Assembly: GCF_027460265.1 (NCBI RefSeq)
Contig: NZ_JAPZBC010000001.1
Location: forward strand, 2,321,501 to 2,385,500
Length of the DNA: 64,000 nucleotides
Direction of reading: 5' to 3'
From: Streptomyces sp. WMMC940
Lineage (GTDB): Bacteria; Actinomycetota; Actinomycetes; Streptomycetales; Streptomycetaceae
This document shows positions 1-64,000 of the stretch, in pieces; positions within the stretch are counted from its first letter, which is position 1, and each line of letters begins with the position of its first letter. Position numbers and translations under genes: made by a program. The notes under the pieces are model-generated. The model did not search any database. It saw only the letters and a list, made by a program, of their open reading frames with translations, and was not told the origin of the DNA.

Positions 1-465
1 CCCCCACAGACGCCCCGCTCACTCGTCCGGTCGAACCCAGCTCGGCACTTTGAAGACATTTGATTGATGAATTTCCCATCCGGCCGGGCGCCGGTACCGA
101 ATACCTGACGGGTGCGATTCAAGCGCTTCCCGAGGCGGCCGCTACCAGCGGTCGACGCCGGGGGCCAGCGCCTCGTCCCGACGATGACAAAAACTTTGGT
201 GCGGTGGCTGGACCGGAGGCCGTCGGTGGTTCGCCGGCCGGGATTCATGAGCGTTGCCGTCACGTCGCAGGGCAGTCCGAAGGGATCTGGTCCGAGTGGC
301 AACCCTGCGATGCACGACGGAGACTGGTGATCGTGATTGTGACCGGAGAAGAGCTCACGACCGCGTGACTTCCGGATTGCTCGCTCCGGCCATCGCTGGA
401 GCGTGAGGACAACGAGTGCCGGCCGCGCGGGACGATGGCGACCGGCATTTCCTCAAGGAGCTCGC
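1..465. other. Leader region, no gene seen
   Basis: No reading frame here has Streptomyces-like coding character, and the short frames present lack ribosome binding sites. The stretch at about 48-80 is unusually AT-rich for the window (TTTGAAG, TTTGATTGATGAAT) and could hold the promoter of the operon that starts at 466. No clear -35/-10 pair could be assigned. An AAGGAG ribosome binding site lies at 455-460. Confidence 0.5.
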
Positions 466-3042
466 ATGGTGGAAAAGTCTGTCGAGGTCCTGACGCCCGA
501 GCCGGATGAATCGGCGCTCACCGAGCACCGAATTGACGGTCCGGCGACGGGAACGGGGACGGCAGGTGCCGAGAAGGACTTCGCCGAAGTGCTGGCCGGC
601 CTGGTCAAGGCCGAGCAGATATCCGCGGAAAGCCACTTCTTCGAGGACCTGTGCGCCAACTCGCTGGTCATGGCGCAGTTCTGTGCCCGGGTCAGGAAGC
701 GCGACGACCTTCCCTCGGTGTCGATGAAGGACATCTATCAGTACCCCACGATCCGCAGCCTGGTGACGGCGCTCGTGGCCGAAAAGCCCGCATCCGAAGC
801 CGCACCGCCACCCGAACCGGCCGAGAGCGCCGTACCCGTCAGCAGAAGGACGTACGTCCTGTGCGGAACCGCGCAGACCCTGATTTTCCTTGCCTACTGC
901 TTCGCCCTCGGCACCGTCACCGTCCGTGGCTACGAGTGGGTTTCCAGAGGCTCGGGCCTCCAGCACATCTATCTGCGGTCCATGGTCTTCGGCAGCGCCG
1001 CGATGATTGCGCTCTGCCTCTTCCCCATCGCCGCCAAGTGGATTCTGGTGGGCCGTTGGAAGCCACAGGAATTCCCTGTCTGGGGACTCGCCTATCTGCG
1101 GTTCTGGACCGTCAAGGTGCTGGTCAACGCGAACCCGATGAGATTCTACGTCGGGAATCCGCTGTACGTCCTCTATCTGCGGGCCCTCGGTGCCCGTATC
1201 GGAAAGGGCGTCACCATCCTTTCCCGGACCGTCCCGGTGTGCACCGACCTGCTCACGATCGGCGACGGCACGGTCATCCGCAAGGAGTCCTACTTCATCG
1301 GCTACCGCGCCCACGCCGGACGCATCCAGACGGGCCGCGTCACGATCGGACGGGACGCGTTCGTCGGTGAGAAGACCGTGCTCGACATCGACACGTCGAT
1401 GGGCGATCGGGCCCAACTGGGCCACACCTCCGCATTGCAGAGCGGTGAGTCGATCCCGGCCGGCGAGCACTGGCACGGCTCCCCGGCCGAGCGCACCGAC
1501 GTCGACTACGTGCGCGTGCCGGCGGCGCGTTGCAGCACGCTGCGCCGGACGCTCTTCGGGCTCGGCACCGTGCTGCAACTGTTCGTGCTGTACGTCCCGC
1601 TGATGGTCGGCGGCGCGTACCTCCTGGTGACGGAGATTCCGGCGCTGAACCAGGTACTCGGCCCCGGCGCCACGCACATCGCGTCGGCGAGCCTTTACAT
1701 CGACGCCCTGGTCCTGTCCGTCGTCCTCTTCTTCGGCTTCCTCGTCCTGGGTCTGGTCTGGCTGTTCACCGTGCCGCGGCTGCTGAGCCTGGCGATCGAG
1801 CCGGACAGGGTCTATCCGCTGTACGGCCTGCAGTACTCGCTGCACCGGCTCATCGCGCGGATGACCAACGTCAAGTTCTTCGGCTGGCTCTTCGGGGACA
1901 GCTCGTACATCGTCCACTACCTGCGCTTCCTCGGCTACGACCTGTCCAAGGTGGAGCAGACCGGGTCCAACTTCGGCACCCATGTGCAGCACGAGTCCCC
2001 CTACCTCACCACGGTGGGTACCGGAACGATGGTCGCCGACGGTCTCTCCGTCATGAACGCGGAATTCTCGGGAACGTCGTTTCGCGTCTCCCGGGCCGTC
2101 ATAGGCCCGCACAGCTTCCTCGGCAACAACATCGCCTACCCGTCCGGGGGCAGGACCGGCGAGAACACCCTGCTCGCGACGAAGGTGATGATCCCGCTCG
2201 ACGGCGAAGTCCGCGAGGACGTGGGCCTGCTGGGAGCGCCGTGCTTCGGGATCCCGCGCACCGTCGAGCGCGACACCCGCTTCGACCACCTGAGGACCGG
2301 CGAGGAGTTCCACCGCAACCTGGCCGCGAAGAACCGGTACAACCTCCGCACCATGGCGTACTGGTTGTTCGTGCGGTGGGTGCACTCGTTCGTGCTGACG
2401 GTGCTCGCTCTGGCGACGCTCGACGTGTACGGCGTGCTCGGGCATCTGGTGGTCGCGCTGTACCTCTCGATCACCCTGGCGTTCACAGCGTGCTACTTCA
2501 CCCTGTCGGAACGGCTCATCACCCGCTTCCGGCCGCTGGAACCCAAGCTGTGCTCCATCTACGACCCGTACTTCTGGTGGCACGAGCGCCTCTGGAAGGT
2601 TCCCGAGCACTACCTCAACCTCTTCAGCGGCACGCCCTACAAGACGCTGCTGTGGCGGATGCTGGGCGTGCGCATGGGCAGGCGGGTCTTCGACGACGGC
2701 GCGGGCTTCACGGAGCGGACGCTGACCACGGTCGGCGACTTCTGCACGCTGAACCAGGCGAGCAGGGTCCAGTGCCACTCGCAGGAGGACGGCACGTTCA
2801 AGTCCGACCACAGCGTCCTCGGCAACGGATGCACCCTCGGCGTCAACGCCCACGTGCACTACGGCGTGACCATGGGCGACCACGCCCAGCTCGCCGCCGA
2901 CGCCTTCCTGATGAAGGGCGAGGAAATGCCCGCGCACGCACGGTGGGTCGGGAATCCGGCCGCCGAGGCACGTGGGGCCGCCTACCGACCCGTCGCCGTG
3001 AACGGCAGCCCGCAGCCGCACGCGGCGTCCGGGCGAGGGTGA
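466..3042 (+). CDS. Carrier domain plus Pls-type membrane polymerase half (T-TM-C x3)
   Basis: The 858-residue membrane protein opens with a phosphopantetheine carrier domain (about residues 38-110; attachment serine 66 in DLCANSLVMA). It then alternates paired membrane helices (about 130-155/175-200, 365-385/430-455, 640-660/670-690) with three soluble blocks rich in hexapeptide-type turns (IGDGTVI, VTIGRDAFVGEK, LGNGCTLGVNAHVH). That is the layout of the C-terminal half of poly-epsilon-lysine synthetase and poly(diaminopropionate) synthetase. In those enzymes three tandem soluble domains surrounded by membrane helices condense free monomers onto a carrier-bound one. Here the adenylation domain is absent and encoded by the next gene, while the carrier domain is retained. 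ATG 466 is chosen because AAGGAG sits 5 bases upstream; the frame is open further back but without such a site. Fourteen bases separate it from the NRPS gene. Function is inferred from architecture and context. Confidence 0.85.
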   Translation: MVEKSVEVLTPEPDESALTEHRIDGPATGTGTAGAEKDFAEVLAGLVKAEQISAESHFFEDLCANSLVMAQFCARVRKRDDLPSVSMKDIYQYPTIRSLVTALVAEKPASEAAPPPEPAESAVPVSRRTYVLCGTAQTLIFLAYCFALGTVTVRGYEWVSRGSGLQHIYLRSMVFGSAAMIALCLFPIAAKWILVGRWKPQEFPVWGLAYLRFWTVKVLVNANPMRFYVGNPLYVLYLRALGARIGKGVTILSRTVPVCTDLLTIGDGTVIRKESYFIGYRAHAGRIQTGRVTIGRDAFVGEKTVLDIDTSMGDRAQLGHTSALQSGESIPAGEHWHGSPAERTDVDYVRVPAARCSTLRRTLFGLGTVLQLFVLYVPLMVGGAYLLVTEIPALNQVLGPGATHIASASLYIDALVLSVVLFFGFLVLGLVWLFTVPRLLSLAIEPDRVYPLYGLQYSLHRLIARMTNVKFFGWLFGDSSYIVHYLRFLGYDLSKVEQTGSNFGTHVQHESPYLTTVGTGTMVADGLSVMNAEFSGTSFRVSRAVIGPHSFLGNNIAYPSGGRTGENTLLATKVMIPLDGEVREDVGLLGAPCFGIPRTVERDTRFDHLRTGEEFHRNLAAKNRYNLRTMAYWLFVRWVHSFVLTVLALATLDVYGVLGHLVVALYLSITLAFTACYFTLSERLITRFRPLEPKLCSIYDPYFWWHERLWKVPEHYLNLFSGTPYKTLLWRMLGVRMGRRVFDDGAGFTERTLTTVGDFCTLNQASRVQCHSQEDGTFKSDHSVLGNGCTLGVNAHVHYGVTMGDHAQLAADAFLMKGEEMPAHARWVGNPAAEARGAAYRPVAVNGSPQPHAASGRG

Positions 3043-3056
3043 GGGAGGACGCACCG

Positions 3057-6000
3057 ATGGAGACGCAGACGGCGCGGACGGCAGGGTCGGCGCGGACGGA
3101 TGCCGGCCGGGAGTTCTGGCGCGAGGTACTGGCCGAGGGCGGCTTCACCGCGGTGCCGCGGTGGGTGGCGGCCGCTCCGACGCCCGACGCCGGGGCGTAC
3201 GGGACGTGCGAGGTGACCGTCCCCGGCACGCGGGCGAAGGCCCTGCGGCGACTGGCCGAGGACTCCGGCGTCGCGCTGGACGCGGTGGTCCTCGCGGCCC
3301 ACGCGCGCGTGCTGGCGGTGCTGTCGGGCGAGGACGAGGCCGTCACCGGCTGGGTTCCCGCTCCGGGTGCTCCGGCGCTGCCGTGCCGGATGACGGCCGA
3401 CGGCGCTCGTACCTGGAGGGCGTTGGTGGGCGAGGCGCACCGCGTGACCACGGGACTGCGGGCGCACCGCGACTTCCCGGTGGAGGCGCTGGCGCGCGAG
3501 CTGGGCGTGGCTGGACCGCTGTACGAGGTGGAGTTCGACCCCCACGGGATCGACGGGGACGTGGGTGGCGGTGCTGTGTTGCGTGTGTCGGTGGTGGAGG
3601 GGGTGGGCGGGGAGTTGGTGCTGGGGTTGCGGTTCCGCACCGATGCGCTGGACGGGGAGGCGGCGGGCCGGATCGCCGGCTACCACCTGGCCGCGCTGGA
3701 GCAGATGGTCGCAGGTCCGGACACGGCCCCGGCTTCCGTGGTCTCCGACCAGGAGGTGGGTTTTCAGGTGGAGGGGCTGGCGGGTCGGCGGCGGGAGTTG
3801 CCGGGGTTGCGGGTGCACGAGTTGTTCGAGGAGCGGGTGCGGATGCATCCGGATGCGGTTGCGGTGGTGCACGGGGGGCGGGAGTGGACGTACGGGGAGT
3901 TGAACGGGCGGGCGAACCGGTTGGCGCGGGCGCTGCGGGTGCGGGGTGTGGAGGGGGAGGGTGTGGTGGGGGTGGTGCTGGAGCGGAATGCGGACTGGTT
4001 GGCGTCGGTGTTGGCGGTGTTCAAGGCGGGTGGGGTGTATCTGCCGATCGAGCCGGGTTTCCCGGCGGGTCGGATCGCGGCGACGTTGTCGCGGGCGGGG
4101 TGCCGGGTGGTGGTGACGGAGTCGGGGAGTTCGGCCTCGTTGGACGAGGCGTTGGTCGCGGTCGGTGGGGTGGAGCGGCTGTTGGTGGATGTGGCGTATG
4201 CCGAGGGGCACGCTCGGGAGGATCTGGGTGTGCCGGTGGCGGCGGGGCAGTTGGCGTACATCTACTTCACCTCCGGTTCGACGGGTGAGCCGAAGGGTGC
4301 GATGTGCGAGCACGCGGGTCTGGTCAATCATCTGTTCGCGAAGATCGACGATCTGGGGATCGGTGAGGGCGGTGTGGTGGCGCAGGTCGCGCCGCAGTGC
4401 TTCGACATCTCCTTGTGGCAGTTGGTGGCGGGGTTGTTGGTGGGTGGGCGGACGGTGCTGGTGGAGCAGGACGCGGTGCTGGATGTGTCGCGGTTCCTGG
4501 ACACGGTCATCGGGGCCGGGGTGAACGTGTTGCAGGTGGTGCCGTCGTATCTGGAGGCGGTGTTGGCCGCGCTGGAGCGGGAGCCGCGGCGGCTGGGGGA
4601 GGTGCGGTGTGTGTCGGTGACGGGTGAGGCGTTGAAGCGGGAGCTGGTCGAGCGGTGGTTCGCCGCGCAGCCGGGGATCGCGCTGGTCAATGCCTATGGG
4701 CTGACGGAGACCTGTGACGACACCAACCATGAGGTGATGACGGGGGTGCCGGGGCGGGTGCTGCTGGGGCGGCCGGTGGCCAATGTGCATGTGTATGTGG
4801 TGGACGAGGGGTTGCGGCCGGTGCCGTTGGGTGCGCCGGGGGAGATCGTGTTCTCGGGGGTGTGTGTGGGGCGTGGGTATGTCAATGATCCGGAGCGGAC
4901 GGCGGCGGTGTTCGTGCCGGATCCGTTGCGGCCGGGTGAGCGGTTGTACCGCAGTGGGGATCGTGGGCGGTGGGATGTGTCGGGGAAGTTGGAGTTCCTG
5001 GGTCGGCGGGACACGCAGGTGAAGGTCCGTGGGTTCCGGATCGAGATCGGTGAGGTGGAGAACGCGCTGCTGGGTCAGGCGGGGGTGCGTGAGGGTGCGG
5101 TGGTCGCCGCGCCGGGGGCGGCGGGGACGCAGTTGGTGGCGTTCTACGGTGCGGTGGCGCCGTTGGAGAGCGGGGTGTTGGCGGCGGGGTTGGGTGCGGT
5201 GCTGCCGTCGTACATGGTGCCTTCGGTGTTCCACTGGCGGGGAGCGGGGTTGCCGCTGACCGCGAACGGCAAGGTCGACCGGAAGGCCCTGACCGCGCTC
5301 GCGGCGGGTCTCGGGAGTGCGGCCGCGGCCGGTGGTGGCGGGCGTGAGGCGCCGGCGACCGCGGCGGAACGGCGGCTGGCGGCGGCCTGGTCGGCCGTGC
5401 TCGGTGTGCCCGAGGACCGGATCGGCCGGGGCGACCACTTCTTCGACCGCGGTGGCACATCGCTGTCCGCGGTGAAACTCGCGATCGCCCTGGACCGGGC
5501 CGTCACCCTCAAGGACGTCACCCGCCACCCCGTCCTCACCGACCTCGCCGCACTCCTCGACACCGACACCGACACCACCCCCAACCAACCCGCCACGAAC
5601 GGCCCGAGCGCGCCGCGGGGCACTCGCCGCACCGCCGGAGACGGTCTGCTGGAGCGCCTGTCGGAGCCGAAGGACGCAACGGCCGGCGCCCTGGTCTGCT
5701 TCCCCTACGCGGGCGGCAACGCGGTGAACTTCCAGCCGCTGGCCCGCGCCCTGGCGGCCGACGGACCGGCCGTGTACGCCGTCGAACTCCCCGGACACGA
5801 CCTGGCGGCCGCCCGTGAACCCTTCGCCCCGCTGGAGCAGGTGGTCGAGCGGGTCGTGGACGAGATCATCGGTCTGGGCGTTTCCCGGGTGCTGCTGTGG
5901 GGCCACTCCTCCGGCACCGCTCCCGCCGTGGAGACGGCACGGAGGCTCCAGGAGCGCGGTGTCGAGGCCGAGCGGGTGTTCCTCGCCGCGCAGCTGCTCG

Positions 6001-6413
6001 GCGGGGCGGCGGAACGGCGGAGCGCCGTCGACGAGCTCACCCGCAGGAGCAACGCCGAGATCGCCGCCGGGCTGGGCGACGACCGCGGTCACACCGGACT
6101 CGGCGAACTGGACGCCCGGCGCGCCGAGCACATCGGTGCCGCCTACCGCCACGACTGCGTGGCCGCCCACGAGTACTTCGCCGGCCTCCTGGAGGCCCCG
6201 CCCGACGTGAGGCTGTCCACGCCGGTCACGGTCGTCGTGGCCGCGGACGACCCGGTCACGGCGTCCCCCGGACGGCACCGCGACTGGCGGCTGCTGGCCG
6301 AGCACGTCGATCTGTACGAACTCGCCGACGGAGGCCACTACTTCCTCCGCACCCGTCCGGCCGAGGCGGCACGAGCCGTGCTGCGCGCCGCTGCCCAGCC
6401 GGCTCCTTCCTGA
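3057..6413 (+). CDS. NRPS: C-lobe remnant, adenylation, carrier, thioesterase
   Basis: The 1118-residue single-module NRPS starts with about 220 residues resembling only the C-terminal lobe of a condensation domain; no HHxxxDG motif is present, so it cannot condense in the usual way. An adenylation domain follows (TSGSTGEPKG at about 405, FDISLW at 449, NAYGLTET, YRSGDRGRW, NGKVDRKAL). Reading the ten pocket positions against PheA gives DIWQSTADDK. The two acidic residues near the end would suit a basic side chain such as diaminopropionate. The carrier domain has serine 802 in GGTSLS. A type II-like thioesterase ends the protein (GHSSG, serine 951; late DGGHYF histidine). GAGGGAGG precedes ATG 3057. 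Context with Dap-synthesis genes and the membrane half upstream suggests it activates Dap. The adenylation part has distinctly G-ending codons unlike the flanks. Confidence 0.9.
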   Translation: METQTARTAGSARTDAGREFWREVLAEGGFTAVPRWVAAAPTPDAGAYGTCEVTVPGTRAKALRRLAEDSGVALDAVVLAAHARVLAVLSGEDEAVTGWVPAPGAPALPCRMTADGARTWRALVGEAHRVTTGLRAHRDFPVEALARELGVAGPLYEVEFDPHGIDGDVGGGAVLRVSVVEGVGGELVLGLRFRTDALDGEAAGRIAGYHLAALEQMVAGPDTAPASVVSDQEVGFQVEGLAGRRRELPGLRVHELFEERVRMHPDAVAVVHGGREWTYGELNGRANRLARALRVRGVEGEGVVGVVLERNADWLASVLAVFKAGGVYLPIEPGFPAGRIAATLSRAGCRVVVTESGSSASLDEALVAVGGVERLLVDVAYAEGHAREDLGVPVAAGQLAYIYFTSGSTGEPKGAMCEHAGLVNHLFAKIDDLGIGEGGVVAQVAPQCFDISLWQLVAGLLVGGRTVLVEQDAVLDVSRFLDTVIGAGVNVLQVVPSYLEAVLAALEREPRRLGEVRCVSVTGEALKRELVERWFAAQPGIALVNAYGLTETCDDTNHEVMTGVPGRVLLGRPVANVHVYVVDEGLRPVPLGAPGEIVFSGVCVGRGYVNDPERTAAVFVPDPLRPGERLYRSGDRGRWDVSGKLEFLGRRDTQVKVRGFRIEIGEVENALLGQAGVREGAVVAAPGAAGTQLVAFYGAVAPLESGVLAAGLGAVLPSYMVPSVFHWRGAGLPLTANGKVDRKALTALAAGLGSAAAAGGGGREAPATAAERRLAAAWSAVLGVPEDRIGRGDHFFDRGGTSLSAVKLAIALDRAVTLKDVTRHPVLTDLAALLDTDTDTTPNQPATNGPSAPRGTRRTAGDGLLERLSEPKDATAGALVCFPYAGGNAVNFQPLARALAADGPAVYAVELPGHDLAAAREPFAPLEQVVERVVDEIIGLGVSRVLLWGHSSGTAPAVETARRLQERGVEAERVFLAAQLLGGAAERRSAVDELTRRSNAEIAAGLGDDRGHTGLGELDARRAEHIGAAYRHDCVAAHEYFAGLLEAPPDVRLSTPVTVVVAADDPVTASPGRHRDWRLLAEHVDLYELADGGHYFLRTRPAEAARAVLRAAAQPAPS

Positions 6414-6435
6414 GCCGCGACCGAAAGGAACAGAA

Positions 6436-7443
6436 ATGTCGTCCTCATCCCACGCGTCACTGCTCGACGTGGAGTCGCAGCCGGGCAGGCCCCCGGTCCT
6501 GCACGTCGAGTCCCCCGGGGACGCGGCGAGCTGGGCGGCCGGGCAGCGGGACGCACTGCGCTCCCTGGTCGCCGAGCGCGGCGCGGTGCTGGTGCGCGGT
6601 CTGGGACTGCGTGAGGCGGACCAGGTCGGCGCGGTGTTCCAGCAGCTCGCCGGCGGACCGCTGATGACCGAACGGGAGGCGTTCGCCGCGCGCGAGTCGT
6701 ACCGGGACGGTGTGTACTCCTCCACGGCGTGGCCGCCGAACCAGCCGATGTGCATGCACCACGAGCTCAGCTACACGACGACGTTCCCCGGCCTGATGAT
6801 GTTCGCGTGCCTGACCGCTCCGGCCGCCGGCGGGGTCACCGGGGTCTCGGACGCCACCGCCGTGCTGGAGGCGCTGCCACCGGCGACGGTGGAACGCTTC
6901 GAGCGGGAGGGCTGGCTGCTCACCCGCAGCTACAACGACGAGATCGGCGCCTCCTGGACCGAGGCCTTCGGCACCGACGACCGGGCCGCCGTCGAGGACT
7001 ACTGCCGGGCCAACGCCATCGACCTCGCCTGGCAGGGCGACGGCGGACTGCGCACCCGCCAGCGCCGCAGCGCCGTCGTGCGCCACCCGTTGACCGGAGC
7101 ACGCTGCTGGTTCAACCAGATCGCGTTCCTCAACGAATGGACCCTCGCCCCCGAGGTCCGCGAGTACCTCGTCGACGAATACGGCGAGGACGGCCTGCCG
7201 TTCAACACCCGCTACGGCAACGGCGACCCCGTCGGCGAGGACGTCGTCCAGATCCTCAACGAGGTCTACGAGGCCCACACCGACCGCGAACCCTGGCAGC
7301 CCGGCGATCTGATGCTCGTCGACAACATCCGCACCGCCCACAGCCGCGAGCCCTACGACGGCCCCCGCGAGATCCTCGTCGGCATGGCCGAGCCGGTGTC
7401 CCTGGCCGACTGCTCGCCGACCGTCGAGGTGAGGGCGCTGTGA
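6436..7443 (+). CDS. SyrP/TauD-like Fe(II)/2-oxoglutarate oxygenase
   Basis: The 335-residue protein matches the TauD/SyrP group of non-haem iron, 2-oxoglutarate-dependent oxygenases. Visible ligands are H108 and E110 in MCMHHELSY and a distal H302 in TAHSREPYDGPREI, whose arginine would hold 2-oxoglutarate. SyrP-type members hydroxylate the beta carbon of an amino acid while it is bound to an NRPS carrier. Here the likely target is the aminoacyl group on one of the two carrier domains encoded upstream. It starts 22 bases after the NRPS gene behind AAAGGAA, and its stop codon overlaps the GTG start of the next gene, so the genes are co-transcribed. SbnB-type catalysis releases 2-oxoglutarate, which this enzyme could use. 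The exact hydroxylation site is unknown. Confidence 0.85.
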   Translation: MSSSSHASLLDVESQPGRPPVLHVESPGDAASWAAGQRDALRSLVAERGAVLVRGLGLREADQVGAVFQQLAGGPLMTEREAFAARESYRDGVYSSTAWPPNQPMCMHHELSYTTTFPGLMMFACLTAPAAGGVTGVSDATAVLEALPPATVERFEREGWLLTRSYNDEIGASWTEAFGTDDRAAVEDYCRANAIDLAWQGDGGLRTRQRRSAVVRHPLTGARCWFNQIAFLNEWTLAPEVREYLVDEYGEDGLPFNTRYGNGDPVGEDVVQILNEVYEAHTDREPWQPGDLMLVDNIRTAHSREPYDGPREILVGMAEPVSLADCSPTVEVRAL

Positions 7444-8558
7444 ACGCCGTCCGATCCGGCCGGACGGAGTCCGCCGTGGAGCCCGCGAAGCACCGGCCGT
7501 ACGGCCTGGGCGGTTCGGGCGGACCGACGGGTGCCGCGCCGTCGTTCGCGGTGATCCCGGGTGAGCAGGTGCGGCGTGCGCTGCGGGGCCACGAGAAGCG
7601 GATCGTCGAGCTCGTCGAGGCCACGTACCGGTTGCACGGAGAGGGCCGTACCGTCAACCCGCCCTCGTACTTCCTGCGCTTCCAGGACCGTCCGGCGTCG
7701 CGGATCATCGCGCTGCCGGCGTCGCTCGGCGGGCAGGCCGGCGTGGACGGCATCAAGTGGGTCTCCAGCTTCCCGGCGAACGTGGAGTCCGGTCTTCCCC
7801 GGGCCTCCGCGGTGCTGATCCTCAACGACCACGACACCGGCTACCCCTTCGCCTGCCTGGAGGGCTCGATCATCAGTGCGACCAGGACGGCCGCCTCGGC
7901 GGCGTTGGCGGCGGACCGGCTCAGCCGGGGGCGGTCGGCCGGGCGCCCGGCCCGGGTCGGGTTCTTCGGCACGGGCCTCGTCGCCCGCTACATCCACACC
8001 TTCCTCGCCGGCACCGGATGGTCCTTCGACGAGATCGGCGTCCACGACGTGGCGCCGGAGAGCGCGGCCGGGTTCCGCTGCTATCTGGAGCAGTCGGGCA
8101 CGGCGGGCCGGATCAGTGTGCACGACGACCCCGAGGAGCTGATCCGCTTCAGCGACCTCGTGGTCTTCGCGACCATCGCCACCGAGCCGCACGTCACCGA
8201 CCCGTCCTGGTTCGCGCACAACCCACTGGTGCTGCACGTGTCCCTGCGCGACCTCGCCCCGGAGGTCCTGCTCGCCTCGGCCAATGTCGTGGACGACGTC
8301 GAGCACTGCCTCAGGGCCGACACCTCCCCGCACCTGGCGGAGCGGCTGACGGGCGGCCGCGCCTTCCTGGACGGCACGCTCGACGACGTGATCGCCGGCC
8401 GGGTGACGCTCCCGGCGGACCGGCCGGTGGTCTTCTCGCCGTTCGGCCTCGGGGTGCTGGACCTCGCGGTCGGCACATGGGTCTACGACGAGGTGGCGCG
8501 CTCCGGCGGGCTGCACGTCGTCGACGGCTTCTTCCACGAACTGCGCCGGTACGGCTGA
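7440..8558 (+). CDS. SbnB-like 2,3-diaminopropionate synthase (ornithine cyclodeaminase family)
   Basis: The 372-residue member of the ornithine cyclodeaminase/mu-crystallin family carries a Rossmann motif (VGFFGTGLVARYIHTF) in its middle, after an N-terminal substrate half with GIKWVSSFP and NDHDTGYPFACLEGSIISATRTAA. SbnB enzymes oxidatively cleave N-(1-amino-1-carboxy-2-ethyl)-glutamic acid with NAD+ to give L-2,3-diaminopropionate and 2-oxoglutarate. The SbnA-like partner two positions downstream supports this specific role over cyclodeamination. GTG 7440 is chosen because it overlaps the preceding stop (GTGA) and a GAGGTGAGG site lies just upstream; the frame extends much further back inside the oxygenase gene only as a shadow. 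The first ~35 residues are Gly/Arg-rich and probably disordered. Confidence 0.9.
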   Translation: MNAVRSGRTESAVEPAKHRPYGLGGSGGPTGAAPSFAVIPGEQVRRALRGHEKRIVELVEATYRLHGEGRTVNPPSYFLRFQDRPASRIIALPASLGGQAGVDGIKWVSSFPANVESGLPRASAVLILNDHDTGYPFACLEGSIISATRTAASAALAADRLSRGRSAGRPARVGFFGTGLVARYIHTFLAGTGWSFDEIGVHDVAPESAAGFRCYLEQSGTAGRISVHDDPEELIRFSDLVVFATIATEPHVTDPSWFAHNPLVLHVSLRDLAPEVLLASANVVDDVEHCLRADTSPHLAERLTGGRAFLDGTLDDVIAGRVTLPADRPVVFSPFGLGVLDLAVGTWVYDEVARSGGLHVVDGFFHELRRYG

Positions 8559-8586
8559 GCCGCCCGGAAGCCGGTGAGGAGGCACC

Positions 8587-8691
8587 TTGCAGGACTGGTC
8601 CCCCGGAGAGATCAAGGGTCAGGTCTCCGTAGCAGCTACGGACGACTCCACGGCCGCTGACGCAGGGGCCCGACGGGCCCGCTGCAGATGA
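8587..8691 (+). CDS. Possible 34-residue peptide between sbnB-like and sbnA-like genes
   Basis: A TTG-initiated frame of 34 codons sits in the 143-base gap between the two Dap-synthesis genes. GGAGG (8578-8582) precedes it by four bases, and its TGA overlaps the AGGAGG site of the next gene, which would give translational coupling. The peptide would begin LQDWSPGEIKGQ and end ARRARCR, with a single cysteine. I recognise no family. A perfect 17-base palindrome lies inside it, so the stretch could instead be a structured leader for the next gene. The evidence is only the well-placed ribosome site, the coupling and the open frame. Confidence 0.35.
   Translation: MQDWSPGEIKGQVSVAATDDSTAADAGARRARCR
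8626..8642. repeat. Perfect 8-bp inverted repeat, 1-base centre
   Basis: TCCGTAGC and GCTACGGA flank a single A. The palindrome lies 60 bases before the sbnA-like start and could be an operator or an RNA hairpin. A second self-complementary stretch (GGGCCC GAC GGGCCC) follows at about 8668-8682. Confidence 0.6.
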
Positions 8692-8701
8692 GGAGGCCAT
8701 C

Positions 8702-9796
8702 GTGCCTGTCATATCCGTTCCCCAAGACTTCAACGAAGACGATCTCTACATCGATCTCGAGTCGATATTCGGGCGCTCGCTCTTCCTGAAGTGCGAGGGC
8801 TTCAACTTCGCCGGCTCGATCAAGCTGAAGGCCGCGATCGAGATGGTGGAGGCCGCCGAGAGGGACGGAGTCCTGACGCCGGATTCGATCCTCGTGGAGT
8901 CCTCCTCGGGCAACCTGGGCGTGGCACTGAGCATGATCGCTGCGAGCAAGGGCTACAGGTTCCTGTGCGTCACCGACTCCCGCTGCAACCTGACGACCCG
9001 GCTGATGATGGAGGCCCTGGGCAGCCAGGTGCACGTCATCGCCGGCCAGGAGGCCAACGGCAGCTTCCTGGGCGCGCGGATCGACTACCTCCGTGCGCTG
9101 TGCGCCTCCGACAGCCGCTACGTGTGGCTCAGCCAGTACACGAACCCGGGCAACTGGAAGGCGCACTACCGCAGGACGGGACCTGAGATCGCACGTCAGT
9201 TCCCCGAGCTGGACACGCTGTTCGTCGGCGCCGGGACCACCGGCACGCTGATGGGCTGCGCCCGCTTCTTCCGCGAGTGGCACCGGCCGGTGCGGATCAT
9301 CGCGGTGGACAGCGTCGGCTCCGTGTCCTTCGGCGGCGAGGCGGGGCGCAGGATGATCCCCGGACTGGGGATGAGCATCCGCCCCCCGCTGCTCGACGAG
9401 TCCTTCGTGGACGAGGTCATCCGGGTGGAGGAACGGGACACCATCCGGGCCTGCCACCGGCTGGCCCGTCGGGGGTTCCTGTTCGGGGGCTCCACCGGCA
9501 CCGTCGTCAGCGGGGCGATGGGCTGGCTCGCCGAGCACGGCGGCGACGGGCGCACGGCGGTGGCCATCGCACCCGACCTCGGCGAGCGCTACCTCGACAC
9601 GGTCTACCAGACCAACTGGCTGCACGGTCTCTACGGTGACGACGTGCTGGACCCCGAACTGGCGAACGCCGAGTCCTGGATCCTGCCCACCCCTCCCCCG
9701 CCGGCACCGTCGCCGGGCGGACGGCGTCCACACCTGCGCACGGGCGACCGCGCAGGCCGCCGGCGCCACCGGCGCAAGAGCGGCGGGGAGCCGTGA
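8702..9796 (+). CDS. SbnA-like N-(2-amino-2-carboxyethyl)-glutamate synthase (PLP)
   Basis: The 364-residue protein is a cysteine-synthase-fold PLP enzyme. K41 in FAGSIKLKAA is the expected Schiff-base lysine, SSSGNLG is the substrate loop and GAGTTGTLMG the phosphate-binding loop. SbnA homologues in staphyloferrin B synthesis replace the phosphate of O-phospho-L-serine with glutamate to form the substrate of SbnB; the adjacent SbnB-like gene argues for the same step here. GTG 8702 follows AGGAGG closely. The last ~35 residues are Pro/Arg-rich and are probably a disordered tail. It is the last gene of the operon: the next gene is convergent, with a GC-rich gap of 267 bases full of short GGCGGGCCGGGC repeats. 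Confidence 0.9.
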   Translation: MPVISVPQDFNEDDLYIDLESIFGRSLFLKCEGFNFAGSIKLKAAIEMVEAAERDGVLTPDSILVESSSGNLGVALSMIAASKGYRFLCVTDSRCNLTTRLMMEALGSQVHVIAGQEANGSFLGARIDYLRALCASDSRYVWLSQYTNPGNWKAHYRRTGPEIARQFPELDTLFVGAGTTGTLMGCARFFREWHRPVRIIAVDSVGSVSFGGEAGRRMIPGLGMSIRPPLLDESFVDEVIRVEERDTIRACHRLARRGFLFGGSTGTVVSGAMGWLAEHGGDGRTAVAIAPDLGERYLDTVYQTNWLHGLYGDDVLDPELANAESWILPTPPPPAPSPGGRRPHLRTGDRAGRRRHRRKSGGEP

Positions 9797-10063
9797 GCTC
9801 CCGGTCGAGCGTGCGGCCACCGCGTACCACCCCCCTACCGCTCGGCCGGCTGCTGCCAGGACGTGACCGGCCGCCAACCACTGCGCCGCCCGCTGTTCCG
9901 CCACCCCGATATCGACGTGGCCGGGCGGGTGGGCGCGGTGGGCCGGACGGGTCAGGCGGGCCGGGCAGGCCGGCCGTGCGGGCGGGTGAAGGCAGCGGGC
10001 CGCCCGGCCGGGGGCCGGACGGGCCAGACGGACAGGCGGTCCGGGCAGGCGGGCCGGGCCTGC

Positions 10064-11149
10064 TCACAGAGGCGCCAGCCGGTGGCCCAGCCCGGGCAGG
10101 TCCGGGAGCTGGACAAGGCCCGTGCCGTTCGTCGCCGCGAAGGTCTCCGGGGCGAGCGGCTCCTGTTCGACGAGCAGGGGGCCGACCAGGTCGGGCGGGA
10201 CCGTGGCGTGCGGGAGGGCCGCGGAGAGATGGGCGGCGGCGAGGGTGGCGACGCCGAGCTCCGGCATGCTGCCGATCTTCACGGACAGGCCGGCGGCCTC
10301 GGCGACGGCGGCGATCTGCCTCGCCCGGTGGAGACCACCGACCTTCAGGATCTTGATGTTGAGCACATCGGCGGCGCCGCGGCGGACGATCTCCAGCGCG
10401 TCGTGGAGCGACTGGAGCGACTCGTCGGCCATCACCCGTGCGCCGCCCTGGGCGCGCAGCGCGGCGAGCCCGGCCAGGTCCCAGCGGGGCAGAGGCTGTT
10501 CGACGAGGTCGAGTCCTGCGTCGGCGAGGCGCGCGACCGTGCGGAGCGCGCCGCCGGGCGCGTACCCCTCGTTGGCGTCGAGGGAGAGCGATACGGAGTC
10601 GGCGACGGACTTCCGTACGGCGGCGACGAGTTCGACGTCCCGATCGGGGTCCTCGCCACCCTTGAGCTTGATGTGGGGGAAGCCGCGCTCGGCGTACTGC
10701 GCGGCCTCCTCGACGCTCTCCGCGATGCTGCCGAGCCCGACGACCCACGTGGTGGGCACACGATGTGTGACGGCCCCGCCCAGGAGGAAGTGCGCGGGCC
10801 AGCCCGCGGCGCGGGCGGCCAGGTCGTGGAGGGCGAGGTCGAGCGCCGCCTTGGCCAGGTGCTGGCCGCGGATCGCGGCGTCCATGGCCGCGTGCGCCCC
10901 GGCCAGGTCGCGCGGGTCGCGGCCGATGAGGGCGGGCGCTGCGTGCTCGGTGAGGGCGGCCCGCAGCCCGGCCAGGGTCTCCCCGGTGTACGCGGTCATC
11001 GGCGAGGCCTCGCCGAAGCCCGACGCCCCTTCGGTGGTGCGTACCTCCACCAGCAGGCTGACGAGTTCGGGGCTGGTGCCGCTGCTGATCGCGAACGGGC
11101 GTCGGTAGGGGGCGCGGACCACTCGGGTGTGGAACGAGGCGATCTTCAA
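10064..11149 (-). CDS. Enolase-superfamily enzyme (muconate-cycloisomerase/epimerase type)
   Basis: The 361-residue protein has the N-terminal capping domain and barrel of the mandelate racemase/muconate lactonising group. Visible catalytic features are a KxK motif (HIKLKGG, about residue 160), metal ligands in SLDANEGY, VEQPL and MADESL, and a second barrel lysine in NIKILKVGG. This pattern fits dipeptide epimerases, N-acyl amino acid racemases or cycloisomerases. The C-terminal DxD specificity motif of Ala-Glu epimerases is not obvious, so substrate is unknown. The start is a TTG with AAGGAG about ten bases upstream. A palindromic operator lies 27 bases upstream of the start, shared with other units of this block. 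The gene is transcribed alone, toward the NRPS operon. Confidence 0.85.
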   Translation of the reverse strand: MKIASFHTRVVRAPYRRPFAISSGTSPELVSLLVEVRTTEGASGFGEASPMTAYTGETLAGLRAALTEHAAPALIGRDPRDLAGAHAAMDAAIRGQHLAKAALDLALHDLAARAAGWPAHFLLGGAVTHRVPTTWVVGLGSIAESVEEAAQYAERGFPHIKLKGGEDPDRDVELVAAVRKSVADSVSLSLDANEGYAPGGALRTVARLADAGLDLVEQPLPRWDLAGLAALRAQGGARVMADESLQSLHDALEIVRRGAADVLNIKILKVGGLHRARQIAAVAEAAGLSVKIGSMPELGVATLAAAHLSAALPHATVPPDLVGPLLVEQEPLAPETFAATNGTGLVQLPDLPGLGHRLAPL

Positions 11150-11175
11150 GCCGGCTCAGCTCCTTCGCAGGCGTC

Positions 11176-11195
11176 GTTTCGGTCCGGACCGTAAC
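11176..11195. promoter_or_regulatory. Predicted operator 1 (GTTTCGGTCC/GGACCGTAAC)
   Basis: A 20-bp palindrome with one mismatched pair lies just upstream of the enolase-family gene. Its core TCGGTCCGGACCG recurs in three other intergenic sites of this block, at 12686, 16573 and 21122. Confidence 0.7.
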
Positions 11196-11323
11196 TTCCC
11201 TCACGTCGGCCGTACGCAAACGGACGCGGGCGGAGGCCGTGGCCGCGCCCGGTCCACCGCCCCCGGACCGCACCATCCGCCGGCGCACCGCCTTCGAACC
11301 GCACCGCCCGGCAGCCCACCGGC

Positions 11324-12556
11324 CTACAGCCGTACCCGGTACACGATCGGCGGCCGGCCCGTCTGCCCCTCCTGGCGGATTCCGGTCGGGACGGCCACGC
11401 CCGCCCGCTCCAGCCGTTTGAGTATCCGGCGCGCCGTGCGCTGCTGCACCGACAGGTGCTCGGCGACCGCGTGCGCCGTGAGTCCCTCTCCGCGGTCCCC
11501 GGAGGCGAGGTCTCGCAGCCGGTCCAGGGTCTGGGGGCTGATGCCGGTCCGCCGCGCCAGCAGCGCCGCTCCCCCGGGCGTGGCGGTCTCGCCGTCGGGG
11601 ACCCCCGCGGCGCCGTCGATGACGATGTCGACGTCGTCGGTCATCGACACGACGCCCGCGGCGGCCCCGACGGACCGGGCCCGGTTCACCGCGCGGCGCG
11701 CCAGTGCCTCCGCCTCGGCGGCGGTGCGCCCGAGGCCGAAGCCGATGTGTGCGGTGCCGTGCCGGGCGGCGAGACCGTCGAGGAAGGGGATGCGGGTGAA
11801 CCGGTCCGTCGCCTTCTCGAGCACCCCCCGGGTGGTGACGACGAGCCTCCGGCCGTCGGGCAGGGCGGCGAGGCTGCCGCCGAGGATCCTCACGTCGTCG
11901 GCGAGCCGGTCGTCCGCGCCGGGCAGGTCGATGACCCCGAGGGCGACCTGGGCGTCGCCGCTGTGCCGTCCCGCCGTGGCGAGGGCGAGGGCCTGGAGGG
12001 TCGCCAGGATCGAGTGCCGCGAGGGTGCCAGCCGTACCGTGTGGGTCCGGTGCTCCAGGACGTGGAAGGCCGAGCCGAGACAGGTGATCGCGACCCTCGA
12101 CCTCCCGGTGTCGCGCGCCTCCAGATGGAAGTCGACGAGGTCCTGGGAGGTGAGTCCGGGCCGGTGGGGCAGGACCCGTATGTGCTCGGTGGGGAGCTTC
12201 GCCTCCGTGAGCGTCTCCAGCACCTCGTCGCGGCGCAGGGTGTCGATGGAGACGCGGGAGACGTCGTGGCCGAGTCGGAGCAGTTCGACGAGCACCCGCA
12301 GCAGGGTGGCGCCGCTGTAGGGCACGTACATCGCGGGGCGGTCGAGGACGCCGGCCGCCTCGGCCAGGCTGTGCGGCACGACCCCGGTGAACAGCAGGGC
12401 GTCCGCGGCGGACCCGGCGCCGGTGACGACGTCCGTCGTCTCCTCCTCGTGGCGGTACGGGAGCGGCAGCAACCGGCCCGCGCCCGCCTGACCGCCGACC
12501 GCGACCACCTTGCGGACCAGGTCCTCGGGGCCTATCACGCCGACCGTGAGCGGCAT
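11324..12556 (-). CDS. Winged-helix transcriptional regulator with unrecognised sensor domain
   Basis: The 410-residue protein ends in a winged helix (about residues 340-410: AHAVAEHLSVQQRTARRILKRLERAGV, then GRPPIVYRVRL). The first ~300 residues form one or two domains I do not recognise firmly. A stretch TAHIGFGLGRTAAEAEALARRAVNRAR resembles the degenerate cyclase-like domains of some sensory regulators. ATG 12556 is preceded by GGAG about nine bases away; the frame is open further upstream but without such support. It stands beside the divergent DegT gene with a variant of the block's palindrome between them, so it is the natural candidate for the regulator reading those sites. The assignment as local regulator is inferred. 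Confidence 0.75.
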   Translation of the reverse strand: MPLTVGVIGPEDLVRKVVAVGGQAGAGRLLPLPYRHEEETTDVVTGAGSAADALLFTGVVPHSLAEAAGVLDRPAMYVPYSGATLLRVLVELLRLGHDVSRVSIDTLRRDEVLETLTEAKLPTEHIRVLPHRPGLTSQDLVDFHLEARDTGRSRVAITCLGSAFHVLEHRTHTVRLAPSRHSILATLQALALATAGRHSGDAQVALGVIDLPGADDRLADDVRILGGSLAALPDGRRLVVTTRGVLEKATDRFTRIPFLDGLAARHGTAHIGFGLGRTAAEAEALARRAVNRARSVGAAAGVVSMTDDVDIVIDGAAGVPDGETATPGGAALLARRTGISPQTLDRLRDLASGDRGEGLTAHAVAEHLSVQQRTARRILKRLERAGVAVPTGIRQEGQTGRPPIVYRVRL

Positions 12557-12685
12557 GGCCCGGTCTCCGTTCTGCTGAGGTCGCGCCGGCGACCTGCGGG
12601 GGGTGTGACGCACGTACCGACGGGGCCGGGGACGCGTTCCGCGGGCGGTTCGCACGTGATTGACGGCCGACCACGGGAGTCCTAG

Positions 12686-12705
12686 GTTTCGGCCCAGGCC
12701 ATAAT
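12686..12705. promoter_or_regulatory. Predicted operator 2, degenerate copy (GTTTCGGCCC/AGGCCATAAT)
   Basis: Fifteen of 20 positions match operator 1. It lies between the divergent regulator and aminotransferase genes, and its right end (CATAAT) could double as a -10 box for the aminotransferase operon. Confidence 0.5.
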
Positions 12706-12733
12706 CGTGTGCTGCCGAGAGGATAATCCCCCG

Positions 12734-13867
12734 ATGCCGCGACGGGAAATGCCACTGCCCACAGTTCTCGAACCGCGCGGCAGGACCTTCGGGGAGGAGG
12801 AGCGCGCCGCGGTGCTGCGGGTCCTCGACTCGGCGGTCCTGTGCGGGGCGTTCGGCCGGGAGGCCAGGGCGCTGGAGACGGAGATGGCGGCCTTGTACGG
12901 GCGCGCCGAGGCCGTCTCGTCCAGTTCCGGCACGGCCGCGCTGCATCTCGCGGTCGCGGCCGCCGGGGTGGGCCCCGGCGACGAGGTCGTCACCACCCCG
13001 ATCTCTGACTTCGGCACGGTCGCGCCGGTCCTCGCCCAGGGCGGCCGGGTGGTGTTCGCGGACGTGCGGGCGGACGACGGCAATCTCGACCCGGAGGCCG
13101 TGGAGGCGGCGATCACTCCGCGCACCCGGGCGGTCGTGGCGGTCCATCTCTTCGGCGGTGCCGCGGACGTGGTCCGGCTGCGGGAGATCTGCGACCGGCA
13201 CGGGCTGCCACTGATCGAGGACTGCGCGCAGGCGTGGCTGGGCGAGGACGAGAACGGCCGGCTGCTCGGCACCGTCGGCGACATCGCCTGTTTCAGCCTC
13301 CAGCAGTACAAGCACATCACGGCGGGTGACGGCGGTCTGAGCATCACGGACGACCCGGAACTGGCGCGCAGGATGCGACTGTTCATGGACAAGGGCTGGG
13401 ACCGCGCGGAGGGCCGCATCCACCGCACGATGGGGCTGAACTACCGGATGACGGAGCTCGTCGCCGCGGTCGCCCGGGTCCAGCTGACCCGGGTCGCCGA
13501 GGTCGTGCGGGTGCGGCGGGAGCGCGCCGAGCGGTTCGCGGCGGCCGTCGAGGAGCTCGGGCCGTCCTCGCAGGTCCGTCTGCCGTCCCGGCGGACCGGA
13601 CACGCCTGGTGGGTGATGCCGCTGCTCGTGGACGACAACTCCCGCTGGGCGAAGGACCTGCGGGCCGCGGGCGTACCGGCGCTGCCGGGCTATCTGGAAC
13701 GGCCGCTGTACGCCAATCCGGCACTGTCCGGCCATCCGGCGGGCCCGTGTCCCCGGGCGGAGAAGCTGATCGACCGTACGCTGCTGGTGCTTCAGTGGAA
13801 CGAGGCCTACACCGAGGACGACGTCGACCGGATCGCCCGGGCGCTGGGCGAGGTGGGAGCGCGATGA
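12734..13867 (+). CDS. DegT/DnrJ/EryC1-family PLP aminotransferase
   Basis: The 377-residue protein is a fold-type I PLP enzyme of the DegT family. Visible features are SSSSGTAALHLAV for the cofactor pocket, PLIEDCAQAWLG with the PLP-ring aspartate, and K193 in QQYKHITAGDGG as the Schiff-base lysine. Such enzymes aminate keto sugars, cyclitols or related carbonyl compounds, usually with glutamate or glutamine. The start is taken at ATG 12734 (GAGAGG about 11 bases upstream); ATG 12749 is an alternative. Its stop overlaps the next ATG (ATGA), so it heads a three-gene operon with two amidohydrolase-family genes. Its target here is unknown. Confidence 0.85.
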   Translation: MPRREMPLPTVLEPRGRTFGEEERAAVLRVLDSAVLCGAFGREARALETEMAALYGRAEAVSSSSGTAALHLAVAAAGVGPGDEVVTTPISDFGTVAPVLAQGGRVVFADVRADDGNLDPEAVEAAITPRTRAVVAVHLFGGAADVVRLREICDRHGLPLIEDCAQAWLGEDENGRLLGTVGDIACFSLQQYKHITAGDGGLSITDDPELARRMRLFMDKGWDRAEGRIHRTMGLNYRMTELVAAVARVQLTRVAEVVRVRRERAERFAAAVEELGPSSQVRLPSRRTGHAWWVMPLLVDDNSRWAKDLRAAGVPALPGYLERPLYANPALSGHPAGPCPRAEKLIDRTLLVLQWNEAYTEDDVDRIARALGEVGAR

Positions 13868-14640
13868 GCACGAGCACGACGGCCGACTACGACCGGCCGC
13901 CCGCGTACGACTGGCTGACGCCTTCGCCACGGGAGCAGGTCGGCTGGGACGTGGACGTGCTGTACGGGACTTGGCCCCGGCACCATCGGGACGTCACGCT
14001 CACGGAGGTGCGCCGGCGCCTCGACCGCTCCCCCGTGTGCGGCGCCCTCGCACTGTCCACCCGCGGGCCGCTCTTCGACGACCGGGCGGGCAACGAGGAG
14101 ACTCTGCGCGACCTCGCGGACTGCCCGGAGCTGCTGCCGGTGGGCACCGTCGACGTCCGGGACGCGATGACCGCCGAGGACCGGCTGGACGAGCTGGCGG
14201 CCGCCGGAGTGCGCTTCCTGCGGCTGTTCACCGTAGAGCAGGCCGCCGAGCCGGGCTTCCCCGGCTACCGGCACGTCGTCGACCTGGCCCTGGCGCGCGG
14301 GATGGTGCTGCTCCACGACGGCGACCCGCGCCGCTACGGCCCGCCCCTGATGGACCGCGGGGTCGATGTGGTCTTCCTGGACCTGCACGCGTATCTGCTG
14401 GCGGACTTCCTGCTGATGGCGCGTGAGGAGCCGGGGTTCCGGGTGACGACACGGATGCTGTCGGGTCCCGACTCCGTCGAGCGAGTCGTGCACTCGGTGG
14501 GGGCGCGCCATCTGGTCTTCGGCTCGCGCACCCCGTTCATGGACATCTCGCCGCTGACGCTGCGGCTGCGCTACGCGGACATCTCCGACGACGAGCGCGA
14601 CGCGATCGCCACCAGGAACATCGAGGAGCTGCTGAGCTGA
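13864..14640 (+). CDS. Degenerate amidohydrolase-family protein (probable pseudoenzyme)
   Basis: The 258-residue protein follows the layout of the next gene's product, an amidohydrolase of the Amidohydro-rel/ACMSD type, but its metal sites look lost. Where the partner has VDVHAHVGRW this one has WDVDVLYGTWP, so both histidines of the HxH motif are replaced. LLLHTWG corresponds to VLLHDGDP, and the catalytic FGTDAT corresponds to FGSRTP. The barrel-like spacing, with FLRLF and HLVFGSRTPFMDIS, is kept. It starts inside the aminotransferase stop (ATGA) and ends overlapping the next start by one base, so it is made in step with both. It could be a structural or regulatory partner of the intact paralogue. 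I did not detect frameshifts. Confidence 0.7.
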   Translation: MSTSTTADYDRPPAYDWLTPSPREQVGWDVDVLYGTWPRHHRDVTLTEVRRRLDRSPVCGALALSTRGPLFDDRAGNEETLRDLADCPELLPVGTVDVRDAMTAEDRLDELAAAGVRFLRLFTVEQAAEPGFPGYRHVVDLALARGMVLLHDGDPRRYGPPLMDRGVDVVFLDLHAYLLADFLLMAREEPGFRVTTRMLSGPDSVERVVHSVGARHLVFGSRTPFMDISPLTLRLRYADISDDERDAIATRNIEELLS

Positions 14641-15380
14641 TGCCGATCGTCGACGTGCACGCCCATGTGGGCCGCTGGCAGTTCCACCTCACCTGCGGCG
14701 ACGCGGACGAGAACCTGCGTCTGATGGACCGGTACGGCATCGACGTCCAACTGGTGTCGGCCTCCGAGGCGGTGGTGTACGACGCGGTAGCGGGCAACGC
14801 CGCGCTGATGAAGGAGCTGGCGTCCCGGCCGCGCCTGTACGGGTATGCCGTGGTGAACCCGAACCGGATCGAGGAGAGCGCCGCGGACCTGGGCCGCTGT
14901 CTGGACTCCGGGCGGTTCGTCGGCGCGAAGATCCACACGCACTATCCGGGGCGGCTGCCCGGCTCGCGGGAGATGGCCGAGGCGTTCGACGTGGTCGCCG
15001 AGGCGGGCGTACCGCTGCTGCTGCACACCTGGGGGCGGGAGGTCACCCAGCTGCCCGACATGGTGGCCGCGCGCCCGGGACTGCGAGTCGTCATGGGCCA
15101 CGCGGGCGGGGACGCGTGGCGGGAGGCGGCGCACGCCGCCGCTTCGTGCGAGGGACTGTACCTGGAGCACTGCCGTACCGCCGCCGACGCGGGCCGGGTC
15201 GCCTACGCGCGCGAGGCCGGGGTGCCGGTGGAGCGGATGCTGTTCGGCACGGACGCGACGCTGATCGACCCCTGCTGGTCGCTGGGTGTGCTGCGGGACG
15301 CCGGGTTCACCCCGGCCGAGCTGGACCGGGTGCTGTGGCGGAACGCCGCGGAGCTGTTCGGCCTCGAGGTCCCCGTCTGA
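14640..15380 (+). CDS. Amidohydrolase-family metal-dependent hydrolase/decarboxylase
   Basis: The 246-residue TIM-barrel protein keeps the metal signature: VDVHAHVGRW near the N-terminus, KIHTHYPG with a central histidine, LLLHTWG, VMGHAGG and FGTDAT with the catalytic aspartate. These are the ligands of the Amidohydrolase_2 group, which includes ACMSD-type decarboxylases and lactone hydrolases. At 246 residues it is short for the group, so the insertions seen in ACMSD are missing. It overlaps the preceding gene by one base and closes the operon. Which carboxylate, lactone or amide it acts on cannot be told. Confidence 0.8.
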   Translation: MPIVDVHAHVGRWQFHLTCGDADENLRLMDRYGIDVQLVSASEAVVYDAVAGNAALMKELASRPRLYGYAVVNPNRIEESAADLGRCLDSGRFVGAKIHTHYPGRLPGSREMAEAFDVVAEAGVPLLLHTWGREVTQLPDMVAARPGLRVVMGHAGGDAWREAAHAAASCEGLYLEHCRTAADAGRVAYAREAGVPVERMLFGTDATLIDPCWSLGVLRDAGFTPAELDRVLWRNAAELFGLEVPV

Positions 15381-15560
15381 CGGCGCAGGGCGCCCGGGAG
15401 GGCGGGCCCGGGGCCGGTTCCCGTCCTGCTCGCCGGGCCCGACCCGCCGGCCCGATCCACTGCCGTCCGCCGTACCGCTCCTCTCCCTGGCCGTCCCGCC
15501 TGCCGAAGAACCTCCGTACACGGCCTGGCGCTCCCCCGGCCGCCGGGCGGCCCGGCACAC

Positions 15561-16529
15561 TCAGCGGAGCACGTCCGGCTCCTTCGCGAGCGCCTCCAGG
15601 CAGTCGACCACGGCCCGGCGCTCGGCATCGGGCAGGTCCGGACCGTACGGATCGTGCGCCGCCTCCTCGGGGACGGCGCCCTCCCAGACCGCAGCCCACA
15701 GCATGCGCTGCACATAGCCCTCGACGGGGTCGAGGAAGGTGGCCTCGGCGAAGGCGTCGAGCCGCGCCGATGCCCGGACGAACGCGGTGTGGTCACCCGC
15801 GCGCCAGGCGTCCAGCACCGCGGTCGTCAGCGGTACGCGGGCCGCGGCGATGCCGACGAGCGCCGAGTCGGCGCCCCACATCAGCGAGGGCCCGAACATC
15901 CGGTCCTCACCGGTGACGACGAGCTTCCCGGTGGGCAGGGCCGCACGGATCGCGTCCTGGCAGGCCATCGCCCGGTCCAGGGTGGCGAGTTTGAGGCCGG
16001 CCGCGGAGCGCAGACCGAGGAGTCTGCCGACCAGCCGCGGCGGATAGGGGTATCCGCCCGCCTCGCCGTGCAGGAAGAAGCCGAGCACGGGAAGCCCGCT
16101 CGCGGCCGCCACCTCCTCGTGGAGGGCGACGGCGGCGTCCTCGTCACCGGCCAGCAGGGCCGACGGGTAGACCATGACGGCGTCCGCGCCTCCCTCGGCC
16201 GCCTGCACGGCCATCGCGACCGTGGCGTCCATCGCCTCGCGCGGCTGCCCGGCCCGCACGGACCGCGGCACGCCGGCGCCGGCAACGACCGGCCCGTCCA
16301 CCGCCGACCGCCACACCGCGAGGACCCGGCGGCGGTCCTCCTCGGAGAGGTGCAGCCCGCGGCCCGTGTGCGCCCAGACGGCGACCCCGCCGACGGGCTG
16401 GCCGGCGATGTGCCCGGCGTAGCCGCGCAGTGCGGCGAGGTCGACGACTCCCCGCCCGTCCATGGGCGTTGCGACCGCGGGCAGAACGGTGCCGCGGAGC
16501 CGGCGCACCAGCAGGTCCGGGGAGGACAT
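15561..16529 (-). CDS. DapA-family (class I) aldolase/lyase
   Basis: The 322-residue protein belongs to the dihydrodipicolinate synthase/N-acetylneuraminate lyase family of Schiff-base aldolases. The barrel opening GTVLPAVATPMDGRGVVDLAAL and the probable Schiff-base lysine in AAGLKLATLD are visible. The usual YNxP tyrosine region reads GFFLHGEAGGYPYPP, so the active site departs from true DapA and a different substrate is likely. AGGAGAG lies seven bases before ATG 16529. It is transcribed divergently from the LLM flavoprotein gene, with a perfect 24-bp palindrome between the two starts. Members often cleave or form C-C bonds of 2-keto acids; the substrate here is unknown. Confidence 0.8.
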   Translation of the reverse strand: MSSPDLLVRRLRGTVLPAVATPMDGRGVVDLAALRGYAGHIAGQPVGGVAVWAHTGRGLHLSEEDRRRVLAVWRSAVDGPVVAGAGVPRSVRAGQPREAMDATVAMAVQAAEGGADAVMVYPSALLAGDEDAAVALHEEVAAASGLPVLGFFLHGEAGGYPYPPRLVGRLLGLRSAAGLKLATLDRAMACQDAIRAALPTGKLVVTGEDRMFGPSLMWGADSALVGIAAARVPLTTAVLDAWRAGDHTAFVRASARLDAFAEATFLDPVEGYVQRMLWAAVWEGAVPEEAAHDPYGPDLPDAERRAVVDCLEALAKEPDVLR

Positions 16530-16572
16530 GGGCGTTCTCTCCTGTCTGTCGCGGTCGTCCCCGCTACGCTAG

Positions 16573-16596
16573 CCTTTACGGTCCGGACCGTAAAGG
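16573..16596. promoter_or_regulatory. Predicted operator 3, perfect 24-bp palindrome
   Basis: CCTTTACGGTCC is followed directly by its exact reverse complement GGACCGTAAAGG. It is the best copy of the block's shared element. It lies 44 bases before the DapA-like start and 17 before the LLM start, so it probably controls both; its right arm supplies the AAAGGAAGG ribosome-site region of the LLM gene. Confidence 0.8.
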
Positions 16597-16612
16597 AAGG
16601 GATTCCACTCCG

Positions 16613-17581
16613 ATGCGCCTCGGCCTCTACGTCAATCTCTATGCCGACAAGGCCGATCGGCCACGGATGGCCGACGCGGTGGAGCAGGTCCGCCTCGCCG
16701 AACAGGCCGGGTTCGCCTGGGTCGTGCTGGGCGAGCGCCATCTGCACCGGCCCGGTTACCACGAGGCGCTCACCTCCCTGGCCTATCTCGCCGCGCACAC
16801 CGAGCGGATCGGGTTGGCGACGGCCGGGCTGATCGCGCCGGTCTACCAGCCGGTGTGGCTCGCCGAGACGCTGGCGCACATCGACGTCCTGTCGGGCGGC
16901 CGGCTCACCGCGGGGTTCGTCCTCGGCTACCGGCCCGAGGAGTTCGCCCTGTACGGCACCCGGCCGGAGCAGCGGGTGCCGCGCTTCGAGGAGTGCCTGG
17001 AGCTGCTCACCCGGCTGTGGACCGAGGACGAGGTGACGTTCGAGGGCCGTTGGACCCGGGTCGAGGGGGCGTACCTGTCGCCGCGGCCCGTGCAGGACCC
17101 GAGGCCCCGGATCTGGAACGGCGGCCGGGTGCCCGCCGCGCTGGAGCGCACGGCCCGGATGTGCGACGGCTGGACCACGTCCTTCAACGAGACGGACGAG
17201 GAACTGCCGGAGAAGATCCGCGCCTACCGGTCGTACCCGCAGGGTCCGGCCTCGCTGGGCGCCGAGGTCATCGTCTGCCGTGAGGGGTACGCGGCCGCCA
17301 CCACCCAGCGGGCGCGGGCCGCGCTGGAGCGGCCGCTGCGGGGGCTGTACGACGCGTACGGCGACTGGAAGCGCACCTCGGCCGACGCGGCCCGCTATGC
17401 CCAGCAGTGGGACGACATCGCGGCCCGCTCGGTGATCGGCTCGCCCGGCGAGTGCCGGGAGCGGATCGGCCGTTACGCGGAGATGGGTGCGGACGGGCTG
17501 GTCCTGCGCGTACAGCCGCCCGGGATGCCACAGGCGGACGCACTACGGGCCATCGAGGCGTTCGGGGATCTCGGCGTCTGA
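16613..17581 (+). CDS. LLM-class flavin-dependent oxidoreductase
   Basis: The 322-residue protein is a luciferase-like barrel: MRLGLYVNLY at the N-terminus, AGFAWVVLGERHLHRPGYHE, LSGGRLTAGFVLGYRPEEF and the late IGSPGECRERIGRYAEMGADGLVLRV. Such enzymes use reduced flavin (FMN or F420) for oxygenation or hydride transfer. The GERHL segment matches FMN-type monooxygenases in the group. AAAGGAAGG at 16592-16600 is 12 bases from ATG 16613, which is longer than usual. It is the only gene on its transcript. With the divergent DapA-like gene it shares the best operator of the block, so both respond to one signal. Substrate unknown. Confidence 0.85.
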   Translation: MRLGLYVNLYADKADRPRMADAVEQVRLAEQAGFAWVVLGERHLHRPGYHEALTSLAYLAAHTERIGLATAGLIAPVYQPVWLAETLAHIDVLSGGRLTAGFVLGYRPEEFALYGTRPEQRVPRFEECLELLTRLWTEDEVTFEGRWTRVEGAYLSPRPVQDPRPRIWNGGRVPAALERTARMCDGWTTSFNETDEELPEKIRAYRSYPQGPASLGAEVIVCREGYAAATTQRARAALERPLRGLYDAYGDWKRTSADAARYAQQWDDIAARSVIGSPGECRERIGRYAEMGADGLVLRVQPPGMPQADALRAIEAFGDLGV

Positions 17582-17904
17582 CCCGCGCAGCCGCGCCCGA
17601 CGACGGAAGAGCCGCGTGCGACGGCGCACCGGACGGGCCGGTCCGGCGCGGTCACGGCCGGGAGCCGGTCAGCAGTGCGTCCGTGGTGCCGTGCAGATCC
17701 GCGTGCGGTCCGGCTCGTCCAGGTCGGCCGGCAGCACCCGGCGCAGTCCGGTGCGGGGACCGAGCAGGACGGCGCCCGAACCGCAGGCGATGCGGTTGTG
17801 CGCCCGGGCTCGGTGAGTGACGAGGCACCCGAGGTGACGCACCGTCATACGGGCACCGGGCCGGGACAGCGGGCGGCGGCCTCGGCGATCGTCGCCGGCG
17901 CGGG
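17582..17904. other. Gap between convergent genes, no confident gene
   Basis: This stretch separates the LLM gene from the end of the transporter operon. A 59-codon frame on the minus strand (17669-17848) has no convincing ribosome site. Short GC-rich inverted repeats are present, but no strong terminator was identified. Confidence 0.4.
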
Positions 17905-18801
17905 TCACGACTTGAGTCCGGAGGTGGCGATCGAGTCGGTGAGATAGCGCTGGAGCAGCCCGAAGACGAGCAGGCAGGGGATGACGGTGATGGTCGCTCC
18001 CGCCATGATCTGGTTGATCGCCACGTTCTCCCCCTCCAGGGTCGCGAGTCCGACGGTGAGGGTGCGCATCTCCTCCGACTGGCCGATGACCAGCGGCCAG
18101 AGGAAGTCGTTCCAGTGCCACAGGAAGACGAACACGCCCAGCGTGGCCAGCACGGGCCGGATCAGGGGCACCACGACCGTCGTGTAGATGCGCCATTCGG
18201 AGGCGCCGTCGATCTTCGCCGCCTCGAACAGCTCGTCGGGCAGTTGCACGATGAACTGGCGCATCAGGAACACGGCCTGCGAGTTCGCGAGCGTCGGCAC
18301 GATCAGGCCCCAGTACGTGTCCACGCCGCCTAGTTCCGAGACGAGGATGTAGTACGGGATGAGGGTGGCCTGGAACGGCACCATCAGCGTAGCCAGGAAC
18401 GACCAGAAGAGGACCTCCCGGCCGGGGAAGCGCTTCTTGGCGAAGGCGTAGCCGGCCATGGACGAGAACAGCAGGATGAGCAGCACCGACACCATCGAGT
18501 ACACGAGCGAGTTGACGGCCCAGCGGGTGATGTCGGCGTTCTCCAGGACGTCCGTGAAGTTCGCGAGCGTGGCGCGGGTGACGTCGAAGGCGCCCGGGAG
18601 GGTCCGGCCGCCGGTGGGGGCGAACGCCACCAGCACCATGACGGCGAACGGCGTGACGGTCACGACGGCGACGAGGACGAGCAGCACGGGCAGTCCCAGC
18701 CGGGCCACCGGAGGCCGCGGGGCCCGCGCCGTCCCGGCCGGGGGCGCGGCCGAGGTCCCGGGGGCCGCGGACCGTTCGGCGGATGTGGAGGGGGTCGCCA
18801 T
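17905..18801 (-). CDS. ABC sugar-type importer permease (MalG class)
   Basis: The 298-residue inner-membrane protein has about six predicted helices and the cytoplasmic loop EAAKIDGASEWRIYTTVVVPLIRP, the ATPase-docking EAA motif of carbohydrate-uptake (CUT1) permeases. It is the second permease of a binding protein-permease-permease operon; its ATG shares the final A of the upstream TGA. No ATPase gene is encoded nearby. In Streptomyces one shared MsiK-type ATPase serves many such importers, so the absence is not a defect. The N-terminal 35 residues are Ala/Pro-rich and precede the first helix. Confidence 0.9.
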   Translation of the reverse strand: MATPSTSAERSAAPGTSAAPPAGTARAPRPPVARLGLPVLLVLVAVVTVTPFAVMVLVAFAPTGGRTLPGAFDVTRATLANFTDVLENADITRWAVNSLVYSMVSVLLILLFSSMAGYAFAKKRFPGREVLFWSFLATLMVPFQATLIPYYILVSELGGVDTYWGLIVPTLANSQAVFLMRQFIVQLPDELFEAAKIDGASEWRIYTTVVVPLIRPVLATLGVFVFLWHWNDFLWPLVIGQSEEMRTLTVGLATLEGENVAINQIMAGATITVIPCLLVFGLLQRYLTDSIATSGLKS

Positions 18802-19811
18802 CAGTCCGCATCCCTTCCGATGAGCCTCCGCTGGACGAGCGAGAAGACGAGGACGACGAGGAAGAGGACCAGGCCGACCGCGCTGGCGTAGCCGAAGTCG
18901 AAGAACTTGAAGCCGGAGTCGTAGAGGAAGTACACGAGCGAGTAGCTGGCGCGGACCGGGCCGCCTGCCGTCATGACGTACATGGCGTCGAAGACCTGGA
19001 AGCCGAGGATCGCCTCGATGACGAGGACGAAGAACAGCACCGGCCGCAGCAGGGGCACCGTCACCCAGCGGAAGCGCTGCCAGCCGCTCGCGCCGTCGAT
19101 GGTGGCGGCCTCGGTGACCTCGCGCGGGATGGACTGGAGTCCGGCGAGCAGGATGAGCATGGAGTAGCCGAAGCCCTTCCACGCCGAGGCGGCGGCGATG
19201 GACGGCAGGACCAGGGACTCGCTGCCGAGGAAGTCGACGGGGCCGACGCCGAGGGCGCCGAGGGAGGCGTTGAGCAGTCCGTCCTGGACCTCGTAGATCC
19301 ACTTCCAGATGACGGCGGCCAGCACGATGCTGGTGACGTACGGGAGGAAGAACAGCCCGCGGAAGAAGCCGCGCATCCAGAGCGTGCGGTGGAGCAGGAC
19401 GGCGGTGCCGAGGGCGAGGGCGACGGTCATCGGCACGTACAGGACCGTGTAGACGGCGGTGACGCCGAGGCTCTCCCAGAACAGGTCGTCGCCGAGGAGC
19501 CGGGTGTAGTTCCCGGCCCCGATGAACGTCCACTCCCCGCTGAGCCGGTAGTTGGTGACGGAGAGGAACGCCGCTCCGAGCGTCGGCCCGAAGCGGAACA
19601 CGAGGAACAGCATGAGCATCGGCGCCACGAAGGCGAGACCGGCGAGTGCCTCGCGCCGCCGCAGGATCCGGCTCCGTGACCCGGGGGCGGTGCGGCCGGG
19701 GCCGCTCCGGTCCCCCGGGCGGGTGGCCCTCGCACCGGGCGGTGGGCCGCTCGTTCCGGGCAGTCCGTCACCCTCGTCCGGGGCGATCTCGTCGGTGACG
19801 GTCCTTCTCAA
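18801..19811 (-). CDS. ABC sugar-type importer permease (MalF class)
   Basis: The 336-residue membrane protein has six predicted helices and the EAA loop EAATIDGASGWQRFRWVTVPLLRPV. The first ~55 residues are hydrophilic (Gly/Pro/Arg), followed by LAGLAFVAPMLMLFLVFRFGP as the first helix. It starts at a TTG that overlaps the stop of the binding-protein gene (TTGA), so its translation is probably coupled. A strong ribosome site is not visible, and the exact start within the hydrophilic leader is uncertain. It works with the MalG-class subunit and the lipoprotein. Confidence 0.88.
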   Translation of the reverse strand: MRRTVTDEIAPDEGDGLPGTSGPPPGARATRPGDRSGPGRTAPGSRSRILRRREALAGLAFVAPMLMLFLVFRFGPTLGAAFLSVTNYRLSGEWTFIGAGNYTRLLGDDLFWESLGVTAVYTVLYVPMTVALALGTAVLLHRTLWMRGFFRGLFFLPYVTSIVLAAVIWKWIYEVQDGLLNASLGALGVGPVDFLGSESLVLPSIAAASAWKGFGYSMLILLAGLQSIPREVTEAATIDGASGWQRFRWVTVPLLRPVLFFVLVIEAILGFQVFDAMYVMTAGGPVRASYSLVYFLYDSGFKFFDFGYASAVGLVLFLVVLVFSLVQRRLIGRDAD

Positions 19812-21070
19812 CGCTGACGCGCCAGCAGCTCGTCGGCCTCGGCGGCTGCCGCGTCCAGAGCCGCCTTGGGGCTCTTCTTCCCGGTCAGCGCGGCCTGGAT
19901 CTCCGGGCTGATCAGCGCCATCAGCTGACGCGCCGCCGGATTCGGCTCACCCGGGTGGGTGTGGTTCAGCGCCTCCTGGTACTCCTTGGCGTAGGTGCTG
20001 TCGTTCGGGACCGTCACGTCGGTCCGCGGGGAGAAGAAGCCGCCGGCCTTGCCCATGGACTCGATCTGCGCCGGCTCGACCATGTAGGCGATGAACTTCT
20101 CGGCGCCCGTCACGTTCCCGGACCTGGCGTTGATGCCGAGCCCGCCGGGCATGCCGAAGCAGACCTGCTTGCCGGGCCCGGTGAGGGCTGGGCCGACGAT
20201 CACGTTGCCCTTGCCCCACGCCTTCTCGGCCAGTACGGCGTCGGCGGGTGTGTTGGTGTAGCCCATGGCGACCTGCTGCTTGCCGAGCGCCTGGTCGGTG
20301 AAGAGGTTGGCGTTGTTCATGGCGGACCTCGGCACGGCCCCGCTCTTGTAGAGGTCGACGAGGAAGGACAGCGCCTCGACGCCCTCGGGGCCGTTGAAGG
20401 CGGCCTTCTTGCCGCCGTCGTCGAAGACCTTGCCGCCCGCCTGCCAGAGCAGCGGGTAGAAGCTCATGTTGAGCGAGGCCTCGTTGCTCGCGGAGTAGTC
20501 GAGCGTGGACGCGCCGGCCTGCTTCAGCTTCGGGGCCGCGGCCCTGATGGCGTCCCAGGTCGTGGGCGGCTCCGAGATGCCCGCCTTCTCCAGCAGCTTC
20601 CTGTTGTAGAGCGTGCTGGTGACGGTGTGGTAGATCGGGGCGGCGTAGACCTTGCCGTCCTGGCTCATGGCCTCCAGGGCACTCGGGCGGAAGGCGCTCC
20701 TGGCCTCCTGGATGGCCCGGTCGACCGGCTGGATCGCGCCGTTCGCCTGGTACTGCGGAATCTGGTCGGGCCCCAGCAGGACCACGTCCGGGCCCTTGCC
20801 GCTGCCGAAGGCGGTGGCGAGCTTCTGGTCGCGGTTCTCCCAGGGCAACTGCTCGATGCTGAGGTCGACGCCCTTCTCCTTCGCTTCGAACCCTCTCTCG
20901 ATCCCGTCCCAGTACGCCGCATTGGCCTTCGGATCCATGATCACCGGGTACATCCACACGGTGACCTTCTTGGACTCGGCGCCGCTGTCGCCACCGCATC
21001 CGGCGACCGTGAGCGTGGTGAGCGTGAGCAGTGCGAGAGGAACGGTGGCGCGCTTGAACCCTGTCTTCAT
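19808..21070 (-). CDS. ABC importer substrate-binding lipoprotein
   Basis: The 420-residue exported lipoprotein has a signal peptide MKTGFKRATVPLALLTLTT with lipobox LTVAGC, then a family 1 solute-binding domain (VTVWMYPVIMDPKANAAYW, GKGPDVVLLGPDQIPQY, APIYHTVTSTLYNRKLLEKAG). This class feeds CUT1 importers and usually binds sugars or sugar-like glycosides and cyclitols. GGAGG sits just upstream of ATG 21070. A palindromic operator of the block lies 52 bases upstream of the start, tying uptake to the enzyme genes on either side of the regulator. The ligand is unknown; the co-regulated aminotransferase, aldolase and amidohydrolase suggest a polyfunctional carboxylate or amino sugar. Confidence 0.9.
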   Translation of the reverse strand: MKTGFKRATVPLALLTLTTLTVAGCGGDSGAESKKVTVWMYPVIMDPKANAAYWDGIERGFEAKEKGVDLSIEQLPWENRDQKLATAFGSGKGPDVVLLGPDQIPQYQANGAIQPVDRAIQEARSAFRPSALEAMSQDGKVYAAPIYHTVTSTLYNRKLLEKAGISEPPTTWDAIRAAAPKLKQAGASTLDYSASNEASLNMSFYPLLWQAGGKVFDDGGKKAAFNGPEGVEALSFLVDLYKSGAVPRSAMNNANLFTDQALGKQQVAMGYTNTPADAVLAEKAWGKGNVIVGPALTGPGKQVCFGMPGGLGINARSGNVTGAEKFIAYMVEPAQIESMGKAGGFFSPRTDVTVPNDSTYAKEYQEALNHTHPGEPNPAARQLMALISPEIQAALTGKKSPKAALDAAAAEADELLARQR

Positions 21071-21121
21071 GGGGGCCTCCGGAAGCCCTGGGGACCTGGG
21101 GAAACGAGCGAAGAGCCCGGC

Positions 21122-21143
21122 ACTTTCGGCCTGGGCCGAAAGT
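21122..21143. promoter_or_regulatory. Predicted operator 4 (ACTTTCGGCC TG GGCCGAAAGT)
   Basis: Perfect 10-bp arms flank TG. The core matches the other three operators of the block (TTCGGYCCGGRCC), and the site lies 52 bases upstream of the binding-protein start. Confidence 0.7.
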
Positions 21144-21340
21144 AGCCGGGCAGTTTTGGGCTGTCAATGCTCCCTCAACGCCTGCTCCGCGTGGGGGTGT
21201 TACGCATCGGCCGAAAGGCGTAGTGCGGACGCCGCGGCGGGGGTGGCCGCGGCCGAGCGCGTCGTTCTCCTGGAAGGGCAGTGCACCGCCGGGACCGGGG
21301 AGCGGGTCCGGAGCGGGAGCGGGAGGGCCCGGGAGCGGGA

Positions 21341-21492
21341 GGGCGCACGGTCCGGGTGACCGTGCCGGGCCCCCGCGCCGGAGCGTCCACAGCCGGGTGG
21401 CGGTCTCCTCGGCACCCGCACCCGGGACGAGCACCGGCCCCGGCGCCCCACCCGTAACCCGAAAGGGCGCACGGTCCGGGTGACCGTGCCGG
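21341..21492. repeat. Two identical 28-bp direct repeats, each with an inner inverted repeat
   Basis: Copies lie at 21341-21368 and 21465-21492, 124 bases apart. Each contains CACGGTC-CGGGT-GACCGTG, a 7-bp inverted repeat whose ACGGTCC half resembles the block operator. No gene covers this part of the 497-base gap between the transporter and ku. The rest of the gap is GC-rich with short GGAGCGGGAG repeats. Confidence 0.65.
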
Positions 21493-21567
21493 ATCGCCCG
21501 CACCTTGGACGAGCCGGTCCGGCACCCGTGGCCCGAGGCGGTGCCCCGGCCCGCCGCCACGGAGCTC

Positions 21568-22578
21568 TCAGGACGCGCGCTTCCTGGCGGCGGTCTTCTT
21601 CGCCGCCGTCTTCTTGGCCGAGGACTTCGAGGACGCCGTCTTCGACGACTTGGCCGCGGCCGTCTTCTTCGCCGCCGTCTTCTTCGCCGCCGGTCCGGCG
21701 GCCGTCTTCTTCGCCGCCTCCTTCGACGCGGCCTTCTTCGCCGCAGCCTTCTTGCGCGGCTTCAGCTCCGTGACCGGCGCGGAGACCTCCGCCGCCTCGT
21801 CACCGCGGGCCTCCTTCGCCGCCCGCACGCTGCTCTCCAGTGCGGCCATCAGGTCGATGACCTTGCCGCCGCCCGCCGGCGCGGGCTGGGGCTCCAGTTC
21901 GACGCCCTCCGCCTTCGCGGCGATCAGCTCCTCCACCGCCTGCCGGTAGTCGTCGTGCAGCGAGTCGAGGTCGACGTCGCCGAGCGTGTCCATCAGCGCG
22001 TCCGCCAGGTCGAGTTCCGCGTCGCGGATCGTGACGTCCGTTTCGGGTGCGACCCCCTCCGGCCGGCGTACCTCGTCGGGCCAGAGCAGACCGTGCATCG
22101 CGATCACGTCGTCGACGACGCGGAGCATGCCCAGTCGTTCCCGCCCCCGGAGGGCGAACTTGGCCAGTCCGACCTTCTTGCTCCGTTTGAGGGCTTCCCG
22201 CAGCAGCGTGTACGGCTTGGCCGCGGGCACGCCGTTCGCCGCGAGGTAGTACGCGCCGTCGATCTGGAGCGGATCGATCTCCGAGGCCGGGACGAAGGCG
22301 ACGATGTCGATCGTCTTCGTGGTCGGCAGCGGCAGGGAGGCGAGGTCCTCGTCCGTGATGGGGATCATCGTCCCGTCCGCGTCCTCGTACGCCTTCCCGA
22401 TCTCCGCCTGCGACACCTCCTGGTCGTCCAGCTCACAGACCTTGCGGTACCGGATGCGCCCGCCGTCCTGGGTGTGGATCTGACGGAAGGAGACCGAGCG
22501 GCTCTCCGTGGCGTTCACGAGCTTGATCGGAATGCTGACCAGCCCGAAGGAGATCGCACCGTTCCAGATGGATCGCAC
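21568..22578 (-). CDS. ku: Ku, DNA end-binding protein of non-homologous end joining
   Basis: The 336-residue bacterial Ku opens MRSIWNGAISFGLVSIPIKLVNATESRSVSF and keeps the ring-forming core to about residue 255. The tail (about 275-336) is Lys/Ala-rich with AKKTAA-type repeats, the basic extension that many actinobacterial Ku proteins use to thread or bind DNA. Homodimeric Ku encircles broken ends and recruits LigD; the polymerase and ligase pieces of LigD are encoded divergently next door. The start is GTG 22578 with AAAGGGA upstream. A small palindrome lies in the 49-base shared promoter region. Confidence 0.95.
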   Translation of the reverse strand: MRSIWNGAISFGLVSIPIKLVNATESRSVSFRQIHTQDGGRIRYRKVCELDDQEVSQAEIGKAYEDADGTMIPITDEDLASLPLPTTKTIDIVAFVPASEIDPLQIDGAYYLAANGVPAAKPYTLLREALKRSKKVGLAKFALRGRERLGMLRVVDDVIAMHGLLWPDEVRRPEGVAPETDVTIRDAELDLADALMDTLGDVDLDSLHDDYRQAVEELIAAKAEGVELEPQPAPAGGGKVIDLMAALESSVRAAKEARGDEAAEVSAPVTELKPRKKAAAKKAASKEAAKKTAAGPAAKKTAAKKTAAAKSSKTASSKSSAKKTAAKKTAARKRAS

Positions 22579-22594
22579 GTTTCATCCCTTTCAT

Positions 22595-22606
22595 CCGATA
22601 TATCGG
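22595..22606. promoter_or_regulatory. 12-bp palindrome in the ku/ligD divergent promoter
   Basis: CCGATATATCGG is a perfect palindrome in the only 49 bases between the ku and LigD-polymerase starts. It is AT-rich for this genome and may be an operator or the overlapping -10 elements of two divergent promoters. Confidence 0.5.
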
Positions 22607-22627
22607 GATTCATGGGATTCTCATCGT

Positions 22628-23512
22628 ATGACGCCCATCACCGAGGTGGAGGGGCGGCGTCTGGCCCTCAGCAATCTGGAGAAGGTGCTCCATCCGGCCA
22701 CCGGGACCACCAAGGGCGAGGTGCTGCACTACTACGCCACGATCGCGGACGCGATCCTCACGCATCTGCGCGGCCGGCCGCTGTCCTTCCTCCGCTATCC
22801 CGACGGCCCGGACGGCCAGTTGTTCTTCACCAAGAACCCGCCGCCCGGCACCCCCGACTGGGTGGAGGTCGCCGAGGTACCGCGCTCCTCCCGCGAGACC
22901 GGCGAGCAGGTCGTCGTCCGTGACCTGCCGTCCCTGATGTGGGCGGCGAACCTGGTCGTGGAGTTCCACACGCCCCAGTGGAAGGCGGACCGGCCGGCCT
23001 GGGCCGACCGGATGGTCCTCGACCTCGACCCAGGGGCTCCCGCCACCGTCGTGGAGTGCTGCGACGTGGCGCTGTGGCTGCGGGAGCGGCTGGCCGACGA
23101 CGGTCTGGACGCGTACGCGAAGACCTCCGGCTCCAAGGGCCTGCACCTTCTGGTGCCACTGGAGCCGACCCCGTCCGACGAGGTCTCGGCATACGCCAAG
23201 GGCCTGGCCGTGGAGGCCGAGGCGGAGCTCGGGGAGCTGGTCGTGCACCGGATGGCGCGCGCCCTGCGGCCGGGCAAGGTCTTCGTCGACCACAGCCAGA
23301 ACGCCGCGGCCAAGACCACCGCCACGCCCTACACCCTGCGCGCCCGCACCGAGCCGACCGTGTCCGCACCCGTCACCTGGGACGAGGTCGAGGGCTGCGG
23401 GTCGCCCGACGACCTGGTCCTCCGTCTGGGCGACGTCCCGGCGAGGCTCGACCGGTACGGGGACCTGCTCGCGCCCCTGGCCGACCCCGCCGCGGCGGGC
23501 GCGCTGCCGTGA
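22628..23512 (+). CDS. ligD: LigD-type polymerase/primase domain protein
   Basis: The 294-residue protein is a free-standing LigD polymerase domain of the archaeo-eukaryotic primase superfamily. Visible are MVLDLDPG (catalytic aspartates), TSGSKGLHLLVP and VFVDHSQN. It fills gaps and adds ribonucleotides at broken ends during end joining. In Mycobacterium this domain is fused to a nuclease and ligase; here it stands alone, and its stop overlaps the GTG of the ligase gene (GTGA). ATG 22628 is used rather than upstream in-frame starts that would run into the ku promoter. No phosphoesterase domain is present in this locus. Confidence 0.93.
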   Translation: MTPITEVEGRRLALSNLEKVLHPATGTTKGEVLHYYATIADAILTHLRGRPLSFLRYPDGPDGQLFFTKNPPPGTPDWVEVAEVPRSSRETGEQVVVRDLPSLMWAANLVVEFHTPQWKADRPAWADRMVLDLDPGAPATVVECCDVALWLRERLADDGLDAYAKTSGSKGLHLLVPLEPTPSDEVSAYAKGLAVEAEAELGELVVHRMARALRPGKVFVDHSQNAAAKTTATPYTLRARTEPTVSAPVTWDEVEGCGSPDDLVLRLGDVPARLDRYGDLLAPLADPAAAGALP

Positions 23513-24441
23513 CCCCCGCCCGGGGGGCCCTGCGGCCCCCGATGAAGCCCGCGCTCGCCGAGCCGGTGGCCACGCTGCCGCGCGGTGAGGGGCTGGCGTA
23601 CGAACCGAAGTTCGACGGCCACCGGATGCTGATCTTCAAGATCGACGGCACGGCCGTGCTCCAGGCCCGTTCGGGACGCATCGTGACCACCGCCTTCCCC
23701 GACCTCGCGGCGGCAGCGCTCGCCCTGCCGGACGACACCGTCCTGGACGGCGAGGTGGTCGTCTGGAGCGGAGGGCGGATCGACTTCGCCGCCGTGCAGC
23801 GCCGGGCGGCCGCCACCGCGGCGCGGGCCGGGCTCCTCGCCCGCCGGATGCCCGCGTCCTACGCCGCGTTCGACCTCCTCGCGGAGGCCGGCGAGGATCT
23901 CCGCCCCGCTCCGTACGAGCGGCGCAGGCAGCGGCTGACCGCTCTGCTCGACCCCCTCGGGCCACCCCTCCAGCCGGTGCCGATGACCACGGACCCCGAG
24001 GTCGCCGCGACCTGGTTCGAGACGCTGCCGGCGGCGGGGATCGAGGGGCTGGTGGTGAAGCACCTGGGCCGGCCGTACCGGGCCGGCGCCCGCGACTGGC
24101 GCAAACTCCGCCACACGGATGTGCACGACGCGGCGGTGACCGGCTTCACCGGCCCACCGGCCCGCCCGGCCGCACTGGTCCTGGTGCTCCCCGACGACGA
24201 CACCCCGGTGGTGTCCAGCCCGCTGCCGCCCGCCCTGCGCTCCCGCGCGGGACGACTGCTCGCGGGCCGCGCGGCGGAGCACCGGGAGGGGGCGCCCCGG
24301 ACGGCGACGGCGATCGGCATCGGCGAGGTGCCGTACAGCGCGGTGGAGCCCGGGCTGGTGGCCGAGGTCGAGCGGGGCACCACCCGGCACACCGTCGTCA
24401 CGGTCCATCGGCTCCGGGACGACCTCGTCAATCAAGTTTGA
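23509..24441 (+). CDS. ATP-dependent DNA ligase (LigD ligase domain)
   Basis: The 310-residue protein is an ATP-dependent DNA ligase. The nucleotidyl lysine lies in YEPKFDGHRMLIF, followed by DGEVVVW, IEGLVVKHLGRPYRAG and DWRKLRHTD, then an OB-type domain. It seals ends held by Ku and processed by the polymerase encoded just upstream. The start is a GTG overlapping the polymerase stop, so the two are translationally coupled. Its last codons (GTCAATCAAGTTTGA) carry one copy of the TCAAGTTTGA motif that is repeated in inverted form 30 bases downstream. Confidence 0.93.
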   Translation: MTPARGALRPPMKPALAEPVATLPRGEGLAYEPKFDGHRMLIFKIDGTAVLQARSGRIVTTAFPDLAAAALALPDDTVLDGEVVVWSGGRIDFAAVQRRAAATAARAGLLARRMPASYAAFDLLAEAGEDLRPAPYERRRQRLTALLDPLGPPLQPVPMTTDPEVAATWFETLPAAGIEGLVVKHLGRPYRAGARDWRKLRHTDVHDAAVTGFTGPPARPAALVLVLPDDDTPVVSSPLPPALRSRAGRLLAGRAAEHREGAPRTATAIGIGEVPYSAVEPGLVAEVERGTTRHTVVTVHRLRDDLVNQV

Positions 24442-24472
24442 CCAAAGGCTCCGTCGGGGATACGATCTCCAT

Positions 24473-24488
24473 TAGTCAAACTTGACTA
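24473..24488. promoter_or_regulatory. Palindromic operator TAGTCAA-AC-TTGACTA
   Basis: Seven-bp arms flank AC, just before the NTF2-like gene. The inner TCAAACTTGA is the reverse complement of TCAAGTTTGA at the end of the ligase gene (24432-24441). The size and composition resemble operators of MarR-type regulators; no regulator gene is adjacent. Confidence 0.6.
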
Positions 24489-24513
24489 GCTTCGCCTGCA
24501 CGAAGGAGCGTGT

Positions 24514-24945
24514 GTGCCCCAGCTTCCCGACACCGGGTATCTCCCGACCCCCGACGAACTCGCCTCGATCCAGGCGTGGTTCACCGAGTACGACACGGCG
24601 GCAGCACGCCGCGACATCGAGCGGATGGCGGACATGGCCGTCTTCCCGCTCAATCTGGTCAGCGACGACTCCTCGGGCAGCGGCGCCGCCGCCCAGTGGG
24701 ACCGCGAGCAGTTCGTCCGGACCATGACCCAGGTCATGGGGGACGGGTCCGAGGACATCGCCTTCGAGTCGGTGCGCACGCCCGTCTTCCTCGGACCGGC
24801 GATGGTGGTCGTCTTCACCGACTCCACCATGACGGCGGGCGACACGACCCAGCACCTGCGGTACGCGGACGTCCTGATCAAACGGGACGGGCGGTGGGCC
24901 TTCCAGACCATGCTGCAGAGCGGCTGGGGTGACAACCTGCGCTGA
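24514..24945 (+). CDS. NTF2-like/SnoaL-fold small protein
   Basis: The 143-residue protein has the cone-fold pattern of the NTF2/SnoaL group: an N-terminal helix (PDELASIQAWFTEYDTAAARRDIERMADMAVFPLNLV) and curved strands ending in DVLIKRDGRWAFQTMLQSGW. Members are ligand-binding proteins or small isomerases and cannot be assigned further without a match. AAGGAG precedes GTG 24514 by five bases. A TTGACT palindrome sits 26 bases upstream, so expression is probably under a dedicated repressor. No pathway partner is adjacent. Confidence 0.75.
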   Translation: MPQLPDTGYLPTPDELASIQAWFTEYDTAAARRDIERMADMAVFPLNLVSDDSSGSGAAAQWDREQFVRTMTQVMGDGSEDIAFESVRTPVFLGPAMVVVFTDSTMTAGDTTQHLRYADVLIKRDGRWAFQTMLQSGWGDNLR

Positions 24946-25451
24946 GCCGTCACGCCCGCACCGCACCGTCACGCCCGCGGCCGCATCGCCGGCTGCGGGC
25001 GCGCTCGTGCGCCCGGGTTCGGCCGGGGCGCACTCCTGCGTCCGTGCGCGGCTGCGGGCCCTACGCGCCCCCGGAGTTCGGGGGCGCCGGCACCCGCCGG
25101 ACTGCCGACAGAAGGACGAGGGGGCGTGAACGCCCGTACGCACCCTCCGGCGTGACGCGCAGTCCTGCCCCTCCCCCACCTCCACCCCGCCCCACTCCAC
25201 CGGCCACTCCACCGGCCGACTCCACCGGCCGACTCCACCGGCCGACTCCACCGGCCGACTCCACCGGCCGACTCCACCGGCCACGATGCCACTCACCTCG
25301 CCGGTCACCGTGGACCGGCGATGCCCCACGAGGCCGGCACACCCCGCTGCCCGTCCGACGAACGCGCTCATCCGGCTCACTTGCGCGGGGTGGGTTGTCG
25401 CCGTCCTGGTGCACACTCTCCCCAGGCATCCGGCTCACGGAAGGGAACGGC
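24946..25451. other. 506-base gap with tandem repeats, no gene
   Basis: Early in the gap CGTCACGCCCGC occurs twice, and GC-rich inverted repeats could end the NTF2-like transcript. The later part holds the 12/13-base tandem repeat described separately. The frame of the next gene is open through it, but no start has a ribosome site before 25452. Confidence 0.5.
25192..25280. repeat. Tandem array of seven 12/13-base units
   Basis: Two 12-base units (CCACTCCACCGG) are followed by five exact 13-base units (CCGACTCCACCGG), end to end and noncoding. The array lies about 170 bases before the HEAT-repeat gene. Confidence 0.9.
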
Positions 25452-27482
25452 GTGTTCACGGGGATGGACGAGGTCGACTGGGCCTCGATGGGGCATGCGT
25501 ACGGTCCGGCTGACGACGTACCGGGGCTGCTGAGGGCGCTCGCCTCCGCGGATCCGGCCGAGCGGGAGTCCGCGCTCGACGGGATGTACACCGCGGTGCA
25601 CCACCAGGGCGACGTGTACGACTCCACGCTGGCCTGCATCCCCTTCCTCCTGGAACTCGTCGCCAGCCCCGAGGTGCAGGACCGCGGCGCCATCGTGGAG
25701 TTGCTGACCAGCATCGGCGGCATCGACCTCGACGACGACGAACTCGACCCGGAGGACGAGGAGTTCGAGGACGCCGCGAACTACGCGATGGCCGCCGCCG
25801 CGGTGGCCGCGGGGGCCGACGTCTTCGTCGGGCTGCTGGGCGATCCGGACGCCGGAGTCCGGCTCGCGGCGCCGTGCGCCCTCGCGATGCTCCACGGCGA
25901 CCCGGCGCGGGTGCTGGCCCTCCTGAGGGACCGGCTGGAGGGGGAACGGGACACGGAGGTACGGCTCGCGCTCGTCGAGGCGGTCGGGCGGATCGCGCTG
26001 CGCCACGAGCCGCTGCGCGCCGAGTCGGTGAACTGGCTGACCACGCTGCTCGCCCCCCACCGGCCGCCCGGGTTGCGGCTGTCCGCGCTGACCCAGCTGG
26101 CACGCTGCGCGCCCGGCCTCCTGCCCGACGACGTGGCGTCGACGGCGACCGCGCTGCTGCGGGCCACGGACGAGGCCGCGGCCTGCTCCGCGGCCGGCTC
26201 CGGGCCGGGGGCGGGGTCCCGGGCAGAGGCGGCGGGAGGTGACGGCGGGCCGGGCGCACCCTGGGCCGACGACCTGCTGCGGACGCTCCACTCCGCGCTC
26301 GGTGACCGCGTCGACGACCGGATCGCGCTGCTCACCGGCCAGCTGACCAGTGCCGACCCTGACCAGCGCACGGACGCCGTGTGGATGTGCCACGGGCTGA
26401 TCCGGGCCTGGCGCGGGCCGTACGACGAGGTGGTACGGCTCGTCGGCGCGCAGCTCGACGACCCCGATCCACTGCTGCACGGTGCGGCGGCCAGCCTCCT
26501 GGAGAGCCTCTTCGGGCTGGCGCTGCCCGCGGCCGACGCGCTCGCGGAGCGGGTGAGGACCGCGGACGGGGAACGGCCGGCGGACCGTCGCGCGCTCGTC
26601 GCCCTCGCCCGGCTCGGTGACGCGCGTGCCGTCCCGGCGCTCGCCCGCGCACTGGAGCAGCCTGATCCGCCGCGCGACGCGGCGTTCGCCGTGCCGTACC
26701 TCGGCGACCGGGCCGCGCCCCTCGTGCCGGTGCTGCGGCGGCGGCTCGGCGAGGTCGCCCTGGACGAGCAGCTCTACGACCGGGCGGCACCACTGCTGAC
26801 CGGAATCGCCGGCGTGCGGGCGGCCGAGGCGCTGCCCGAGGTGCTGCGGGTGCTGCGCGGCGCACCTGCGCCGGGCGGCGAATGGGTGACCGAGGCGGCG
26901 CTGCGTGCCCTCACGACGTTCGGGACCGCTGCCCTTCCGGCGGCGCCGGAGCTCCGCGGGCTGCTCGGCGGCGCGTCCTCGCGCCCGTCCTCGTCGGTCG
27001 TCGCGGCCGCGGCGCGGGCGCTGTGGGCGGCGACGGGAGACGCGGCCGCGGTGCTGCCGGTGCTCCGCGAACTGCTCACGGCGGACGGTCCGGACGAGCG
27101 CCGCGCCGCCGCCGCGGCGCTCGGCGCGATCGGCCGCCCGGCGGCCGACGCGGCGCCCGCGCTCAGAGACCTGCTCGCCTCGCCGGAACGCTGGCTCCGG
27201 ATGGACGCGGCGGTCGCGCTGTGGCGGGTCACCGGTGAGGCCCGGGAATCCCTGCCGGTGCTGCGGACCGCATGGGAGGAGAACCGCTACGGGCGGGTCG
27301 AGATCGCCGAGTGCCTCGCCGAGATGGGCCCCTCGGCGGGGCCGGCCGCGCCCCTGCTGCGTGCGGAGCTCGCACGGCCTCGGCGGCACAACGTGCTGGA
27401 CGGGGGGTCCGGGAGCCACGACATCGAGCAGGACGAACGCCTGCTCACCCTCTGCCGCGCGGCACTGCGCCCTCGCGCCTGA
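25452..27482 (+). CDS. HEAT-repeat protein
   Basis: The 676-residue protein is built of repeated helix pairs of the HEAT/PBS-lyase type throughout, for example DPDAGVRLAAPCALAMLHGDPARVLALL, DERRAAAAALGAIGRPAADAAPALRDLLASPERWLRMDAAVALWRVTG. It has no signal peptide, membrane segment or enzymatic motif. Such solenoids act as scaffolds for protein or nucleic-acid binding. An acidic stretch (DLDDDELDPEDEEFED, about residue 95) interrupts the repeats. GTG 25452 has GGAAGGGA about six bases upstream; the frame is open further upstream across the tandem repeats but without start support. No operon partner. Confidence 0.8.
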   Translation: MFTGMDEVDWASMGHAYGPADDVPGLLRALASADPAERESALDGMYTAVHHQGDVYDSTLACIPFLLELVASPEVQDRGAIVELLTSIGGIDLDDDELDPEDEEFEDAANYAMAAAAVAAGADVFVGLLGDPDAGVRLAAPCALAMLHGDPARVLALLRDRLEGERDTEVRLALVEAVGRIALRHEPLRAESVNWLTTLLAPHRPPGLRLSALTQLARCAPGLLPDDVASTATALLRATDEAAACSAAGSGPGAGSRAEAAGGDGGPGAPWADDLLRTLHSALGDRVDDRIALLTGQLTSADPDQRTDAVWMCHGLIRAWRGPYDEVVRLVGAQLDDPDPLLHGAAASLLESLFGLALPAADALAERVRTADGERPADRRALVALARLGDARAVPALARALEQPDPPRDAAFAVPYLGDRAAPLVPVLRRRLGEVALDEQLYDRAAPLLTGIAGVRAAEALPEVLRVLRGAPAPGGEWVTEAALRALTTFGTAALPAAPELRGLLGGASSRPSSSVVAAAARALWAATGDAAAVLPVLRELLTADGPDERRAAAAALGAIGRPAADAAPALRDLLASPERWLRMDAAVALWRVTGEARESLPVLRTAWEENRYGRVEIAECLAEMGPSAGPAAPLLRAELARPRRHNVLDGGSGSHDIEQDERLLTLCRAALRPRA

Positions 27483-27849
27483 CGCCGCTCGCGCGGCCCA
27501 CTCGCACCGGCGGCACGTGGCGTCACATCCGTGCCGACCCCCGGGACCGAGGCCGGGGCCGGTCCGGCTGCGGCGCGAGCGCCATCGCCGCCGGGGTCGG
27601 CACGGGCAGGCGGGACTCCTGACCGCCGGGGTGAGCCTCTGCGGCAAGGGCGCCGGGCCGGACACGGGGCAGCGGTGTACGGCGTCGCGGGCCGTGGGGC
27701 GCGTTGCGAATGCCCCGTCCGGCCGTGAGCGTCGGGGCCCGCACGGACGCGTCACCCCAAAACATCCACAGGCCCCCCGCAAAGGGCAAAAAGGACTTCC
27801 GTACCCTGGGGGACGGCCGCCTTCGAATCGACCCCTCCCAGGACTCCTG
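27483..27849. other. Upstream region of the lipoprotein/kinase operon
   Basis: No gene is seen. A less GC-rich patch (CCCCAAAACATCCACAGG and GGCAAAAAGGACTTCC, about 27757-27800) probably holds the promoter. A possible RNA hairpin pairs CCTGGG (about 27807) with CCCAGG just before the lipoprotein start. Confidence 0.4.
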
Positions 27850-28554
27850 TTGCCACGCCATCGCACCCCCCGCCCCGCGCTCGCCGCCTTCGCCGCCGCC
27901 ACCGCGCTGCTGCTCGCCGGCTGCGACGACGCGGGCGGACTGGAGAGCGCCGGGGCGACGCCGACCGCCGTCGGCCCGGTGCGGCTGTGGCCGGAACTGC
28001 CGGAGATATCCGCACCCCCGGTCGACTACGGCGAGAGCGACACGGAACACGTCCCCGGGGTCGCGGTTCCCGGCGGTGACGTCCACGCCGTGGACCCGGT
28101 CGCCGTCGTCCAGGCGGAGGTGGCCGCCCACCCGGGCCGGGTCACCGGCCCCGACGGGCTCTACGAGCAGACGGCTCGGCAGATCCGCGAGTGCCGGACG
28201 GAGCCGGCGAAGTGCCCCGTGCTGAAGCCGTACTACCGCGATCTCACCGGTGACGGGAAGGACGAGCTGATCGTCGGCATCACGATGCCCGAGCAGCAGA
28301 CGGCGATCCGGGTGTACATGCCGGAGAAGGGCGGACTGACGCGCATCATGTCCGACGCGGAGGCGATCGTCAGCGTCGAGCTCGCCGGCCGGGACCTGAT
28401 CCTGCGGGCCGTGTCCGCGGGCATTCCCGGCTATGAGTACCGCACGGCATGGTCCTGGGACGAGCAGCAGCGGGCGATGCTCCCCGCGCGCGACGAGATC
28501 GTCCGGGTCAAGCCGCCCCGGCCCGCACCCGAGTCGTCGGCGGACGCACGATGA
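27850..28554 (+). CDS. Lipoprotein paired with sensor kinase
   Basis: The 234-residue exported lipoprotein has a short Arg-rich start, a hydrophobic stretch PALAAFAAATALLLAGC and a lipobox cysteine. Residues about 130-150 read YRDLTGDGKDELIVGI, a calcium-binding-like FG-GAP/VCBS motif. ATG of the sensor kinase overlaps its stop (ATGA), so the two are coupled and the lipoprotein may tune the kinase, as CseA does for the CseBC system. The start is assigned to TTG 27850 because it gives a standard signal peptide, but the ribosome site is weak, so the start is uncertain. Confidence 0.75.
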   Translation: MPRHRTPRPALAAFAAATALLLAGCDDAGGLESAGATPTAVGPVRLWPELPEISAPPVDYGESDTEHVPGVAVPGGDVHAVDPVAVVQAEVAAHPGRVTGPDGLYEQTARQIRECRTEPAKCPVLKPYYRDLTGDGKDELIVGITMPEQQTAIRVYMPEKGGLTRIMSDAEAIVSVELAGRDLILRAVSAGIPGYEYRTAWSWDEQQRAMLPARDEIVRVKPPRPAPESSADAR

Positions 28555-30038
28555 CCGGCACCACGCCGGTCCGCCGCAGACGGCCACGGCGCCGCCCGCG
28601 GCTGCGCAGGCCCGCCTGGACCGCCACGCTCACCTGGAAGGCCGCGGTCTTCATCACCGTGATGTGCTGCGCGCTGGCGGCGCTGCTCGGTGCTCTGGTG
28701 CATGTGTCGGTGACCCGCCAGACCGTGGACCAGGCCCGCGAGAAGGCGCTGTCGAGGCTGGAGGACGTGACCGAGGCGTACGAGGCGGGCGAGCCGATGG
28801 GACGGTACGGCGCCCTGGACCCGCAGGGGCTGCCGTCCGGACTGCGGGCGCTGGCGCTGCGCGGACAGCGCGGCACGGTGGTCTCGGACGTCGACGGCCG
28901 GCCGACGATGTGGGCCGCGGGCCCGGCGGACGGCCGCGCCCTGGCGGTGCGGATCGACTACACGCTGAGCGCGCGGACCATCATGGGCCTCGACCGGGCC
29001 ATCGTCGGCTCCTCCGCGCTGGCGATCGGCGCGACGCTGCTGGCGGGAGCCTTCTCGGTGACCCGGGTGACCCGCCGGCTGCATCTGACCGCGCAGGTGG
29101 CTCGGCGGATCAGCGCGGGTGATCTGGACGCGCGCGTCAACGACCCCCGTACGAAGGACCCTGCGCGCTGCGAGGACGAGGTGGCCACGGTCTCCGGCGC
29201 GCTGGACACCATGGCCTCCACCCTCCAGGGCAAGCTGCTGAGCGAGCAGCGCTTCACCGCCGACGTGGCGCACGAGCTGCGCACCCCCCTGACGGGCCTG
29301 TCCGCCGCGGCTGAGCTGCTGCCGCCGGGGCGCCCGTCGGAGCTGGTGCAGGACCGGGTGCGCAGGATGCGGGCGCTGACGGAGGACCTGCTGGAGATAT
29401 CGCGGCTCGACGCGGGCCGGGAGACGGTCGACCTCGACATCCATGAACTGGCGCCGCTGACCGAGCGGGTGGTGCGGATGGCGCGTTCCACCGGCTCGGA
29501 GACGGATCTGCTGGTCGTCCGCGCCACGAGCGTCGAGACGGACAAGCGACGGCTGGAACGGGTGCTCGGCAATCTGATCGCCAACGCGCACAAGCACGGT
29601 GCGGGGCCGGTGGTGGTGGCCGTGGACGGACCGGTGGTGTCGGTCCGGGACCACGGGGCGGGATATCCGGAGTACCTGCTGGAGCACGGGCCGCAGCGGT
29701 TCCGTACCGAGTCGGGCGGCAAGGGCCACGGTCTCGGTCTGACGATCGCGGTGGGCCAGGCGGCGGTGATAGGCGCGCGTCTGGAGTTCGTGAACGCTCC
29801 GGGGGGCGGGGCGCTCGCCCGGCTGACGCTGCCCGAGTACGTGCATCTCGCCGACCGCCCGGATGACGGCGCCACGGCCTCGCCCGAAACGTACGACGCA
29901 TCCCCGGCGGCACCCGTCCCGGACGCCGGGTCGCGGGCCGCGCCCGATACGGACGGCGGCCCAGCGGCGGTCCCCGGCACGGATGCCGGCCCGGGCACCG
30001 ACATGCAGCAAGCGAAGTCCACGGATAAGCGGACATAA
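28551..30038 (+). CDS. Sensor histidine kinase, no adjacent response regulator
   Basis: The 495-residue membrane kinase has a basic N-terminus, helices at about 30-52 and 148-170 flanking a ~95-residue external domain, a HAMP region, a phosphorylated H241 in FTADVAHELRTPLTGL, and an ATPase domain (NLIANAHKHG, VRDHGAGYP, GGKGHGLGLTIA). The C-terminal ~65 residues are low-complexity Ala/Pro/Asp/Gly repeats. The partner response regulator is not encoded on either side, unlike usual two-component operons; the upstream coupled gene is a lipoprotein. It could work with a distant regulator. Confidence 0.88.
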   Translation: MTGTTPVRRRRPRRRPRLRRPAWTATLTWKAAVFITVMCCALAALLGALVHVSVTRQTVDQAREKALSRLEDVTEAYEAGEPMGRYGALDPQGLPSGLRALALRGQRGTVVSDVDGRPTMWAAGPADGRALAVRIDYTLSARTIMGLDRAIVGSSALAIGATLLAGAFSVTRVTRRLHLTAQVARRISAGDLDARVNDPRTKDPARCEDEVATVSGALDTMASTLQGKLLSEQRFTADVAHELRTPLTGLSAAAELLPPGRPSELVQDRVRRMRALTEDLLEISRLDAGRETVDLDIHELAPLTERVVRMARSTGSETDLLVVRATSVETDKRRLERVLGNLIANAHKHGAGPVVVAVDGPVVSVRDHGAGYPEYLLEHGPQRFRTESGGKGHGLGLTIAVGQAAVIGARLEFVNAPGGGALARLTLPEYVHLADRPDDGATASPETYDASPAAPVPDAGSRAAPDTDGGPAAVPGTDAGPGTDMQQAKSTDKRT

Positions 30039-30064
30039 GATCCCTGCTTGCTACGTTGCGTCGC

Positions 30065-31582
30065 ATGACCGCAACGGCAGCGGAGGATCCCCCGCCCGAA
30101 CGGCCCCGTCCGGCGCGACGGCGGGGCGTCGAGCTCTCGCTCCTCGTGTGCGCCGTCCTCATCTCCGTCCACGGCTATGCCGAGGTGGGTCTGGCCAGGA
30201 GCGGAGCCGTTCCGCCCGACGCCCTCGCCTACGGCGCGGGTCTCGGTCTGCTCGCGCTGCTCGCCCATCTCGCCGTGCGGCTGCGGGCGCCCTACGCTGA
30301 CCCGCTGCTGCTGCCGATCGCGGTCCTCCTCAACGGTGTGGGTCTCGTCCTCATCTACCGCCTCGACCTGGAGACCCCGGCCGACCGCGCCGCCCCGGCC
30401 CAGCTGATCTGGTCCACCCTGGGCGTCGCGCTGTTCATCGCGGTCGTCGTACTGCTGCGGGACCACCGCGTGCTGCAGCGCTACGCCTACCTCTCCGTCG
30501 TCACCGCGCTCGCCCTGATGATCGTGCCGATCCTCTTCCCCGCGGTGAACGGCGCCCGGATCTGGATCCGGATCGGAGGTCTCTCGTTCCAGCCGGGCGA
30601 GTTCGCCAAGATCCTGCTGGCGGTGTTCTTCGCCGCGTACCTGGCCGCGAACCGCCATGCACTCGCCCACACGGGCCGCCGGATCGGGCCTCTGCGACTG
30701 CCCGCCGGCCGGGTGCTCGGTCCGGTCGTGGCCATCTGGCTGATCAGTGTGGTCGTGCTGGTGCTGGAGCGCGACCTCGGCACCTCGCTGCTGTTCTTCG
30801 GGCTCTTCGTGGTCATGCTCTACGTCGCCACGGGCCGGACCGGCTGGATCGTGGTGGGGTTGCTGCTCGCGGGCGTCGGGGCGTTCGCCGTCGGCACCCT
30901 GGAGCCGCACGTGCGCAGCCGGGTCGAGTCCTGGATCGATCCGTACGCGTCCATCGCGGCGGGCGACGGGCCGAGTCAGCTCGCCCAGTCGCTGTTCGCC
31001 TTCGCGTCGGGAGGAGTCCTGGGCACCGGCCTCGGCGCCGGGCACTCGATCCTGATCGGCTTCGCCGCCAAGTCCGACTTCATCCTGGCGACGGCCGGCG
31101 AGGAACTGGGGCTGGCCGGGCTGACGGCGCTCTTCCTGCTCTACACGCTCCTGGTGGCGCGGGGCTACCGCGCGGGACTCGATCTGCGCGACCCCTTCGG
31201 CAGGCTGCTCGCCGTGGGCCTCGCCGCGATCGTCGCCGTACAGGTCTTCGTCATCGCGGGCGGGGTGACGGGCCTCATCCCGCTGACCGGTATGGCCATG
31301 CCGTTCCTGGCGCAGGGAGGTTCGTCCGTCGTCACCAACTGGATCATCGTGGCGCTGCTGATCCGGCTGAGCGACTCGGCCCGTGAGCCGCACCCGGAAC
31401 CGGTGGAGGCGGGGGTGATCGCACCCGCCGCGGCCCCGGGCGGCCCCGGAGGTCCGGCAGGCCCGGAGTATCCGGAGTATCCGGCAGGACGGACGCCGGC
31501 GGGTCCGGCGGAACCCCCGGGCCCGCCGGAGGCGGCCGGGCGGGCGGATCCGCCGGGACCCGCCGCGGAGGGCGCGCGATGA
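30065..31582 (+). CDS. FtsW/RodA/SpoVE-family glycosyltransferase
   Basis: The 505-residue SEDS protein has about ten membrane helices. Conserved signatures are visible: VNGARIWIRIGGLSFQPGEFAKI, LVLERDLGTSLLFFGLF and the late IPLTGMAMPFLAQGGSSVVTNW. SEDS proteins polymerise lipid II into glycan strands together with a class B PBP; the coupled downstream gene encodes one. A 75-residue Pro/Gly-rich cytoplasmic tail follows the last helix. No ribosome site is visible before ATG 30065. Streptomyces carry several SEDS-PBP pairs; this one stands apart from dcw and from the PASTA-kinase cluster, so a sporulation or specialised role is likely. Confidence 0.92.
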   Translation: MTATAAEDPPPERPRPARRRGVELSLLVCAVLISVHGYAEVGLARSGAVPPDALAYGAGLGLLALLAHLAVRLRAPYADPLLLPIAVLLNGVGLVLIYRLDLETPADRAAPAQLIWSTLGVALFIAVVVLLRDHRVLQRYAYLSVVTALALMIVPILFPAVNGARIWIRIGGLSFQPGEFAKILLAVFFAAYLAANRHALAHTGRRIGPLRLPAGRVLGPVVAIWLISVVVLVLERDLGTSLLFFGLFVVMLYVATGRTGWIVVGLLLAGVGAFAVGTLEPHVRSRVESWIDPYASIAAGDGPSQLAQSLFAFASGGVLGTGLGAGHSILIGFAAKSDFILATAGEELGLAGLTALFLLYTLLVARGYRAGLDLRDPFGRLLAVGLAAIVAVQVFVIAGGVTGLIPLTGMAMPFLAQGGSSVVTNWIIVALLIRLSDSAREPHPEPVEAGVIAPAAAPGGPGGPAGPEYPEYPAGRTPAGPAEPPGPPEAAGRADPPGPAAEGAR

Positions 31583-33045
31583 CGCGGTACATCCGGCGCG
31601 CGGCGGCACTGAGCCTGTTCCTGCTCGCCGCGCTGTTCGTGAACGCCGTGCGCGTCCAGGTGCTGCAGGCCGACGGCCTCAACGGCAGCCCCGCGAACCG
31701 CCGATCGGCCATCGCGCGCTACGACGAACCGCGCGGGACCATCGTCGTCGGCGGCCGGCCGGTCACGGGCTCGAAGGACACCGGCGAGCAACTGCGGTAC
31801 GAACGCACCTATCCGGACGGGCCCCTGTACGCGCCGGTCACCGGCTACTCCTCGCAGAAGTACGGCACGACCCTGCTCGAGCACGCGGAGGACGGGGTGC
31901 TGTCGGGCACCGACCCGATGCTCGCCCCGCTGCCGTTCTGGAACGAGTTCACCCGCTCCGAGCAGCCCGGTGGCAGGGTCCTGACCACGATCCGGCCGTC
32001 CATGCAGCAGGCCGCGTACCGGGGGCTCGACGGCAGGCGCGGGGCGGTCGCGGCGATCGAGCCGTCCACGGGGAGGATCCTGGCGCTCGTCAGCAGCCCC
32101 TCGTACGATCCCGCGCTGCTGTCCGGCAACAGCGCGGAGGTCACCGCGGCGTGGCGGCGGCTCAACGGGGCGGAGAGCCATCCGATGCTCAACCGGGCCA
32201 TCCGGCAGACGTATCCGCCCGGCTCCACGTTCAAGATCGTGACGGCCGCGGCCGCGCTGGAGGCGCGGGTGGTCACGGACGCGGACGCCCCCACGGACAC
32301 ACCCGACCCGTTCGTCATCCCCGGAACCCGGACGACGCTGCCCAACCCCGTGCCGGGCTGCCGCAAGGCGTCCCTGGTGTACGCGATCAAGTGGTCGTGC
32401 AACACGGTGATGGCGAACCTGGGCGCGAAGGTGGGGCTGAAGGGGATGCTGGAGACGGCGGGCCGCTTCGGCTTCAACGACGAGTCGCTGCGGATCCCGT
32501 CCGGCGTGGCGGCGTCCAACTTCGACCGCCGCATGAGCGTGGACCAGCTGGCACTGTCGTCCATCGGTCAGTTCGACACCACGGCCACGCCCCTGCAGAT
32601 GGCGATGGTCGCCGCGGCCGTCGCGAACGGCGGCGAGCTGGCCCACCCGTATCTGGTGGACCGCACGACCACCTGGGACGGGGACACGGTCAGGGAGACA
32701 CCGCGCCGTTCCTACCGTCGAGCGATGTTCCCGGCGACCGCGCTGGAACTGCGGCGGATGATGGTCGAGGCGGCGGAGAGGGGCACGGGGACGCGAGCGC
32801 TCATCGACGGGGTGACCGTGGGCGGCAAGACGGGCACGGCGCAGCACGGCGTCGGCAACGCGGGCACGCCGTACGCCTGGTTCATCGCCTGGGCGCAGCA
32901 CCCTGACGTGCCGCGCCCCGCCGTGGCGGTCGCGGTGGTCGTCGAGGACCCGGAGGCGGCGGGCGGCGAGATCAGCGGCGGCGGCGACGCGGCGCCGATC
33001 GCGCGGGCGGTGATGGTCGAGGCGCTGAAGCCGGCGAAGCCCTGA
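31579..33045 (+). CDS. Class B penicillin-binding protein (transpeptidase)
   Basis: The 488-residue protein has an N-terminal membrane anchor (RRAAALSLFLLAALFVNAVRV) and a transpeptidase domain with S216 in PGSTFK, S273 in WSCN, and K417 in VGGKTGTAQ. It crosslinks peptidoglycan made by the SEDS protein encoded just before it; ATGA overlap makes them one unit. Length and the lack of a long N-terminal dimerisation region match the PbpA-like group. It has no PASTA domains. Confidence 0.93.
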   Translation: MTRYIRRAAALSLFLLAALFVNAVRVQVLQADGLNGSPANRRSAIARYDEPRGTIVVGGRPVTGSKDTGEQLRYERTYPDGPLYAPVTGYSSQKYGTTLLEHAEDGVLSGTDPMLAPLPFWNEFTRSEQPGGRVLTTIRPSMQQAAYRGLDGRRGAVAAIEPSTGRILALVSSPSYDPALLSGNSAEVTAAWRRLNGAESHPMLNRAIRQTYPPGSTFKIVTAAAALEARVVTDADAPTDTPDPFVIPGTRTTLPNPVPGCRKASLVYAIKWSCNTVMANLGAKVGLKGMLETAGRFGFNDESLRIPSGVAASNFDRRMSVDQLALSSIGQFDTTATPLQMAMVAAAVANGGELAHPYLVDRTTTWDGDTVRETPRRSYRRAMFPATALELRRMMVEAAERGTGTRALIDGVTVGGKTGTAQHGVGNAGTPYAWFIAWAQHPDVPRPAVAVAVVVEDPEAAGGEISGGGDAAPIARAVMVEALKPAKP

Positions 33046-33082
33046 GCGACGGGCCCGGCGGCCCTGACCGGTGCGGGACCGC

Positions 33083-33691
33083 TCAGGCGCGGGGCCCCCG
33101 CTGGTTGATCGCGGTCAGGTCGATCTCGATGGGAAAAGGACGATCGACCTTGAGCGTCTGGTAGAAGATGTCGACCGGCACATACGCCGCGGTGGCCGGG
33201 TCGAGTTCGTACACGTACACCACGGGCAGCCCGTCGCTCTGCTCGACGCGCCAGAAATGCGGAACGCGGGCCTGGGCGTACTTGCGGGGCTTGACCTCAC
33301 GATCGCGCTCCAGCGAGTCGGCCGAGACGACCTCGACGGCGAGGACGACGTCCTCGGGCATGAACCACGTCTGGCCGGGACCGGTGTCCGCCTCGACCGG
33401 AACCACGAGGACATCCGGCTCCGGCCGGTTCCGCCGGTCCAGTTTGATCGTCATCTCCCGGAGGGCCTCCAGGTGGTCCGGTGCCTGGTCCATGAGCGCG
33501 TTCTCCAGAAGACGCATGGCGCGCGAATGGAATCGGGTCTGCGGACTCATGAAGACGAGGCTCCCGTCGATCAACTCCGTGTGCGGAGGAAGGTTGGGAA
33601 GCCTGTCCAGGTCGTCCGCCGTCCAGCCGTCCGCCGGCGGGCGGGCCCACTCGTACTGGTCGTCCAACCCGTACTCGCGTGCGGCGCTCAT
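33083..33691 (-). CDS. Uma2-family (DUF820) nuclease-fold protein
   Basis: The 202-residue protein belongs to the Uma2/DUF820 PD-(D/E)XK-like family: HTELIDGSLVFMSPQTRFHSRAM, RPEPDVLVVP, VLAVEVVSADSLERDREVKPRKYAQARVPHFWRV. The Glu/Asp...EVVS...K pattern of the nuclease fold is intact. The biological role of the family is not established, and many copies occur per Streptomyces genome. ATG 33691 is preferred over 33703 because GGGAGCG lies five bases before it. It is transcribed alone, convergent to the PBP gene. Confidence 0.85.
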   Translation of the reverse strand: MSAAREYGLDDQYEWARPPADGWTADDLDRLPNLPPHTELIDGSLVFMSPQTRFHSRAMRLLENALMDQAPDHLEALREMTIKLDRRNRPEPDVLVVPVEADTGPGQTWFMPEDVVLAVEVVSADSLERDREVKPRKYAQARVPHFWRVEQSDGLPVVYVYELDPATAAYVPVDIFYQTLKVDRPFPIEIDLTAINQRGPRA

Positions 33692-33799
33692 GATCGCTCC
33701 CATGCGGCGGAGTCTGCCTGGTACGACCAGCGTACCCAGGCGGTTTCCCGGAGCATCGTCCGATCGGGTGATCGACGGCCGTGGCGCGAGCGGCCGCGC

Positions 33800-34903
33800 T
33801 CAGTCCGCCCCGTCCGCGATCGCCTCCTCCACCTCGGCCACCCGCTCCGCCTCCTCCGCCGCGAAGCGCTCCCGGTCCAGGCGCTCCGCGAGTTCCTCGT
33901 CCTGGGTCATCAGCAGATCGAGGTTGGAGTCGCCGAGTTCGAACACGCCCATGTCGACGTACGCTTTCTGGAGCCGTTCGCCCCAGAGCCCGATGTCCTT
34001 GACGCAGGGCACGATCCGGCTGAAGAGCAGCTTGCGGAAAAGGTGCAGGAACTCGGACTGCTCGGTGTACTCCTCGGCCTCCCGGCGCGGGATGCCGAAG
34101 TCCTCCAGGACCTCCAGCCCGCGGATCCGGTCCCGCATGAGGTAGCAGCCCTCGATGACGAACTCCTCGCGCTCGCGCAGCTCCGCGTCCGTGAGCTGCT
34201 CGTAGTAGTCGCGGAGCGCCATGCGCCCGAAGGCGACGTGCCGGGCCTCGTCCTGCATCACATAGGCCAGGATCTGCTGGGGAAGCGGCTTGTCGGTGGT
34301 GTCGCGGATCATGCCGAACGCGGCGAGCGCCAGGCCCTCGATGAGCACCTGCATGCCGAGGTACGGCATGTCCCAGCGGGAGTCGCGGAGGGTGTCGCCG
34401 AGCAGGCCCTGGAGGTTGTCGTTGATCGGGTACAGCATCCCGATCTTCTCGTGCAGGAAGCGCCCGTAGATCTCGGCGTGCCGGGCCTCGTCCATGACCT
34501 GGGTGGCGGAGTAGAACTTGGCGTCGAGGTCGGGAACGGACTCGACGATCCGCGCCGCGCACACCATCGCGCCCTGCTCCCCGTGCAGGAACTGGCTGAA
34601 CTGCCAGGAGGAGTAGTGCCGGCGCAGATCGCCCTTGTCCTTCTCGGTCATCTTGGCCCAGTGGCGCGTTCCGTAGAGGCTGAGGGCCTCGTCGGGGGTG
34701 CCGAGGGGGTCGTACGGGTCGACCTCGAGATCCCAGTCGATGCGCTTGGCGCCGTCCCACTGCTTGTCCTTGCCCTTCTGGTAAAGGGCGAGCAGTCGGT
34801 CCCGGCCTGAGCCGTACTCCCAGCTGAAGCGGGCGGCGCCGGTGGCCGGGACGGACCAGACGGGATGCTGGGGCGGGCTGGTGTAGTGGTCATACGTCGA
34901 CAC
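33800..34903 (-). CDS. Ferritin-like diiron protein
   Basis: The 367-residue helical protein has the four-helix carboxylate-bridged diiron pattern: FLHGEQGAMV (first Glu), VMDEARHAEIYGRF (ExxH), LIEGLALAAFGMI (Glu) and MQDEARHVAFGRM (second ExxH). This is the metal set of ferritin-like oxygenases and oxidases. GTG 34903 has GAGGGAG six bases upstream. It is divergent from an AurF-like diiron oxygenase gene, and the intergenic region contains inverted repeats that could bind the nearby TetR protein. The reaction is unknown; an acidic C-terminal helix ends the protein. Confidence 0.82.
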   Translation of the reverse strand: MSTYDHYTSPPQHPVWSVPATGAARFSWEYGSGRDRLLALYQKGKDKQWDGAKRIDWDLEVDPYDPLGTPDEALSLYGTRHWAKMTEKDKGDLRRHYSSWQFSQFLHGEQGAMVCAARIVESVPDLDAKFYSATQVMDEARHAEIYGRFLHEKIGMLYPINDNLQGLLGDTLRDSRWDMPYLGMQVLIEGLALAAFGMIRDTTDKPLPQQILAYVMQDEARHVAFGRMALRDYYEQLTDAELREREEFVIEGCYLMRDRIRGLEVLEDFGIPRREAEEYTEQSEFLHLFRKLLFSRIVPCVKDIGLWGERLQKAYVDMGVFELGDSNLDLLMTQDEELAERLDRERFAAEEAERVAEVEEAIADGAD

Positions 34904-35032
34904 GAAAGGCTCCCTCGCCTCGCACTGACGAACTGACGGTCTGTCGGCAGACTCACACGTTGGTAGACGAGCAGTCAACAAGTGCCGCACAGGGGATTGA
35001 CGGGCTTACTGACGCGCAGTCTCATAATTGCC
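34904..35032. promoter_or_regulatory. Divergent promoter region of the two diiron genes
   Basis: An inverted repeat GTCTG-TCGG-CAGAC lies at 34939-34952, among several CTGACG half-sites (TGACGAACTGACGG, TTACTGACGCG). CATAAT (35023-35028) ends five bases before the AurF-like ATG with TTGACG at 34997-35002. The spacing of 20 is long for a standard promoter, yet no Shine-Dalgarno is present, so a leaderless transcript is possible. Confidence 0.45.
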
Positions 35033-35968
35033 ATGACGACTGCGACCGAACGCGATCTCACGCTCCTCCGCGATGCCCTCGGGCCCCTGCGGGACCGCGA
35101 ACAGGTCGCCGCGCGCCTGCTCGAGTCCTCGGCCAAGCACTCCTTCGACCCCGACGAGGAGCTCGACTGGGACGCCCCGATCGAGGAGGGCAAGTGGTTC
35201 TGGCCGCCGGAGCTGGTGTCCCTCTACGACACCCCGCTGTGGCGGCGGATGTCCGAGGAGCAGCGGATGGACCTGGCCCGGCACGAAGCGGCGTCCCTCG
35301 CCTCGCTCGGCATCTGGTTCGAGATCATCCTGATGCAGCTGCTGGTGCGGCACATCTACGACAAGCCGGTGACCAGCAATCACGTGCGCTACGCCCTCAC
35401 CGAGATAGCGGACGAGTGCCGCCACTCGATGATGTTCGCGAAGATGATTCAGAAGGGCGGAGCCCCCGCGTACCCGGTACCGCGGGTCTACCACAACCTC
35501 GCCCGCGTCCTGAAGACCGTCTCCACGACCCCGGGTTCCTTCGCGGCCACGCTGCTCGGCGAGGAGATCCTCGACTGGATGCAGCGCCTGACCTTCCCGG
35601 ACGAGCGCGTCCAGACCCTGGTCCGCGGAGTGACGCGGATCCACGTGGTGGAGGAGGCGCGGCACGTGCGGTACGCGCGTGAGGAGCTGCGCCGCCAGAT
35701 GGTGACCGCGCCGCGCTGGGAGCAGGAGTTCACCCGGCTCAGCTGCGGCGAGGCGGCCCGGGTCTTCTCCGTGTGCTTCATCAATCCCGAGGTCTACGAG
35801 AACGTCGGCCTGGACCGGCGCGAGGCCGTCGCCCAGGTGAAGGCGAGCGGACACCGCCGCGAGGTGATGCAGTCGGGCGCCAGGCGCCTCACGGACTTCC
35901 TCGACGACATCGGCGTCCTCCGGGGCCCGGGCCGCCGGCTGTGGAAGAGCTCGGGGCTCCTCGCCTGA
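35033..35968 (+). CDS. AurF-like diiron oxygenase
   Basis: The 311-residue protein matches the p-aminobenzoate N-oxygenase (AurF) family of diiron enzymes, with ADECRHSMMFAKM and VVEEARHVRYAREEL as the two ExxH-type metal motifs and a further Glu in LLGEEILDWMQ. AurF oxidises aromatic amines to nitro groups, but many homologues have unknown targets. No ribosome site precedes ATG 35033, and a -10-like CATAAT ends just before it. It is divergent from another diiron gene and followed 259 bases later by a TetR regulator gene, which may control the pair. Confidence 0.85.
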   Translation: MTTATERDLTLLRDALGPLRDREQVAARLLESSAKHSFDPDEELDWDAPIEEGKWFWPPELVSLYDTPLWRRMSEEQRMDLARHEAASLASLGIWFEIILMQLLVRHIYDKPVTSNHVRYALTEIADECRHSMMFAKMIQKGGAPAYPVPRVYHNLARVLKTVSTTPGSFAATLLGEEILDWMQRLTFPDERVQTLVRGVTRIHVVEEARHVRYAREELRRQMVTAPRWEQEFTRLSCGEAARVFSVCFINPEVYENVGLDRREAVAQVKASGHRREVMQSGARRLTDFLDDIGVLRGPGRRLWKSSGLLA

Positions 35969-35995
35969 GGGCGGCCTGGCGCCGGGGGCCCGGGC

Positions 35996-36051
35996 ACGGT
36001 GCGCCGCGGGGCGGCAGCGGGCGCGGGGCGGAACGGTGCGCCGCGGGGCGG
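35996..36051. repeat. 19-bp direct repeat and short GGCGGAAAC repeats
   Basis: ACGGTGCGCCGCGGGGCGG occurs at 35996-36014 and again at 36033-36051. GGGCGGAAAC-like units follow at about 36047-36082. All lie in the noncoding gap between the AurF-like and TetR genes. Confidence 0.7.
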
Positions 36052-36227
36052 AAACAGGCGGGCGGAAACGGGCGGGCGGAAGCGGGCGCGGTCCGGCGCG
36101 CGGTCCCTCGCCCGGAAGCGGCCTACCCGTCGGGCGCAAGCGGCCCTCCCGGGCCACACCCGGCCGGACTCCGGCCACCGGTCCGGACGGCACCCCGGCT
36201 GCGGGAACCGGCGGTTAGGCTGCCCGT

Positions 36228-36956
36228 ATGACCTCCAGTGCTCCCGCGACGCGCGCGTACCGGCGCCTGAGTGTGGAGGAGCGGCGTGACCAGCTCCTCC
36301 GCGCCGCCCTCACGCTGTTCGCACACCGGGCGCCGGAGGACGTGTCGCTCGACGACGTGGCCGAGACCGCCGGGGTGTCCCGGCCGCTCGTGTACCGGTA
36401 CTTCCCCGGCGGCAAGCAGCAGTTGTACGAGGCCGCGCTGCGCAGCTCGGCCGACGCGCTCGTGCTGTGCTTCGCGGAACCGCCCACCGGGCCGCCGACC
36501 GAACGACTGGGCCGGGTCCTGGACCGCTACCTCGACTTCGTCGACGAGCACGACGCCGGGTTCAGCGCGCTGATGCGCGGCGGGAGCGTCGCCGAGACGT
36601 CCCGGACCAGCGCGATCGTGGACGAGGTGCGGCGCGCGGCCGCCGAGCAGATCCTGGTCCACCTCGGCGTACCGGAACCCGGCGCGCGCGTGCGCATGAT
36701 GGTGCGCACCTGGATCGCCGCGGTGGAGGCGGCCTCGCTGATCTGGCTGGACGAGGACAAGTGCCCGTCCGCCGGGGAGCTCCGGGACTGGCTCGTCGAC
36801 CATCTCGTCGCCCTGCTCGCGGCGACCGCGGTCACGGACGAGGAGACCGCGGGCGTCGTCCGGGAACTGCTCGCCCTGGAGACCCGGTCCGGCCCGGTGG
36901 GGACGCTCGCCCGGCGCGTACTGCCCCTCGTGGGCGACGCGGGCCACCTGCTCTAG
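36228..36956 (+). CDS. TetR-family transcriptional regulator
   Basis: The 242-residue protein has an N-terminal TetR helix-turn-helix (about residues 15-65: ERRDQLLRAALTLFAHRAPEDVSLDDVAETAGVSRPLVYRYFPGGKQQLYEAAL) and an all-helical ligand domain. It lies downstream of the AurF-like gene on the same strand, but 259 repeat-rich bases away, so it probably has its own promoter. The CTGACG/GTCTG repeats between the two diiron genes are candidate targets. The frame before ATG 36228 lacks a good ribosome site, so the start is mostly set by the family pattern. Confidence 0.88.
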   Translation: MTSSAPATRAYRRLSVEERRDQLLRAALTLFAHRAPEDVSLDDVAETAGVSRPLVYRYFPGGKQQLYEAALRSSADALVLCFAEPPTGPPTERLGRVLDRYLDFVDEHDAGFSALMRGGSVAETSRTSAIVDEVRRAAAEQILVHLGVPEPGARVRMMVRTWIAAVEAASLIWLDEDKCPSAGELRDWLVDHLVALLAATAVTDEETAGVVRELLALETRSGPVGTLARRVLPLVGDAGHLL

Positions 36957-37027
36957 CGCCGGCCCGGCAGGGATTGCCGGGACGATCGCGGTGTCCGCTG
37001 CGGTGCCTCGCAGGGCGGAGGATCGAT

Positions 37028-37205
37028 CGCCCTCGTACGGGACGTGCTCCGGATGGTGGGGCGACGCAGCGGGACGGTGTGCACCGGCTCACGCCCGAGC
37101 AGATCGTCGGCGCCGCCCTCGCCGAGGACGTGCACTGCGTGGGTCTGTCGATCCGGTCCGGCTCGCACGCCGAGCTCGTGCCGGAGGCGTCGCGAGGCGG
37201 TGCAC
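37028..37205 (+). pseudogene. Relic of a cobalamin (B12)-binding domain protein
   Basis: The frame reading [20 protein letters not shown] then [15 protein letters not shown] closely follows the middle of stand-alone B12-binding proteins and methylmalonyl-CoA mutase C-domains, which typically read TPEQIV...EEDADAIGLSILSGAH. The part before it appears in another frame ([17 protein letters not shown], comparable to RDAGMEVVYTG), so a frameshift has occurred. The DxHxxG cobalamin-ligand motif and the C-terminal half are absent, replaced by GC-rich repeats. It is a decayed fragment; the identification rests on family memory, not an alignment. Confidence 0.6.
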
Positions 37206-37209
37206 CCGG

Positions 37210-37362
37210 CACGGGTGTCCGGCCGGTCCGGCGCGGGTCCCGGCCCCTCAGGCAGGGCTGTCCGGCCCCTCCGGCACGGGTTCCCGGCCCGTCCGGCACA
37301 GGTGTCCGGCCCGTCCGGCGCAGGTGTCCGGCCCGTCCGGCGCAGGTCGCGGGCCGGTCCTG
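37210..37362. repeat. Imperfect 22-bp tandem repeats
   Basis: Three neighbouring 22-base units at 37275, 37297 and 37319 share CGCAGGTGTCCGGCCCGTCC with few changes. More diverged units of similar length extend to about 37210 and 37362. The array is noncoding and directly follows the B12-domain relic. Confidence 0.8.
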
Positions 37363-37424
37363 CCACAGGGCCCGGGCCCTGCCCCGGGAGGGACGGGACG
37401 GCGCCCCTGCGCGAGACTGGACGG

Positions 37425-37700
37425 GTGAGAAGCGAGAACACCCCCTTCGTCGGCGGTCCGCTCGACGGGCGGGTCCTGCCCGTCCTGGTCGGCCCCACCG
37501 GCAACCCACCCCTCTGGTACGAGGTACCGGTGCCGGACGAGGACGGCGGCCCGCACACCGTGTACGCCTACCGCCGGGTCACCGCCGGGCACTCCAGGCG
37601 GCTCGGGCTGCCGCGCGGCTGGAAGTACGAGTACGCGCCGGAGGGGCGGGAGCGCCGCAGGCTCAACTGGCCCTGGTCGAAGCCGAAGCGGGCCGAATAG
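37425..37700 (+). CDS. Small hypothetical protein, 91 residues
   Basis: The product begins [20 protein letters not shown] and has the sense of a small beta-rich soluble protein ([23 protein letters not shown]), ending in a basic KPKRAE tail. It resembles short Streptomyces hypothetical proteins of unknown role. GTG 37425 is chosen because the protein-like composition starts there; upstream the frame runs through the tandem repeats. The ribosome site is weak (GGACGG). The next gene starts 40 bases later on the same strand, so they may be co-transcribed. Confidence 0.65.
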
Positions 37701-37740
37701 GATCAACGGCGTTCGACGACCCACGGGGGGAGCTTCGCCG

Positions 37741-40503
37741 ATGGAGGCACTGCGGGAGGCGCTGCAGGACGGGGATCCGCGCCGAATCGGCCCGTACACG
37801 ACGCTGGCGCGGTTCCGCGCGACCGCGAGCGCCGTCCAGTACGTGGGGCTCGACGAGGCGTCCGGCGGTGAACCGGTGCTCCTCTCCCTCGCCCGCGCGG
37901 AGCTCGCGGCGCTGCCGGCGTTCCGCTCGCGATTCTCGGCGGAGGCGCGCACCGCGGAGCGGCTGGCGGGAGGATGGGTCACCGCCCCCCTCGACCTGTC
38001 CACGGGCGGGTCCGCGCTGTGGACCGCGTACGCGTACGTGCCCGCCGTGACCCTCGACGAGGCGATCGTCCTCGCCGGGCCGCTCCCGGAGCGAGCCGTA
38101 CGGACGCTGGGCGCTGCGCTCGCCGAGACCCTGTCCCGCGTCCACGCGACGGGCGCGGTGCTGCACGGTCTCGCCCCGGGGACCGTGCTGCTGGCCTCCG
38201 ACGGGCCCCGGCTGTCGGCCTTCGGCGCCCTGGGGGCTGCCGCGCACGCCGAACCGGCCCCCGGCGGCGGGCTGACCGTGCGGCTGGGCTACCTCACCCC
38301 CGAGCAACTCGCCGGTGAGCCGCCCGGCACGGCCTCCGACCTCTTCGTCCTCGGCCTCCTCCTCGCCTACGCCGCCACCGGGACCACGCCGTTCCCGGAC
38401 GGCCGGGCCATCGCCGGCGCCGCACCCGAACTGGACGGCGTTCCGGACGGGTTGCGCGACGTGGTGGCGTCATGCCTCGCCAAGTCCCCCGCCGACCGGC
38501 CGACCGCGGGGAGCGCCGCGGCGACGCTCGCCCTGGGAGGCGCGGCCGCGCCGGCGAAGGAGGGCTGGCTGCCGGAGCCGGTGCTCACGGCCCTGGCCGG
38601 TCAGGCCGATGCGGTGACCCGGCTCGCCCGGGGCGGCGGACCGGCCGTCCCGCGGGGCGCGGCGCCCGGCGTGCGGGCGCTGCCGCCCGGCGGCACGGCG
38701 GGCGCGGGGACGCCTCCCCCGCAGGACGCCGGCCCGAGCGAGCGGGCATCCACCACGGCACGGGACGACGCGACCGGCACCGCGTGTCCCGCGCGGGACA
38801 CGGGCGGGAGCCGCCCCGCGCTGCCCGCGGTCCCGTCCGGCGACGCGACCGGCACCGGCCCGGACGGCACCGGCCCTGCCCCGCAGGATTCCCCGGGCGC
38901 GGGGCCCGAAGACGACCGCGGCCGGGGAATCCTGGCCCTCTCCCCCGCCGATGTGCGTCGCGTCGACAGGGTGACGGCGGCGCCGGCCGCTCCCCGGGGC
39001 CAGGGCGCCTCGGCGGATGCCGCGGCAGACCGGGCGGGCTCGTTCGCGCAGGGTGCCCTTCCGGTCGGCGAGCCCCGTCCTGCGGCCAACACGCCGGATG
39101 CCCCACCGGCCCACGGATCCGAGCCGGTCTCCGCCGCGCGGGGTGTCCGCCCTGCCCCGGCTCCCGACCCGGATCCTCCGGCACCGGAGGCGCACGCCGG
39201 ATGGGCGGTCCGGCTCACGGACACGCCCCCTGCCGCGCCGGACGGCGGCGATTCGCCCAAGTCCGCCCTCACCGCATCGGTGCTCGCGGCCAAGGCGGGC
39301 GCTGAGCGGCGGGCGCTGGTTCTCGGAGCCGCCGCGGGCGCAGTCGGGCTGCTGGTCGGGGGTGGCGTCGGGGCCGCCCTCCGGGGCGGGGACGTGACGG
39401 CCCCCGTCCCCCGGCCCGGGCCGGCTCCCGCCGCGAAGCCGCTGGCCGGTGTGCCGCCGACGCCGCTGTGGGCGTACCGCCACGCGGGCGACGGCTCGGC
39501 GCAGGTCACCGCCTGGCGCGACCGGGTGCTGGTCGTGTCGGACGGCAGGGGCTGCACGGGTGTGGATCTGCGCACGGGCCGCCGGTTGTGGACCCAGCCC
39601 GCCGCCGCGAGCGCGGGACACCGCCCGGTGGTCGCGGGCGACGACCTCTTCGTCATCGCCGCCGCGCACTTCCTCTGGCTGTCGCCGCAGGACGGCACGG
39701 TCCGCCATCGGATCGCTGCGCCCGTGCAGGTCAGCGCGGTGACGGCCACCGAGGGACCGGTGGTCTGGTTCACGGGGACGGCGGGCGCCGGGACGTTCCT
39801 CGTCGCCTACGACGCCGTCGCCCGGAAGGAGCTGTGGCGCGCCCAGGTCCCGAACGGCCGCAGCCGGAACGCCGTCCCCCGGTACCAGGGCGTCGCGGTG
39901 CGCCCCGACGGACTCCTCGTACGGCAGGACGGCGGCTCGCTCACCCCGCAGCAGCAGAAGGCGAACAAGGGACGCGGGCTGTTCGCCCTCTACGACAGAA
40001 CAGGCGGCAAGCGCCTGTGGGGCAGGTACTTCGGCACCGTCCACCAGAGCGCACCCGTCTTCGGCGACCCCGCGGGCCGGCTGTTCGCCCCGGCGGGACC
40101 GGATCTGCACGCCTACGACACCCGCAGCGGCAAGCAACTGTGGCGGGCCGTCGGCGCGGCGGGCGAGGGGAGCGTCCACGGCGGCACCCTCTTCGTGCCG
40201 ACGGCCGGGCACCGGCTGTTCGCACTCGACGCGGCGTCCGGCGCCGCGCGGTGGACGCGGTCCACGGAGGCCGGCGGCGGGGGCGGTCAGCCGCGTGTGC
40301 TGCTGTCCGCCGGCGGGCGTACCGCGCTGGTCATGGAGTCCACGCAGGTCACGGCGTTCTCCACGGCCGACGGCACCCGGTTGTGGAAGTTCCAGGACGC
40401 GGGCGGCCCGGATCCGGTGACCGGCTACCGGGGTGTGGTGGCCGGTCGCACCGCCGTCGTGTGGCGCGACCGGGCCTTCTACGGACTGCCCCTCGGTCGC
40501 TGA
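37741..40503 (+). CDS. Membrane pseudokinase with extracellular PQQ-type propeller
   Basis: The 920-residue protein has three parts. Residues about 15-265 follow the protein-kinase fold (IGPYTTLARFRATASAVQYVGL, TLDEAIVLAGPLPERAVRTLGAALAETLSRVHATGAVLHG, YLTPEQLAGEPPGTASDLFVLGLLLAYAATGTTPFP). The catalytic centre is lost: HRDLKPxN reads HGLAPGTVLL and DFG reads SAFGAL, and the ATP-binding loop and VAxK lysine are not evident. A long Pro/Ala/Gly linker leads to one membrane helix (about 525-550, LVLGAAAGAVGLLVGGGVGAAL) and then a C-terminal beta-propeller of PQQ/quinoprotein type (GVDLRTGRRLWTQ, YDTRSGKQLWRA, LDAASGAARWTRS). It looks like a receptor-like Ser/Thr kinase turned into a binding or scaffolding protein. 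GGGGGAG precedes ATG 37741. Confidence 0.85.
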   Translation: MEALREALQDGDPRRIGPYTTLARFRATASAVQYVGLDEASGGEPVLLSLARAELAALPAFRSRFSAEARTAERLAGGWVTAPLDLSTGGSALWTAYAYVPAVTLDEAIVLAGPLPERAVRTLGAALAETLSRVHATGAVLHGLAPGTVLLASDGPRLSAFGALGAAAHAEPAPGGGLTVRLGYLTPEQLAGEPPGTASDLFVLGLLLAYAATGTTPFPDGRAIAGAAPELDGVPDGLRDVVASCLAKSPADRPTAGSAAATLALGGAAAPAKEGWLPEPVLTALAGQADAVTRLARGGGPAVPRGAAPGVRALPPGGTAGAGTPPPQDAGPSERASTTARDDATGTACPARDTGGSRPALPAVPSGDATGTGPDGTGPAPQDSPGAGPEDDRGRGILALSPADVRRVDRVTAAPAAPRGQGASADAAADRAGSFAQGALPVGEPRPAANTPDAPPAHGSEPVSAARGVRPAPAPDPDPPAPEAHAGWAVRLTDTPPAAPDGGDSPKSALTASVLAAKAGAERRALVLGAAAGAVGLLVGGGVGAALRGGDVTAPVPRPGPAPAAKPLAGVPPTPLWAYRHAGDGSAQVTAWRDRVLVVSDGRGCTGVDLRTGRRLWTQPAAASAGHRPVVAGDDLFVIAAAHFLWLSPQDGTVRHRIAAPVQVSAVTATEGPVVWFTGTAGAGTFLVAYDAVARKELWRAQVPNGRSRNAVPRYQGVAVRPDGLLVRQDGGSLTPQQQKANKGRGLFALYDRTGGKRLWGRYFGTVHQSAPVFGDPAGRLFAPAGPDLHAYDTRSGKQLWRAVGAAGEGSVHGGTLFVPTAGHRLFALDAASGAARWTRSTEAGGGGGQPRVLLSAGGRTALVMESTQVTAFSTADGTRLWKFQDAGGPDPVTGYRGVVAGRTAVVWRDRAFYGLPLGR

Positions 40504-40658
40504 CGGACCGGGCGGGGCGGCCAGCCGACACGCCGCACTGCGGGCGGGACCGCCCGCAGCGGTGACGGTGTTGGTCCGGTCCGGCCACTCGGGCGGCCCT
40601 CGTACGGGCAGCGCCGCATCATCGCCGACGGAGTCCGTGGACAACCGGAGGTGATGAC

Positions 40659-41687
40659 GTGTCGGACAGCATGCTGCGAGCCCGCCGCGTGGCGGCACTT
40701 GTCGCGATTGCGGCGCTCGGGGCCACCGGGTTCGGGCCGACCGCAACCGGACCCACGGCGGCCGGACCGAAGGCAGCCGGTCCCACGGGGTTCGGGCCGA
40801 CCGCAACCGGACCCACGGCGGCAGGGGAAGCGGCCGCCGGAGGTGCGCCCGCTGCAAACCCCGCCGCACGTGAGCCGTCCGCGCCGGGGCCGTCCATGGG
40901 ACCGGGTACGGGACCGGGTACGGGACCGGGTACGGCGCAGGTCGGTGACGGCACGGAGGCCGGCGCCACCGCACCCCTGCCCGGGGCACCCGGGAAACCC
41001 GCCCGGGCACCTGGAGGACCGGCCGCACTACCCGCGATGCCCGCCGCGGTACCGGGGAGACCGGCGATCGGGCCGGTGGTCGGTGCCGTACCCGCAAGGG
41101 TCTCCCAGGCCCTCACCCGGCTGCAGGGGCTGTTCCGGCAGGCGGCGGAGGCGAGCGAGGCGTACAGCGCCACCAGGGACATGCTCGTCGAGCAGGCCGC
41201 CGAGACCAGACGGCTCAGCACCGCCCTCGCCGATGCGCGCGGCGCCCTCGCCCGCAGCCGGGACGAGGCGGGACGACTGGCCCGTCGCCAGTACCAGGGC
41301 AGGTCCGAACTGTCCCCGTACCTCCGGCTGCTGCTCGCCCGCGACCCCCGGAGCGCTCTGGAGCAGGGCCGTCTCCTGTCGCGCGCGGCGGACAGCAGTC
41401 GCGCGACGATCGCTCGGCTGGAGGAGCGGGCGCGCCGGGCGGACGCCCTGGCGGTGGCCTCCCGCCGGGCCTTCGACGCGCAGCGCACCCTCGCCGAGCG
41501 GCAGCGCGCACAACGGGACACGCTGCGGGACCGCCTGAACGACGTGGAGGAGGTGCTGGCTTCGCTCTCACCGGAGGAACTCTCCGTTCTGGGCGCACCG
41601 GGCCGCCCGGCAGCGGCGCCCGCCGCGGTCACGGCGGCGCCGCCCGGGTCGCCGAGCGCGCCCCGACCGCCCGGCGGAACGCCTTAG
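40659..41687 (+). CDS. Secreted coiled-coil protein with low-complexity N-terminus
   Basis: The 342-residue protein has a short signal-like start (LRARRVAALVAIAALGATGFG), about 110 residues of Gly/Pro/Thr/Ala low complexity, and a long coiled-coil (about 150-310; VSQALTRLQGLFRQAAEASEAYSATRDMLVEQAAETRRLSTAL, then ATIARLEERARRADALAVASRRAFDAQRTLAERQRAQRDTLRDRLNDVEEVL). The coiled coil resembles the N-terminal region of secreted NlpC/P60 peptidoglycan hydrolases, but the hydrolase domain is absent; the protein ends in a Pro-rich tail. GGAGG lies seven bases before GTG 40659. It follows the pseudokinase-propeller gene on the same strand after 155 bases. Confidence 0.72.
   Translation: MSDSMLRARRVAALVAIAALGATGFGPTATGPTAAGPKAAGPTGFGPTATGPTAAGEAAAGGAPAANPAAREPSAPGPSMGPGTGPGTGPGTAQVGDGTEAGATAPLPGAPGKPARAPGGPAALPAMPAAVPGRPAIGPVVGAVPARVSQALTRLQGLFRQAAEASEAYSATRDMLVEQAAETRRLSTALADARGALARSRDEAGRLARRQYQGRSELSPYLRLLLARDPRSALEQGRLLSRAADSSRATIARLEERARRADALAVASRRAFDAQRTLAERQRAQRDTLRDRLNDVEEVLASLSPEELSVLGAPGRPAAAPAAVTAAPPGSPSAPRPPGGTP
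40728..40822 (+). repeat. 35-bp exact direct repeat within the coiled-coil gene
   Basis: Copies lie at 40728-40762 and 40788-40822, exactly 60 bases apart. They encode two copies of a GFGPTATGPTAAG peptide in a 20-residue period. A further 12-base unit repeated three times (GGACCGGGTACG, about 40902-40936) encodes GPGT repeats. Confidence 0.9.
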
Positions 41688-41899
41688 CCCACCAGGGAGT
41701 CCGCACCCGGTGGCCATCCGCACCGTCGGCACCGGCCCCGTCCCCCACCGTGCGGCGCGGGAACGCGGCGGAGCGCAGGGATACGGACGCGGGCCTCGAC
41801 CGCCCGGGCGGTCGCCGAACCGCGCACGTCCGGCCCCTCACGGCCGGAGGGCCGCCTGCCCCGGAACCCCGCGGGGAGGCCCCAACGGGCCCCGGACAG

Positions 41900-41942
41900 G
41901 GCTCCGCCCCGGTCCCGAGCGTCCGGGGCCGGGGGCGGAGCC
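41900..41942 (-). terminator. Hairpin after the StyA-like gene
   Basis: GGCTCCGCCCCGG (41900-41912) pairs with CCGGGGGCGGAGCC (41929-41942). It lies nine bases beyond the stop of the minus-strand monooxygenase gene and probably terminates the conservon operon. The rest of 41688-41899 shows no gene. Confidence 0.7.
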
Positions 41943-41950
41943 GCGGGGCG

Positions 41951-43192
41951 TCAGGCCGTGGCGCCGCCGACCGAGGCCAGGTACGCCGAGGTCTTCTCCG
42001 GGTCGAAGAAGAAGTTCTCGAAGTCCGACGGGTCGTTGAAGCCGTTCGCGAAGCGGTCGGCGACCGGCTGGAGCTGCCCCGCCGCGCCGATCAGGTCGAG
42101 CACGTGCTCCGGCGGAACGCCCAGCATCGCGTTGGTCCACTTGGTGACGTGCTGAGCCGTCTCCCAGTAGCGGTCGAACGTCGTCCGCATCCATTCCTCG
42201 TCGAACGGCCTGTCGCCGTGCCCCACGATCGAGTCGAGGTAGGAAGCGGCGCACTTCGAGGCCGAGTTGGAGCCCTGACCGGTGATCGGGTCGTTCGCGA
42301 CGACGACGTCCGCGACGCCGAGCACCAGGCCGCCGCCGGGCAACCGGCCGATCGGGTTGCGCACGGTCGGGGCGTAGCGGCCGGCCAGCGTACCGTTGGC
42401 GTCCGTCAGTTCCACCTTCGTCGCGCGGGCGTACTCCCACGGCGTGTACTTCTCCATCAGCTCCAGCGTGAGGGAGAGGTGTTCGGCGGGATCCTTCACG
42501 CCCTGGAAGACATCGAGCGGGCCGCCCGGAACGCCTTCCCAGAACAGGATGTCGGCACGTCCCGAAAGGGTCAGCGTCGGCATGATGAACAGCTCGCCGA
42601 CACCCGGGACCAGGTTGCAGCGGACCGCGTCGAACTCGGGGTGCTCGGGGCGCGGGCCGAGACCGTGGACGTAGGAGACGGCGAGGGCACGCTGGGGCTC
42701 GCTGTACGGGGAGCGCGAGGCGTCGCGGCCGAACATGGAGACGAGTTCGCCCTTGCCCGCCGAGACGAGCACCAGGTCGTAGGTGCGGGCGAAGTAGTCG
42801 AGGTCGGAGACGGCCGCGCCGTGGATCACGAGCTGGCCGCCGCGCTGGGCGAAGGTCTCCATCCAGCCGGCCATCTTCAGCCGCTGGTCGACGGACTGGG
42901 CGTAGCCGTCCAGCTTGCCGACCCAGTCGATCACACGCTGGGACTCGGGACCGGCCACGGAGACGCCGAGGCCCTCGATCCTCGGGGCCTGCGACTCCCA
43001 GAAGTTGATCTGCAGATCGCGCTCGTGCTGGAGCGCGGTGTGGAACATGCACTGCGTGGACATGACCCGGCCGGACCGGATCTCGTCCGCCGTGCGGTTG
43101 GACATCAGGGTCACTTCGTAGCCCTGGGTCTGGAGGCCGAGGGCGAGCTGGAGTCCGGACTGACCGGCGCCGACAATGAGGATCTTCCGCAT
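41951..43192 (-). CDS. StyA-like FAD-dependent monooxygenase
   Basis: The 413-residue protein is a two-component-type flavin monooxygenase of the styrene/indole monooxygenase A family: an N-terminal FAD Rossmann motif (KILIVGAGQSGLQLALGLQ), VMSTQCMFHTALQHERDLQINFWE near residue 50, and the second flavin motif LVLGVADVVVANDPITGQGSNSASKCA. StyA epoxidises substrates with FADH2 supplied by a separate reductase; no reductase is encoded here. It is the last gene of a conservon operon, 62 bases after the GTPase gene, in the position where other conservons often carry a P450. The ribosome site before ATG 43192 is modest (AAAGAGA). Confidence 0.88.
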   Translation of the reverse strand: MRKILIVGAGQSGLQLALGLQTQGYEVTLMSNRTADEIRSGRVMSTQCMFHTALQHERDLQINFWESQAPRIEGLGVSVAGPESQRVIDWVGKLDGYAQSVDQRLKMAGWMETFAQRGGQLVIHGAAVSDLDYFARTYDLVLVSAGKGELVSMFGRDASRSPYSEPQRALAVSYVHGLGPRPEHPEFDAVRCNLVPGVGELFIMPTLTLSGRADILFWEGVPGGPLDVFQGVKDPAEHLSLTLELMEKYTPWEYARATKVELTDANGTLAGRYAPTVRNPIGRLPGGGLVLGVADVVVANDPITGQGSNSASKCAASYLDSIVGHGDRPFDEEWMRTTFDRYWETAQHVTKWTNAMLGVPPEHVLDLIGAAGQLQPVADRFANGFNDPSDFENFFFDPEKTSAYLASVGGATA

Positions 43193-43254
43193 GGCGCGTC
43201 TCTTTCTGGACGTACGGGGATGGAGACGTACGGGAATCGGGGGACGACGGGAGG

Positions 43255-43878
43255 CTATTCGGGAGTGACGTCGAGCGCGTGGCCCACGAGTGCGAGCAGT
43301 GACTCGATCACCGTGATCCGGTTGCGCGCGTCCATGATCACAACCGGGACGTGCGGGGGTACGGTCAGGGCCTCCCGTACGTCCTCGGCCTCGTAGGACG
43401 GGGTCCCCTCGAAGTGGTTGACGGCTACGACGTACGGGATCCCGCAGCTCTCGAAGTAGTCGAGTGCCGGGAAGCAGTCCTTCAGCCGCCGGGTGTCGGC
43501 CATCACGATCGCGCCGATCGCCCCGCGCACCAGGTCGTCCCACATGAACCAGAACCGCTGCTGGCCCGGGGTGCCGAAGAGGTACAGCACGAGGTCGTCG
43601 TCGAGGGTGATCCGTCCGAAGTCCATCGCGACGGTCGTGGTGAGCTTCTCGGGCGTGGCGGTGAGATCGTCGGTCTCCTCGCTCGCCTGCGTCATCAGCG
43701 CCTCGGTCTGCAGGGGCGTGATCTCGGAGACCGACCCGACGAAGGTCGTCTTGCCCACGCCGAAGCCCCCCGCGACAACGATCTTGGTGGCGATCGGTGC
43801 GCGGGTGTGGTCGTTCTGCCAGGCCTGTACGTTCTCGTCCTCCGCGGCGGTGGGGAGGTCAGAGACGGCGGAGTCCAC
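43255..43878 (-). CDS. Conservon GTPase (CvnD-type, MglA-like)
   Basis: The 207-residue small GTP-binding protein has a P-loop GGFGVGKTTFVGS, the switch-region aspartate in TTVAMDFGRI, FGTPGQQRFWFMWDDL (the DxxG equivalent, here TPGQ) and VAVNHFEG in the position of NKxD. These are the CvnD features. Conservon proteins A-D are thought to form a membrane-associated complex resembling eukaryotic G-protein-coupled signalling. It starts within the end of the DUF742 gene (20-base overlap). As the switch it presumably relays the state of the CvnA-type sensor; the monooxygenase gene follows. Confidence 0.92.
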   Translation of the reverse strand: MDSAVSDLPTAAEDENVQAWQNDHTRAPIATKIVVAGGFGVGKTTFVGSVSEITPLQTEALMTQASEETDDLTATPEKLTTTVAMDFGRITLDDDLVLYLFGTPGQQRFWFMWDDLVRGAIGAIVMADTRRLKDCFPALDYFESCGIPYVVAVNHFEGTPSYEAEDVREALTVPPHVPVVIMDARNRITVIESLLALVGHALDVTPE

Positions 43879-44299
43879 TCAGCACCCTTTCGAGCAGCGC
43901 GCGGTCCGGGCGGCCGTCGCCGTGCCCGGTGCCGTACACGCGTATTCTTCCTTGGTCCGCGAGGTCGCTGAGCAGCACCCGGACCACGCCCAGGGGCATC
44001 TTCAGCAGCGCGGAGATCTCGGCGACCGTCCGCATCCGGCGGCAGAGTTCGACGATGGCCCGCATCTCCGGCATCACACGGGTCGTGAGGTTGCCGTTCG
44101 TGAGCTCCTTGCTCCCCCTGCCTCCGGCGGGGAGTCCCCACTCGTCGCCCGCCTCCAGGGCCGCGACGAACGTCTCGACGAGGAGCACGTGGCCGAAGCG
44201 GGTGCGGCCTCCGGTGAGCGAGTACGGGCGGACGCGGGCGGGGCGTTTGCCCTCACCCCGTACAGGAAGCCTGGGTGCGGGTTGGGCGGCGGACGTCAC
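43859..44299 (-). CDS. Conservon DUF742 protein (CvnC-type)
   Basis: The 146-residue DUF742 protein has the family core RPYSLTGGRT followed by LTTRVMPEMRAIVELCRRMRTVAEISALLKMPLGVVRVLLSDLADQGRIRVY. The latter is a winged-helix-like segment, consistent with the proposed MarR-like fold of the family. Its ATG overlaps the roadblock gene's stop by four bases, and its end overlaps the GTPase start. It is a structural member of the conservon signalling complex; DNA binding has not been shown here. Confidence 0.92.
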   Translation of the reverse strand: MTSAAQPAPRLPVRGEGKRPARVRPYSLTGGRTRFGHVLLVETFVAALEAGDEWGLPAGGRGSKELTNGNLTTRVMPEMRAIVELCRRMRTVAEISALLKMPLGVVRVLLSDLADQGRIRVYGTGHGDGRPDRALLERVLSGLRRL

Positions 44300-44778
44300 T
44301 TGGCGCTCTCCAACGATTTGCGCAGCTCACTGCGGACTTCGGGGGTGAGTACGTGTCCGGCGCGGCCCACGAAGAGCGCCATGTGGTAGGCGACGACGCT
44401 CATGTCGCAGTCCGCGGTGGCGTCCACGCCGAGCAGCGAGCCGTCGCTGATCGACATCACGAAGAGGCTGCCCTCCTCCATCGCGACCATGGTCTGCTTG
44501 ACTCCGCCGCCGTCCATGAGCTTGGCCGCGCCGATGGTGAGGCTGCCGATGCCCGAGACGATGGTGGCGAGGTCGGCGCTGGAACCGCGCGGGCCGTCCT
44601 GGCGGGGTGCCGTGGCGGGGGCGGCGTTGTGGGCCGGGTCGGAGGAGAGCAGGAGCAGCCCGTCGGACGAGACGACGGCGACGGAGCGTACTCCCGGTAC
44701 CTCCTCGACGAGGTTGCCCAACAGCCAGTGAAGGTTACGGGCTTCGCTGCTCAGCCCGAAGGTTCCTGTCGCGGTCAA
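44296..44778 (-). CDS. Conservon roadblock/LC7 protein (CvnB-type)
   Basis: The 160-residue roadblock/LC7 protein contains LHWLLGNLVEEVPGVRSVAVVSSDGLLLLSS and GSLFVMSISDGSLLGVDATADCDMSVVAYHMALFV. Such proteins act as GTPase-activating or scaffolding partners, like MglB for MglA, and here would serve the CvnD-type GTPase. It overlaps the sensor-kinase gene by four bases at its start, so A, B, C and D form one tightly coupled operon. Confidence 0.93.
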   Translation of the reverse strand: MTATGTFGLSSEARNLHWLLGNLVEEVPGVRSVAVVSSDGLLLLSSDPAHNAAPATAPRQDGPRGSSADLATIVSGIGSLTIGAAKLMDGGGVKQTMVAMEEGSLFVMSISDGSLLGVDATADCDMSVVAYHMALFVGRAGHVLTPEVRSELRKSLESAK

Positions 44779-47700
44779 CTGTGTGCCTCCTCGACGGTGT
44801 CCCCCGATTCCTCGCTCTGCGACTTCTGTTCCGTGCCGTGCGTCCGGGTGGTGTCGGCGAGCTCCGCCTCCACGTCGCGGCGGCCGTCCTTGGCGCCCTG
44901 GTGGAATCCGCCGAGCCGACGGCGCAGCTCCTCGGCGTCGACGGACCTGCGGCGCTCCTTCTGGGCACCGAACGGGGCCACGACCTTGGGCGTCCGCTTG
45001 GGCAGCCCCTTGTCGGTGACGGGCTCGTCGGGCGCGGTGGTCTCCGTGACGGCGCCGGTCCCCGGCGTCTGGTGGGCGGCCGCACCGGTCCCCGGCGCCT
45101 GGTGGGCGGCGGCGTCCGCGCCGTGCCTGTGACCGGGGGCCGCCCCCGTCTCGTCGCGCTCGTGGGCGTCGGGCTCCGGCGCCGGGTGGGGCAGCCGGAC
45201 CTGGAGGGTGGTCTCCGGGGTGGAGGCGACGGGCTCGTCGATGTGGGCGTCCTCGTCGGCGTGCGCGTCCTCGTCGGCGTGCGCGTGCGCGTCCTCGTCG
45301 GCGGCAGCGGAACCGGCCTCGGGCCGGAAGCCGGTCGGAGCGTCCGTGGGCCCGGGCGCGAAGGGCGAGCGCCCGGGCTCGGCACCATGGGCTCCGGGGG
45401 CGGAGGCTCCCGCGCCGGACGGAGCCGTGAGGCCCTCGGGGCCGGGCACGGGGTCGGCCCCCGAAACGCCGGGCACGTGCGCACCGGTGCCCGCCTCGGG
45501 CGCGAAGGGCGAGCGCCCGTGCGCGGCCTCGGCGGCTCGGTCCACCGGCGACGCCCCGGACTCCGGCTCGAAGGCCCCGGTGCCGGACGTGGTCGCACCG
45601 TTACCGATGCCCGTCCCGGTGCCGGACGACGTCGCACCGTTACCGATGCCCGTCCCGGTCTCCGCCTCCGGCGACTGCCGGGGGCCCGGCACGACGGGCG
45701 TGGTCCGCGGTACGACGGGCGCGGTCCCCGGCTCGCCCGCACCGGCGTCCTGGACGGCCCTCTCCGCGGCGGCGACCAGCGGATCGCCGTCGGCGGTGCG
45801 ACGGCCGGGCAGCGCGTTGGAGTTGGCCTCCGCGACGGAGCCGGGGAGGTTCACCGCCGGACCGGCTCCCGGCACCGGAGCCGTCTGCCTCGCGGCGGTC
45901 GCCGCCCCCTCGGGCAGCAGACCCTGCGGGAGGACCACGACGGCGGCGATGCCGCCGCCCTTCTGCTCGCGCAGCTGGACGCGTACACCGTGCCGGCGGG
46001 CGAGCAGACCGGCCACCTTCAGGCCCAGTCCCTCGCCGCCCTCACCGGGGTCGAGGTCGTCGGCCCGCTCGGTGGACGCCAGCCGAGCGTTGAGCTCCTC
46101 GAGCCGGTCGGGGGCCATTCCTATGCCCTCGTCCTGGACGGAGAGCATGATCTCGCCGCTCTCCAGCAGCCATCCGGAGAGCTGGACCTGGGCGTCCGGG
46201 GGCGAGAAGGAGGTGGCGTTCTCCAGCAGTTCCGCCACGAGGTGGCTCAGGTCGTCCGCGGCGAACCCCGCGACATGGGCGTGCGGCGGAAGCGACTGGA
46301 TGGTGACGCGCTCGTACCGCTCGATCTCGCTGACCGCGGCCCGCATGACGTCGACCAGCGGCACCGGGCCGGGGTGGCTGTGGCCGTGCTCGGCCCCGGC
46401 GAGGACCAGCAGGTTCTCGCTGTGTCGGCGCATCACCGTGGCCATGTGGTCGAGCTTGAAGAGGGTGGCGAGCCGGTCCGGGTCCTGCTCGCGCTCCTCC
46501 AGGCCCTCGATGACGCCCAGTTGACGCTCGACGAGACCGAGGGTGCGCAGGGAGAGGTTGACGAAGGTGTGACCCACGGTGCGGCGCAGCTTGTCCAGCT
46601 GCTCGGTGACCTCGGCGGTGCGCTCCTGGAGTTCCGCCCGCTGGGCGGTGAACTCCTCCCGGACGGCCGTCAGTTCCCCGCGCTCGGCGTCCAGGTGCCG
46701 ACCGCGGGCGGCGAGGTCCACCAGTTTGCCGTGCAGGGTGTTGAGGGAGCGTACGACCTGGGCGAACTCGTCGTTGCGGCCGGTGAAGCGGATCGGCTCC
46801 TCGCCCTCGGGCGCACCGGCGAGGCGGGCGGCTCCGATGCGGAGCACGGCGAGCGGGCGGGTGAGGGTGCGGGCGACGGCGGCGGAGATGCCGACCACGA
46901 CGAGGAGACAGCCCGCGAGCAGGGCGATCCGCAGTTCCAGGGCGGTGACGTCGTCGTCGCGGAGCTGCTCCAGACGCTCGACCTGGGCGGAGGCGAGCGC
47001 CGACTCCACGCCGCGCATCTGCTCGACCCTGGCGGACAGCGACGAGTCGAGCTTCTCGCGGTTGGACTTGCGGTCCTTCTCGGAGAGTTCCGGCTGGTCG
47101 GTGAGCCGGGCGAGATAGGCCTCGGCCGTCTTGACGTCGGGGCCGGTGACGGTGCCGGTGAGCCGTTCGCGGGCCGCGGCGCTCGCGGCCTGGTCGAAGT
47201 CGGCGAGGGCGGCGAGCTCGCGGACGCGGGCCTGCTGTGCGGCGGAGCTCAGGACGGTCCGTGCGGCCTCGGACTTGGCGTCGTCCTCGTCCTCCACGGG
47301 CAGTCCGGTGATCGGATCGAAGGAGGGGCCGTCGTTCGCGGGGCCGGGCACGGACAGTGCGGCGAGCAGCAGACCGCGGGTGGCGGACGCCTGCTCGACG
47401 GCGAGGCCGAGGGCCGCGGGTGCGCGGGTGGCGTCGGCGGCGCGGGCCGGGGTCTTCTCGGCGAGCTCGTCGGCGAGTGCGTGCAGCCCCTCGATGATGT
47501 CGGTGTAGGCCTTGTGCGCCTCGAGTGCGGTGCCCTTGCCGGTGAGCGCGGTACGCCGGACGGAGTTCACGGCGCCGAGGTCGCGGCGCAGTTCCGCGTG
47601 GGCGGCCGGGACGTTTCCGCGGATCTCGTCTATCTGCCGGTCGACGCGGGCGCTGCGGTTGGCGGAGACCTCGCGGCGGTCCTTCTTGTCGCCCTGCTGG

Positions 47701-48134
47701 TCCTCGCGGCCGGCCGCGATGTACGCGGTGACCTCGTCGCGCTCGTCGGCGAGGGAGTGGGCCAGGGTCACGGCCTGCCGGTTGAGCTCGGCGAGGGTGA
47801 CGAGCCGCTGGGACTCGGTCAGGTCGTTGGAGGCGAGGAGGATCGCCGGAGCACCGGCCGCCGCGACCGTGAGGGTGACCGCGGCGACCCCCGCGACCAG
47901 CCGGCGGCGCACGCGCACGGGCCGCCCGCCGGGGAGGAGCGTGGGGTCGGAGGCAGCCCGGGCCTGGGCCGAAGGCTCCGTGAACGCCGGAGGCTCGGGG
48001 TTCGTGTGGCCGTCCGACGTCGCCGAGGGGATCGCGGGCGCCGGGGGCACCTGAGGTGCCACGGGCCCCGAAGAGGCCGTACTGCCCATGCTGCCCTTGC
48101 CCCGAGGCCGCTTCTTCTGCACCGGTGCTCGCAT
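44775..48134 (-). CDS. Conservon sensor kinase (CvnA-type) with nitrate-sensor-like domain
   Basis: The 1119-residue membrane protein has a helix at about 75-103 (RLVAGVAAVTLTVAAAG), an external helical sensor domain of NIT type (about 105-390), a second helix at about 395-420, HAMP, a helical region and a histidine-kinase-type ATPase (DLSHLVAELLENATSFSP, SVQDEGIGM, GLGLKVAGLLARRHG, about 625-715). A canonical phosphorylated-histidine box is not evident; this is usual for CvnA. The last ~370 residues are a Gly/Ser/Thr/Asp-rich disordered tail with repeated DEDAHA and GTGIGNGAT motifs. ATG 48134 has AGGA immediately before it, which is poorly spaced; the next ATG is 15 codons in. Confidence 0.9.
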   Translation of the reverse strand: MRAPVQKKRPRGKGSMGSTASSGPVAPQVPPAPAIPSATSDGHTNPEPPAFTEPSAQARAASDPTLLPGGRPVRVRRRLVAGVAAVTLTVAAAGAPAILLASNDLTESQRLVTLAELNRQAVTLAHSLADERDEVTAYIAAGREDQQGDKKDRREVSANRSARVDRQIDEIRGNVPAAHAELRRDLGAVNSVRRTALTGKGTALEAHKAYTDIIEGLHALADELAEKTPARAADATRAPAALGLAVEQASATRGLLLAALSVPGPANDGPSFDPITGLPVEDEDDAKSEAARTVLSSAAQQARVRELAALADFDQAASAAARERLTGTVTGPDVKTAEAYLARLTDQPELSEKDRKSNREKLDSSLSARVEQMRGVESALASAQVERLEQLRDDDVTALELRIALLAGCLLVVVGISAAVARTLTRPLAVLRIGAARLAGAPEGEEPIRFTGRNDEFAQVVRSLNTLHGKLVDLAARGRHLDAERGELTAVREEFTAQRAELQERTAEVTEQLDKLRRTVGHTFVNLSLRTLGLVERQLGVIEGLEEREQDPDRLATLFKLDHMATVMRRHSENLLVLAGAEHGHSHPGPVPLVDVMRAAVSEIERYERVTIQSLPPHAHVAGFAADDLSHLVAELLENATSFSPPDAQVQLSGWLLESGEIMLSVQDEGIGMAPDRLEELNARLASTERADDLDPGEGGEGLGLKVAGLLARRHGVRVQLREQKGGGIAAVVVLPQGLLPEGAATAARQTAPVPGAGPAVNLPGSVAEANSNALPGRRTADGDPLVAAAERAVQDAGAGEPGTAPVVPRTTPVVPGPRQSPEAETGTGIGNGATSSGTGTGIGNGATTSGTGAFEPESGASPVDRAAEAAHGRSPFAPEAGTGAHVPGVSGADPVPGPEGLTAPSGAGASAPGAHGAEPGRSPFAPGPTDAPTGFRPEAGSAAADEDAHAHADEDAHADEDAHIDEPVASTPETTLQVRLPHPAPEPDAHERDETGAAPGHRHGADAAAHQAPGTGAAAHQTPGTGAVTETTAPDEPVTDKGLPKRTPKVVAPFGAQKERRRSVDAEELRRRLGGFHQGAKDGRRDVEAELADTTRTHGTEQKSQSEESGDTVEEAHS

Positions 48135-48494
48135 TCCTGACTCGTCCGCCCATGAAGCAGAGGTGACGGCCGGTCATCATGAGAGTCCCCCACCCCTGGC
48201 ACGGTCCACGACCATTCCAGCGGCTTCAAGAGGGGGACGCGCATCGGCCACTCCGCCACACGAACGAGTGAACATCACGACGGAGTTGGCAAACAACTCA
48301 TTCGCGATTGCACTTTCCGTCCTCGCGGAGCGTCGGTTGGACCTTCGGCCCAGGCTTTGGCAGGATGCCCGCCCGCAGCTCGACGGGAAGTCGATTCCAC
48401 GGAGAACGCCCAGGTCGAACCGGTGGTGGAGACCAATTGGAGGCCCTGGCAGGCTTCGTGAAGGAATCGTGTCGACTCATGCAGACTGGGGATC
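48135..48494. promoter_or_regulatory. Divergent promoter region with GAGTTG-GCAAA-CAACTC
   Basis: The 360 bases separate the conservon from the PP2C-like gene. An inverted repeat with 6-bp arms and a 5-base AT-rich centre lies at 48283-48299 in the least GC-rich part, a good operator candidate. Short frames across the stretch lack ribosome sites. No other feature is seen. Confidence 0.5.
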
Positions 48495-49307
48495 ATGCGC
48501 TTCGAACTCGTCACCGTGCCCGGCACCGCCGAACGCCCGAACGAGGACTGGGCGTCACTCGCCCTCCCCGCATCGGGCCAGGGCGGATCGCTGGTCGTCC
48601 TGGACGGGGTGACGCCACCCCGCGGCGACGACGGTTGTGTGCACGGCATCCCCTGGTTCACCTCGCGCCTGGGCGGAGCACTGCTCGAACTGTCCGGTTC
48701 GCGGAGGGATATGACCCTGACCGAGGTCCTGGCCCTCTCCATTCGACGCACCGCCGACACGCATCGCGACACATGTGACCTTTCTCACGTCCGCACGCCT
48801 CAAGCAACCGTCGTCGTCGTGCGCTGGGGCGCGTCAGCTGTCGAGCACCTGGTCCTCTCGGACTCGACGCTGCTGCTGGAATCGCCGGACGGACTCGTGC
48901 ACACCGTGCTGGACGACCGGCTGGACCGCATCCCGCGGGAGACCCTCCGCTCGCTCAGCGCGACGGACGCCCTGCGCAACCAGGACGGCGGCTTCTTCAC
49001 CGCGGCCGCGGACCCGGAGGTGGCGGTGCACGCGGTCACGGGCACTACCCCGCGCGCGGAGGTGCGGGCGGTGGCGGCGCTCACCGACGGGGCGTCCCGC
49101 TGGACCGACCTCTTCGAGGAGGGGAGCTGGGCGGACCTCATGGCGCTGCTGCGCGCGGAGGGACCGAACGGGCTGGTCGACCGCGTACGGGCGCTGGAGG
49201 CCGCGGACGCGCTGCGGGGCGGGGCGACGCGCTGGAAGACCCACGACGACGCGACGGCGGTGTACGCGGAGCTTCAGGACCCGGTCACCGAAGGCCCGCG
49301 GGCCTGA
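48495..49307 (+). CDS. PP2C-like Ser/Thr phosphatase-family protein
   Basis: The 270-residue protein follows the PPM/PP2C fold: NEDWASLAL at residues 15-23 (usual metal Asp in the D-x-D context), GSLVVLDGVTPP (about 31-42), VRWGASAVEHLVLSDSTLLL and AALTDGASRW with the metal aspartate, then THDDATAVYAEL at the end. The first motif is NEDW rather than RxxNEDx-rich, but the metal aspartates appear present. It starts divergently from the conservon sensor gene and could act on the same signalling path, though that is only positional. GGGG before ATG 48495 is the ribosome site. Confidence 0.78.
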   Translation: MRFELVTVPGTAERPNEDWASLALPASGQGGSLVVLDGVTPPRGDDGCVHGIPWFTSRLGGALLELSGSRRDMTLTEVLALSIRRTADTHRDTCDLSHVRTPQATVVVVRWGASAVEHLVLSDSTLLLESPDGLVHTVLDDRLDRIPRETLRSLSATDALRNQDGGFFTAAADPEVAVHAVTGTTPRAEVRAVAALTDGASRWTDLFEEGSWADLMALLRAEGPNGLVDRVRALEAADALRGGATRWKTHDDATAVYAELQDPVTEGPRA

Positions 49308-49359
49308 CCGACGCAGGGGCGGACCGCCGACCGGGCCGGCCCGGGAACATCGCCCCAGC

Positions 49360-49803
49360 TCAGCCCTCCTCGGAACGGGTGTTGAGCTGGTGCAGCAGAC
49401 GGGCCAGTTCGGCCACCTCCCCGCGGTCCCAGCCGGCCAGCTTCCGTACGTACCGGTCGCGCCGGGCCATTCGTACGGCCCGGAACCTGGTGAGCCCCTC
49501 GTCGGTCAGAGCGACGAGCTGGGCACGCCCGTCGGCCGGATCGGGCTCGCGGGTGACCAGACCCAGCTCCTCCAGCGCGCGGAGCTGCCGGCTCATCGTG
49601 GCCTTGCCGACCCCGAAATAGCCGGCGAGATCGGTGGCGCGCTGAGCTCCGGACTCCTCCAGCCGTACGAGCAGTCCGTACGCGGCGGGCTCCAGTTCGG
49701 GATGGACCTCGCGGGCCATCTCGCCCGAGCTCGCCCGGGCCCGGCGCAGGAAGACGGCCAACTCCCGCTCCAGGGCGAGGAATTCCGAGACCTCCTGGTC
49801 CAC
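49360..49803 (-). CDS. MarR-family transcriptional regulator
   Basis: The 147-residue protein has the MarR winged helix: LEPAAYGLLVRLEESGAQRATDLAGYFGVGKATMSRQLRALEELGLVTREPDPADGRAQLVALTDEG, flanked by N- and C-terminal dimerisation helices. GTG 49803 has GGGAGGG upstream; the frame is open further back but through noncoding low complexity. It is convergent with the phosphatase gene, 52 bases away. No obvious target gene is adjacent; binding sites were not identified. Confidence 0.88.
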   Translation of the reverse strand: MDQEVSEFLALERELAVFLRRARASSGEMAREVHPELEPAAYGLLVRLEESGAQRATDLAGYFGVGKATMSRQLRALEELGLVTREPDPADGRAQLVALTDEGLTRFRAVRMARRDRYVRKLAGWDRGEVAELARLLHQLNTRSEEG

Positions 49804-50149
49804 TCCGTTCCCTCCCCTCGGCTCGGGTCCGTTCCCCGTACCGCTTCCGTGCACGTCAGCACCCTTCGCGCGCTTTCCCGGCGATGAGAAGTTCCTTCGG
49901 CGGCCGCCGTCGCCGCAGCTCGTCCAGTATTTCGCAGGCATGGTCCGACGGCGGGCACCGGCTCCCCATCCGCTCCCGTCCCCACTCCCCGAGACCGAGA
50001 CCGACACCGACACCGACACCGAGCTTCGTTTCCGGCACACGCCCACATCGTGTCGTGTCCGCCCCTCACCCGGGTTCTCACAGTGCCGGGGCTTCGGGGC
50101 GCTCGCCGACGGCCGCCACCCGGGCCGGGAAGCGGCGGTCCGCGCGCGC
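49804..50149. other. Gap with hexanucleotide repeats, no gene
   Basis: GAGACC/GACACC units repeat at 49991-50023. The rest shows no coding region with a ribosome site. The promoter of the MarR gene must lie at the left end. Confidence 0.5.
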
Positions 50150-50184
50150 GGAGCCCCGGTGCGGCACTGCCGCACCGGGGCTCC
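50150..50184 (-). terminator. Strong hairpin terminator of the metalloprotease gene
   Basis: Seventeen-base arms GGAGCCCCGGTGCGGCA and TGCCGCACCGGGGCTCC are perfectly complementary around one base. It starts 15 bases beyond the protease stop. No U-tract follows, as is usual in Streptomyces. Confidence 0.9.
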
Positions 50185-50199
50185 GGTCAACGGGGTTGA

Positions 50200-53043
50200 T
50201 CAGCCGCAGCGGCCCGCGGGGCGGATGCGGGTGACCAGGTCCGTGAAGCCGGTCGTACCGTCCAGCCATACGACCTGCTTGCCGGACACCGCGGCCGGCG
50301 AGATCTGCTCACCGCGGTTGCAGGAGACGCGCTCCAGCCGGCTGCCGTCCGTGGTCAGCTGCCAGAGCTTCGACAGCGTCTCGTTGCGCCACTGGGTGTC
50401 GGGCGTCTGGCTGCTGACGGTGACGGCGTCCTCGGACGCGGTCAGGTCGACGCCGTGCAGCGCCCGCGGCTTCGCCTCGGGGGCGATGTCGAAGACGTTG
50501 CGACCGTCGAGGTCCGCGCGGCGCACACCCGTCTGGCCGGTGTCGTTCAGGTTCTCGTCGGTCAGCCAGAAGACGTGCTTGCCGTTGATTCCGGTCTGGC
50601 CGAGGCTCTGCGGCTCGCCGAGCTGCCCCGTCAGCGTCTTGGTGCCGGTCCTGAGGTCCAGGACCTCGACGCCGAGCAGGTAGCCGGTCTCCCCCGGGTA
50701 GAGCTTGGCGTAGGCGATCCTGCCCTGCGAGATCGACGGGAGCGCCGTGGCCACGAAGAAGCCGCCGCCGTCGGCGTAGGTGGGCCGGGTGTCGCCGGGC
50801 CGGAGGTAGGCGACGTGGCGGTCGCCGAAGATGCCGAAGCTCTCGAAGACCACGACGCCGTTCTCGACCCGCAGCCCCGAGATGTCACTGGTCGAGGTGT
50901 ACAGCTTCTTGATGGGGCCGCCGGCCAGCGGACGGGAGAGGATGTCCAGGCTCGTGGCGCCGTAGGCCGCCCAGACGACGTTCTTGCCGTCCGTCGCCGG
51001 GTACACGTGGAAGCGTCCGTCGTTCGGGCTGATCAGCTTGGGGTGGCCGGAGCCGTCCGCCCTGCCCGCGTAGACCGAGTACGGCTCGGAGCCGTCGTCG
51101 TTCGACTGCGACGCCGTCCACCAGCCGCCGCCCGCCTGGACTCCCGTGCCGCTGATGTTCAGCTTGCCGAGGAGCCGGTCGGTGTCGACGCCGAGCGCGT
51201 CCTCCCAGCCGGGCACGATGCCATGGGCACTGAAGGACCGTTTCACCACGTTCTGCTGCTTCGCGGTGACGCCGAGGTCCTTCGCCGCGGCCAGCACCGC
51301 GTTGCGGCCCTCGGTGAAGCCGTCGAGCGGCGTCATGTACTCGGACAGCGCCTTGTACACGATCCGGTCCGCGACTTCCCCGCCCAGGTCCTGGCGCATG
51401 TCCCACAGCGCACCGGAGAAGATGGTGGAGTTGAGGTGGACGCCGCCGTTGTCGGTGCCGAACGTCACCCCGAGGAAGTTCTTCGAGGTGGTGGCACCGT
51501 CGTCGAGGTCGCGCAGGGCACAGTCCCGCGGGCCCTTGGTGCGGCACAGGTCCTCGCCGATGAGGCCCGCGTCCGGGTCGTCCATCGACAGGCCGGAGGC
51601 GGTGACGTCGATGGCGTTGCCGAAGTAGTCGGCGACGGCCTCGTTCAGCGCGCCGGACTGCCCGGCGTAGACGAGGTTGGCCGTGTTCTCCACGACTCCG
51701 TGGGTCATCTCGTGGCCCACGACGTCCAGATCGGCGGAGAGCGGCTTGAACTCCTCGTCGCCCGAGCCGTACACCATCTTCTGGCCGTCCCAGAAGGCGT
51801 TGACGTACGAGCCTCCGAAGAGGGTCACGCCGACCAGCGAGTTCACGGTGGAACCCCGGCCGTCGAGTCCGTTCCGGCCGTGCTGCTTCTTGTAGTAGTC
51901 GTAGACCTGTCCGGCCGCCCAGTGGGCGTCGACGGCGCCCGCTTCGGTGGCCTCCTTGCCGAACTCGGCGGTCGCGGACTCGAACACCTTGATGCCGCTG
52001 GGCCACTGGCCCGAGACGTCACCGACGTCCTGGCTGGAGGCGTCCCAGGTGCTGAGGGTGTTCTTGCTGGTGTCGGCCATGCGGGCGTGGTCGGTCATGC
52101 CGTACCGGCCCGTCGCCGCGTCGAAGCTGAGCTCCAGGTCGACCTTGCCGCCGTCCAGGCGCAGGCCGCTGCCCTTGGCGGCGGGGGCGGCGGGCTCGTC
52201 GACCGCCGCGCCCACCGGCGCGCCGGCCGCCCGGGCCTGCCGGGCGGACGCGGCCAACGGCCCGGTGACGGACTTGATGCCGCTGTACTGCAGCACCGGG
52301 AAGCCGGACCGCGCGTCGACGTACACCTCCTCCAGCACCGGTTCGCCGGTCACCGGGTTCGTGCCGCGTACCGTCACATGGCGGGCCAGGACTCCGTCGC
52401 CCCGCGGGATGACGACGAGGCCGCCCGCGGTGCCGGTGAGCGCCTGCGCCTTCCGCGACTTCTCGCCCTCCTTGCGGATGGCGTCGGCCTCGGTGAGCCG
52501 GGAGTTGCCGAGCCGGGCCGCGGTGGCGCTCACGGCACGGCGCACCGCCACCTCCTCGGCGACCGTGGCCTCGGTGCCGGTGGTCAGCCCCGTGAAGTAC
52601 TTGCCGGAGGTGCCGGTGACGACGCGTTTGCCGCCGGAGGTCTCCATCCGCACCACGTACTGGCCGCCGAGGACCGGTATCCCCCGGTGCTTCTGCTGGA
52701 GCCGTACGGTCTCGTCCACGCCCCGCTTCAGCGTGCGGACGGGGGCGAGGTCCCGTCGCGGTTCGGCGATGCGGTAGCGGCTCTCCTTGGCCTCGAGGTG
52801 CCGGCGGGCCGCGTCCGCCGGAGCGGCCTTGGCGTCCACGGGCTCGTGCAGCCCTTCGACGAGAGCGGGTGTCGCGGTGTCCTCCCCGGGGACGACCTCG
52901 ACGGGCGGTGCCGGCGGCGGGGTCGCCGCCTGGGCCGGGACCGCGGTGATCAGGAGACCGGCAGCGGCCAGGAGCGCCGCGGCCCCTGTCCCCCTGGTGA
53001 TGCCGAGTGCCGGTCTTCCCTGGTTGTGCCTGGGCTTGCGCAC
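50200..53043 (-). CDS. Secreted M4 (thermolysin-family) metalloprotease with C-terminal propeller-like domain
   Basis: The 947-residue secreted zinc protease has a signal peptide (TGAAALLAAAGLLITAVPAQA), an FTP/PepSY propeptide (about 60-300), and an M4 catalytic domain with HEMTH at residues 444-448 and the third zinc ligand in NEAVADYFGN. The remaining ~350 residues repeat beta-strand motifs (YSVYAGRADGSGHPKLISPNDGRFHVYPATDGKNVVWAAYG, GRIAYAKLYPGETGYLLGVEVLDLRTGTK, KHVFWLTDENLNDTGQTGVRRADLDGRNVF), resembling a TolB-type propeller and probably binding substrate or the cell wall. GTG 53043 is chosen because GGGAGGGG lies eight bases before it. A perfect hairpin terminates it. It is divergent from a LuxR-type regulator gene. 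Confidence 0.92.
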   Translation of the reverse strand: MRKPRHNQGRPALGITRGTGAAALLAAAGLLITAVPAQAATPPPAPPVEVVPGEDTATPALVEGLHEPVDAKAAPADAARRHLEAKESRYRIAEPRRDLAPVRTLKRGVDETVRLQQKHRGIPVLGGQYVVRMETSGGKRVVTGTSGKYFTGLTTGTEATVAEEVAVRRAVSATAARLGNSRLTEADAIRKEGEKSRKAQALTGTAGGLVVIPRGDGVLARHVTVRGTNPVTGEPVLEEVYVDARSGFPVLQYSGIKSVTGPLAASARQARAAGAPVGAAVDEPAAPAAKGSGLRLDGGKVDLELSFDAATGRYGMTDHARMADTSKNTLSTWDASSQDVGDVSGQWPSGIKVFESATAEFGKEATEAGAVDAHWAAGQVYDYYKKQHGRNGLDGRGSTVNSLVGVTLFGGSYVNAFWDGQKMVYGSGDEEFKPLSADLDVVGHEMTHGVVENTANLVYAGQSGALNEAVADYFGNAIDVTASGLSMDDPDAGLIGEDLCRTKGPRDCALRDLDDGATTSKNFLGVTFGTDNGGVHLNSTIFSGALWDMRQDLGGEVADRIVYKALSEYMTPLDGFTEGRNAVLAAAKDLGVTAKQQNVVKRSFSAHGIVPGWEDALGVDTDRLLGKLNISGTGVQAGGGWWTASQSNDDGSEPYSVYAGRADGSGHPKLISPNDGRFHVYPATDGKNVVWAAYGATSLDILSRPLAGGPIKKLYTSTSDISGLRVENGVVVFESFGIFGDRHVAYLRPGDTRPTYADGGGFFVATALPSISQGRIAYAKLYPGETGYLLGVEVLDLRTGTKTLTGQLGEPQSLGQTGINGKHVFWLTDENLNDTGQTGVRRADLDGRNVFDIAPEAKPRALHGVDLTASEDAVTVSSQTPDTQWRNETLSKLWQLTTDGSRLERVSCNRGEQISPAAVSGKQVVWLDGTTGFTDLVTRIRPAGRCG

Positions 53044-53140
53044 AGTACGTACCCCTCCCACGTGCTGGTAAGCCGGTTCAGGTGGTCATGGCCATGCAAC
53101 CCGTGAGGCGTCAACCGATCAATGCGGCGGGTGCGTTGAG

Positions 53141-53158
53141 AAGTGGACATGCCCACTT
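53141..53158. promoter_or_regulatory. Inverted repeat AAGTGG-ACATGC-CCACTT
   Basis: Six-bp arms flank ACATGC between the divergent protease and LuxR genes. CATGGCCATG, another palindrome, lies at about 53088-53097. Either may be the regulator's operator for the protease promoter. Confidence 0.5.
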
Positions 53159-53192
53159 GTGTGCTCTGTGAAGGCGGAGTGAGAATCCCCGC

Positions 53193-54224
53193 ATGATCGA
53201 GGCGGAGTTGCACTACCTCGGTTTGGGGGCGACCGAGGAGCGCGCGTACGAAGCCCTGCTGGAGGAACGGGCGGAGGGGGCCGAGGAATTGGCCGTGCAC
53301 CTCCGGCTGCCGAGGGACGAGGTGGACGCGGCGCTCGACCGGCTCGTGGAGCACGGGCTCGCACTGCCGCCGCGCGGGGGCGGGACGCTGCCGCGCCCGG
53401 CCGCGCCGGCCGCCGCGATCCGCACCCTCATCCACCGCCGCCAGGCCGAACTGCACATGAAATCGGCCGAACTGGAGCGATTACGGATGACCGCCGATCA
53501 GCTGGCGGGACGGCTGACGGCGGGAGCGCCGGCCGTTCCGGGAAGCGGCATCGAAGTGATCACGGGGCAGCGCGCGATCCGGGAGCGCGCCGACGACCTG
53601 CTCGCGTCCGCGGAGCGCGAAGTGGTCGTCCTGGACCGCCCGCCGTACGTCAAGGGCCGGCCGGGATTCGGGACCTTCCGCCTGCCGGGACCCGGCATCG
53701 AGGGACTGCTGGACCGGGGAGTGAGCGTACGGGCCGTCCTGGACCGGGACGGTCTCGCCGCGCCGGAGCGCATCCGGACGCTCAAAGCGCTGGTGGAGCG
53801 GGGGCTTCGGGCCCGGGTCGCCCCGGCCGTACCGACCCGGCTGATCGCCGTCGACCGGCGGACCGCCCTGCTGCCCCCGGGTGACGCGGCGGACCCCCGG
53901 GCTTCCGCTCTGGTGGTCGGGGACGCGCTGGTGCGCCACGCGCTCGTGCCGCTCTTCGAGACGGTGTGGGACCGGGCGGCCCCGCCGGGCGGGGCGCTGC
54001 CCCCGGAACCTCCACCGCCGGGCGGGGCGCTGCCCGCCGAGCAGAAGGAACTGCTGGCCCTGCTGGCGGCCGGGCTCAAGGACGAGGCGATCGCACGCCG
54101 GCTGGGCGTCCATGTGCACACGGCACGGCGGCGGATCAGCAGGCTGCTGGAGTCGCTCGGCGCCGAGACCCGCTTCCAGGCCGGGGCCCGGGCGACCCTG
54201 CGGGGCTGGCTCGACGGTTCGTGA
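53193..54224 (+). CDS. TrmB/LuxR-type transcriptional regulator
   Basis: The 343-residue protein begins with a TrmB-like winged helix (about 5-65, LGATEERAYEALLEERAEGAEELAVHLRLPRDEVDAALDRLVEHGL). A middle domain follows (about 110-275; AIRERADDLLASAEREVVVLDRPPY), and a C-terminal LuxR helix-turn-helix closes it (about 285-340, EQKELLALLAAGLKDEAIARRLGVHVHTARRRISRLLESLGAETRFQAG). This two-HTH layout is common in Streptomyces and often found beside secreted proteases. It is divergent from the M4 protease with inverted repeats between them, so it may activate or repress that gene. GGAG precedes the ATG. Confidence 0.87.
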   Translation: MIEAELHYLGLGATEERAYEALLEERAEGAEELAVHLRLPRDEVDAALDRLVEHGLALPPRGGGTLPRPAAPAAAIRTLIHRRQAELHMKSAELERLRMTADQLAGRLTAGAPAVPGSGIEVITGQRAIRERADDLLASAEREVVVLDRPPYVKGRPGFGTFRLPGPGIEGLLDRGVSVRAVLDRDGLAAPERIRTLKALVERGLRARVAPAVPTRLIAVDRRTALLPPGDAADPRASALVVGDALVRHALVPLFETVWDRAAPPGGALPPEPPPPGGALPAEQKELLALLAAGLKDEAIARRLGVHVHTARRRISRLLESLGAETRFQAGARATLRGWLDGS

Positions 54225-54541
54225 CGGCATGTCGGAAGCCGCACGGAATCGGTGCCGCAGCTGACCGCCGGGCTGACGGCCCGGAGCGCCGGGCACGAAT
54301 CACCGTTCGACGCGGCGTTCGTGCCGGACCCCCTCTCCGCGCTCACCCGACGGCCCCCGGCGGCGTGGCCGCCGTCCCCGTGGCGCTGCACGGGCACACC
54401 GCCCCGACGCACACGCCCGCCCGCTCGGGGGCTCGGACCGCCCGTCCCCGCACCGAGGACCCGGAAACGGCGGTCGCCGTACCCGGGCCCGCGGGAGCGG
54501 GCCGGCGTACGGCGACCTCGTGAGGGGCCGTGCCCCGCGGC
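54225..54541. other. Gap between convergent regulator and lon genes
   Basis: No gene is seen. The right part holds a long inverted repeat described separately. Short frames across the gap are GC-rich shadows without ribosome sites. Confidence 0.5.
54472..54517. terminator. Long bidirectional hairpin
   Basis: GGTCGCCGTAC (54472-54482) pairs with GTACGGCGACC (54507-54517), and the interior CGGGCCCGC/GCGGGCC adds more pairing. Between convergent genes it probably stops transcription from both sides. Confidence 0.85.
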
Positions 54542-56944
<2,403 letters not shown>

Positions 56945-56966
56945 GATCTCCCCTTCGGCAGTCAAG

Positions 56967-56985
56967 TTGAGTTACACGGACTCAA
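56967..56985. promoter_or_regulatory. HspR-binding HAIR element (TTGAGT-N7-ACTCAA)
   Basis: Perfect 6-bp arms with the 7-base spacer typical of HAIR (CTTGAGT-N7-ACTCAAG); only the outermost base of each arm differs. It is positioned to cover the lon promoter. Confidence 0.9.
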
Positions 56986-57076
56986 TGCGGGGGGAGTCGC
57001 CGATGTTCCCCTGGGGGCGTTCGCCGTGAGCGATACCACCTGGCGCATCCGACGACCGACCGGATGTAATGAGCGA

Positions 57077-57748
57077 ATGACGAGTGCATCTCTTACACAG
57101 GCCATTCGGGCCTGGGTGGACGGCTGGGTCGTCTCCCGCGGGGCGGCGGAGCCCGTCGCCGAGCCCTGGGGCCTCACGGTGGACGTCGGGCTCCCCCGGC
57201 ACACCACGCGCCACGTGCTCACCGACAACAGCGAGGCCGCGGTCCGCAAGGTCGCCGCTTCGGCCGGGGTGCCCGGCCGGTGGCTCAAGGTGTTCGAGGA
57301 GGAGGAGCGGGTCCTGGAGTGGCTGGGGCCGGACTGGACGCCCGACGAGCCCGGCTTCCTGATGACGGCGCCGCTGGCGCGGCGGACCACGCCACCCCCC
57401 GCCCCGCCGGAGGGGCACCGGCTGCGCGCCTGGACGAGGGACGGCGTCACACGTGTCCTGATCACGACCGCGGACGGCGCCTTCGCGGCCCGCGGGCAGA
57501 TCGCCACGGCCGGCACCACGGCCGTCGTCGACCAGATCGAGACGGCCGCCGAGCACCGGCGCAGGGGACTGGGCTCGCTGGTGATGCGCACGCTGCAGCA
57601 CGCGGCCGCCGAGCGCGGCGCCACCTCCGGCGTGCTCGGAGGCACACCCGACGGGCGGGCGCTGTACGAGTCACAGGGGTGGCGGGTGATCGCCCCGCTG
57701 GTCAGCGTGTACTACGCACCGCCACGGCCGCCCTCGGCGCGGTCCTGA
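57077..57748 (+). CDS. GNAT-family N-acetyltransferase
   Basis: The 223-residue protein has a GNAT domain in its second half: AVVDQIETAAEHRRRGLGSLVMRTLQHAAAERGATSGVLGGTPDGRALYESQGWRVIAPLVSVYY, with the acetyl-CoA pyrophosphate loop RRRGLGS. The N-terminal ~110 residues form a separate region typical of Streptomyces GNATs of unknown substrate. The ribosome site before ATG 57077 is weak. It is divergent from lon, 132 bases away, so the HAIR element could affect it as well. Confidence 0.85.
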   Translation: MTSASLTQAIRAWVDGWVVSRGAAEPVAEPWGLTVDVGLPRHTTRHVLTDNSEAAVRKVAASAGVPGRWLKVFEEEERVLEWLGPDWTPDEPGFLMTAPLARRTTPPPAPPEGHRLRAWTRDGVTRVLITTADGAFAARGQIATAGTTAVVDQIETAAEHRRRGLGSLVMRTLQHAAAERGATSGVLGGTPDGRALYESQGWRVIAPLVSVYYAPPRPPSARS

Positions 57749-58339
57749 CCGGCCGGCGGCACCGGCGGCCCGAGGGCACGGGCAGCCGCGCCGCCGGCCA
57801 CCAGCAGCGGCACCGTCGCCGGACGGCCGACGTCCGTGCTCGAACCGCGCAGCAGGGCGGAGGCGGTGGCCCGGTCGCCGTACCGGCCGTACAGCGAGTT
57901 CCGAGCGGGACGAGCGGCACCAGAAGGTGAACGACGCGCCGCGAGGGCCGGGGGGAGCCTGAGCGCACGGACGAACGCCGGGGCACGCGCTCGCCGGCCG
58001 CGGGCGCCCCTCCGGCCCGGCGCGCCCGTCCGCCCCGGTTCCGAGCCGCCCGAGCGGATTCCGGCGCCCGGAGCCGTCGCACGGACGAAACCTCCCCCGT
58101 CCCGGCCGCCCTCGTCCTCGGTCCCGCCGGGGCCACCGGCCGGCGCCGGCCGGCCCGGTACCGGTCAACCTCACCGACCCCGCCCGGGCAGCGCGATCAT
58201 TCCGCACCCGTCCATGACCTGCGCCACTCGGCCGCCCGGTCACAGCACTCGTGCCGCGCCGGCCGAAATCCACCGGACAGACGGGGGCGCCCCCTCGTAA
58301 CGGCGGACGGCGCCCGAAGCGGCGCTAGCCTGGGGGGCC
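57749..58339. other. 591-base gap, no gene found
   Basis: Both strands were read. Long open frames exist here only because the region is extremely GC-rich; their translations are Arg/Pro/Gly-rich and lack ribosome sites. No repeat, palindrome or RNA gene stood out. Confidence 0.5.
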
Positions 58340-59035
58340 ATGGAGCCCCTCAGCCATGCCGCCGCCCCACGGACCCTCGACCGGCGCTCAGGACCGTACG
58401 GCGAGGTCGTCCTGCGCGAACGCGGCGGCCCCGACGGGGATATCCACGAGATCATCGCCAACGGCTGCTTCCTGATGGACACATCGGACGGCCGCTCCGA
58501 GCGGCTCCTCATGGACGCCGCGTACGAGGCCCTCGGCGGACGGCCGGACCCGTCCGTACTCATCGGCGGACTGGGGGTCGGCTTCTCCCTGGCCCGCGCG
58601 GCCGCCGAGCCCGGCTGGTCCCGGATCGCCGTCGCCGAGCGGGAACAGGCGATCATCGACTGGCACACGTCGGGCCCGCTGGAGCGCATCTCCGCGGCGG
58701 CACTGGCCGATCCGCGCACGACCGTCCTGCACACGGACCTCGTGGGCCACCTCCATAACACTTCGGACACGTATGACGCGCTCTGCCTCGACATCGACAA
58801 CGGCCCGGACTGGACCGTCACCGAGGACAACGGCGGTCTCTACTCGCCGGTCGGACTGGCTGCCTGTGCACGGTGTTTGACGCCCGGAGGAGTCCTCGCC
58901 GTCTGGTCGGCGCAGCCTTCCCGGAATTTCGAGGACTCATTGCGGAATGCCGGATTCAGCGGGGTAAGAACCGAAGAGATCCCGGTTGCCCGAGGCGTAC
59001 CTGACGTGGTCCACCTGGCAGTTCGCCCTGCGTAG
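58340..59035 (+). CDS. Spermidine-synthase-like methyltransferase-fold protein
   Basis: The 231-residue protein follows the spermidine synthase/SAM-methyltransferase fold: SVLIGGLGVGFSLARA (motif I glycines), IAVAEREQAIIDWH (post-I acidic), YDALCLDIDNGPDWTVTEDN (motif II region) and LTPGGVLAVWSAQPS (motif III). It probably binds a decarboxylated or normal S-adenosylmethionine-like nucleotide, but the substrate is not known. GGGGGG precedes ATG 58340. It is followed, after 83 bases, by a two-component pair on the same strand. Confidence 0.8.
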   Translation: MEPLSHAAAPRTLDRRSGPYGEVVLRERGGPDGDIHEIIANGCFLMDTSDGRSERLLMDAAYEALGGRPDPSVLIGGLGVGFSLARAAAEPGWSRIAVAEREQAIIDWHTSGPLERISAAALADPRTTVLHTDLVGHLHNTSDTYDALCLDIDNGPDWTVTEDNGGLYSPVGLAACARCLTPGGVLAVWSAQPSRNFEDSLRNAGFSGVRTEEIPVARGVPDVVHLAVRPA

Positions 59036-59118
59036 CCGGGACCTGGTCGGTGCCTTTACGCTGCCTACCTGACACACCGATCTACACGCAGCTCGCAGTG
59101 CGCGACAGGGGCGGGGCG

Positions 59119-59858
59119 ATGGAGCAGACACACACCAGCAGCAACGGCGCGGCGGCACAGCCGACCGGAAGTGCCCAGCGCCGGGTGCTGGTCGTCGAGG
59201 ACGACACCACCATCGTCGACGCCATCTCGGCCCGTCTGCGCGCCGAGGGCTTCCTCGTCCAGACCGCGACCGACGGCCCCGCGGCCGTCGACGTCGCGGA
59301 GGCCTGGCAGCCGGACCTGATGATCCTCGACGTGATGCTGCCCGGCTTCGACGGCCTCGAGGTGTGCCGCCGGGTGCAGGCGCAGCGGCCCGTCCCGGTA
59401 CTCATGCTCACCGCCCGCGACGACGAGACCGACATGCTGGTCGGGCTCGGCGTGGGCGCCGACGACTACATGACCAAGCCGTTCTCCATGCGCGAGCTGG
59501 CCGCCCGGGTGCACGTCCTGCTGCGCCGGGTGGAGCGCGCCGCGCTGGCCGCCGTGACGCCCCGCAGCGGCATTCTGCGCCTCGGTGAGCTGGAGATCGA
59601 TCACGCCCAGCGCCGCGTCCGCGTCCGGAGCGAGGACGTGCACCTCACGCCGACCGAGTTCGACCTGCTCGTGTGCCTGGCCGGCACCCCGCGTGCGGTC
59701 CTCTCCCGCGAGCAGCTGCTCGCCGAGGTCTGGGACTGGGCGGACGCCTCCGGCACCCGCACGGTCGACAGCCACATCAAGGCGCTGCGCCGCAAGATCG
59801 GCGCCGAGCGGATCCGTACCGTGCACGGTGTCGGGTACGCCCTGGAGAGCCCGGCGCC

Positions 59859-59862
<4 letters not shown>
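59119..59862 (+). CDS. OmpR-family response regulator
   Basis: The 247-residue response regulator has a receiver domain (RVLVVEDDTTIVDAISARL, phosphoacceptor D71 in LMILDVMLPG, VLMLTARD, GADDYMTKPFSMREL) and an OmpR winged helix (HLTPTEFDLLVCLAGTPRAVLSREQLL, TRTVDSHIKALRRKIG, IRTVHGVGYAL). ATG 59119 is chosen since GGGGCGGGG precedes it and the receiver begins soon after; the frame is open 23 codons further back. The downstream kinase overlaps its stop (ATGA). Confidence 0.95.
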
Positions 59863-60950
<1,088 letters not shown>

Positions 60951-60977
60951 CGTAGGGTTCGAAGAGGAGCGAAGCCC

Positions 60978-61136
60978 GTGGCGAACCGGACAGGCGCGTC
61001 CTGCGTCCATGTGTCCGGGGAGCAGGACAAGGGTGCGGCCCGCGGGGCCGCAGCCGCGTTCCGCCGTACCCAGTCCGCAGGGGAACCACGTTTGTTTCCC
61101 GCCATTTCCTACGCCGAAACCGGCTGTCAGGTGTGA
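60978..61136 (+). CDS. Possible 52-residue protein upstream of kgd
   Basis: A GTG frame ([20 protein letters not shown], ending ETGCQV) has GAGGAG (60964-60969) eight bases upstream, which is a good ribosome site. Third-position GC is only about 75 percent, lower than neighbouring genes, so coding is doubtful. It contains two cysteines and no recognisable motif. It might be a short leader peptide or simply noncoding upstream DNA of kgd. Confidence 0.3.
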
Positions 61137-61242
61137 CTTAGGCGACGATGACCACGCCCGGCCTGCACCTCCCCGCCGCGTAGGCGTAGCCTTTATTTCC
61201 GCTGTCCATCACCTTGTGAAGCGGAAGAGGGCGGTTGCCGCC

Positions 61243-64000
61243 GTGTCGTCTCAGTCCCCCAGTAACTCGAGTACTTCGACCGACCCCGACGGGCAGGGGA
61301 AGAACCCCGCCGCCGCGTTCGGGGCCAATGAGTGGCTCGTCGACGAGATCTACCAGCAGTACCTCCAGGACCCGAATTCGGTCGACCGCGCCTGGTGGGA
61401 CTTCTTCGCCGACTACAAGCCGGGCGGCGAGGCCGCCCCCGCGGCGCCGGCCGCGACGGCCACGGAGACGCCGGGCACCGCACAGGCTCCGGCTCCCGCG
61501 GCCCCCGCCGCCCAGGCTCCCGCGGCACCGGCCCGGACGCCGGCCGCCCCCGCGAAGCCCGCCGCCGCGGCACCGGCCCCGGCGAAGCCCGCCGCTCCCG
61601 CGAAGCCCGCCGCCGCTCCGGCCAAGCCCGCCGCCAAGGCCGCACCGGCCGCCGGCGCTCCCGACGGCCCGGAGATGCTGCCGCTGCGCGGCCCCTCCGC
61701 CGCGGTCGCGAAGAACATGAACGCCTCGCTGGAGCTGCCGACGGCCACGTCCGTCCGCGCCGTCCCGGTGAAGCTGCTCTTCGACAACCGGATCGTCATC
61801 AACAACCACCTGAAGCGCGCCCGCGGCGGGAAGATCTCCTTCACGCACATCATCGGGTACGCGATGGTGCAGGCGATCAAGGCCATGCCGTCGATGAACT
61901 GGTCGTACGGCGAGAAGGACGGCAAGCCCGTCCTGGTCAAGCCCCCGCACGTGAACCTCGGCCTCGCCATCGACCTGGTGAAGCCGAACGGCGACCGGCA
62001 GCTCGTCGTCGCGGCCATCAAGAAGGCCGAGACCATGAACTTCTTCGAGTTCTGGCAGGCCTACGAGGACATCGTGCGCCGCGCCCGCAGCAACAAGCTG
62101 ACGATGGACGACTTCAGCGGCGTCACCGTCTCGCTCACCAACCCCGGTGGCCTCGGCACCGTCCACTCCGTGCCGCGGCTGATGCCCGGACAGTCGGTGA
62201 TCATGGGTGTCGGCTCGATGGACTACCCGGCCGAGTTCCAGGGCACCTCCCAGGACACCCTGAACAAGCTGGGCGTCTCCAAGGTCATGACCCTGACCTC
62301 GACGTACGACCACCGGGTCATCCAGGGCGCCGCTTCCGGCGAGTTCCTGCGGATCGTCGCCAACCTCCTCCTCGGCGAGGAAGGCTTCTACGACGACGTC
62401 TTCGAGGCGCTGCGCATCCCCTACGAGCCGGTCCGCTGGCTCAAGGACATCGACGCCTCGCACGACGACGACGTCACCAAGGCCGCCCGGGTCTTCGAGC
62501 TGATCCACTCCTACCGGGTCCGCGGCCACGTCATGGCCGACACCGACCCGCTGGAGTACCGCCAGCGCAAGCACCCCGACCTGGACATCACCGAGCACGG
62601 GCTCACCCTGTGGGACCTGGAGCGCGAGTTCGCGGTCGGCGGCTTCGGCGGCAAGTCGATGATGAAGCTGCGCGACATCCTCGGCGTCCTGCGCGACTCG
62701 TACTGCCGCACCACCGGCATCGAGTTCATGCACATCCAGGACCCGAAGCAGCGCAAGTGGATCCAGGACCGCGTGGAGCGCCCGCACGCCAAGCCGGAGC
62801 GTGAGGAGCAGCTGCGCATCCTGCGCCGGCTGAACGCGGCGGAGGCCTTCGAGACCTTCCTGCAGACCAAGTACGTCGGCCAGAAGCGCTTCTCGCTGGA
62901 GGGCGGCGAGTCCGTCATCCCGCTGCTCGACGCGGTCATCGACTCGGCGGCCGAGTCCCGCCTCGACGAGGTCGTCATCGGCATGGCCCACCGCGGCCGG
63001 CTGAACGTCCTGGCGAACATCGTCGGCAAGTCGTACGCCCAGATTTTCCGCGAGTTCGAGGGCAACCTCGACCCGAAGTCGATGCACGGCTCGGGCGACG
63101 TGAAATACCACCTGGGCGCCGAGGGCACCTTCACCGGCCTCGACGGCGAGCAGATCAAGGTGTCGCTGGTCGCCAACCCGTCGCACCTGGAGGCCGTCGA
63201 CCCGGTCCTCGAGGGCGTCGTGCGCGCCAAGCAGGACATCATCAACAAGGGCGGCACGGACTTCACCGTCCTGCCGGTCGCCCTGCACGGCGACGCGGCC
63301 TTCGCCGGCCAGGGCGTCGTCGCCGAGACCCTGAACATGTCGCAGCTGCGCGGCTACCGCACCGGCGGCACGGTCCACATCGTCATCAACAACCAGGTCG
63401 GCTTCACCGCCGCCCCGGAGTCGTCGCGTTCGTCGATGTACGCGACCGACGTGGCCCGCATGATCGAGGCTCCGATCTTCCACGTGAACGGCGACGACCC
63501 GGAGGCGTGCGTCCGTGTGGCGCGGCTCGCCTTCGAGTTCCGCCAGACGTTCAACAAGGACGTCGTGATCGACCTCATCTGCTACCGCCGCCGCGGTCAC
63601 AACGAGGGCGACAACCCCCAGTTCACCAACCCGCAGATGGTGAACCTGATCGACAAGAAGCGCTCGGTGCGCAAGCTCTACACCGAGTCGCTCATCGGCC
63701 GCGGCGACATCACGCTGGAAGAGGCAGAGCAGGCGCTGCAGGACTTCCAGGGCCAGCTGGAGAAGGTCTTCGCGGAGGTCCGCGAGGCCACCAGCCACCC
63801 GGCCCCGGCCCATGTCCCGGACGCCCAGGCCGAGTTCCCGGTGTCCGTCACCACGGGGATCTCCCAGGAGGTCGTCAAGCGGATCGCCGAGTCCCAGGTC
63901 AACGTCCCCGACAACATCACCGTCCACCCCCGACTGCTGCCGCAGCTCCAGCGCCGCGCGGCCTCGGTCGAGGACGGCACGATCGACTGGGGCATGGGCG
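61243..64000 (+). CDS. kgd: Multifunctional 2-oxoglutarate decarboxylase/dehydrogenase E1 with E2-like domain (partial)
   Basis: The gene runs off the window; 919 complete codons are seen of an expected ~1270. Parts in order: a short E1 N-terminal helix region ([35 protein letters not shown]), an Ala/Pro/Lys-rich flexible linker (about 65-140), an E2-type acyltransferase domain (about 150-365, with [17 protein letters not shown] as the active-site histidine segment), and the thiamine-diphosphate E1 domain ([60 protein letters not shown]). This fusion is the actinobacterial Kgd/OdhA layout, working in the TCA cycle with Lpd. GTG 61243 is chosen as in homologues ([10 protein letters not shown]); GTG 61216 in the same frame is an alternative. 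GGAAGAGGG is 12 bases upstream. Confidence 0.96.

Follow-up and report, generated by a model that had tools for sequence, protein, structure and literature searches.

Five co-directional genes, all on the + strand, occupy positions 466-9796 of the window, i.e. the whole stretch of 64,000 nucleotides of Streptomyces sp. WMMC940 DNA that was analysed. They were delimited with our own codon-usage gene caller, which misses some genes (at a related locus, L089, the adenylation-carrier (A-T) gene was not called, yet tblastn finds both domains), and all five lie where an earlier note on this DNA had placed them. The intergenic gaps from orfA to orfE are 14, 22, -4, and 143 bp. The cassette ends at 9796, because what follows, at 10064-11149, is a gene of the opposite strand that rarely adjoins the cassette, doing so in one of 80 related loci (L041). 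The genes at 10064-17581, which encode an enolase-superfamily enzyme, a regulator-like protein, a DegT aminotransferase, an amidohydrolase, and others, were considered as pathway members and rejected: two of the five tested adjoin the cassette, in L041 only, and the other three do so in none of the 80 loci.

The first gene, orfA (466-3042, + strand), encodes a protein of 858 residues in which Pfam and TIGR profiles recognise a carrier and a Pls/PosA membrane condensing domain. The single PP-binding domain covers residues 46-103, and its Ser66 is invariant across 45 aligned relatives. Residues 132-832 match TIGR02353 over its full length (profile positions 1-695 of 695) with 817.9 bits against a cut-off of 423.1, which places the membrane protein inside the Pls/PosA family and agrees with the carrier and Pls-type membrane block that the earlier note had read in one gene. 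Hydropathy indicates transmembrane-like stretches at approximately 131-149, 168-196, 363-381, 415-433, and 634-675. When a profile of the OrfA family was compared with PDB sequences, only the carrier and hexapeptide-like stretches were matched. Pls/PosA synthetases carry A, T, and membrane domain in that order in one polypeptide and have no thioesterase (TE). In contrast, OrfA has no A domain, which is encoded by the separate gene orfB together with a TE.

The product of orfB (3057-6413, + strand; 1118 residues) exhibits AMP-binding, PP-binding, and Thioesterase domains in Pfam, preceded by a remnant of a Condensation domain. The cassette thus has two carriers, one in OrfA and one in OrfB, as had been claimed. 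The Condensation match spans profile positions 184-277 of 456 and, at 22.7 bits, is below the threshold of 30.6; an HHxxxDG motif was looked for in OrfB without success. The remnant is present in 70 of the 72 loci having an A-T gene. The A domain exhibits the code DIWSSTADDK, its positions being assigned by GrsA numbering, and this code is near-invariant among relatives; a literature search for its substrate returned nothing. The TE is dispensable, since it is present in 47 of these 72 loci and absent in 25, and is therefore not the defining gain that had been proposed. Where TE regions occur in relatives, GxSxG is kept in 48 of 49.

The remaining genes encode an oxygenase and a supply of 2,3-diaminopropionate (Dap). 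The orfC product (6436-7443, + strand; 335 residues) belongs to the TauD family of Fe(II)/2-oxoglutarate oxygenases (150.2 bits against Pfam TauD), and its residues H108, E110, H302, and R311 are invariant in 47 aligned relatives. It is homologous along its length to the dapdiamide oxygenase DdaC (34% identity across 306 residues; 290 columns aligned by hhalign with a probability of 100), with the metal-binding H108, E110, and H302 kept. The adjacent orfD (7440-8558, + strand) and orfE (8702-9796, + strand) encode Dap biosynthesis proteins of the SbnB and SbnA types, respectively, and both exceed their equivalog cut-offs (TIGR03944, 404.1 against 326.9 bits; TIGR03945, 379.3 against 349.95 bits), which bears out the Dap pair described earlier. 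The observation made in the earlier note is thus confirmed, and its interpretation is partly supported.

All parts of the cassette occur together in 71 of the 75 loci having at least 8 kb past the membrane domain, in a sample that favours the cassette, since loci were picked by similarity to orfA and the 80 named loci are the best 80 of 172 relatives. The cassette is co-conserved far beyond chance. It is common in the genus, with a TIGR02353 match and a TauD gene within 8 kb of each other in at least 95 of the 295 sampled genomes, source genome included, and is kept together in many Streptomyces. Among the TIGR02353 matches compared, 109 of 129 have a TauD gene within 8 kb, and 20 have none nearby among the matches listed. 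These adjacency figures are low estimates, because the genome searches scored few candidates per genome (three in one, seven in another), so that copies were missed, and because some matches were omitted or unlisted: the count used 129 of the 133 listed orfA matches, without four fragments, and 141 of at least 150 TauD matches, without nine at 50% identity or less. The omitted fragments of G139 and of contig C499 of G260 share their contigs with TauD genes that were counted as not near, and a TauD gene of G272 (at about 8.0 Mb), also counted as not near, actually adjoins a TIGR02353 gene (L132). The commonest additional neighbour family is found in only 24 of the 90 loci that were compared, all in a single Streptomyces subgroup lacking the TE; the cassette therefore appears to need no further genes.

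Natural fusions place the oxygenase in the same machine, as the earlier note had assumed. Five separate ORFs join TauD to A-T: simple A-T-TauD fusions in L141, L142, and L160, an A-T-TE-TauD ORF adjoining T-TIGR02353 in L166, and a single T-TIGR02353-A-T-TauD ORF followed by SbnB and SbnA in L162, whose order differs from the A-T-membrane order of Pls/PosA. Relatives also exhibit two to four carriers in tandem, in three Pseudonocardia loci T-TIGR02353 is preceded by a decayed A domain in cis, and in the cassette itself the A domain and TauD core have been homogenised with those of a second set that its genome carries. Other loci vary the theme. T-TIGR02353 stands without the cassette in L114, L116, and the source genome's own paralogue L008. 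The A-T/TauD relatives in L137, L138, L141, L147, and L160 sit with a kinase/lyase/SbnA-like set, which may supply 2,3-diaminobutyrate, rather than with SbnB/SbnA; their A codes are DIWTATCDDK (L141, L160), DIWSATCDDK (L147), and, despite the different amino-acid supply, the DIWSSTADDK of OrfB (L137, L138).

The A-T/TauD/SbnB/SbnA quartet is also found without TIGR02353 in the stretches examined, including NRPS/PKS-like clusters, and is a portable subcluster; the quartet alone therefore does not imply a polymer. Five single-chain A-T-TIGR02353 proteins of the same genus (L120-L124) share 50-52% identity with OrfA where they match it but have their own A domain, with the code DFETLSVVTK, and three of the five adjoin aspartokinase-like and aminotransferase-like genes (named by eye). 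Their A domains share 33-34% identity with that of OrfB, whereas an A domain from a Kitasatospora NRPS region, in which no Pls protein is annotated, shares 63%. This low identity, the different code, and the occurrence of the quartet without TIGR02353 place the A-T protein in another lineage: it is no detached part of a Pls, contrary to the earlier view of a split synthetase.

PDAPs of Streptomyces albulus PD-1, compared here by its published description, makes poly-Dap without an oxygenase and has a carrier and membrane domain of the same architecture; its Dap comes from the cysteine-synthase/ornithine-cyclodeaminase pair NjxA/NjxB (PMC4668381), as here it would come from SbnA/SbnB. It is described, however, as a single ORF that includes an A domain and lacks a TE, with Dap genes that are not near the synthetase gene (PMC4668381), whereas here these genes are adjacent, A-T is a separate protein of another lineage, and TauD and TE are added. 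PosA, the delta-poly-L-ornithine synthetase of Acinetobacter baumannii, has a condensing domain of the same family in a single A-T-membrane chain for ornithine, and the parts of its description available mention no oxygenase (PMC10522769). In these accounts, Pls-type enzymes are single-chain homopolymer synthetases, the TIGR02353-type domain serves polymers, and the way in which the membrane domain links residues and comes to a stop is an open question (PMC4668381, PMC10522769).

The dapdiamide genes ddaA-ddaD of Pantoea agglomerans plasmid P4 (L167) bring together SbnA, SbnB, TauD, and A-T in one operon, as here, with identities of 42, 45, 34, and 33%, respectively. That operon has no TIGR02353 protein among its annotated genes, its TE-like protein is separate, and it includes ddaF and ddaG. 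The substrate of DdaC is described as a Dap derivative tethered to DdaD, which loads N-beta-fumaramoyl-Dap (PMC12451424). As the OrfB code matches neither that of the single-chain Pls-type proteins nor that of DdaD (DSESIGVINK), the assignment of Dap loading rests on the neighbouring genes. At E<=1e-5, tblastn gave no match to DdaF or DdaG in the window, L007, the 80 loci, and five further loci; in the window and the 80 loci, DdaI was likewise without a match and DdaH had one short match (L058). The S. coelicolor SCO6429-38 'dipeptide' cluster, the ashimides, and enamidonin/olenamidonin were considered as leads to known products and set aside, as the parts of the literature available gave no link to the gene set.

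SbnB and SbnA would, judging from their equivalog families, make Dap, which the A domain of OrfB would adenylate and load onto the OrfB carrier. As OrfA has no A domain, its carrier is probably loaded in trans by that of OrfB. OrfC would oxidise Dap, or a dipeptide or oligomer of Dap, while it is bound to a carrier, a placement suggested by the fusions and by DdaC/DdaD. The membrane domain of OrfA would then join the residues by amide bonds, a reaction established for synthetases of the Pls type, the chain may exit through the membrane, and the TE may edit or release stalled or oxidised Dap. The cassette probably arose when a synthetase that had been a single A-T-TIGR02353 chain recruited the A-T/TauD/Sbn set, its own A domain being lost by decay; the tree, which has one long branch (can_L113), leaves the deep order unsettled. 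Free Dap hydroxylated at either of its carbons would be an unstable N,O-acetal, which makes desaturation, or the oxidation of acylated Dap, no less likely; the 'hydroxylated' Dap proposed earlier is only one option among several.

On balance, the five-gene cassette probably makes an oxidised Dap chain through a Pls-type domain loaded in trans. The domain and equivalog scores, co-conservation, fusions, near-invariant A code, homogenised second set, DdaA-DdaD homology, tandem carriers, and decayed Pseudonocardia A domains argue for it; the A code mismatch, the quartet in NRPS/PKS-like clusters, the supply sets of L137 and L138, the expected instability of oxidised free Dap, T-TIGR02353 without the cassette, and the 20 matches without a listed TauD nearby argue against. 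More tentatively, a Pls-type polymerase that lost its own A domain may be fed in trans by a mobile module that makes, loads, and oxidises Dap, giving a backbone-oxidised Dap oligomer (N-acyl hemiaminal or dehydro).

OrfA could instead form only one or two amide bonds, so that the product would be a di- or tripeptide of oxidised Dap and perhaps a dapdiamide-like antimetabolite. The quartet in discrete-product clusters and in the dapdiamide operon, and the TE in the window and in most A-T loci, are consistent with such a discrete molecule, which we nevertheless consider rather unlikely, since OrfA has TIGR02353 at full length, a condensing domain of the kind published for polymers (PMC4668381, PMC10522769), tandem carriers suit repeated condensation, and the TE is often missing. 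There is a smaller chance that the loaded unit is a Dap derivative, such as an N-acyl-Dap, or another 2,3-diamino acid. DdaD offers a precedent (PMC12451424) and the kinase/lyase/SbnA-like set replaces SbnB/SbnA in five loci, but the DdaF-DdaI searches of the window and the 80 loci yielded only the short DdaH match, and SbnB and SbnA are adjacent and above their cut-offs. A plain, unoxidised short Dap oligomer, with OrfC acting elsewhere or only editing, is the least probable: PDAPs does make poly-Dap without an oxygenase (PMC4668381), whereas here TauD is retained in 71 of the 75 loci with enough downstream sequence, is fused to A-T in five ORFs, and keeps a catalytic triad that is invariant in 47 relatives.

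We found no description of the cassette in the open-access literature searched, nor did we meet the chemistry of a backbone-oxidised Dap polymer there; if the more tentative reading above is correct, the cassette would represent a widespread class of poly-amino-acid machine without prior description. Three proteins would share the work, with OrfB loading, OrfC oxidising, and OrfA condensing, which would allow the condensing domain to be assayed with carrier-bound substrates given in trans, with the natural fusions as controls.

The region at window positions 466-9796 holds five tightly packed, co-directional genes on the forward strand. OrfA (858 aa; orfA, 466-3042) comprises a carrier (T) domain and a full match to TIGR02353, NCBI's profile for Pls/PosA synthetases (817.9 bits; cut-off 423.1). 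OrfB (1118 aa; orfB, 3057-6413) exhibits adenylation (A), T and thioesterase (TE) domains, with a sub-threshold match to a condensation (C) domain at its N-terminus. OrfC (orfC, 6436-7443) is a TauD oxygenase, and OrfD (orfD, 7440-8558) and OrfE (orfE, 8702-9796) score above the equivalog cut-offs for SbnB and SbnA, respectively. The gene content described in the earlier note is thus borne out, as are the assignment of OrfA to the Pls/PosA family and the supply of 2,3-diaminopropionate (Dap). About 860 bp separate the orfA start from the end of the nearest upstream called gene, and the next gene downstream is on the opposite strand. The neighbouring genes at 10064-19619 encode an enolase-superfamily enzyme, a DegT aminotransferase, an amidohydrolase, a permease and DHDPS-like and luciferase-like proteins; they appear to form a locus of their own.

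With regard to distribution, homologues of OrfA are plentiful, with at least 4852 proteins at E<=1e-50 among 8000 candidates scored. Counting the window's genome, at least 107 of 295 same-genus genomes exhibit an orfA match (E<=1e-100) and at least 167 a TauD match (E<=1e-60). Phylum-wide, the OrfA protein is rare at E<=1e-150 (5 of 396 genomes, 2 of 236 genera). Among the matches listed, 109 of 129 orfA matches, in 95 genomes, lie within 8 kb of one of 141 TauD matches and 20 have no TauD within that distance, and for 32 TauD matches none of the compared orfA matches lies nearby, in some cases owing to contig ends, left-out rows or unscored candidates. The named loci are the best 80 of 172 orfA relatives, chosen by orfA similarity, and 75 comprise at least 8 kb of sequence past the membrane domain. 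A, T, TauD, SbnB and SbnA are all present in 71 of these 75, the exceptions being L041 (without an SbnB match), L114 and L116 (TIGR02353 alone) and L119 (TauD only). Among the 72 loci with an A-T gene, the C-domain remnant is found in 70 and a TE in 47. The TE, which the earlier note regarded as a gain of the system, is indeed present in orfB, and its absence from 25 of the 72 loci indicates that this claim was overstated. Outside Streptomyces, Prauserella, Pseudonocardia, Kutzneria and Kibdelosporangium carry the cassette as well. Since the commonest extra gene family occurs in only 24 of 90 compared loci, all in one TE-less Streptomyces subgroup, the five genes appear to be self-contained. 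In Kutzneria sp. 744 (L089, 12550-15160), gene calling did not recover A-T as a single ORF; tblastn finds both A and T, and a frameshift is possible. In Kibdelosporangium (L118, 6384-9497), two extra cysteine-synthase-like genes and an exporter-like gene precede the cassette. In Streptomyces scabies, the proteins found with potato microtubers reportedly include an SbnB homologue whose gene lies close to an NRPS gene and a homologue of sbnA (PMC11479980).

The view of the cassette as a split Pls is not supported. The OrfB A domain is only 33-34% identical to those of five same-genus single-chain A-T-TIGR02353 proteins, versus 63% to that of a Kitasatospora NRPS region, which places it in another lineage. 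The A-domain specificity code also differs, being DIWSSTADDK in 76 of 77 orfB A domains, window counted (L118 is one residue off), and DFETLSVVTK in the five single-chain proteins. Furthermore, the A-T/TauD/SbnB/SbnA set recurs without TIGR02353 in the examined stretches of NRPS-/PKS-like clusters (L133-L136, L142, L161, L163), which also contradicts a split Pls, and in that of a second copy in the window's own genome (L130, 10234-16788); at the corresponding place in G272 (L132, 4764-14199), TIGR02353 lies between SbnA and A-T. Judging from these sequences, A-T/TauD/SbnB/SbnA is a portable subcluster that was combined with a T-TIGR02353 gene. In L135 (8331-15551) and L136 (7526-14681), ketosynthase-like genes are followed by this set and then by a 534-aa gene which by eye resembles phosphoglycerate dehydrogenase, perhaps for phosphoserine supply.

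The second copy (G000:C1:7225000-7244000; L130 11992-15616 compared) lies 4.9 Mb from the cassette. The two share an A-domain run of 1712 identical bases (window 3531-5242) and a TauD core (6807-7256) that is 99-100% identical in 150-base steps; elsewhere, identity drops to 54-80% in most steps. This pattern suggests recent gene conversion, and an assembly error may also lie behind the identical stretches. The shared stretches also suggest that both copies act on the same substrate.

PDAPs of Streptomyces albulus PD-1 is described as a single ORF that combines A, carrier and membrane domains and lacks a TE, and the Dap genes lie away from it (PMC4668381); PosA is likewise described as a single chain (PMC10522769). 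The cassette shares the condensing domain with these systems, and differs from them by the inferred trans loading, the oxygenase and the optional TE. An alignment of 45 OrfA-type proteins, five of them single-chain, shows no variation at the carrier serine and at many core positions. In Pseudonocardia xinjiangensis (L113), some 570 bp separate the cassette from an upstream gene for a single-chain A-T-TIGR02353 protein, whose A domain is without the usual A3 motif and C-terminal subdomain. A plasmid of P. autotrophica (L144) encodes an A domain below the family cut-off (260.6 versus 317.4 bits) ahead of three carriers and TIGR02353, and TauD follows; on another Pseudonocardia plasmid (L145) the A remnant is an ORF of its own. 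In these two plasmid records, no orfB match was found at E<=1e-60. We infer that a synthetase which formerly acted in cis dropped its A domain after trans loading of its carrier by an A-T protein had become possible. The five single-chain proteins are separated from the split group in the tree, which does not fix the sequence of events.

Natural fusions provide the best sequence support for the view that OrfA, OrfB and OrfC form one machine, in which OrfC would act on whatever the OrfB carrier holds. G105 encodes a single 2286-aa ORF comprising carrier, TIGR02353, A, carrier and TauD, followed by SbnB and SbnA, likewise above cut-offs. In G293, a 1370-aa A-T-TE-TauD fusion adjoins a T-TIGR02353 gene, and SbnB and SbnA follow. 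A-T-TauD fusions are also found in L141, L142 and L160, in stretches from which TIGR02353 is absent. These fusions also bear out the earlier note on the oxygenase as a part of the system. Based on the gene neighbours, OrfB would load Dap. OrfC may oxidise already acylated Dap or carry out a desaturation; on chemical reasoning, either is more plausible than direct hydroxylation of free Dap, which at each of the two carbons would yield an unstable N,O-acetal.

The annotated dapdiamide operon on a Pantoea agglomerans plasmid comprises sbnA, sbnB, TauD, NRPS, alpha/beta hydrolase, ddaF, ddaG and asnB. Its first four proteins are 42, 45, 34 and 33% identical to OrfE, OrfD, OrfC and OrfB, respectively, and an alignment of the TauD profile with DdaC spans 290 columns (probability 100). 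In that pathway, as described in PMC12451424, DdaD tethers N-beta-fumaramoyl-Dap, which DdaC epoxidises on the carrier. In contrast to OrfB, the A code of DdaD is DSESIGVINK, and tblastn (E<=1e-5) finds no match to DdaF or DdaG in the window or in any of the 80 named loci; the probable substrate of the cassette is therefore Dap as such or a Dap peptide. By analogy, the cassette is predicted to work like DdaC/DdaD, yet it is not one for dapdiamide biosynthesis.

The most economical reading would be an oxidised Dap oligomer from a trans-fed Pls-type synthetase, and the predicted OrfA product may be a polymer, a short oligomer or a single bond. Relatives with two carriers (L112, L118, L127, L008), three (L144) or four (L129) would suit repeated condensation. 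The L129 TIGR02353 protein (2737-9539) exhibits four near-identical tandem carriers, with TauD, an acyl-ligase-like protein and a small carrier protein as neighbours. The window's genome also encodes a 970-aa T-T-TIGR02353 paralogue (L008, 7938-14065; G000:C1:965000-984999) next to a P450 and an acyltransferase/DUF418-type membrane protein, a family found in 14 of 90 compared loci.
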